In this document: piece by piece, positions 1 to 26,913 of the stretch
How positions within the stretch are numbered: position 1 is the stretch's first letter
Layout: each line of letters opens with the position of its first letter
Virus record (IMG/VR): IMGVR_UViG_3300025151_000242
Location: 1-26,913 of that record
Source: a virus
Strand: one strand, 5' to 3'
DNA length: 26,913 nt
Program-made: the position numbers and the translations under genes
The notes under the pieces: model-generated
Told to the model about the DNA's origin: nothing
Database searches by the model: none
What the model saw: only the letters and a program-made list of their open reading frames with translations

Positions 1-297
1 AATGTACTCCAATTTATAATAGCAAGGGATTACATGAATTCCTTTTTGGCCATCATAAAGTTCGTCTGTCACTGTGTTGTAGATCATTCCTGCTCTAGCC
101 TCTGCCATAAACTGACTATCACCTTGTGTTACTTGTGGTGAAAGCTGACCAAGAACTTTAAGAAATGGTAATGCTAAACTCTTAGAGTCTACATTCTCAA
201 ATCCTGCATCGCCAAATTGCTCGATATTAATCGTTGCAACTGCTCCTGCTTCTTTTTTAATCGCTACTTCGTTCGATTGTCCGTCTTTTAGTTTCAT
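1..297 (-). CDS. Conserved phage protein, N-terminal 99 residues (runs off window)
   Basis: The reading frame starts at the ATG complementary to 295-297 and stays open to the left edge, so only the N-terminus is visible. It begins MKLKDGQSNEVAIKKEAG and contains LPFLKVLGQLSPQV, GMIYNTVTDELYDG and IHVIPCYYK. From memory this layout matches a protein common in marine phages that lies beside recombination and replication genes. A single-strand DNA binding or annealing role is sometimes suggested for such neighbours, but no motif here proves it. It follows the 179-residue gene by 11 bases and probably shares its transcript. The reading frame is secure; the function is not known. Confidence 0.75.
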   Translation of the reverse strand, partial: MKLKDGQSNEVAIKKEAGAVATINIEQFGDAGFENVDSKSLALPFLKVLGQLSPQVTQGDSQFMAEARAGMIYNTVTDELYDGQKGIHVIPCYYKLEYI

Positions 298-308
298 AGT
301 ATTACCTA

Positions 309-848
309 TTATTTGTTTGTTATTTTCGTTTTATTTGCGATGTATACACCGAACAAATCAAATGGTAATTCCTTACCACCTTCTATTTGTTCTTTAACAA
401 ATGCTTTTAAAGTCATAGGTTCAACTTTTTCTTTTTTATTATAGTTGAAACCAAACTTCTCACACACATTTATTAATTCAGAGACTTGGTTGTCTTGCCC
501 TCTTCCAAATGAAGCAGTAACAGTATTTTTAATTAAATCTTCAAAACCATTACTTCTTAGATAACCAAAGGCTTCGTCAACACGTGACTCAGGAATTTTT
601 GCTGCATAGAATGGTTTGACTTCTACACTCGAACCATCAGCTAACTTCAGCAAAGATACACCAGCTTCCTGCATCATCTCTGGAATTACTCTTTCCTCTA
701 AATCTCTTGATTTATTTTTTAGAGTTTTTAATTTATTTTCTTGATCTTCGATCTGCTGTTGCAAATCTTTTAGTTGATTACACTTTTCAGAAATAGATTT
801 TACACTATCTTGACTAATGTCAATATTAGACATTTTTTCTATATCCAT
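309..848 (-). CDS. Coiled-coil phage protein of unknown function, 179 aa
   Basis: I do not recognise a named family. Residues 20-55 are rich in Gln, Glu, Lys and Leu and look like a coiled coil. A compact part follows with LLKLADGSSVEVKPFYAAKI and later EAFGYLRSNGFEDLIKN, and the C-terminus is basic. The strong Shine-Dalgarno AGGAGGAT lies just before the ATG at 848, which fixes the start. It is the first minus-strand gene beyond the plus-strand helicase and lies upstream of the partial gene at the window edge, so it belongs to an early or replication-type group. A DNA-transaction accessory role is plausible from position only. Confidence 0.8.
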   Translation of the reverse strand: MDIEKMSNIDISQDSVKSISEKCNQLKDLQQQIEDQENKLKTLKNKSRDLEERVIPEMMQEAGVSLLKLADGSSVEVKPFYAAKIPESRVDEAFGYLRSNGFEDLIKNTVTASFGRGQDNQVSELINVCEKFGFNYNKKEKVEPMTLKAFVKEQIEGGKELPFDLFGVYIANKTKITNK

Positions 849-918
849 AAATCCTCCTGTTGGGGTCTTAAATTATTTACTTGATCTTGTAAACAAAAAA
901 AATATATATGTGCATAAG
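849..918. promoter_or_regulatory. Divergent intergenic region between helicase and 179-aa gene, possible promoters
   Basis: This 70-base gap is the only place in the window where genes diverge, so start signals for both sides are expected here. On the plus strand TTGATC (881-886) lies 16-18 bases before TATATA/TATATG (903-910), a weak sigma70-like pair upstream of the helicase ATG at 919. On the minus strand a strong Shine-Dalgarno precedes the ATG at 848, and TTTACA is present but without a convincing -10 partner. The promoter call rests mainly on gene orientation. Confidence 0.3.
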
Positions 919-2346
919 ATGTGGAAATATCCTTATAAGACGAAACCTTATGAGCACCAAAGAAATGCTTTAAATCAATCTGCTGAAAAAGTGCAATGGG
1001 CTTACTTTATGGAGATGGGTACAGGTAAAACAAAAGTTACTATAGATAATATGGCTTATCTTTTTTTTCAAAGAAAAATTAACGCTGCATTAATTATTGC
1101 ACCAAAATCTGTTTATACAGTATGGGAAACTGAAATAGATACTCATATGCCTGACGTTCTAAAAAAACATATTTATAAGTGGAACATAGATAAACCAAAA
1201 GAATATTACAAATTAAACGAATCAAAAGACTTTAGAATCTTTCTAATAAATGTTGAAGCTTTATCAACTAAAAGAGGTTTTGAAGCTTGTGTTGATTATT
1301 TATCTAAAAATAAATTAAATTTTGTAGCACTGGATGAATCAACCACAATAAAAAACAGATCAGCAAAAAGAACAAAAAACATTTTAAAACTAAGACAACT
1401 GTCTCATATAAGGCGCATATTAACAGGATCGCCAATAACAAAATCTCCATTAGATTTATATACACAATGTCAATTTTTAAGTCCAGAGTTATTAGGGTTT
1501 TCAAGTTATTTAGCTTTTAGAAATAGATATGCAGAGATGACAGATATACCTGTAGGTTCAGGTAGATACATTAGTGTGCCTAAATATTACAAAAGGTTGG
1601 AAGAATTAGAAACAAGACTACAACAGTTTTCAACACGTATTCGTAAGGATCAATGTTTAGATTTGAAACCCAAAATACGTCAAAAAAGATATATAGAATT
1701 AGAAGGTGAAGGTAAAAAAATTTACGAAAAGCTTAGAACTACAGCATTAGCAATAGTTGAAGATAGCACAATATCTTTTTCTAATAAACTTACTGAAATA
1801 ATAAAACTTCACCAGGTATGTAATGGATTTACAAAAAATGATGATGGAGAAATTATGGCCTTGCATAAATCTAAGCTGAATGCCCTTGAGGAGATTCTTG
1901 AAGAAACAGATGGTAAAGTGATAATATGGGCAAATTATATTTATAATATAAAAGAAATAATAGGTTTTCTTGAACAAAAATATGGCAAGGATTCTGTCGT
2001 ATCTATTTTTGGAGAGGTCAATGTCGAAGATAGGAAAAAAGCTGTGGAACGTATTCAAAAAGACTCAACTTGCAGATTCATGGTTGGTAACCCTACAACT
2101 GGGGGTTTTGGTCTTACTCTTACTGCTTGCAACACAGTAATTTATTATTCTAATAATTACAATCTAGAAGTGCGTAAACAGTCTGAAGACAGGGCTCATC
2201 GTATGGGCCAAAAAGGATCTGTTGTTTATATTGATATTGTAGCCAAAAATACACTTGATGAAGCAATAATGAAATCTTTAGTAAGCAAAGGTCAAATAGC
2301 TGCTAAAACTCTTGGAGAAGAAGATTTAAGAGACTGGCTTCTGTAA
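919..2346 (+). CDS. SNF2/DEAD-type superfamily 2 helicase, 475 aa
   Basis: A superfamily 2 ATPase that moves on or remodels duplex DNA. Motif I is MGTGKT (residues 33-38) after a Q-motif-like YEHQRNAL; motif II is ALDEST (137-142, Asp139-Glu140); motif III is LTGSPITKS (168-176). The C-terminal lobe has VIIWANY, a GFGLTLTACNTVIYYS stretch and motif VI QSEDRAHRMGQ, typical of SNF2-like enzymes. An in-frame ATG exists at 817, but its extra 34 codons run antisense through the start and ribosome site of the opposite gene, so I chose 919. No Shine-Dalgarno is visible at 919. It is the only plus-strand gene here and its last 21 bases overlap the end of the nuclease gene. A role in phage DNA replication or recombination is likely. 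Confidence 0.88.
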   Translation: MWKYPYKTKPYEHQRNALNQSAEKVQWAYFMEMGTGKTKVTIDNMAYLFFQRKINAALIIAPKSVYTVWETEIDTHMPDVLKKHIYKWNIDKPKEYYKLNESKDFRIFLINVEALSTKRGFEACVDYLSKNKLNFVALDESTTIKNRSAKRTKNILKLRQLSHIRRILTGSPITKSPLDLYTQCQFLSPELLGFSSYLAFRNRYAEMTDIPVGSGRYISVPKYYKRLEELETRLQQFSTRIRKDQCLDLKPKIRQKRYIELEGEGKKIYEKLRTTALAIVEDSTISFSNKLTEIIKLHQVCNGFTKNDDGEIMALHKSKLNALEEILEETDGKVIIWANYIYNIKEIIGFLEQKYGKDSVVSIFGEVNVEDRKKAVERIQKDSTCRFMVGNPTTGGFGLTLTACNTVIYYSNNYNLEVRKQSEDRAHRMGQKGSVVYIDIVAKNTLDEAIMKSLVSKGQIAAKTLGEEDLRDWLL

Positions 2347-2994
2347 CTGATTATATTGTTCTAATCTCTCTAAAAATTTATCTCCATACTCCTTCAAATC
2401 AGCCTCTGAAAGCCTAAACTCTTGATATTGGAGGTCACGGGTGCAAATACTGATTACCCCCTGTTCTATGGGCCCGTAATTCGCTGTATGGGCTAAATAA
2501 TAGGCACCTAACTGCAATTTATAGTCTTCTACCCATTCTTCTTTTTTTGGCCTATTTGATTGTTTCCAGTCAACTATGCTTGGTTTTCCGTAGGCAATAG
2601 CTGTTAAATCACATGTTCCAGCAAATTGATTTTTATATTCTAAGCTTATTTCGTTACCCCACACCTCATCTAATTGTATATTGTCCAAAATGGTTTTTGC
2701 CATCATCCTTGGTTTTGTGCCTTCTTCTGCTGCATTGTAATATCCCTGACCTGTAAGATAGTATTCTAGTACCTGGTGCATTTCAGTTCCAACAGATGAT
2801 GCTTGTCTCATTATTCGATCAGCCTCTTGATCACCAACTCGTCTTCGCCAATTATCTAAAAATCTTTTATCTTTAGTAATATTTAAAATAGTAGTAACTG
2901 AAGGCACTTTTATGTTGTCTACTAAATACTTCCTTCCAGTTGTATCAGAAAACCTATTATAATGTTTGTATGGATATTTTTTATTTAATTTCAT
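2326..2994 (-). CDS. PD-(D/E)XK superfamily nuclease (RecB/Cas4-like exonuclease), 222 aa
   Basis: A metal-dependent nuclease of the PD-(D/E)XK fold, the type phages use to resect double-strand ends for recombination or to degrade host DNA. The order of motifs fits: GTEMHQVLEYYL with His73; Glu115 or Glu118 in GNEISLEY; AGTCDLTA with Asp129; IVDWKQS with Asp142 and Lys144; and LQLGAYYLA, the Q-x3-Y motif with Gln161 and Tyr165. Its ATG overlaps the stop of the holin-like gene as ATGA. It is convergent with the helicase and shares 21 bases at the 3' ends, with no room for a terminator. With the helicase it forms a plausible recombination pair. The exact substrate (duplex ends or flaps) cannot be read from sequence. 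Confidence 0.85.
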   Translation of the reverse strand: MKLNKKYPYKHYNRFSDTTGRKYLVDNIKVPSVTTILNITKDKRFLDNWRRRVGDQEADRIMRQASSVGTEMHQVLEYYLTGQGYYNAAEEGTKPRMMAKTILDNIQLDEVWGNEISLEYKNQFAGTCDLTAIAYGKPSIVDWKQSNRPKKEEWVEDYKLQLGAYYLAHTANYGPIEQGVISICTRDLQYQEFRLSEADLKEYGDKFLERLEQYNQLQKPVS

Positions 2995-3179
2995 TTTGTG
3001 ATTAATACAATTATGACACTAGCCATACCTGTAATTAATACACCTGCAGAAGTCAACATTATTTTTTCTATTCGACTCACTGCTCTTTCTAAATTATGAA
3101 TTTTGTCGTGTGTTTGTTTTTGCATTATTCTGCAAAGTTTTTCATGTGATTCTATTTTTTGTAAAGCTTCTTTAGACAT
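2991..3179 (-). CDS. Small membrane protein, holin/XhlA-like, 62 aa
   Basis: The N-terminal 40 residues are charged and heptad-like (KIESHEKLCRIMQKQTHDKI, then NLERAVSRIEKI). The last 20 form one strongly hydrophobic segment (SAGVLITGMASVIIVLITK), giving a coiled-coil head and a C-terminal membrane anchor. That is the layout of XhlA-type haemolysin/holin accessory proteins, which help the endolysin reach the cell wall. A GTG three codons upstream is possible, but the ATG at 3179 has AAGGGG eight bases before it and is preferred. The gene overlaps the end of the 1039-residue gene by 8 bases. A membrane-bound spanin-like or unrelated small protein cannot be excluded. The endolysin candidate lies far away at 26.2-26.7 kb. 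Confidence 0.6.
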   Translation of the reverse strand: MSKEALQKIESHEKLCRIMQKQTHDKIHNLERAVSRIEKIMLTSAGVLITGMASVIIVLITK

Positions 3180-6100
3180 TTCTTGCACCCCTTTGTGCGA
3201 TTAACGCTCCAGTTGGATCATTTGGAAATAACGCAGCAAATTGTTGTGCGTTTGCTTGTCCGGTAGCCGGTGTTTCTTGCACTGGACTCTGTAATTGTAA
3301 ATCACCCATAACTGATGAAACTTCTTCTCTTTCTCTTTCAGATTCTTCAGTTTCAATTGCAATATTGTTTCGTATAGAACGATCAATCATCCCTACCAAA
3401 TTATTATCTTCATTTACATCACCTGATGAATTACTAAAATCATTTGCAAACATTGTTTCTTCAACAACAGGAGGTATATTATCTTTAAATAAAGGCTCTG
3501 GTATAGACATAGGTAATGCTGATAGCCTATCAATAATTTCTGCTTCACTTATAGTTTTTGGATCAACCTTTGGTATATCTTTATCCTCTTCTCCTAAATA
3601 ATTAATTAATCTAGCTAACGCATCTCTTTTTCTTGTCATTCCTAATTTCATTGCAGATTCTGTAACAGCTTTTGTTTTTCCTAAAACTCCATTTACTTTT
3701 AATGCGTCAACAATTGTTTGCACACTTCTACCAGAATAGTAATCTCTTCCAGGTAAGAAAGTTGCTTTAGGTGTTCCTGTTCCAATCGTCTCACCTCTTA
3801 ATAATTTAATTGTTTCTTCTGGTAAGAGGACATCATTCATTGCTCTTAATGCAACTGGATCTGTTAAAATTTGACCAGCTCTTCTTGAAAGCAATAATAA
3901 AGCAGCAGAAGCTAAAAATCCTGGAGCACCAAATATTAAACCTCCAGCGATACCACCTCCTAGTGTAAGTCTTCTTGCTAAGAATTGAGAGGGGTCTGAT
4001 AGTTTTGTCTCTCCTATTGCTTTCATGTAAGATGCAAAATTATAAAATTCTTGTGCACCTTTGTCACCTAACATGTATTGAATTTTTCTTCTGCCACCTT
4101 CATCAAATGAGTTTTTAATACCAAAAGAAGCCATGAATTTATCTGCGTTAAACTCAGCAAAATCATCACCACCAAATTTTAATTCTGTAGTGTTAAAAAT
4201 ACCATTATTTTTTTGTACATCTTTAATACTAAAATCTTTTAAAAGTCTTTTTTCATCTCTTGTTAAAACTTTTAAAGTATCTGTTAAATATCTTGAACCT
4301 GCTTTAATAGACGTATCTTCATCAATAAAGTTCCATAAAGAGTTAGCTCCAGAATCTGAGGGGCTACTAAAAGCTCTTAAAAATTTATTAAAAGCATATT
4401 TTGCTTGAACAGCTCTAAAAAGATCTTTACCACCTTGTGTTGCTTTAATACCTACTTCACTAGATCCCTCTGCACCTATTAATTTTTTAAATTGAACCAC
4501 AGCATCAACTGAATCGTTTTCAAAAACTTCTCTACCAATATCTTTAAATAATTGATCTCTGTACTGAGTACCAGCTCCTTGGAAACCTTCTAAGCTTTTT
4601 GCAGTAAAAGAATTTCTATCAAATTTTTTTAAATCTCTTACTAAAGGTGATAATTGATAAAATCCTTGCACATCTGCAAAAATTTTATTTGCCTTTAATA
4701 GTTGATCTTTAAGAAGTCTTGCAGAGTCTCTACTTCTTTCTAAAAATTGATCAGCTAAAGTTTTACCACTTGTAGATTGAATTGTATCATAAGTAGCTTT
4801 TATACCCTCATCTTTTAAAAAGAATGATGGTGTTTCTATATCATTACCAAATTTTGCAAAGTCTGTTTCCATCGCTTCACGCATAATAAACATGTTATCT
4901 TTTAGTGTAGCGTAACGACTTCCCTCGATTGCATTATTTAACATTGTCATTACACCTTTAAATTGTTTTGGTGTAAGCAAAGTATTGTCTCCTATTTGAA
5001 TCATGGCTTTCATAAACATATTTATAGGGTCTCCTTGCATTGTAAGAACTTTTTCGATGTCCTTTAGGGGTGCGCCTTCTATGTTTCTTATACCTAAATA
5101 TTGTTGAAACTCAGGAAACTGTTCTGCATTTTCTTCAATAAATTCTCTAGCTGCCTTTTGTGTTTTTGTTAGACTTATCATTTTTGGATTCCCTGCAGCC
5201 ACTGCTAGATTATCAAAAGTTTTGTATGCACCATTATATAAATTTACATTTTCAGCAAATACTTTCTCTGCTTGTTTTCTTATACTGCTATTAATAGCAC
5301 TCACTTTCAATAATGGTGAGTAAGCTTGTAAATCTTCCAAATATCTTTTACCACCTGCAATCTCAGCTTCTGATTTTGCAGTTTTTCCTATTGGAGAAAC
5401 AAGTGGAAATACCCCCATAAATCTAAAAAAGTTTTTTCCAAGACCAGATAATGTGCCTTGTCCCTCTTTCAATCCAGACAGTAAAGGAAGAGGTAAACCT
5501 TTATCTCTTGCAAATGTTGCAAGTTCTTTTTGTTTCGGACCAACTGTTCCAAATAATTTTTTAATACCTCTACCCATAGGCCCAAAAATAAATGGAGACA
5601 ATAAGGATGCACCAGTATTCCAGTACAGTGCGTTTTTCATTGCCACTGCTGTATTTACAAGTTGATCTCTTTCAACTTCACCTTCTGGTATCTCTGATAA
5701 ATCATCTCCTAATGCAGCAGCAACATCAATACCAACTTGTTCATTAAGAGTATCATATGTGAAAGCTCCTACACCTGCACCCACAGTTCCTCCTAAAACA
5801 GATTGCACTTCAGTTTTTAATAAAGGTCCTCTGTACGCTCTTGATAAAGGATCTACTAATCTACCTAGACCTCTTACAACTCCACCAAATAATTTAAATC
5901 GACCTGGAAGGGCAGCTGCTACTTTTTCAGCTGATTTTGCAAAAAAACCTGGACCTTTACCTAAAAGAGTACCCTCTTTAGCAGCTCTAAATATTTTTTT
6001 TCTGTTGTATACATATGGAAAAATACTACCAGCTATATCACCAGCTAATTCATATGTAGGTTGTCCAACTCCTGTAGCTGCCCTAAGCGGATCTTGAAGA

Positions 6101-6291
6101 AATTCTTTTTCAGTAACGATGTCTTCTCTAGCACCTTCTCTCATTTGAGTAAGCTGACCTATAGTGGGACCTTTTAATTTTTTTCTTCTAATTAATTCAT
6201 CAACAATAGCTTTTTGCTCGTTACTTAAATTATCTGGATTTAAAGTTTTATCGTCTAATTGTTTTTGAAGATTATTAATAAATTCACTCAT
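3172..6291 (-). CDS. Large internal virion/ejection-type protein, 1039 aa
   Basis: The largest protein here, last of five consecutive genes of internal-virion type. It is mostly helical and charged, with glycine/alanine-rich membrane-compatible segments: near residues 80-95 (ELAGDIAGSIFPYV), near 165-180 (SVLGGTVGAGVGAF) and at about 774-806 (LGGGIAGGLIFGAPGFLASA then ALLLLSRRAG). Such glycine-zipper segments suit proteins ejected from the head to form a path through the envelope. The C-terminus LFPNDPTGALIAQRGARN resembles endings of ejection proteins in other marine podoviruses, from memory. No transglycosylase motif was found. It starts one base after the stop of the 720-residue gene. The virion role is inferred from size, composition and position. 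Confidence 0.7.
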   Translation of the reverse strand: MSEFINNLQKQLDDKTLNPDNLSNEQKAIVDELIRRKKLKGPTIGQLTQMREGAREDIVTEKEFLQDPLRAATGVGQPTYELAGDIAGSIFPYVYNRKKIFRAAKEGTLLGKGPGFFAKSAEKVAAALPGRFKLFGGVVRGLGRLVDPLSRAYRGPLLKTEVQSVLGGTVGAGVGAFTYDTLNEQVGIDVAAALGDDLSEIPEGEVERDQLVNTAVAMKNALYWNTGASLLSPFIFGPMGRGIKKLFGTVGPKQKELATFARDKGLPLPLLSGLKEGQGTLSGLGKNFFRFMGVFPLVSPIGKTAKSEAEIAGGKRYLEDLQAYSPLLKVSAINSSIRKQAEKVFAENVNLYNGAYKTFDNLAVAAGNPKMISLTKTQKAAREFIEENAEQFPEFQQYLGIRNIEGAPLKDIEKVLTMQGDPINMFMKAMIQIGDNTLLTPKQFKGVMTMLNNAIEGSRYATLKDNMFIMREAMETDFAKFGNDIETPSFFLKDEGIKATYDTIQSTSGKTLADQFLERSRDSARLLKDQLLKANKIFADVQGFYQLSPLVRDLKKFDRNSFTAKSLEGFQGAGTQYRDQLFKDIGREVFENDSVDAVVQFKKLIGAEGSSEVGIKATQGGKDLFRAVQAKYAFNKFLRAFSSPSDSGANSLWNFIDEDTSIKAGSRYLTDTLKVLTRDEKRLLKDFSIKDVQKNNGIFNTTELKFGGDDFAEFNADKFMASFGIKNSFDEGGRRKIQYMLGDKGAQEFYNFASYMKAIGETKLSDPSQFLARRLTLGGGIAGGLIFGAPGFLASAALLLLSRRAGQILTDPVALRAMNDVLLPEETIKLLRGETIGTGTPKATFLPGRDYYSGRSVQTIVDALKVNGVLGKTKAVTESAMKLGMTRKRDALARLINYLGEEDKDIPKVDPKTISEAEIIDRLSALPMSIPEPLFKDNIPPVVEETMFANDFSNSSGDVNEDNNLVGMIDRSIRNNIAIETEESEREREEVSSVMGDLQLQSPVQETPATGQANAQQFAALFPNDPTGALIAQRGARNV

Positions 6292-6292
6292 G

Positions 6293-8455
6293 TTAACCTC
6301 TTTGAGTTCCCTTAACAGTTTGACCTACTTTTTTAAAGTAATTGTATAATTCTTCTAATTGGTTTTCATCTAATTCTTCATATTCTTTAATTCTAGTATT
6401 TAATTGTGAATCTCCCATTAAAGGTCTTACATTTACTCCATATTCATTTCTTTGATTAGCTAAATAACTTGATGCACCACCAGCTTTTAAATATTGATCT
6501 TCCATTTGTTTAATATCATCAAGAATTGTTTCAGCAGTCGCTTGTAATGATGCAATGACATTGTTTTCACCCCTTAGTAACGGAAATACTTTAACTAGAC
6601 CTTTAGCCATCTCAATATCTTTTTGAGTTAACCTATCTTTAGATTTTAGAGAGTTAGCTAATTTATAAACAAGAACAGTTTCATTAATAGCTAATCTTTC
6701 ATAGTCTAATGTAGATCCACCTTTGAGTCTTTTCTTAGCGTCAGATAAATAATTTCTTCTTATTTGTTCAAAAGTTCCGAATTGACTATTTAAATATTTT
6801 AAAGCTTCTGTTTTGTCTTCAAATTCTCCTGCATTGATTAATCTGTTTGCTGCCTTATTTCTTTCTAATTCAAACGTGGCTCTTCCAGATTGTCTTAATT
6901 GTGCAGCATTATCTCCACTTGGTTTTACAAAATCAAATACATCTCCTAAAGCATTTGTAAGTCTTCCACCATATAAACCAATAGCACCAACAACACCCGC
7001 TTCTGCATCTCCTTTTAAAATTGTACCTAAACTTCTATTAATTAAATTTAATGCGCCATACTTTCCTGCAAGATCACCTGCTATTTCCAAAGTTTCTTTA
7101 TTCATATCTTTATTAGCTATGAATGTGGCTTGATTTCCACCAAATGTTCTATAAATTTTTAAACCAGTTCTACGATCTATTGCTCCTGTGTCGTACTGCA
7201 TTGTGCCATCTTTTAATTGTCTGCCAGCAATGTTTGTAAGTTGTCCATTTTCGTTAGTATATTGAATTACACCAACTTCATCTGTATCTGGCATATCAAA
7301 AGCTTGGTTTTGTGCTTCTAAAAAATCTGTTGAGAATTCTAATGCTTTACCAAGAAGATTTTGATTTATTTCATCCTCTTTCATTTTAACCATAACCATA
7401 TTGTTGACTGCAGGACCTAATGATTTACCAAATACTTCAAGTGCTCCACTCACACCTCTTCTATTTGTAGTGCCTGTTAATAGTCCTGAGGCTAAATTAC
7501 TTAAAAAAACTAAATTTGCATTAGATGCTCTTCCTTGTCTCATTTCTTTTGCAATTTGTTTTGCAATATCTAATTGTTTGAATAATGGTGAATCTTTATT
7601 GATTGCATCTATATCTGGTTGTCCAGATCCTCCGCCTTTTGGTGGATCTTTTTTTTGTTTTCCAGGTTGTAATGGATTAAATTCTTCTTTTTTTTCTTCT
7701 GCAACTGGTAAATTTAATTGTGGGTTAGGAAACTCCATTGCATTTTCTGCAATTTTTGCAGTGTCAATTTTTTTAGTATTTCCTATATCTGTTGTATTCT
7801 GTGGTTGAGTAGCTATATCAACATTTACTGCTGATGGGCCTCTTCCTCTTGGATTACTTACACCGGGTCTTACATTAGTTATTTCTTCATTTTCACGAAA
7901 AATGTTTGGTCTTGGTTTTGCTCTTGTAAATATATTTGAACTAATTCCACCATCACTTTCAATTGATCTTGCAAATTTTTCTTGTTCTGCTCTTTCTTTT
8001 GCTTGTTCTTCTGGACTTAATTTATTAAATCTTTGTTGATCTTTATAACCCATGTAGCCTAAACCACCAGCAGCAAGTATCCCTAATTGTGGGCCCATGC
8101 CAAGTGAACCTATGGCTGCAGCACCTGGTAATCTAGTTGCACCAATAGAACCAGCTATTCCAACACCTTCTCTTATTAAAGGACTCTCTATTCCAAAAGC
8201 ATCTGCAACTTTTAAACCTCCAGCATAACCCCCTAAAACTACAGGGTTAGTTAAAGCTCTTACTGTGCTTTTTCCAAACCTCATAGGAGCGCTTCTCATG
8301 ATGTTTTGACCCATTGTGGGTTTTGGTGGACCAAAAAATGGACTAGGTAAAGCTCTTATTTCTCCACCCACTTGTTTACTTATAGGTTTTAGATGACCTT
8401 TACGTAAAGCCTCTTTTCTAAACAACGGTCTATTTAAAATTTTATTTATAGACAT
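6293..8455 (-). CDS. Internal virion/ejection-type protein, 720 aa
   Basis: The N-terminal 60 residues are basic and proline-rich. Residues 72-140 hold repeated Gly/Ala-rich stretches (VVLGGYAGGLKVADAFG, GVGIAGSIGATRLPGAAAIG, GILAAGGLGYMGY) that could insert in a membrane. A low-complexity linker rich in Asn, Pro and Lys (about 180-290) follows, then a long helical region up to a Glu-rich C-terminus (ELDENQLEELYNYFKK). Its ATG directly follows the TAA of the 282-residue gene and its stop is one base before the 1039-residue gene, so the genes are expressed together. No enzyme motif seen. Known podoviruses encode two or three large proteins at this place that leave the capsid with the DNA; that role is inferred here. 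Confidence 0.68.
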   Translation of the reverse strand: MSINKILNRPLFRKEALRKGHLKPISKQVGGEIRALPSPFFGPPKPTMGQNIMRSAPMRFGKSTVRALTNPVVLGGYAGGLKVADAFGIESPLIREGVGIAGSIGATRLPGAAAIGSLGMGPQLGILAAGGLGYMGYKDQQRFNKLSPEEQAKERAEQEKFARSIESDGGISSNIFTRAKPRPNIFRENEEITNVRPGVSNPRGRGPSAVNVDIATQPQNTTDIGNTKKIDTAKIAENAMEFPNPQLNLPVAEEKKEEFNPLQPGKQKKDPPKGGGSGQPDIDAINKDSPLFKQLDIAKQIAKEMRQGRASNANLVFLSNLASGLLTGTTNRRGVSGALEVFGKSLGPAVNNMVMVKMKEDEINQNLLGKALEFSTDFLEAQNQAFDMPDTDEVGVIQYTNENGQLTNIAGRQLKDGTMQYDTGAIDRRTGLKIYRTFGGNQATFIANKDMNKETLEIAGDLAGKYGALNLINRSLGTILKGDAEAGVVGAIGLYGGRLTNALGDVFDFVKPSGDNAAQLRQSGRATFELERNKAANRLINAGEFEDKTEALKYLNSQFGTFEQIRRNYLSDAKKRLKGGSTLDYERLAINETVLVYKLANSLKSKDRLTQKDIEMAKGLVKVFPLLRGENNVIASLQATAETILDDIKQMEDQYLKAGGASSYLANQRNEYGVNVRPLMGDSQLNTRIKEYEELDENQLEELYNYFKKVGQTVKGTQRG

Positions 8456-9304
8456 TTACGCTCCTGGTTGCATGCCTTGATAAGCTGTAAATGCTCCTAT
8501 ACCCGTGCCCACTGCTTGAGCTAAAGGACTTGTAGTTGGTTGTGTGCCAATAGTAACTCCTGATTGAGTTTTAGGTCCTGCAGCGTAAAGGTTAGCTAAG
8601 AATTCAGCTCTTTGATAAGGTTCATATTGTTGCTGTAATGTTGTTGCTCTTTGTGCATCTAACGCTTGTTGTGCAAGTTGTCTTTGAACACCACCTGCGC
8701 CTAACAAAGTTTGAATGTCTCTAGCAGCCATTTGTTGTTGACCAGCACCTAGATTTCCTAATTGTTGACCTGCAGCTAACCCGACTTGTTGTTGTCTTTG
8801 TGCTGCACCTAAAGCTTGACCAAATCCCATAGCGTTTGCTCTTCCCATAGCTTCAAGAGTTCTACCTTGTAATTCTGCTTGTTGAACACCTTCTCTCGCT
8901 CCACCAAAATTACCGGATTGAACTGCTTGTGCAGCTAATTGGTTTTGCATTATTTGACCTTGTCTTGCTATCTCATCTGTAACAGCAGATTGAAAAGGAT
9001 TTAAGAATTGATTTATTTGAGCTTGACCTACAGGGGCAGCAGCAGCTTGAATTTGAGCAATACCTTGTTGAACTGTTGGAGCACCTACACCCGTTGTTCC
9101 AGCTTGAGTAAATCCTAATTGTTCTAAACCACTAGTGGGAGCTGCTTGAACTGCAGGAAGATTGATAGGTTGTTGTGCAACCTGTCTTGCAATGTCCATC
9201 AATTCAATTTTTCTTTCCTCTATACCAGGCGCCTCTCTAACAAATTGTGTTGAAGCAGATGGTGGTGCTGGCTGTGATGATCTTCCTCCTCCAAAAAAAC
9301 TCAT
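8456..9304 (-). CDS. Gln/Ala-rich internal virion protein, 282 aa
   Basis: The protein begins MSFFGGGRSSQPAPPSAS and is unusually rich in Gln, Ala and Gly, with long helical stretches (QIMQNQLAAQAVQSGNFGGA, AMGFGQALGAAQRQQQVGLA). The motif INQFLNPFQSAVTDEIARQ (about 97-115) is one I recall from internal head or ejection proteins of marine podoviruses. There is no enzymatic signature. It lies between the GNAT-like gene (one-base gap) and the 720-residue gene (no gap). Its composition suits a protein packed beside DNA and threaded through the tail. The structural role is inferred; mass spectrometry of virions would settle it. Confidence 0.68.
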   Translation of the reverse strand: MSFFGGGRSSQPAPPSASTQFVREAPGIEERKIELMDIARQVAQQPINLPAVQAAPTSGLEQLGFTQAGTTGVGAPTVQQGIAQIQAAAAPVGQAQINQFLNPFQSAVTDEIARQGQIMQNQLAAQAVQSGNFGGAREGVQQAELQGRTLEAMGRANAMGFGQALGAAQRQQQVGLAAGQQLGNLGAGQQQMAARDIQTLLGAGGVQRQLAQQALDAQRATTLQQQYEPYQRAEFLANLYAAGPKTQSGVTIGTQPTTSPLAQAVGTGIGAFTAYQGMQPGA

Positions 9305-9305
9305 A

Positions 9306-9764
9306 TTAAATCCATTTCTCTAGTTGAACATGTTTCTTTTTCCATCCCCATTGTTTTGATATTCTCTCCCAACCAGGTCTGGCCATTATACTTAATCTCT
9401 TACAATTATTATGTTTTGCAAAATTAGTTATATCTTTTACAAGATTATGTTCCCATAATTCTCTTCTTTTACCAGTACAAATTATTATTTCATATTGTCT
9501 GTAATTAGGTAATTCAGCGATTCTTCCGATTGTTACACCAAATACTTTGTTTTCTTCAGACTCATCAGATCCAAACATAAGCCAACACTGCATTACATCT
9601 TTTTTTAATTCTCTAAATACCCACTCAGGATCTGCATACTTACCTGAAAAAGCCAAAGCCTCAGCAACCATAAATTCAATTAAAGGCCAAAACCTTTCAA
9701 TGTCTTTAGGTTCAATAGGAATTACACTAACTAAAGGTTTAATTTTTTTGTGTGCTGTCGCCAT
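9306..9764 (-). CDS. GNAT-fold-like protein, probable T7 gp13-like internal virion protein, 152 aa
   Basis: The pattern resembles a small acetyltransferase (GNAT) fold: an N-terminal helix region with IERFWPLIEFMVAEAL, a central strand EENKVFGVTIGRIA, then the closing strand-helix unit KRLSIMARPGWERISKQWGW. In T7-like phages the internal virion protein gp13 has this shape and need not be an active acetyltransferase. The acetyl-CoA pyrophosphate loop (R/Q-x2-G-x-G/A) is not evident, which favours a structural role. AAGGAG lies before the ATG, and the gene overlaps the end of the 332-residue gene by 26 bases. Position at the head of the ejection block supports a virion role. Confidence 0.65.
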   Translation of the reverse strand: MATAHKKIKPLVSVIPIEPKDIERFWPLIEFMVAEALAFSGKYADPEWVFRELKKDVMQCWLMFGSDESEENKVFGVTIGRIAELPNYRQYEIIICTGKRRELWEHNLVKDITNFAKHNNCKRLSIMARPGWERISKQWGWKKKHVQLEKWI

Positions 9765-10737
9765 TTTTCTCCTTCAATAAATCAAATACTCTTTTGTATC
9801 TTTTTTGCTGATCATAGAAGTAAGCTGCACCCTTTTCTCTCATATCCTTCATACTATTTGGATTTGCTCCAGCTATGATTCCAGCACCTAATACACCGTC
9901 TGCTCTTGTTACAAACTCACCGTCTGCTAATTGAGCTAACATCGTATCTTCGTCTTTGTCTCCGTTTCCAGATCCGTCCTCTACATACCCATGTGCACGT
10001 ACATAATTATTTGCATCGTTTTCATCATGGGAAACTTTTGAAGGTAGATAATTAATACCACCTTCATTAAATTTTTTAATTTCTGCTAAGCCACCTGATT
10101 TTAATCTTGTTCTTTCCATTGCATATGGACCCATTCTAAAATCACCTCGATTCTTCGCATCAGCTTCAGGAATGTAAACACTTTCATATTCTTTTTCTTG
10201 TCCTGTCTGTGGGTCTATATATTTATATCCTGGTCTTTGTGCTGCAAAGTCTGCATAACCAACATTATAAGTTGGTTGATAAATGTCCGTTGGCCCTTGG
10301 TCGAAAGCACCTAATAAAAAAGGAATTCCTCCTGCAAGTGCTGATATTTTAAGTGGATCATAATCTTCTGATCCTTTCTTTCTTAATAAAAGATCACTAA
10401 TTGATCTTGTTGGCACATCTCCTGGATTTGCTGAAGGTAATGATGTTCCTGTTGGCATACCAAATTGTTTACTTGGGTCTCTGCCTGAACCTGGAGGTAA
10501 TTGAAATGCACCTGGTCTTGTTTCTCTACCAAATCCTGGAAATCTACTTAAAAATTGTGGTTGTTGAAAACCTGCTCTTGCTGCAAATCCACCTGCTTGT
10601 CCTAAATTATAACCAGTATAAGCCCCACCTGCAGCCCCTAATAATCTACCAATACCTGAAGCCCCTGCATCTTTAGCTTGCCTGTAACCTTGATAACCTC
10701 CATAAGCAGCTAATGCGTAGGGTAAAAATTGTAGCAT
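9739..10737 (-). CDS. Virion-associated protein with N-terminal glycine zipper, 332 aa
   Basis: Residues 1-55 hold an alternating small-residue hydrophobic stretch (ALAAYGGYQGYRQAK, LLGAAGGAYTGYNLGQAGG) that resembles a glycine zipper. The middle is proline-rich and low complexity. The C-terminal part has DEDTMLAQLADGEFVTRADG (261-281) and GAGIIAGANPNSMKDMR, a motif set that recurs in uncultured phage proteins near ejection genes, from memory. The ATG is preceded by AAAAGGAG with a ten-base spacer. It is the first gene of the ejection block and lies just behind a promoter-like sequence and a palindrome. Virion role likely but unproven. Confidence 0.65.
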   Translation of the reverse strand: MLQFLPYALAAYGGYQGYRQAKDAGASGIGRLLGAAGGAYTGYNLGQAGGFAARAGFQQPQFLSRFPGFGRETRPGAFQLPPGSGRDPSKQFGMPTGTSLPSANPGDVPTRSISDLLLRKKGSEDYDPLKISALAGGIPFLLGAFDQGPTDIYQPTYNVGYADFAAQRPGYKYIDPQTGQEKEYESVYIPEADAKNRGDFRMGPYAMERTRLKSGGLAEIKKFNEGGINYLPSKVSHDENDANNYVRAHGYVEDGSGNGDKDEDTMLAQLADGEFVTRADGVLGAGIIAGANPNSMKDMREKGAAYFYDQQKRYKRVFDLLKEKNGDSTQKN

Positions 10738-10752
10738 TTATAAAATTCTCCT

Positions 10753-10766
10753 TTTAAGATCTTAAA
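10753..10766. repeat. Perfect 14-bp palindrome, possible operator
   Basis: TTTAAGATCTTAAA reads the same on both strands. It lies in the 46-base gap between the GT-A glycosyltransferase and the ejection block, at about +1 to +14 of the promoter proposed at 10773-10801 and just before the Shine-Dalgarno. A repressor bound there would block transcription. It is AT-rich, so chance is possible, and it is too short to be a convincing terminator. Confidence 0.3.
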
Positions 10767-10772
10767 TATAGA

Positions 10773-10801
10773 ATATTACCATTTTACTTGCTCGATATCA
10801 A
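10773..10801 (-). promoter_or_regulatory. Sigma70-like promoter before the ejection-protein block
   Basis: On the minus strand TTGATA (10796-10801, five of six bases match TTGACA) is followed after exactly 17 bases by TAATAT (10773-10778, four of six match TATAAT). Transcription would start near 10766 and give a leader of about 29 bases with a strong ribosome site AAAAGGAG before the ATG at 10737. The -35 overlaps the last codons of the GT-A gene. It would let the ejection genes be expressed apart from the sugar-transfer genes. Confidence 0.45.
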
Positions 10802-11659
10802 CTCATCGTAAAACTTACCTTGATATTGGTGTTCTCCAACATGAACTATTGCATCATTTACAAAGGCGTAACATTTGCCTCCAATATCTCTCCATAACTT
10901 ACAAAAAGCAAAATCCTCTCCATTATACGTCTTTTCAACAGGGTCATGCAGGGTATCAAAGAAGTTCCACATATTTGGTTTATTAACATACTCACCATTT
11001 ATAACAGTCTTTTGGACTATCTGTTTATCTGGGTATTTTTCAATCATTTTTTCAATTACTTCTCTTTTAATTAACATGCATCCTGTTGGAGAATCAGTAA
11101 CTTCCATAACTCCATTATCTAAAGTAATGTTATTTACGTCAGGCACTTTCATTGGGTAAGTGTGTAGAGCTCTTCTAATATCATCAGGTGTTTTTATCCT
11201 ACCCTGTTGTATTTTCTTAAAGGCTTTGTCCCACATTAAAGCTTTTAATGGATAGGGTACAGATATAACATGTTTGTCAGCTTTTAACATTGATAGTATA
11301 GATTTACCTTGAAAGTAAATATCAGAATCAATAAAAAGTAAATGTGTAGCTTTTGATTCTAAAAATCCAGCAACAGAAAGATTCCTACCTTGTGTTACTA
11401 AAGATGATTTAATTAAGTGAAAAGATACACTTAGTTTTTTTTTAAAACATAGTTTTTGAAATTCGATTAATGCTTGTGTGTAGTGTATAGATACTTCACT
11501 ATGAACTGGTGTTGCTACAAATATTTCATACTTTTTATAAATATCATCAGATTCTTTCCATAAAGGTGTTCTTGCTTTTTCATAATCAGATTGTGTCTCA
11601 ATGTGAACTTCATTGAGAGTTTGATATGTATCTTCATTAATATAGTTATTGCTTGACAC
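10784..11659 (-). CDS. GT-A fold glycosyltransferase with DxD motif, 291 aa
   Basis: A nucleotide-sugar-dependent glycosyltransferase. Residues 46-52 (IFVATPVHS) look like the first strand of the nucleotide-binding fold. Residues 83-113 carry KSSLVTQGRNLSVAGFL and HLLFIDSDIYF with the metal-binding DSD at 111-113. Later come TGCMLIKREV and GEDFAFCKLWRDIGG (Glu248-Asp249, possible catalytic acid), and His273 in IVHVGEH. The start is a GTG at 11659 with AAAGGAG six bases upstream, overlapping the end of the preceding glycosyltransferase by 14 bases. Donor and acceptor cannot be read from sequence. It closes the second cargo block. Confidence 0.8.
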   Translation of the reverse strand: MSSNNYINEDTYQTLNEVHIETQSDYEKARTPLWKESDDIYKKYEIFVATPVHSEVSIHYTQALIEFQKLCFKKKLSVSFHLIKSSLVTQGRNLSVAGFLESKATHLLFIDSDIYFQGKSILSMLKADKHVISVPYPLKALMWDKAFKKIQQGRIKTPDDIRRALHTYPMKVPDVNNITLDNGVMEVTDSPTGCMLIKREVIEKMIEKYPDKQIVQKTVINGEYVNKPNMWNFFDTLHDPVEKTYNGEDFAFCKLWRDIGGKCYAFVNDAIVHVGEHQYQGKFYDELISSK

Positions 11660-12575
11660 GTAATGCTCCTTTCAAAAAATTTTGCCATTCCATAGCTTTT
11701 TTATCCCAACTATAAAACCTTTTGTAATATTTTTGTTGTTCTTCTAAATGATTTTGTATTACATCTGTGTGCAAGTAGCTTGAACAAATATCTATAGCTC
11801 CTGCAAAACTACTCGCTAATAATTCAAAATCTTTTGAGTAATTCACATATACTGGCCACTCTGCACATGTCTCTGGCAAAGCACCAAAGTTTGTTGTAAT
11901 GACATGAAGACCAGAGGCTAAAGCTTCTAAGGCTGAAACACAAAATGTTTCTTCAAAAATTGATGGGTATACAAATAAATCATAATCTGAAATATGTTCC
12001 TTAATATATTCATTTGGTTTATGGCCTATATAATTTACATTTGGTAATTTTTTTGCTTGTTCAAATAATCCGTCAAAATCTTTTTTTACCTTTTTTTCAA
12101 ACTCATCTCCATAAATTTCAGTAGAACTATAAACGTCCAATGTTACATTTTTGTTAGATATTATTTGCATAGCTAGTAATAAAACATTTAAACCTCTCCA
12201 AGGGGTACAGTGATGTATTATTCTAATTGGATCTCCTTCTTTATAAATTTTTCTTTTTGGAAAACAATCTGTTCCATTTTTTATAACAATTGATTTATCT
12301 TCTGGTATTTGAAAAAAATACCTAAACTTTTCATAGTTCCAATGTGAATTAAAAACATACCAATCATAATCATTATGACGGTTTCTATTTCTAAAAAAAG
12401 GTTGTAAGTTTGGTTGGTCCCAAGAATTTTTTTGCCAAAGAATATTAAGTTTGTTTGGATCTAATGGAACTTTTCCTGGTATAGAAGTACAAATTTGTAC
12501 TTTATCTAATAATTCTTTTGGAACATACTTGTTTAAAAACTCATGTTGTAATTCAGTTGCGCCTCTAGCTTCCAT
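11646..12575 (-). CDS. GT4-like (GT-B fold) glycosyltransferase, short N-terminus, 309 aa
   Basis: The C-terminal half is a group 1 glycosyltransferase domain: RIIHHCTPWRGLNVLLLAM (118-136), LDVYSS, NVNYIGHKP, and FVYPSIFEETFCVSALEALA (201-220) with the E-x7-E pair Glu209/Glu217 that binds the sugar donor, then GLHVITTNFGALPE. The N-terminal acceptor domain is short: it begins at MEARGATELQHEFLNKYV, where relatives usually have one more strand before the glycine-rich turn. An in-frame TAG lies four codons upstream, so the start at 12575 is forced unless there is frameshifting. It overlaps the upstream gene by 11 bases. It pairs with the GT-A enzyme downstream. Confidence 0.83.
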   Translation of the reverse strand: MEARGATELQHEFLNKYVPKELLDKVQICTSIPGKVPLDPNKLNILWQKNSWDQPNLQPFFRNRNRHNDYDWYVFNSHWNYEKFRYFFQIPEDKSIVIKNGTDCFPKRKIYKEGDPIRIIHHCTPWRGLNVLLLAMQIISNKNVTLDVYSSTEIYGDEFEKKVKKDFDGLFEQAKKLPNVNYIGHKPNEYIKEHISDYDLFVYPSIFEETFCVSALEALASGLHVITTNFGALPETCAEWPVYVNYSKDFELLASSFAGAIDICSSYLHTDVIQNHLEEQQKYYKRFYSWDKKAMEWQNFLKGALRVKQ

Positions 12576-13080
12576 AAATATTTTCTAAAATTTTATAACT
12601 TACTATACCTAATTGATTATTGTATTCAGGACTACAACATATAAAAATAATGTCAAATTTTTTATCTTTGAGCACATCAAGGTCATATGTAAAATGATAT
12701 GATTTGATAAATTTATTAAATACTGATTTAAAAGGTTCATTACCTATAGGTTCTGATTCTACGTTAGCTACCCAGGTATAATTAATTTTATTAGGAAATG
12801 CATTTATAAGATGATACAGCCAGTTTCCTTCATCTAAAGTTTGTCTTTTTTCCTCATAGCCTGCATCGTGATGATTATCCACATTAAAAATATCACAGCT
12901 TTCAAAAGTTGAAACATTTTGAAAATTAAAATATTTATTTATGTCGTGATGATTGTAAGAAAATTTTATTGTTTTGTATTTATTTAAGACGGGTATTAGA
13001 TATTTGAAAAGTTCATATTGGTGTTTTAAAGATAATATCCAATCACAGTCAATAGATAAAACACTATACTTATTTATCAT
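12565..13080 (-). CDS. Arginase-fold-like putative metal-binding protein (UPF0489-like), 171 aa
   Basis: The opening SVLSIDCDWIL (Asp11, Asp13), the FSYNHHDINK stretch (His44, His45, Asp46) and IFNVDNHHDAGY (Asp68, His70, His71, Asp72) together resemble the metal-site pattern of UPF0489/arginase-like proteins, where Asp and His bind two metal ions. DEGNWLYHL follows. That suggests a hydrolase acting on a small amide, guanidine or acyl group, but I recognise this only by motif and the substrate is unknown. It is translationally coupled to its neighbours by 11-base overlaps on both sides, between a 2OG oxygenase-like gene and a glycosyltransferase, so a role in the same modification chemistry is plausible. 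Confidence 0.5.
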   Translation of the reverse strand: MINKYSVLSIDCDWILSLKHQYELFKYLIPVLNKYKTIKFSYNHHDINKYFNFQNVSTFESCDIFNVDNHHDAGYEEKRQTLDEGNWLYHLINAFPNKINYTWVANVESEPIGNEPFKSVFNKFIKSYHFTYDLDVLKDKKFDIIFICCSPEYNNQLGIVSYKILENIYGS

Positions 13081-13597
13081 AAGTTAAAAAAATATTTAAG
13101 GTCAACCGTCCGTCTAAAATGTCTTTTCCATGATGACCATAACCTTGGTGCCTCATAATTGATGGAAATTTAATAAATCTGTTTTGTACAAATTTAAAAT
13201 CATTTATTACATTGTCTTGTAAATCATAAATTTTTGTTCCTGAGTTGAGATTAGTATTAGATAAATATATTAAAATAGATTCATCAAAACCTCCTGTGTG
13301 GTCCGAATGTATAAAGTCATTTTGATTACAATCTTCTGTTCTTAAATGTAAATAAGTCGTTGTTGTAAAACTTTTTACATCAATCAAATTATAATTTAAA
13401 ATAAGAAAATGAATGTAGTTATGAAATATTTTACTTTCCTGTAATAGATCACCACTTCTTTTTCCAGGCCAACCAGTTTGTGGTTGTGCTCCAAATTTTT
13501 CTCTCCACTGGTTAAGATCGTATAAAGGAATTTTTTTAACGTCAGGTAAGATGAAATCTATACTTGGAAAAAAACCATCGTATTGAATAATTTTCAT
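13070..13597 (-). CDS. 2OG-Fe(II) oxygenase-like protein (HxD type), 175 aa
   Basis: The double-stranded beta-helix pattern of 2-oxoglutarate/Fe(II) dioxygenases is visible: LHLRTEDCNQNDFIHSD with His97 and Asp99 as first iron ligands, ILIYLSNTNLNSGTKIYD, then FIKFPSIMRHQGYGH with His150 as third ligand and RLTLNIFL with Arg164 positioned to bind 2-oxoglutarate. Such enzymes hydroxylate proteins, nucleotides or small molecules. The N-terminal GWPGKRSGDLL is typical of phage members, from memory. No Shine-Dalgarno; the ATG overlaps the upstream stop (ATGA), so translation is coupled. Substrate unknown. Confidence 0.72.
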   Translation of the reverse strand: MKIIQYDGFFPSIDFILPDVKKIPLYDLNQWREKFGAQPQTGWPGKRSGDLLQESKIFHNYIHFLILNYNLIDVKSFTTTTYLHLRTEDCNQNDFIHSDHTGGFDESILIYLSNTNLNSGTKIYDLQDNVINDFKFVQNRFIKFPSIMRHQGYGHHGKDILDGRLTLNIFLTYDK

Positions 13598-13800
13598 TTT
13601 TGATCTTTTGTTTTAGCACCCATCTCACCTGCTCTTGTTACTTTTACTTCCAAGTCTTGCCTGAAATCATCAGTAGTAGTATCAGTATTGGGATCAGCAA
13701 CATCAGCATCAAAATCAGCTTTAGTAGCATAAATTTTTCCAGTTCTTTTGTGTTTAATAACTTCTTTTGCTTCTGCAGCTATTACAGGTATATCTTTCAT
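13594..13800 (-). CDS. Small conserved phage protein, 68 aa
   Basis: The sequence MKDIPVIAAEAKEVIKHKRT, then GKIYATKADFDADVADPNTD and DFRQDLEVKVTR resembles small proteins of marine phages that pair an HxRTGKxY segment with a DLxxDVxVKV strand, from memory. No function is known. An ATG five codons upstream would add MEGGL, but the ATG at 13800 follows AAGGCGG and forms a TAATG with the upstream stop, so I chose it. It is short, acidic in the middle and has no membrane segment. Confidence 0.7.
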   Translation of the reverse strand: MKDIPVIAAEAKEVIKHKRTGKIYATKADFDADVADPNTDTTTDDFRQDLEVKVTRAGEMGAKTKDQK

Positions 13801-14318
13801 TAATCCGCCTTCCATGGTTTTTTTTCATTAAAGTTAAATGCGATAGCATATTTAACTCCCTCTTTAATAGTTTCTGTATAATGTTGTAATATTGCAGAAA
13901 AGAAAAGTAAATTGTTTTTTTTAACTTGTATTACTGTTTCTATTTCTGGAAATATAATTTTATTGTTACAATCATTTAAATATAAAATTCCTGATACAAA
14001 ATTTTCACCATGATTATGTAAAATAGTTTTATCGTTTTTTTCCATTTTTATACCCCAAGCACTTTCTAAAAAGGTATTTAATCCAAAATCAATTTTATTT
14101 TGTTCATAAGCCGTTTTAAGTATATTGGTAAATTTTTTATCTTCTAAGAATAACTTCCAACTTGTCATGCTGCCCTTAACATTGGTAGCATTGCATAATT
14201 CTTTATCAATATTACTTTCTATTTTGTTAATAAAGTAATCAGTATCAACATCTGTCACCTCAACCTGATAAAAGAAAACTGGTATAAAAGCTTTCTTTTC
14301 ATAATGCCTAATGATCAT
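13800..14318 (-). CDS. 2OG-Fe(II) oxygenase-like protein (HxH variant), 172 aa
   Basis: It resembles the 2OG-FeII_Oxy_5 group: SAWGIKMEKNDKTILHNHG carries His101 and His103 where classic enzymes have His-x-Asp, followed by FVSGILYLND, then LLFFSAILQHYTE with His146 as distal ligand and GVKYAIAFNFN with Lys156 where an Arg often binds 2-oxoglutarate. The replacements may alter iron binding or activity, though HxH members exist in this group. There is no Shine-Dalgarno and a 52-base gap lies upstream, containing TATAAA at 14330-14335 without a good -35. Substrate unknown. Confidence 0.65.
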   Translation of the reverse strand: MIIRHYEKKAFIPVFFYQVEVTDVDTDYFINKIESNIDKELCNATNVKGSMTSWKLFLEDKKFTNILKTAYEQNKIDFGLNTFLESAWGIKMEKNDKTILHNHGENFVSGILYLNDCNNKIIFPEIETVIQVKKNNLLFFSAILQHYTETIKEGVKYAIAFNFNEKKPWKAD

Positions 14319-14370
14319 GATGTTGCTAATTTATATCTAAGATAATTCCAATTGGTTTCATTTATGGGTA

Positions 14371-14502
14371 TCATGCTCTACCTTGTCTATTGTATTTCTT
14401 ATACGATCTTTTTTCTGATTTTGAAAGTCTTTTTTTATGTCTTCTAGGCCTTTTCCTGGGTTTTGGTCTTGGGACAAAATTTACAAATTTTCTTTTAGCC
14501 AT
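14371..14502 (-). CDS. Very basic 43-aa phage protein
   Basis: This short frame reads MAKRKFVNFVPRPKPRKRP, continues RRHKKRLSKSEKRSYKK and ends YNRQGRA. Twenty of 43 residues are Lys or Arg. I recall similar peptides with the ending KxYNRQGR in cyanophages and other marine phages, which argues for a true gene. Its ATG shares one base with the stop of the upstream oxygenase-like gene (TAATG). Nucleic-acid binding, for example in the packaged head, is a reasonable guess from charge alone. Confidence 0.7.
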   Translation of the reverse strand: MAKRKFVNFVPRPKPRKRPRRHKKRLSKSEKRSYKKYNRQGRA

Positions 14503-15116
14503 TATTTTACCGGATTACCAAATAACATTGTGTAGCTAACTCTTCTATTATAATCTCCATATTTTGTTGATACATCATCTGTAGCATGAAATAAAGCCCC
14601 ATCAAAAAACACAGCTCTATTACATTTATAATCTATTCTCGTAACTTCATGTTTTTCTTTTTGTAAAAGTTTATCTATACACCCATCTTTATTACCGTTC
14701 CATTGCTCTCTAATCCAATCATCAGGTGGTTTTTTATTAACAATTAACAAACCATTTTTAGTTTTATCTAATAATGACTTCTCAGGTGTAACCCATATAT
14801 TAACATTTACACTTGAAGGGTCAGCATGGAAACCAACTCCTTTTGCTATATTATCATATATAAAAGACCAGGCTCTTTTAAAATCATTTAATTTAAATCT
14901 ATTTATTAATTCATTTGATAAATCTGCAGTGAACTTATCATTGTCGTACGTATAATTTATAGCAGCATAATCACGATAATGATCTTCAAATTCTTTAGCT
15001 GTTTGCATTCTTAATCTTAAGAAATTTACAACACTATTATCTAAAATATCATCTACTATAATTATTGAATCAGATATTTTATTTATCTTAAGATTGTTAT
15101 TTAATAGATTATCCAT
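14502..15116 (-). CDS. 2OG-Fe(II) oxygenase-like protein (HxD type), 204 aa
   Basis: The iron-binding triad is clear: GVGFHADPSSVNVNIWVTP with His97 and Asp99, and NRAVFFDGALFHATD with His177, then NRRVSYTMLFG with Arg191/Arg192 for 2-oxoglutarate. The spacing fits the core fold. The insert with DDWIREQWNG (about 132-141) lies between the two halves. The start overlaps the structural gene upstream by 8 bases, and AGGAGA sits almost on top of the ATG, so coupling is likely. It heads the second cargo block, directly behind small structural genes. Substrate unknown; a protein or sugar hydroxylase is the general expectation. Confidence 0.75.
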   Translation of the reverse strand: MDNLLNNNLKINKISDSIIIVDDILDNSVVNFLRLRMQTAKEFEDHYRDYAAINYTYDNDKFTADLSNELINRFKLNDFKRAWSFIYDNIAKGVGFHADPSSVNVNIWVTPEKSLLDKTKNGLLIVNKKPPDDWIREQWNGNKDGCIDKLLQKEKHEVTRIDYKCNRAVFFDGALFHATDDVSTKYGDYNRRVSYTMLFGNPVK

Positions 15117-15459
15117 TCTCCTGAGATCTATCTATCTGCGCATAACTTATAACACCTTGAATTGTGTTACTTCCTGTGGCTGCTTGAACTGTTATTGCAT
15201 CACCTGCCTCTAAATTTAAACCTTGAGGTGTGGCATTTACTTGAGTTTTTGCAGCTACATCATCTCTAAAAAATTCATATTCAACACTCGAGTCAGATGA
15301 ATCAACAAAGTTCATGTTGACTAACACAGCTGAAGAAGCATCATTGTTAGCACAATAAACACTTTTGACTATAACTGTTGCATCACTCGGGCATGTAAAT
15401 ACTGTAGTCTTACCCGTACTAGCTTGTTTGTAACCTTGATTTTTGTATCTTATTGTCAT
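15109..15459 (-). CDS. Small virion structural protein, beta-rich, 116 aa
   Basis: The protein is rich in Val, Thr, Ser and Asn with strand-like stretches: TVFTCPSDATVIVKSVYCAN, AVLVNMNFVDSS, GLNLEAGDAITVQAATGS and IQGVISYAQI. This is the pattern of small beta-sandwich virion proteins; a trimeric tail or decoration subunit is likely. I recall similar proteins next to the tail tube gene in other marine podoviruses. ATG overlaps the preceding stop as ATGA. No enzyme motif. Virion assignment is inferred. Confidence 0.6.
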   Translation of the reverse strand: MTIRYKNQGYKQASTGKTTVFTCPSDATVIVKSVYCANNDASSAVLVNMNFVDSSDSSVEYEFFRDDVAAKTQVNATPQGLNLEAGDAITVQAATGSNTIQGVISYAQIDRSQENG

Positions 15460-15620
15460 GTTAAAAAGTAATTAAAAGCATCTTGTTCATTTTTCAATTC
15501 TTGTTGATAAGTTGTATTTAACTTATCTTGCATCGTTCGTAAAGACTGATTTATCTGTCTTTGGTTTTCCTCTGTATATTCAACAGAAGGTTCAGGTATT
15601 ACGATGTCTACCCTAGCCAT
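15456..15620 (-). CDS. Small phage protein, Gln-rich helix, 54 aa
   Basis: A longer frame is open further upstream, but its N-terminal part is out-of-frame reading of the preceding gene. The ATG at 15620 gives MARVDIVIPEPSVEYTEENQ followed by RQINQSLRTMQDKLNTTYQQ, a short strand and then an amphipathic helix. This matches a small protein I recall next to tail genes of marine podoviruses. It overlaps the upstream gene by 8 bases and the downstream ATG by 4. Function unknown. Confidence 0.65.
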   Translation of the reverse strand: MARVDIVIPEPSVEYTEENQRQINQSLRTMQDKLNTTYQQELKNEQDAFNYFLT

Positions 15621-16134
15621 GTAAAGCTGCTCCTCGTTCAGCAGAAGAACCAGTGCTTGCATTACCTCCGCTACCACTTCCACCATTACCACCATATTGG
15701 CCTCCTCTGTAGGCATCTTTTGTGGTAACAGTTCCAAATTGTCCTTTGTTTATTCTGTCTTGTAAGTCTCTTGTCTGTTCTCTTCTTATTGCTTTCTCTG
15801 TTCTTTTTGCTTGTAAATAATCTGCTATAGTTTTTGATCTTCCAAAAGTACTTGTTTGAAGACGATTATTAAATCCTGATAAAGCACCAATGCCTAAACC
15901 AGCTGGACCTAAAAAACCAAAACCTAAAGGGCCGGTGAGAGTTGAACTCAATCCGAATGCTTTGCCTAATGCAGGTAAACCAAGTTTACTTGCAGCCACA
16001 TCTATTGCTTTTTGTTTTGCCATATTAGTTATGGCTGTTCCAATAACATCTCTCATATCAGGAACTTGTTGCTCTGGTGGAGCAAATGCAGCAATACCCA
16101 TGGGTTGCGTACCAAAACCTAATTCATTTTCCAT
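15613..16134 (-). CDS. Small virion-associated protein with hydrophobic glycine-rich core, 173 aa
   Basis: Residues 50-88 are hydrophobic and glycine-rich (LGLPALGKAFGLSSTLTGPL, GFGFLGPAGLGIGALSGF), followed by a basic helix (LQAKRTEKAIRREQTRDLQD) and a low-complexity Gly/Ser tail (GGQYGGNGGSGSGGNAS). The layout resembles the N-terminal parts of the large ejection-type proteins at 3-11 kb. Its ATG shares a base with the stop of the tail tube gene (TAATG). A minor virion or injected protein is likely; no homologue with known function recognised. Confidence 0.55.
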   Translation of the reverse strand: MENELGFGTQPMGIAAFAPPEQQVPDMRDVIGTAITNMAKQKAIDVAASKLGLPALGKAFGLSSTLTGPLGFGFLGPAGLGIGALSGFNNRLQTSTFGRSKTIADYLQAKRTEKAIRREQTRDLQDRINKGQFGTVTTKDAYRGGQYGGNGGSGSGGNASTGSSAERGAALHG

Positions 16135-18287
16135 TATCCCCTCATTCCGTCTGGTTGAATATCTGCTCTAAAAGTCCCATAACGCCAACTTTGATCAGTA
16201 GATGTGTTTTCTATTTTCAAACTTGCAAATCTTGTTCTAGCTCTAGTGTCAACTTTGTTAGTTGTGTTATTAATTGTAAACGGACCCAAGGGTGATGAGG
16301 TTGCGGTGTCCGTTGGAAAACTTCTTAGATTAATTGTTACTCTTGCATCACCTGTCAAAACTTTAAAATCTGGAATAAATCTTCTCATACTCATAAAAAA
16401 TTGGCCATCGCCTCCAATGTTTAAATCGAAATCACCTGATTGAATAAAAGCAGGAATTGCTGTTTTTGCTCCTGTAGCATCTACTTGATTCACACCTTTT
16501 TCATGTTCGTAATATATTGTAGACCCATTGGTATTTGTTACACCTTGGATAGTTGGAAAGGTCGGAGTGCCTGTAGAATTAAATTCAGTTGCATAAGGGT
16601 GATCGTATAGATTAGCATCCACATAGGTAGTTCTTGCTAAAGAACCTGTCGTCCAAACCCCGCTTTGATAATTGTAGGTTACACACCTATCAACGTTGTC
16701 ACTACCTGATTTTGGATAGAACCAAACTATCTCTTCGTATAGTGTATATAATCCAGCATATACCGATTCTCCATTATCATAATTAATTCCTAAGTTATCC
16801 CCTTTAGTTGTAAATACAAAGTCTTCAACTAAACAAGGTAAAGCTTTAACAGTACCATCGTAAACAAAAAAACCTCCAGCTTCACCCATCCAATATACTG
16901 CTCCATTTACATATTTTATTGAGTGTTGCCCTATTGCTCCACAATTTGAACCAACTTGTCTAACAGAAAAAGTGAAAGGTGGCCCAACAAATTGAATCAC
17001 ATATGCAGCACTGTCAGTCAAAACAAGAGTATAATCTTTACCTTTTACAGCTCCTACGATTTTTGTTCCAGAGTCTAATCTAAATGACCCTGCTGTGTTT
17101 GTTGAAGTTGCTGTATAATTATTAATATTTTCTTGATCTGAAAACCTAATGAATAATTTATCTTGAGTGCCACCACTTCCTATAGTTGTCTCTGTACCTA
17201 ACATAAATAGGTGTCTATCTCTGTCTGAAACTAGTGACATAACTGATGCAGTCGGTGCATTTGAAATAACTACCGCTCTCGTAGTAAGAGCATTCGAATC
17301 TGCATTAATAGGGTTCCATGAAAATGATCTACCATTTTTAATAGTTGCAATTAGTTGTTGACCAAAATTATCTAAGGACCAAGAAGCAGGATCAATTGAT
17401 AAAGTTTGTGATAAAGAAGCTTGACCCCAACCAGTAAAAAATTCAACTCCTGCTCCATCTGAATGTGCAGATCTAGTGCCCGCAGCTGCTCTTGTAATGC
17501 CAGTTAAATCATTAGAAGAAATACCAGTATAGGAAATAAATTCTGCTCCAACTTTTATAGTTCCCGAAGTAGGAAAACCAGTAGTTGATGATAATGTTAT
17601 CGATGTACCAGAACCTCCAGTACCAGCTGTATCATCTAAAAGAGCACCATTTAAAGTTGAAAAAACTTGCTGACCGCCACCCCATAAAGCTGTGCCCCAA
17701 CCAAATCCGTATGTTTGTGATAATGACCCTACTTTTTCGTATGGATTAATTGTGGCAGCACCACTTCCGTTTACAGTTGTCCCTGCTGCCGATGCCATGG
17801 TAATTGTAAAATCATCACTACCAGGAACAGAAATTACTTCAAAAGTATTTGTTTCAAAGTCTGCTGCAGAATAACCTGCACCTACTGGTGGTGTGACTGA
17901 TGTAAATGTAAATAAATCACCCGCCTCTAGTCCATGAGCTGGTTTGTTAACAGTCACAGTAGCTGATGTATTAACGGTATCAAATGTGCAACCTGTTATA
18001 GCTGTGGCTAATGGCGTAATGTCATAAAATGATCCCTCATAATATATTACTAAAACTCTATTAGTGCCTATTGCAGCGTATCTTCTTCCATCTAAATCTG
18101 CCCAAACAAATTGTTCTCTTGCAGCACCAACTATAGTGCCTGATAAAAGTTGTTCCCAACCACCAATCTTTTCTGGAAGTCCATATCTGAATCTGACAAA
18201 ATCACCGTCTGTCCATTGACCTTCGGCTCCTACTTCAGTGACTTGTTTATTAAATCCAGGTGCTATTTGTACATTTGTTAAAGGCAT
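16134..18287 (-). CDS. Large tail tube/hub protein, 717 aa
   Basis: The start MPLTNVQIAPGFNKQVTEVG, then WTDGDFVRFRYGLPEKIGGW and RRYAAIGTNRVLVIYYEG, is characteristic of the big tail protein of marine podoviruses that forms the tube or hub below the adaptors (compared with P22 gp10-like proteins). Repeated short beta-strands around 120-560 suggest propeller-like blades, with SLVSDRDRHLFMLG and VYWMGEAGGFFVYDGT as typical blade sequences. The C-terminus ends WRYGTFRADIQPDGMRG. No Shine-Dalgarno precedes the ATG; a near-consensus promoter ends six bases before it, so a leaderless mRNA is predicted. It separates the two cargo blocks. Confidence 0.78.
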   Translation of the reverse strand: MPLTNVQIAPGFNKQVTEVGAEGQWTDGDFVRFRYGLPEKIGGWEQLLSGTIVGAAREQFVWADLDGRRYAAIGTNRVLVIYYEGSFYDITPLATAITGCTFDTVNTSATVTVNKPAHGLEAGDLFTFTSVTPPVGAGYSAADFETNTFEVISVPGSDDFTITMASAAGTTVNGSGAATINPYEKVGSLSQTYGFGWGTALWGGGQQVFSTLNGALLDDTAGTGGSGTSITLSSTTGFPTSGTIKVGAEFISYTGISSNDLTGITRAAAGTRSAHSDGAGVEFFTGWGQASLSQTLSIDPASWSLDNFGQQLIATIKNGRSFSWNPINADSNALTTRAVVISNAPTASVMSLVSDRDRHLFMLGTETTIGSGGTQDKLFIRFSDQENINNYTATSTNTAGSFRLDSGTKIVGAVKGKDYTLVLTDSAAYVIQFVGPPFTFSVRQVGSNCGAIGQHSIKYVNGAVYWMGEAGGFFVYDGTVKALPCLVEDFVFTTKGDNLGINYDNGESVYAGLYTLYEEIVWFYPKSGSDNVDRCVTYNYQSGVWTTGSLARTTYVDANLYDHPYATEFNSTGTPTFPTIQGVTNTNGSTIYYEHEKGVNQVDATGAKTAIPAFIQSGDFDLNIGGDGQFFMSMRRFIPDFKVLTGDARVTINLRSFPTDTATSSPLGPFTINNTTNKVDTRARTRFASLKIENTSTDQSWRYGTFRADIQPDGMRG

Positions 18288-18292
18288 GGCAT

Positions 18293-18321
18293 ATTATAAC
18301 ATTGTATATTTGATATGTAAA
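18293..18321 (-). promoter_or_regulatory. Near-consensus sigma70 promoter with leaderless start for the tail tube gene
   Basis: On the minus strand TTTACA (18316-18321) and TATAAT (18293-18298) are separated by exactly 17 bases, a match of 11 of 12 to the sigma70 consensus. The last base of the -10 is only six bases from the A of the ATG at 18287, so transcription should begin at or next to the start codon. No Shine-Dalgarno is present. The 47-base gap is one of the few in this region. Confidence 0.6.
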
Positions 18322-18334
18322 TTTACTGTAAGCC

Positions 18335-18553
18335 CTATTTGTCTTCAAAAATATTATCTTCATCCTTTAAAACACCATGTTCTCTAGCATCTCCAAACAG
18401 TCGGGTGGATTCTGATATAAATTTTAATAAATGTGAAGAAAATGCGTAGGTGCTTTTTCTATCTAAAATTATACAACCTCTCAATAGAATTGATATTTTT
18501 TCTTTAAAAGAAAGCTCTATTTTTAATTTTTCTTTGTCGTGTTTAAAAATCAT
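18335..18553 (-). CDS. Small conserved phage protein, 72 aa
   Basis: It begins MIFKHDKEKLKIELSFKEKI and continues LRGCIILDRKSTYAFSSHLL, with a Lys/Glu-rich N-terminal helix and an acidic C-terminus (EHGVLKDEDNIFEDK). I recall similar small proteins in cyanophages and other marine phages, without a known function. It is the last gene of the first cargo block and lies two bases after an oxygenase-like gene; no Shine-Dalgarno. No membrane segment. Confidence 0.65.
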   Translation of the reverse strand: MIFKHDKEKLKIELSFKEKISILLRGCIILDRKSTYAFSSHLLKFISESTRLFGDAREHGVLKDEDNIFEDK

Positions 18554-18555
18554 AT

Positions 18556-19077
18556 TTATATAGTTACATTAGTGTTGAAAGATATAATTATTTTTTCATC
18601 ATTACAAGTATTTATAGGAGATCCATGTGGCAAGAAACCAGGAAAACTTAAAATCATTCCTTCATTAATCTCTATATTTAATTGTTTCTTACTTAAGGTA
18701 AATATTTTTGTATTCACATTTTTATTAGGAAGAGACACATAAAGTATATTAGTAAAATTAGCTCCTGGATGAGTATGTGGGCTATCGTAACTATTTTTTT
18801 TATAAAGATGAAACCATAAATTTTCTACGGTAATTGTTTTTAAATTGTTATCATTAGTAAAAGATTTAAAAAATTTTTTTAGTATATTTTTTTCTAAATA
18901 TTTTACATATTTTCTTTTATTGTTATCTCCTTGATATCTATCAGTATAAGATACACATTCTCCACCTTCATTAGTTGTAATACCTTCAGCGGTTTTGATT
19001 AAACTTATTATATTTTCTTTATGTAAATAGAAATTTTCTATTTGATACTTAAAAAAAATATCATTTTCATTTATCAT
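18556..19077 (-). CDS. 2OG-Fe(II) oxygenase-like protein (HxH variant), 173 aa
   Basis: It fits the 2OG-FeII_Oxy_5 pattern: ITVENLWFHLYKKNSYDSPH then THPGANFTNILYVSLP with His101 and His103 as paired ligands (HxH in place of HxD), and EGMILSFPGFLPHGSP with His151 as distal ligand. The usual 2-oxoglutarate Arg is replaced by Lys162 in EKIIISFNT. Two starts are possible, 19104 and 19077; neither has a Shine-Dalgarno. I chose 19077 because it overlaps the upstream stop by only 11 bases, like other junctions here; the longer form adds MDVPITVKK. It shares its HxH and Lys features with the gene at 13800-14318. Substrate unknown. Confidence 0.65.
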   Translation of the reverse strand: MINENDIFFKYQIENFYLHKENIISLIKTAEGITTNEGGECVSYTDRYQGDNNKRKYVKYLEKNILKKFFKSFTNDNNLKTITVENLWFHLYKKNSYDSPHTHPGANFTNILYVSLPNKNVNTKIFTLSKKQLNIEINEGMILSFPGFLPHGSPINTCNDEKIIISFNTNVTI

Positions 19078-19621
19078 TTTTTTGACAGTGATGGGCACGT
19101 CCATCTAGTTCGAAATTTTTGTAAGGACCATTTGCGTCAACATAATGTAAAAAACATTGAGTGTGATAATTGCCTTGTAGTTTTTGTCGTCCATGAGAAA
19201 ATTCTCTACCTAAATATATTAAACCATCGCCAGGAAATAAATGAATTTCTTCTTCATCAATAATAATTGGCCAGTTAGATCCATCACTATCAATTGCTAC
19301 TGTCACACTTATTTCACAAGCTTCTCTATCTTTATGAAATAATAATTCAGATTGATATGTGTACATTCTCCAATAAGAATAAGTTGGTAATAATTGTAAT
19401 TTTGTTAAGTCTTCTATTTTACTTTTTTTATTTATTAATAAACTTTCAAAAATTTCATCATATTGAAATACTGTATCTAAATTAGTTACTTTAGAATTAT
19501 TATCAAAATTTGTTGTGTTATTGAGATGTTTAAATTTACAATATAATTTTAATAAATCTTTTTCTTCTTTTGTTAAAAAATCTTTTATTTTTTTATATTT
19601 AAAATTATTTAAAGTGCCCAT
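19067..19621 (-). CDS. 2OG-Fe(II) oxygenase-like protein (HxD type), 184 aa
   Basis: YSYWRMYTYQSELLFHKDRE holds His96 and Asp98; ACEISVTVAIDSDGSNWPII follows; then HLFPGDGLIYLGREFSHGRQ has the distal His143 and Arg145. The succession CEISVT, WPI, GDGLIY and H-x-R is one I recall from oxygenase-like proteins of marine viruses. The N-terminal third is helical and lysine-rich. Its ATG lies 13 bases inside the end of the upstream oxygenase-like gene and has no Shine-Dalgarno, so it depends on coupling. The region is clearly more AT-rich than the structural genes. Substrate unknown. Confidence 0.68.
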   Translation of the reverse strand: MGTLNNFKYKKIKDFLTKEEKDLLKLYCKFKHLNNTTNFDNNSKVTNLDTVFQYDEIFESLLINKKSKIEDLTKLQLLPTYSYWRMYTYQSELLFHKDREACEISVTVAIDSDGSNWPIIIDEEEIHLFPGDGLIYLGREFSHGRQKLQGNYHTQCFLHYVDANGPYKNFELDGRAHHCQKNDK

Positions 19622-20199
19622 GATACTATTGAATATCTAACTCCAGATTTTACAGGTTCAACACAATGTGGATATAAAAAATTACTCGGAAACACAACTA
19701 ATTTATTTGCTTTAGGTTCTATTTTCACTTCATGTTTTTCATTAGGTGTACAAAAAGAAAGTGCACCTCCTTCATAGTTATCGTTTATAAAAAAAACTAA
19801 ACTTAATGTTCTTGGTAATTTTCTGTGATGGTCTGTGTGATAATTATAATGCCCACTCTTTTCGTATTTTAAAACATCAATATTTGTTAGCTGAAGATCT
19901 ACAAAGTGTTTAGATTTTATTTCTGCAAAATATTTTTGGATACTTTTATTGAATATGTTTTTTAAAAAGTTAGCCCAGTGTACTTCAGTCATATTATCCC
20001 AATCAGTGCCTAGACCCCAACACATGACATCTCTAATTTCTTTGTTTACACCCTCATTACCTTTTTTACCTAAAATAGATCCATCCGTAAAATTAGAAAA
20101 CTTAGATTGACATACGCTTAACAAATTTGTGAGTTTGTTTTTAGGTAAAACATTTTCAAAAATTATTACAAAATCATTTAATTTATTTTCTATTTCCAT
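19609..20199 (-). CDS. 2OG-Fe(II) oxygenase, prolyl-4-hydroxylase/PKHD-like (HxD type), 196 aa
   Basis: This is the best-matching oxygenase of the set. KYEKSGHYNYHTDHHRKLPR gives His121 and Asp123; TLSLVFFINDNYEGGALSFC is the typical major-sheet segment; NKLVVFPSNFLYPHCVEPV has His178; and GVRYSIVSW has Arg188. It resembles prolyl-4-hydroxylase-like and PKHD enzymes that hydroxylate peptide side chains. An in-frame TTG lies five codons upstream, but the ATG at 20199 is preferred. The start overlaps the DUF6065-like gene by 10 bases at a run of eight A residues. No Shine-Dalgarno. Protein target unknown. Confidence 0.82.
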   Translation of the reverse strand: MEIENKLNDFVIIFENVLPKNKLTNLLSVCQSKFSNFTDGSILGKKGNEGVNKEIRDVMCWGLGTDWDNMTEVHWANFLKNIFNKSIQKYFAEIKSKHFVDLQLTNIDVLKYEKSGHYNYHTDHHRKLPRTLSLVFFINDNYEGGALSFCTPNEKHEVKIEPKANKLVVFPSNFLYPHCVEPVKSGVRYSIVSWAL

Positions 20200-20942
20200 A
20201 TTTTTTTTGACCAAAACTTTCTTTTGTATATATCAAATATTCTTATGTTGTGCAAAAATCCTAATTTAGTGCCAATGTCTTTATGAGTATTAAAGCTCAT
20301 GTTCCACTCTTGTCTTTTAAAAGGGATAACCTGCACATATGGTGTGCCTATTCTATATAATTTATTTAAGCTTTCATCTTTTCCAAGATTAAAAACAAAA
20401 GGAAAATTTATTTTTGCATTGTAAGTATCTGTATCAACGATGCCTGGTAGAATACTAAACTTACTTTCTCTATGCATGGGTGGTATAAATAAACAAGAAT
20501 AACCAGGAGGAGTCGTAATCGTCCACGGATTTAAAATTTTAGGTATGTTTTTACCAAAGTTTTTTTTACCATACAAAGAATCTGGGCCACCAACTTGTTT
20601 AACGTCATGCTCTTCTGTATGAGCATTTAAATTATATCCTTTCATCTGAGAAATTGTGCCATCTAAACCTTGTCCAAATTGAATCAAATTAATTTTTTCT
20701 TTTAACTCTTCTTCATAAAAATTTATTTTTAAAAAAAGATCTTGGGGTAATCTTAATAAATATCCTGCAGTAATAGAATCTAAAACAGGAACACAAGATT
20801 TAACACTTAAATCTTTTGGGTTTGGAGTTTGAAATTTTGGAACTTTTTTAAACCATTCAGGAATATCAACTTTTGCAGGAATAGGACGAAGTTTTTCCTC
20901 ATCCACCAAATCTTGATGAATAGTAAATTTTATGTCTGGCAT
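20190..20942 (-). CDS. DUF6065-like protein, 250 aa
   Basis: The features that suggest the DUF6065 group are an N-terminal PIPAKVDIPEWFKKVP (20-35), a CVPVLDSITAGYLLRLPQD segment (50-68), NPWTITTPPGYSCLFIPP (138-155) and LPGIVDTDTYNAKINFPFVF (165-184). I recall such proteins beside 2OG oxygenase-like genes in marine phages. The biochemical function is not established; an enzyme-like beta-rich fold is expected. The C-terminus is basic (DIYKRKFWSKKIWK) and is encoded across an A8 run where a -1 shift would enter the next gene. It heads the first cargo block, seven bases after the putative assembly gene's stop. Confidence 0.55.
   Translation of the reverse strand: MPDIKFTIHQDLVDEEKLRPIPAKVDIPEWFKKVPKFQTPNPKDLSVKSCVPVLDSITAGYLLRLPQDLFLKINFYEEELKEKINLIQFGQGLDGTISQMKGYNLNAHTEEHDVKQVGGPDSLYGKKNFGKNIPKILNPWTITTPPGYSCLFIPPMHRESKFSILPGIVDTDTYNAKINFPFVFNLGKDESLNKLYRIGTPYVQVIPFKRQEWNMSFNTHKDIGTKLGFLHNIRIFDIYKRKFWSKKIWK
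20201..20208 (-). other. A8 run at overlapping gene junction, possible -1 slippery site
   Basis: Eight consecutive A residues on the minus strand lie at the end of the DUF6065-like gene in the phase A-AAA-AAA, and the start of the next gene follows at once. A -1 shift would pass from the first frame into the second and give a fused protein. No downstream pseudoknot was established, and A-runs are common in this AT-rich genome. Confidence 0.25.
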
Positions 20943-20948
20943 AAATCA

Positions 20949-21368
20949 TTATGGTAATTCTAGAATACTTTTGCTAGAAAAACCACTCTGACTATTAAAC
21001 CATACTTGAAAATTGTCAATTGGAAAAGTTAATGTTGATGTATCAATAGATTGTAAATTGTTTCTGTATTGTGTCCATTCACTATCATTTGAATTTGCTA
21101 AAAAATCATTTACAAGATGAAGTTGATTAGCTATTTCTTTTTCAAATCCCTCTTTAGTATGAGACCAACTTTCTTCATCTGATATCACTACGTTATCACC
21201 ATTTAAAACAGCTTTTTTAGTTTGGTTAGCTACACTAGCATAATCAGAATCATTAGCTTCTTTAGATTTACCACCATTTAAAAGTAATAGATGATGATCT
21301 TTAAGCGCATCCGTTGGAGCGAGTTTATGTAATTTATTTTCAGAATCAAATATAAAATGTTTTGCCAT
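20949..21368 (-). CDS. Possible tail-fibre assembly/chaperone-like protein, 139 aa
   Basis: The N-terminus (MAKHFIFDSENKLHKLAP) is followed by an acidic helical region. The C-terminal part has DSEWTQYRNNLQSIDTSTLT then FPIDNFQVWFNSQSG, similar in form to the W-x2-YR-x2-L-x-I pattern near the end of many tail-fibre assembly proteins. These act as chaperones for folding or attaching the fibre. It lies two bases after the tail fibre gene, the usual place for such a gene. The match is by motif only and the family is diverse. Confidence 0.5.
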   Translation of the reverse strand: MAKHFIFDSENKLHKLAPTDALKDHHLLLLNGGKSKEANDSDYASVANQTKKAVLNGDNVVISDEESWSHTKEGFEKEIANQLHLVNDFLANSNDSEWTQYRNNLQSIDTSTLTFPIDNFQVWFNSQSGFSSKSILELP

Positions 21369-21370
21369 AA

Positions 21371-22582
21371 TTAACTTCCACTATTATCATAAAATATTAA
21401 ACCACCCTTTTTACCTGAATTACCAGGAGTCTGTTTTGGCACGTTAGCACCACCAGTCAAGATGCTACTATCTGCAAGAACGAAAGTGCTACCTGAAGAG
21501 TTTGCAGTATAAAAGGCTGTACCAGAACCTACTGTGCCATTCGTTCCAGGTGTTCCAGGCGTCTCCATGCTTCCTGCATTACCTCTGTTACCACCGTTCA
21601 AAGAAAATAAATTTGTAATTGATGTCGAGCCTCCGTTTTGACCTGCTTGTGTCATAGCACCACCACTTCCAGCAGCTCCTACAGCGTAAGGTTGTGAGAA
21701 AGGCGCAGAAATAGTTCCTTGAAAGATTCCAAAAATTCCAGATCCTCCTGATGATCCTCCTCCATTACCAAATTGGACACCTCCAGCTCCACCTCCTCCT
21801 CCAGAGGCAGCGTAGGCAATATATCGAGTGCCATTTGCAGTAGCAGTTCCAGATGCAGGACCATAGGCTGCAACAGAGCCAATAAAGTTTCCTCCACCTG
21901 CAGTTCCACTAGAAGCAGATGTTAATCGACCTTGAGCATCTACAGTAATAGACGCAAGAGTGTATGAACCTGCTGATACAGATGTATCTGCTAATTGATC
22001 GGCACCCACTGCATCATTTGCTATCATGGCTTGTTGTACTTGGACTTCACCAATTGTACCAGCTGAGACAGCACCTAAAACTCTGTTGTTTGTTGTTGTG
22101 TCTTGCATTTTTGCAAATGTCACAGCATCATCTGCTATTTGAGCAGTTCCTATAGTGCCGCCTAAAGTATCTAACGATACTTCATTTAAGTTTGTTCCAT
22201 CTGAATAAGCAGCATAAATTTTTTGTGCGTCAGGAGTAAAACCTGTCCCCGATGCAGTTTTGATTGTGAGGTTAGTTGGATTAGTTACAGCGGTGCAATC
22301 AAAAATATAAAATTTTTCTATTGAATCTGGTATGGTACATATAGTTGATGCACCTGCAGTAATTGTTGCAAATTTTATAACCAGATTTCTTGCATTAGAA
22401 ATAGTACCATCTGACATTGCAAGAGCAGTTGTGCCTCCAGATGATAGTGTTACTTGTTCAAAACCTGCTATTGCTTGTTGAACTAAATTTAAATTATTGT
22501 TTGTCTTATCACCCCAAGTACCGGCATTTTCACCAGTAGTCATTAATTCTAGTTTTAAATCACTTGAATAGTTAGATGCCAT
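21371..22582 (-). CDS. Tail fibre protein with glycine-rich receptor-binding tip, 403 aa
   Basis: The N-terminal MASNYSSDLKLELMTTGENA, then GTWGDKTNNNLNLVQQAIAG, is a common phage tail-fibre attachment domain. A shaft with Asp/Ala repeats follows (GGTIGTAQIADDAVTFAKM, SYTLASITVDAQGRLTSASS). From about 229 to 345 the chain is glycine-rich (SGGGGGAGGVQ, NGGGSSGGSGIFG, PYAVGAAGSGG), resembling Gly-rich tip domains built from polyglycine helices that carry receptor loops. Residues 342-353 (TPGTPGTNGTVG) have glycine at every third position like collagen. AAGGAG precedes the ATG and a promoter candidate lies at 22609-22637. It should bind the host surface. Confidence 0.85.
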   Translation of the reverse strand: MASNYSSDLKLELMTTGENAGTWGDKTNNNLNLVQQAIAGFEQVTLSSGGTTALAMSDGTISNARNLVIKFATITAGASTICTIPDSIEKFYIFDCTAVTNPTNLTIKTASGTGFTPDAQKIYAAYSDGTNLNEVSLDTLGGTIGTAQIADDAVTFAKMQDTTTNNRVLGAVSAGTIGEVQVQQAMIANDAVGADQLADTSVSAGSYTLASITVDAQGRLTSASSGTAGGGNFIGSVAAYGPASGTATANGTRYIAYAASGGGGGAGGVQFGNGGGSSGGSGIFGIFQGTISAPFSQPYAVGAAGSGGAMTQAGQNGGSTSITNLFSLNGGNRGNAGSMETPGTPGTNGTVGSGTAFYTANSSGSTFVLADSSILTGGANVPKQTPGNSGKKGGLIFYDNSGS

Positions 22583-22608
22583 AAAAAATTCTCCTTAGTA
22601 ATGTTTGT

Positions 22609-22637
22609 ATTTTAACTCAATCAGGCAGCTAAATCAA
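22609..22637 (-). promoter_or_regulatory. Sigma70-like promoter before the tail fibre gene
   Basis: On the minus strand TTGATT (22632-22637, four of six to consensus) and TAAAAT (22609-22614, five of six) are 17 bases apart. The start would be near 22602, with a leader of about 20 bases that holds TAAGGAG before the ATG at 22582. The -35 lies in the last codons of the upstream gene. Confidence 0.45.
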
Positions 22638-23607
22638 CTACTGTCCAGACGTTATTTACTCCTAAATCTACCTCTTGCCACGAGGTAACATTAACACTTC
22701 CTACTGAAGCTGTCATTTGTATGCCAGAAACATCAATACCTGCTGTTCCAACCGCTGTTACAGAACCAATAGAACTTGTCATAGATAAGCCAGAAACACC
22801 TATTATTTGTCCAGGTATTTCTGCATGTTGACCTAAAGACATTGTAGCCGATTGACCTGTTACAGGCTCAGTCGTAGATTGAACTAATGAAAAAGTTCCC
22901 ATTGTAAATGTGGCTGCAATACCTGTAACATCTACAGGAGTTTTTAAACCAGCTACTGTTGAACCTATCGAGCTAGTTAAAGATCCCGCACTAGTCACGT
23001 CTACGTCTGCATTTGCATCAAAACTTAATGATCCTATTGTAAAATCAAGTTGATCTTCAGCTGCAAAAACAGTTATGTCTTGATCAATTTTTAATGAGAA
23101 ACTACCAAAAGTAGAAGTAAGTTGTCCTGCGCTTGTTACAGAAACTGTAACATCTGTTACACCTACAGCAGATCCAATTGATGAAGTTAAACTTTGTCCT
23201 GTTGCAAGTACTGAGAAAGCCTCACCCCAAGCTAAATTACCCCAAGCTCTTCTACCCCAACCAATACCAGTTAATTCTGATTCATCTACAGAAGCAGTGC
23301 CAATACTAAACGTAGCAGAAACACTTCCTACCGGTACACCAATTCCTATCGTAGCACTTCCAATACCTGCTGACATAGTTACAGGTCCAGGATTTTCGAT
23401 TAGTACCGAAGTGCCACCAACAGTTGTGCCTATAGAAGATGCTAATTGAATTCCACTAACTTCTACTGTTGCGTTTGCAGTGGTTGTTACTGATCCTTGA
23501 GATGTGGTTAATGAGAGTCCAGATCCACCCCAGTCATTTGAACCCCAAGTGGATTGGCCCCAATATTCGGAGCCTGGCGACTGTACTAAAACTGTTATGT
23601 CAGCCAC
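22621..23607 (-). CDS. Repeat-rich fibre-like virion protein, 328 aa
   Basis: The start is a GTG at 23607 preceded by AAAGGAGGAG. Two Trp/Gly clusters (YWGQSTWGSNDWGGSG at 16-30 and WGRRAWGNLAWGEA at 117-130) frame a chain of about 12 short beta-type repeats whose core is T-S-S-I-G-S, for example QSLTSSIGSAVG, GSLTSSIGSTVA, LSMTSSIGSVTA. The C-terminal SWQEVDLGVNNVWTVVDLAA is one I recall as a conserved ending in marine phages. The regular repeats suggest a beta-solenoid or strand-stack fibre. No enzyme motif. It lies between a small structural protein and the tail fibre, so a host-contact or whisker role is inferred. Confidence 0.7.
   Translation of the reverse strand: MADITVLVQSPGSEYWGQSTWGSNDWGGSGLSLTTSQGSVTTTANATVEVSGIQLASSIGTTVGGTSVLIENPGPVTMSAGIGSATIGIGVPVGSVSATFSIGTASVDESELTGIGWGRRAWGNLAWGEAFSVLATGQSLTSSIGSAVGVTDVTVSVTSAGQLTSTFGSFSLKIDQDITVFAAEDQLDFTIGSLSFDANADVDVTSAGSLTSSIGSTVAGLKTPVDVTGIAATFTMGTFSLVQSTTEPVTGQSATMSLGQHAEIPGQIIGVSGLSMTSSIGSVTAVGTAGIDVSGIQMTASVGSVNVTSWQEVDLGVNNVWTVVDLAA
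22687..23520 (-). repeat. About 12 degenerate protein repeats (core T-S-S-I-G-S)
   Basis: The repeats recur about every 20-35 residues in the 328-residue protein. Cores in order include LTTSQGS, LASSIGT, MSAGIGS, TFSIGT, LTSSIGS, LTSTFGS, DFTIGS, LTSSIGS, TFTMGT, TMSLGQ, MTSSIGS and MTASVGS, many followed by a V-x-V strand. The DNA repeats are diverged, so they are visible mainly at protein level. Confidence 0.65.
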
Positions 23608-23624
23608 GAGGCTCCTCCTTTAAA

Positions 23625-24071
23625 TTAAGCTAATCTTAAAATCGCAGCAGAGGTTGTAAATGCAGGGAATTGAATTGTAAACGTTCCTGAAGTTGCAGTT
23701 TTGTCTCCACCAAAATCTAACACAGCTACAGCATCTGTTGTGTTTGAACCACCGTCAGTTGTAGTGTTATAAATTAGTGCACCTCTTGCAGTAAGTGTAA
23801 CACCTACAAATGATAAATCAGCAAAATCAGTAATCGCTACAGATGATGAAACTTTAACACCTTGATTTACTAAAGCTTTTCCACCAGCAGTGTATCCCGA
23901 TGGTGATGAAACTTCATTAGGTGTCGTATAGTTTGTAGTTGATTTTCCTAAAGTCGCAGAACTTGTAAACATCGCTAACTTATAAGTGTCAGATGATGTA
24001 TCAAAGTCGTGTTTTCCTTGTAGTAATTCTTTTTTAAAAGAATCACAGATTGCATTTGTTGTTATTGCCAT
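23625..24071 (-). CDS. Conserved virion structural protein, 148 aa
   Basis: The sequence MAITTNAICDSFKKELLQGK, then DTYKLAMFTSSATLGKSTT and GYTAGGKALVNQGVKVSSS, followed by ITDFADLSFVGVTLTARGAL and LDFGGDKTATSGTFTIQFP, is a profile I recall from many marine phages, where it is found among virion proteins. It is beta-rich and has no signal peptide. AAGGAG lies before the ATG. It sits between the adaptor-like gene and the repeat fibre, so a tail or fibre-base role is likely; the molecular function is not known. Confidence 0.7.
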   Translation of the reverse strand: MAITTNAICDSFKKELLQGKHDFDTSSDTYKLAMFTSSATLGKSTTNYTTPNEVSSPSGYTAGGKALVNQGVKVSSSVAITDFADLSFVGVTLTARGALIYNTTTDGGSNTTDAVAVLDFGGDKTATSGTFTIQFPAFTTSAAILRLA

Positions 24072-24082
24072 AATTGTTCTCC

Positions 24083-24748
24083 TTAATATGTTGTGTTTGG
24101 AGCAGGTGATTGAACTTTTACTCTTGGTACTCCATCATCATACTCCCCACGTCTTCTTCTACCCATTTGTTGTAGGGCAAAATTCTGTAATTCTTCATTA
24201 TACTTATCAAAATATAGTTTGTACATATCCTGGGGCCCTTTTAAAAATCTAAAAGCTTCAGCTAAGACGCCATGTAAAAGCATAGATTCTTGATATGTTG
24301 ATAAAAAAGTATTGTTTGTTGAAGTAAAATTTGGTGCGTCTTTAATATAATTTATTTGAACAGTGTCAGCTGCAGCAGGCGTAGGAGCTACAATAATATT
24401 AAAATCGTCATAATTAGCATAATATTTAGGTGTCCCCTGCGCACCTGTTCCATTATACTCAGTAATAAAACTTGTGTCTCTCTTTTCTAAAAATTCTCTA
24501 TTACCACTTGAGTCAACTCGCTCAACAGATCTTAAAATTAATAAATCAGAGGGCATTGATACTCCTCTGTTGCCAGCTGTAAAATTTGAAGTAGCATATT
24601 TTCTTAAATCATCATAATCTACTTTTCCTGCTACATCTAATTCTACGTTTCTTATAAAATCTTGTATGATTGAATCTGATAAAACATTACTATCAACTTC
24701 AGTGTAGTTTCTTACTTGTGTTAAAAATGCTGCGTGTGTAACTGCCAT
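24083..24748 (-). CDS. Head-tail adaptor-like protein, 221 aa
   Basis: It is helical at the N-terminus (FLTQVRNYTEVDSNVLSDSI, IQDFIRNVELDVAGKVDYDD), has a short beta part (VSMPSDLLILRSVERVDSSG, YYANYDDFNIIVAPTP) and ends in helices (LSTYQESMLLHGVLAEAFRF). This resembles adaptor proteins that form the ring below the portal in podoviruses (SU10-adaptor or T7 gp11-type), with the C-terminal tail reaching the tube. The ATG shares a base with the stop of the 132-residue gene (TAATG). Assignment rests on fold-like pattern and position. Confidence 0.6.
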   Translation of the reverse strand: MAVTHAAFLTQVRNYTEVDSNVLSDSIIQDFIRNVELDVAGKVDYDDLRKYATSNFTAGNRGVSMPSDLLILRSVERVDSSGNREFLEKRDTSFITEYNGTGAQGTPKYYANYDDFNIIVAPTPAAADTVQINYIKDAPNFTSTNNTFLSTYQESMLLHGVLAEAFRFLKGPQDMYKLYFDKYNEELQNFALQQMGRRRRGEYDDGVPRVKVQSPAPNTTY

Positions 24749-25146
24749 TACGTTATACTAACCTCCACTGTACCTATTATTGAAATAAGTTCTCTTCTTC
24801 TATTTTGTAAAGATGGATCTGCAGGTATCATAGCAGAAGTCCCTTGTGTTTTAAAGGCAAAAGCTCCTGGTAAAGTTAAATTTGCTACAGCCACAGTAGT
24901 TCCTCCGGAATCAGCTTGAACACCACTTCTATTTGTTGGCTGTTGAAATCTTTGTGGTCTTGCATTTTGTAAAGCTATTGCATCACTCACTGCTTGTCTT
25001 CTTCTAATTTGTGGATGTTTAGGTTCAAACTCTGATATATGTACAAGAGATCCGTTCCATTCTTTGACCATCTCATTGTAAGGGAAAGCCTGACCTGATC
25101 TATCAGATATTGCTAAAGAATTTTTACCTGTTGCAAATTTTGACAT
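24748..25146 (-). CDS. Conserved small virion protein, 132 aa
   Basis: The start MSKFATGKNSLAISDRSGQA, then FPYNEMVKEWNGSLVHISEF and EPKHPQIRRR, is one I recognise from a family widespread in marine phages and situated near the head-tail connector genes. The middle (AVSDAIALQNARPQRFQQP) is flexible and basic, and the C-terminal part is beta-rich (GTTVAVANLTLPGAFAFKTQ). The function is not established; a joining or completion protein is inferred. A weak GGAG precedes the ATG, which is two bases after the upstream stop. Confidence 0.68.
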   Translation of the reverse strand: MSKFATGKNSLAISDRSGQAFPYNEMVKEWNGSLVHISEFEPKHPQIRRRQAVSDAIALQNARPQRFQQPTNRSGVQADSGGTTVAVANLTLPGAFAFKTQGTSAMIPADPSLQNRRRELISIIGTVEVSIT

Positions 25147-25148
25147 AA

Positions 25149-25844
25149 TTATACTCCACTCGGATAGAATGATTGAGGTGAAAGATAAACAGATGTTCTT
25201 TGACCATCTTCATCTAAAGCTCTTTTCAATTCATCTTCATAAATTAATTTATTTTGTTGAACCATCTGTGGTGCAACTTTCATTGATAAGTAGTAAGCTA
25301 AACCTGCACACATACACGGTAAAAATCTATAAACCACATCTGCATCATTTGTATAAACACCAGCATCTTCAATTCTTTTAATAACATAATATTTTAATGT
25401 TGTATAAGTGCTCAAATTTGGTGCTTGATATAAATAAATTTTAGGAGTTGTTTTTCTTTCAACATAATATTGTGATGGTTGGCCAGTAGCAAGTTTGTTT
25501 GGCAAAGCAGCATATGCAGATCTATCAATTTTAGTTAAAGATATGTCTTGTGTATTTGCATCATCGCTGGCAGTTGCTGTAGATGAAACAAAAGCCTCTA
25601 AAACATCACTGACATCCGATGCAACAGAATACTCAGCTTGTCCTGATACCATTGCATTTTCATTTAGTTCTACTTTCCAAAGATGAATACCACGATTACC
25701 CCATTCAGCAAATAATAAATCTAAACTTCTTCGAGCAGATTTTAAATCATAACCAGATGTTGTAGTAATTGCACACCTTTGATAACCCTCTTGAATTATA
25801 TCATCAATGTTTAAATTAAACGATGTAGTTCCTGATGTTGCCAT
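25149..25844 (-). CDS. Head-tail connector protein, P22 gp4-like, 231 aa
   Basis: The N-terminus (LNIDDIIQEGYQRCAITTTS, then GYDLKSARRSLDLLFAEWGN and RGIHLWKVE) is a helical bundle typical of P22 gp4-like tail accessory factors, and KIYLYQAPNLSTYTTLKYYV supplies the following strands. The helices LPCMCAGLAYYLSMKVAPQM and QNKLIYEDELKRALDE complete the pattern. Such proteins bind under the portal ring and close the filled head. Its ATG shares a base with the stop of the 100-residue gene (TAATG). Good match by order and length; the partner portal is outside the window. Confidence 0.7.
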   Translation of the reverse strand: MATSGTTSFNLNIDDIIQEGYQRCAITTTSGYDLKSARRSLDLLFAEWGNRGIHLWKVELNENAMVSGQAEYSVASDVSDVLEAFVSSTATASDDANTQDISLTKIDRSAYAALPNKLATGQPSQYYVERKTTPKIYLYQAPNLSTYTTLKYYVIKRIEDAGVYTNDADVVYRFLPCMCAGLAYYLSMKVAPQMVQQNKLIYEDELKRALDEDGQRTSVYLSPQSFYPSGV

Positions 25845-26146
25845 TATCTTTTAAATCCTTTTAACAAAGAACCATAATATTTTTCATAACTTTTATTTGA
25901 AATTTTAGTTCCATCAATTTCAGATTTTATATAACTGCCTACATAAGGCTCTTTCACTCTCATTTGTGCATCGCCAGGAGCTTTTGAAGTAGTTTGTCTA
26001 AACATAGCTCTTCCCATCGCAGCTTTTTCTACTCCTTTTATTTTCCCTTTGTTTTTTGAAGCATAGAAAACTTTTTCACCTTCTTTTTTGCCATATTCAC
26101 TCTTCATGGCTTTCATAATTTTCTTGCCTTTTTTTGTAAGTGGCAT
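25844..26146 (-). CDS. Small basic phage protein, 100 aa
   Basis: It begins MPLTKKGKKIMKAMKSEYGK and continues KEGEKVFYASKNKGKIKGVE. This YGKKxGExVFYAxxNKGKxKG motif is one I recall from many phage genomes, in small proteins near connector genes. The C-terminal part (VKEPYVGSYIKSEIDGTKIS) is less charged. AAAAGGAG precedes the ATG. Function unknown; binding to DNA or to the capsid interior is possible from the charge. Confidence 0.7.
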   Translation of the reverse strand: MPLTKKGKKIMKAMKSEYGKKEGEKVFYASKNKGKIKGVEKAAMGRAMFRQTTSKAPGDAQMRVKEPYVGSYIKSEIDGTKISNKSYEKYYGSLLKGFKR

Positions 26147-26237
26147 AGTTCTCCTTTTTACGATTGTACAACTTTTTAGATTGTATCACTTTTGGTTTGT
26201 AAGTTCTAGACCTTAGATTTTTAGCAATTGGATTAAA
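26097..26237 (-). pseudogene. Basic small ORF lacking a visible start codon
   Basis: The frame reads FNPIAKNLRSRTYKPKVIQS, then KKLYNRKKENYATYKK before its stop. This resembles small basic phage proteins of the form (M)NPxAKxLRxxxYxxxVVxxKKxYxRKK, from memory. In place of the expected ATG there is TTT, and no ATG, GTG or TTG lies just upstream outside the endolysin frame. It overlaps the ends of both neighbours (endolysin stop at 26233, small basic gene from 26146). It may be a decayed gene, use a rare start such as ATT, or be reached by a +1 shift from the endolysin. Confidence 0.35.
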
Positions 26238-26709
26238 TGATGTCTTTAGCTTTACCAGTAACTGGTTTATATTTAGTTTTTCCTTCACTTTTGTAAGCCC
26301 ATAGGTAAGATGCTCTTGGTGTCCCTTCAATCCAACTTGCGTGAATCCATCCACTATTAGGTTCCCCTGGAGTGTAGAACTCAAGGATAAGCTGATCTGG
26401 AGAAAGGTTAGATTTAATCCAATCAAATAATTCAGCGTTGTCTACGCCAATACATTCAAAGTCTGCGGCCTCAGCTTTAGCATGTTGTGATCTAGCAGAA
26501 CTACCAATCGCTTCACATAACTCTATGCTACGAAAACCACTAGTGATCTTTACCCTGCCAAAATGGTCACGTACCGGCTGAAGAATATTTTCACACAATG
26601 CTTTTAATTTTTCTATTTGCTCTGCATTAGGATTGTTATTGATGCCCCTACGTATGGCAGTGTCCGATTTAATTAACTCCGATAAAGTAAAATTACGACT
26701 TAGATTCAT
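26233..26709 (-). CDS. Endolysin, peptidase M15_3 (D-Ala-D-Ala carboxypeptidase-like), 158 aa
   Basis: A zinc peptidase that cuts peptidoglycan cross-bridges for lysis. VKITSGFRS (53-61) and SQHAKAEAADFE with His76 and Asp83 form the H-x6-D zinc motif; GWIHASW with His123 supplies the third ligand. The N-terminus NLSRNFTLSELIKSDTAIRR matches the usual M15_3 opening. There is no signal peptide, so a holin is needed; the holin-like candidate is at 2991-3179. GGAGG lies seven bases before the ATG, which overlaps the upstream stop (ATGA). The family and active site are clear; use in lysis rather than virion entry is inferred. Confidence 0.88.
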   Translation of the reverse strand: MNLSRNFTLSELIKSDTAIRRGINNNPNAEQIEKLKALCENILQPVRDHFGRVKITSGFRSIELCEAIGSSARSQHAKAEAADFECIGVDNAELFDWIKSNLSPDQLILEFYTPGEPNSGWIHASWIEGTPRASYLWAYKSEGKTKYKPVTGKAKDII

Positions 26710-26913
26710 TTTTTTCCTCCGTTGTTTTCAAAACTTGCATCTTCTGCAAAGTTTTTTTCTTCCATTGTATAAAACATTTTATCAGTATTTTCTGTTACCA
26801 TTGTCGTATCCTCTGCATCCCAGTATGTAGTTTGGACTTTATAGTCAGGCCAACTGTTATCAACAGTGTAGCTATTAACATGCCAAAGAAGACGATTATT
26901 AGGCTGACCTGCA
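26706..26913 (-). CDS. Unknown phage protein, C-terminal 68 residues (runs off window)
   Basis: The frame is open from the right edge to a TGA that overlaps the endolysin ATG. It reads AGQPNNRLLWHVNSYTVDNS, then WPDYKVQTTYWDAEDTTM, and ends EDASFENNGGKK. The first 40 residues look like a beta strand-turn-strand unit with several aromatic residues; the last 25 are acidic. I do not recognise a family. The last codons also encode the endolysin's GGAGG ribosome site, so the junction is translationally coupled. Confidence 0.65.
   Translation of the reverse strand, partial: AGQPNNRLLWHVNSYTVDNSWPDYKVQTTYWDAEDTTMVTENTDKMFYTMEEKNFAEDASFENNGGKK

Follow-up and report, generated by a model that had tools for sequence, protein, structure and literature searches.

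Gene content of the region

The window, by which we mean the whole 26,913 nt stretch of viral DNA analysed here, derives from an HTVC023P-type pelagiphage: a structural gene is 62% identical to HTVC023P gp72, and the gene order is common to HTVC023P and HTVC027P. The hosts of pelagiphages are the commonest bacteria in the ocean. The first-pass annotation had reported six 2OG-Fe(II) oxygenase-like genes and two glycosyltransferase genes among the tail genes; these proved to be real, with metal triads and catalytic motifs kept. All six oxygenase ORFs were confirmed and named OX1 to OX6, and they and the other features described below lie on the minus strand. This gene content is already known, as Wittmers (2022) reported eight non-orthologous 2OG genes, 'ferrochelatase' partners and glycosyltransferases in the HTVC023P-type lineage (PMC9599517). 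HTVC023P (MN698239), HTVC027P (MN698241) and 023Pt_psg01 (MW574966) belong to the window's lineage and have the same gene order around the structural gene, with annotated 2OG genes and a 'ferrochelatase' at corresponding places and, in the two isolates, glycosyltransferases (PMC9599517). The window's clade differs from these references in that OX6 and OX5 directly follow the fibre gene and its small partner genes, and in its set of cargo oxygenases.

The anchor of the region is the 717-aa gene similar to gp72 (16134–18287), which matches phrog_3287, 'virion structural protein' (4.6e-84), and is a homologue of a 'stabilization protein'. A tail tube gene had been proposed at this position between the two blocks of inserted genes, but none of the matches names a tail tube. 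The anchor is followed by a conserved 116-aa protein, V116 (15109–15459; 262 loci). Between the cargo sites lie a conserved 73-aa protein, S73 (13594–13815), seen in 166 loci and recognized by gene order, and a very basic 43-aa ORF (14371–14502), overlooked in the first-pass annotation, which corresponds to HTVC023P gp75 and is conserved at the DNA level in 118 loci. A noncoding conserved element suspected at 14371–14503 was rejected, as it is this ORF. An Rfam search returned nothing at gathering thresholds, and promoter-like and terminator-like sites did not exceed those in shuffled sequences, with a single strong promoter-like site.

The tail-fibre-type protein, FIB (21371–22582; phrog_31104, 7e-26), has a conserved N-part and a Gly-rich variable tip, and Pfam Gly_rich_2 was found in 14 of 28 homologues. 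The tips are 27% Gly and enriched in Pro-Gly (172 observed versus 126 ± 10 in shuffles) and in (Gly-x-x)3-Gly (97 versus 38 ± 7); the Gly-x-x pattern was not found in the other virion-region proteins tested. After the fibre gene comes a fast-evolving small protein, F139 (20949–21368), which has no family match and is possibly a fibre partner or chaperone. We rejected its identification as a known tail-fibre assembly protein, because a weak Caudo_TAP match (E 0.06) of the window protein was absent in 41 homologues. The same block holds a dUTPase-like beta-clip protein (20190–20942; phrog_7084, 5.3e-39), whose model (pLDDT 86) gave its best Z score, 10.2, to dUTPases. The model set aside both a candidate seventh oxygenase at this position and the earlier label of 'DUF6065-like', for which no Pfam match was found at E≤1.

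At the other end of the region are a GT-A-type glycosyltransferase (10784–11659; phrog_1574, 7.9e-34; 76% identity to HTVC023P gp78), with D111-x-D113 and G247-E248-D249 invariant in 96 aligned sequences, and a GT4-type glycosyltransferase (11646–12575; Pfam Glycos_transf_1, 1.2e-15), with E209-x7-E217 invariant in 108. The neighbouring gene (12565–13080), optional cargo previously called arginase-like, encodes a small putative metalloprotein. It has no Pfam or PHROG match but shows arginase/UPF0489-like motifs, D11-x-D13, H44 and D68-x-H70-H71-D72 being invariant (n=8). OX1 to OX4 are likewise gained and lost at cargo sites. One relative (L002), with a structural-gene stretch of 95% identical DNA, lacks the stretches that carry OX3, OX2, OX1 and the arginase-like gene.

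Six families of oxygenase-like proteins

Each of the six proteins can be assigned to the 2OG-Fe(II) oxygenase superfamily and has an intact metal triad; we infer that they are active enzymes. Pfam profiles bore out the first-pass assignment for OX2 (13800–14318) and OX4 (18556–19104, or from an alternative start at 19077), which match 2OG-FeII_Oxy_5 above cut-off (1.5e-6 and 4.7e-9), and for OX6 (19609–20214), which matches 2OG-FeII_Oxy_3 above cut-off (2e-19) and may start at TTG 20214 or ATG 20199. They did not do so for OX1 (13070–13597) and the rare OX3 (14502–15116), where a DUF6445 match was sub-threshold, or for OX5 (19067–19621), which matched nothing relevant. OX3 also has a weak match to phrog_1644, and has 8 relatives among viral contigs. 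OX1 and OX3 are tied to OX2, OX4 and OX6 by profile linkage: iterated profiles started independently from OX1, OX2, OX4 and OX6 converged on one common set of 454–501 shared ORFs, and the OX1 profile picked up both OX3 homologues in the set (2/2), as the OX4 profile did 123 of 164 OX5 members. PHROGs matches of the oxygenases were to phrog_81, phrog_61, phrog_274, phrog_1644 and phrog_2954; the labels of the last three ('DNA endonuclease V', 'minor coat protein' and 'ferrochelatase') are misleading.

The triad, H-x-D/E/H...H, was present in 8/8 OX1, 39/39 OX2, 3/3 OX3, 32/32 OX4, 124/125 OX5 and 181/181 OX6 sequences, a constancy within every family that would not arise by chance. It takes the H-x-D form in OX1 (H97-x-D99, H150) and OX3 (H97-x-D99, H177), H-x-H in OX2 (H101-x-H103, H146) and OX4 (H110-x-H112, H160), and H-x-D/E in OX6 (D in 115, E in 66). 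A 2OG-anchoring Arg or Lys follows the distal His at +14 in OX1 (invariant R164), +10 in OX2, +14/15 in OX3 (invariant R192), +11 in OX4 and +10 in OX6. The six families are non-orthologous, and the earlier suggestion of several targets is a better fit to this than recent duplication.

OX5 is the most diverged of the six. It is a full-length member of phrog_2954 (4.1e-43), one of two marine phage families (PHROG 2954 and 3531) labelled 'ferrochelatase', and members of these families from S-PM2, P-SSM7, Mosig and HTVC008M carry its H-x-D...H-x-R motif. The AlphaFold2 model of OX5 (pLDDT 95) is nevertheless a double-stranded beta-helix of the prolyl-hydroxylase fold, the outcome that structure prediction should give for an oxygenase. 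Foldseek matched the model to 340 PDB chains at E≤1e-3, the best ones listed being 2OG oxygenases, and it aligned with PHD2 over 166 residues (Z 16.3, rmsd 2.9). The predicted fold makes the 'ferrochelatase' label wrong. A ferrochelatase would have an alpha/beta chelatase fold, and OX5 has no PF00762 match at E≤1; the S-PM2 and Mosig 'ferrochelatases' had none at E≤0.1. A profile search of solved-structure sequences returned nothing at E≤1 for OX5 or for the dUTPase-like gene. Unlike the prolyl 4-hydroxylases that it resembles by predicted fold, OX5 has no conserved Arg or Lys at +8 to +17 past the distal His, the usual 2OG anchor; it has instead an invariant Arg at +2, and Gln155 and His159 are invariant or near-invariant.

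The re-reading of OX5 as a sixth protein of predicted hydroxylase fold is new, the rest of the gene content being largely known, and it extends to the published 'ferrochelatase' partner of HTVC023P-type phages (PMC9599517). Field studies treat 'ferrochelatase' (PHROG 2954) and 2OG oxygenases as two distinct auxiliary functions, and their pairing has been discussed as a matter of iron and heme (PMC9599517, PMC11561400). Should OX5 prove to be a 2OG-fold enzyme, the pairing is one of two members of a single superfamily, frequently adjacent and at times fused, and the heme reading falls. A fusion protein of OX5–OX6 type is present in S-SCSM1.

OX6 is of prolyl-hydroxylase type (PKHD/P4H). Its best PDB matches by sequence are HIF prolyl hydroxylases, and it shares the canonical triad and 2OG-binding Arg with the prolyl 4-hydroxylases HIF PHD2, P. 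putida P4H and PBCV-1 vCPH, and with PiuC. Since the nearest solved structures of OX6 are prolyl hydroxylases and OX5 is predicted to fold likewise, protein hydroxylation is a reasonable activity for the pair.

Co-variation with the fibre tip and the glycosyltransferases

The core pair OX5–OX6 (19067–20214) co-varies with the Gly-rich tip and the small gene that follows it, whereas the glycosyltransferases show no such link to it. With the structural gene controlled for, partial Mantel r in the window's clade was 0.50 for OX6 and the fibre tip, 0.65 for OX6 and F139, and 0.34 for OX5 and the tip (each p = 0.0005, the lowest value that 2000 permutations allow), and just 0.17 for OX6 and the fibre N-part. 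When each was conditioned on the others, the values for OX6 were 0.47 with F139 and 0.31 with the tip, as against 0.13 (p = 0.07) with the gene right next to it. The tip and the OX5/OX6 block recombine as one piece, bordered by the conserved N-part of the fibre on one side and the conserved 717-aa gene on the other, and much of the co-variation could be explained by linkage: the dUTPase-like gene, which is not known to have any connection with fibres, co-varied with the tip to nearly the same degree (0.45). The HTVC023P clade repeated the pattern, in that its oxygenase preceding the structural gene tracked the fibre (0.41) but not the glycosyltransferases. The fibre co-variation was not replicated in the HTVC027P clade, whose oxygenases are mostly on the opposite strand and whose fibre tip is nearly uniform.

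A coupled system, in which hydroxyl groups made by the oxygenases are then glycosylated by both glycosyltransferases on fibres or host surface, had been the original proposal. The two sets are neighbours transcribed in one direction in the window's clade, and mimivirus L230, which hydroxylates and then glucosylates viral collagen, is the nearest working precedent (PMC9546862). L230, however, is a single protein that performs both steps, whereas the window has separate genes with independent evolution. The sets are not always found together: oxygenase clusters are present in the psg01 clade, where 0 of 33 closed loci have these glycosyltransferases, and 2OG clusters lack an adjacent annotated glycosyltransferase in the pelagimyophages Mosig and HTVC008M, the podovirus HTVC033P and the cyanophages S-PM2 and S-RIM32. 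Conversely, the stretch from the glycosyltransferases to the structural gene is free of oxygenases in 12/30, 21/21 and 16/18 loci of three clades. Nor do they co-evolve. Residual co-variation of the tested oxygenases with GT4 or GT-A was absent in three clades (partial Mantel r 0.04 and 0.00 for OX6 with GT4 and GT-A in the window's clade, with a further value of −0.15, the result being replicated in two clades), a test that a broad-specificity glycosyltransferase would escape. GT4 and GT-A track each other (0.84) and evolve as their own pair, apart from the oxygenases. The coupled system is thus unsupported, and we regard it as highly doubtful.

Candidate targets of the oxygenases

2OG oxygenase genes number from one to >20 in marine phages, with no tested function (PMC9602691). 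A metabolic role has been proposed for such genes (PMC3037559, PMC9599517, PMC12753301), and it is possible, if somewhat unlikely, that those of the window act on the host during takeover, by hydroxylating EF-Tu, ribosomal proteins or regulators or by altering the 2-oxoglutarate/iron economy. The best Foldseek matches of OX5 include the Pseudomonas putida P4H, solved with EF-Tu, and the OX5 family adjoins replication genes in the cyanophages P-SSM7, Syn30 and S-CAM22, where dam and the clamp-loader gene gp62 flank it. General takeover would not lead us to expect oxygenases inside late structural operons, as many as seven of them separating the fibre from the structural gene, or their exchange together with the fibre tip. 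The weak similarity of GT4 to LPS and exopolysaccharide glycosyltransferases would suit superinfection exclusion, with SAR11 envelope glycans or lipids altered by oxygenases and glycosyltransferases so that progeny are not trapped. We consider this quite unlikely, as OX6 and OX5 look like protein hydroxylases, sugar-nucleotide genes were not seen within the region and the two enzyme sets do not co-vary. Phage TET systems, too, generally combine an oxygenase with a glycosyltransferase. Other clades of the HTVC023P-type lineage have genes for thymidine hypermodification (PMC9599517), but TET/JBP-type DNA hypermodification followed by glycosylation is very improbable here and was rejected: none of the six oxygenases matched Tet_JBP at E≤1 (0/6), the genes are in the fibre region and not close to the polymerase, and OX6 is of prolyl-hydroxylase type.

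The explanation that we tentatively favour, while holding it with less than even confidence, is that the late genes of this phage encode two independent modification layers. One would be a fibre-tip cassette of the Gly-rich C-terminal tip, F139, the dUTPase-like gene, OX6 and OX5, in which OX6, and probably OX5, would hydroxylate side chains (most likely proline) of the newly made tip in the host cytoplasm. The reaction would draw on host 2-oxoglutarate, O2 and Fe(II), and might let the tip fold, withstand damage or bind its receptor; here we infer activity, residue specificity and target alike. OX1 to OX4 would be interchangeable accessory oxygenases that probably hydroxylate other proteins or sites. 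The second layer would be the GT4 and GT-A pair, moving and evolving independently, and glycosylating a virion or host-surface acceptor with no need of hydroxylation. In favour of the cassette, 2OG clusters sit beside fibre genes in the unrelated marine phages Mosig, HTVC033P, S-PM2, S-RIM32 and S-SCSM1; against it, the OX5 family lies next to replication genes in the three cyanophages named above and is distant from the tail genes in ACG-2014f.

A narrower form of this explanation, rather unlikely in all its particulars, would make OX6 and OX5 a pair of prolyl hydroxylases that serve solely the phage's own Gly/Pro-rich receptor-binding tip and are swapped between phages with it as one cassette, OX5 anchoring 2OG non-canonically. 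If true, it would be the first example of adhesin hydroxylation by a phage. That the pair is inherited along with the tip singles out one protein to look at in existing isolates. Glycine-rich tips also occur in T-even phages, whose gp38 tail-fibre tip is likewise hypervariable and receptor-binding (PMC12892980). This counts against the cassette explanation, as T-even phages are not known to carry such oxygenases. The tip in the window differs from gp38 in being the C-terminal portion of FIB, with oxygenase genes coming after it.

Oxygenase families in the tail-gene region

Six 2OG-Fe(II) oxygenase-type genes, OX1 (13070-13597), OX2 (13800-14318), OX3 (14502-15116), OX4 (18556-19104), OX5 (19067-19621) and OX6 (19609-20214), lie among tail genes on the minus strand with two glycosyltransferase genes, GT4 (11646-12575) and GT-A (10784-11659), as the first-pass annotation had correctly observed. 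Three of the six oxygenases passed Pfam cut-offs, and the three that fell below them were joined to the others by profile convergence. Iterated profiles seeded independently with OX1, OX2, OX4 and OX6 led to one common set; the OX1 profile recovered both OX3 homologues then in the set, and the OX4 profile recovered 123 of the 164 OX5 members. The metal triad is kept across all six families, as H-x-H in OX2, OX4 and the homologues of each, and as H-x-D or H-x-E in the OX6 family. A basic residue that could hold 2-oxoglutarate is kept 10-15 positions past the distal His in five families, but not in the OX5 family; Arg145 is the predicted anchor in OX5. The oxygenase stretches (18556-20214 and 12565-14318) have a G+C content of 25-30%, versus 35-41% in most flanking structural genes, which is compatible with separate acquisition or weaker codon constraint.

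OX5 gave a full-length match (4e-43) to phrog_2954, which is named 'ferrochelatase'. Domain searches of OX5 and of the S-PM2 and Mosig 'ferrochelatases' found no ferrochelatase domain. When OX5 was aligned with 16 annotated or homologous proteins of cyanophages and pelagiphages, the distal H-x-R was present in all 16 and H-x-D in 15, the lone exception being an S-T4 entry that begins past the H-x-D stretch. The AlphaFold2 model of OX5 (71-sequence alignment) had a pLDDT of 95 and matched 340 PDB chains in Foldseek at E<=1e-3; the best of the matches listed were 2OG enzymes, including prolyl hydroxylases and PiuC. VIA-align superposed the model on PHD2 with a Z of 16.3 over 166 residues. With the domain absent and the predicted fold that of 2OG enzymes and prolyl hydroxylases, we rejected the identification of OX5 as a ferrochelatase. 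The name 'DNA endonuclease V' of phrog_274 also appears doubtful, because the S-PM2 protein so labelled exceeds the Pfam cut-off for 2OG-FeII_Oxy_3. The families phrog_2954, phrog_3531, phrog_274 and phrog_1644 match 2OG-type oxygenases of the window but are labelled in PHROGs as 'ferrochelatase', 'minor coat protein' or 'DNA endonuclease V', and phage records use these labels too.

Gene order and cargo turnover in relatives

The source record is a viral contig of 26.9 kb. Its 717-aa structural gene (16134-18287) shares 62% identity with HTVC023P gp72 and is also similar to HTVC027P gp75, and the gene order of HTVC023P-type pelagiphages is the same as that of the window. A promoter-like sequence, TTTACA-17-TATAAT with an extended -10 (11/12), lies at 18321-18293 (minus strand), immediately upstream of the structural-gene start at 18287; the total count of promoter-like sites in the window was not above that of shuffles. 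Two neighbouring proteins (24083-24748 and 25149-25844, both minus strand) match Pfam SU10_adaptor, which suggests a duplicated or two-part head-tail adaptor.

Loci around the structural gene were gathered in four scans and mapped. Genes in the window's clade run in the order fibre (21371-22582), F139 (20949-21368), a dUTPase-like gene, OX6, OX5, cargo (optional genes), structural gene, V116 (15109-15459), cargo, a 43-aa ORF, cargo, S73 (13594-13815), cargo, GT4 and GT-A. The 43-aa, very basic ORF (MAKRKFVNFVPRPKPRKRPRRHKKRLSKSEKRSYKKYNRQGRA; 14371-14502, minus strand), whose start overlaps the OX3 stop, corresponds to HTVC023P gp75 and is kept in 118 loci; the first-pass annotation had missed it. 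At least two oxygenases were present on the fibre side of the structural gene in all 55 loci of this clade that were closed on that side, and one to four more on the other side in 18 of the 30 closed there; GT4 and GT-A were present in 30/30 loci closed on the non-fibre side. Cargo genes are gained and lost among relatives, as seen in locus L002, where the structural-gene stretch has 95% DNA identity with that of the window while OX3, OX2, OX1 and the arginase-like gene are absent.

The HTVC023P clade carried glycosyltransferases in 21/21 closed loci, with no oxygenase separating them from the structural gene. Glycosyltransferases were present in 18/18 loci of the HTVC027P clade, whose fibre and structural genes are separated by one to seven oxygenases, most on the opposite strand. 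The psg01 clade had glycosyltransferases in 0/33 loci, as judged by profiles built from the window proteins, which an unrelated glycosyltransferase may escape, though oxygenase clusters were present upstream.

The arginase/UPF0489-like small protein (12565-13080, minus strand) has invariant D-x-D and D-x-H-H-D motifs. Its gene was found in only seven loci (the window, L038, L077, L274, L298, L317 and L323), usually immediately before GT4.

Co-variation and the putative fibre-tip target

Pairwise protein distances within the window's clade revealed two blocks, one comprising the fibre tip, F139, the dUTPase-like gene, OX6 and OX5 (rank correlations 0.39-0.65), and the other GT4 with GT-A (0.84). 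One block border fell inside the fibre gene (N-part versus C-part, 0.22) and the other separated OX5 from the structural gene (0.24), and partial Mantel tests conditioned on the structural gene upheld the same division. These tests gave no signal between oxygenases and glycosyltransferases in this clade (OX6, 0.04 and 0.00; OX5, -0.15). The co-variation of the first block is due in part, perhaps mostly, to linkage; it is shared by the dUTPase-like gene, which has no known fibre role. Conditioned on the intervening genes, OX6 tracks F139 (0.47) and the tip (0.31) above its adjacent gene (0.13). The oxygenase also tracks the fibre in the HTVC023P clade (0.41), with no co-variation with glycosyltransferases, and co-varies with neither in the HTVC027P clade.

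The N-part of the fibre is conserved, and the C-part, or tip, has a glycine content of 27% and more Pro-Gly and Gly-x-x repeats than expected from shuffles; half of the fibre homologues tested matched Pfam Gly_rich_2. Such a tip is a sequence type on which prolyl hydroxylases can act. However, Gly-rich tips are also present in phages not known to carry oxygenases. Of the putative targets of the core pair, OX6 and OX5, the fibre tip has the best support but is unproven. The hydroxylase part of the proposed hydroxylation-plus-glycosylation system is supported at the level of family and fold; its coupling to glycosylation is not supported, given the psg01 loci and the lack of oxygenase-glycosyltransferase co-variation.

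The model of the dUTPase-like protein (20190-20942, minus strand) resembles trimeric dUTPases (Z about 10), and its PGIVDTDT motif resembles dUTPase motif III. Within the annotated phage collection, its relatives are restricted to haloarchaeal tailed viruses, with the fibre operon on one side of the gene and thymidylate synthase or ribonucleotide reductase on the other (4/4 examined).

Earlier literature and oxygenase clusters in other phages

The gene content of the region is already known. Three glycosyltransferases and eight non-orthologous 2OG genes, the latter often alongside one or two 'ferrochelatases', were described in the HTVC023P-type lineage by Wittmers et al. (2022; PMC9599517), who assigned no tested function. 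For the cyanophage 2OG copies, Sullivan et al. (2010; PMC3037559) suggested a role in DNA repair or in 2OG signalling, and a 2024 time series (PMC11561400) counted PHROG 61 and PHROG 2954 as separate auxiliary categories, both enriched. We found neither a fibre hydroxylation proposal nor a correction of the ferrochelatase label in the open-access papers searched.

In Mosig, HTVC008M, HTVC033P, S-PM2, S-RIM32, S-SCSM1, S-RIM44 and Sf-FP1, clusters of 2OG genes that include the OX5 family adjoin genes of the fibre, neck or baseplate. However, in P-SSM7, Syn30 and S-CAM22 (loci L341, L342 and L344, around 8.0-8.6 kb) the OX5 family is flanked by dam (DNA methyltransferase) and the clamp-loader gene gp62, a replication context that differs from the fibre context of other phages, and no tail gene is annotated near it in ACG-2014f and S-CREM1; the association of oxygenases with fibres is therefore common, not universal.
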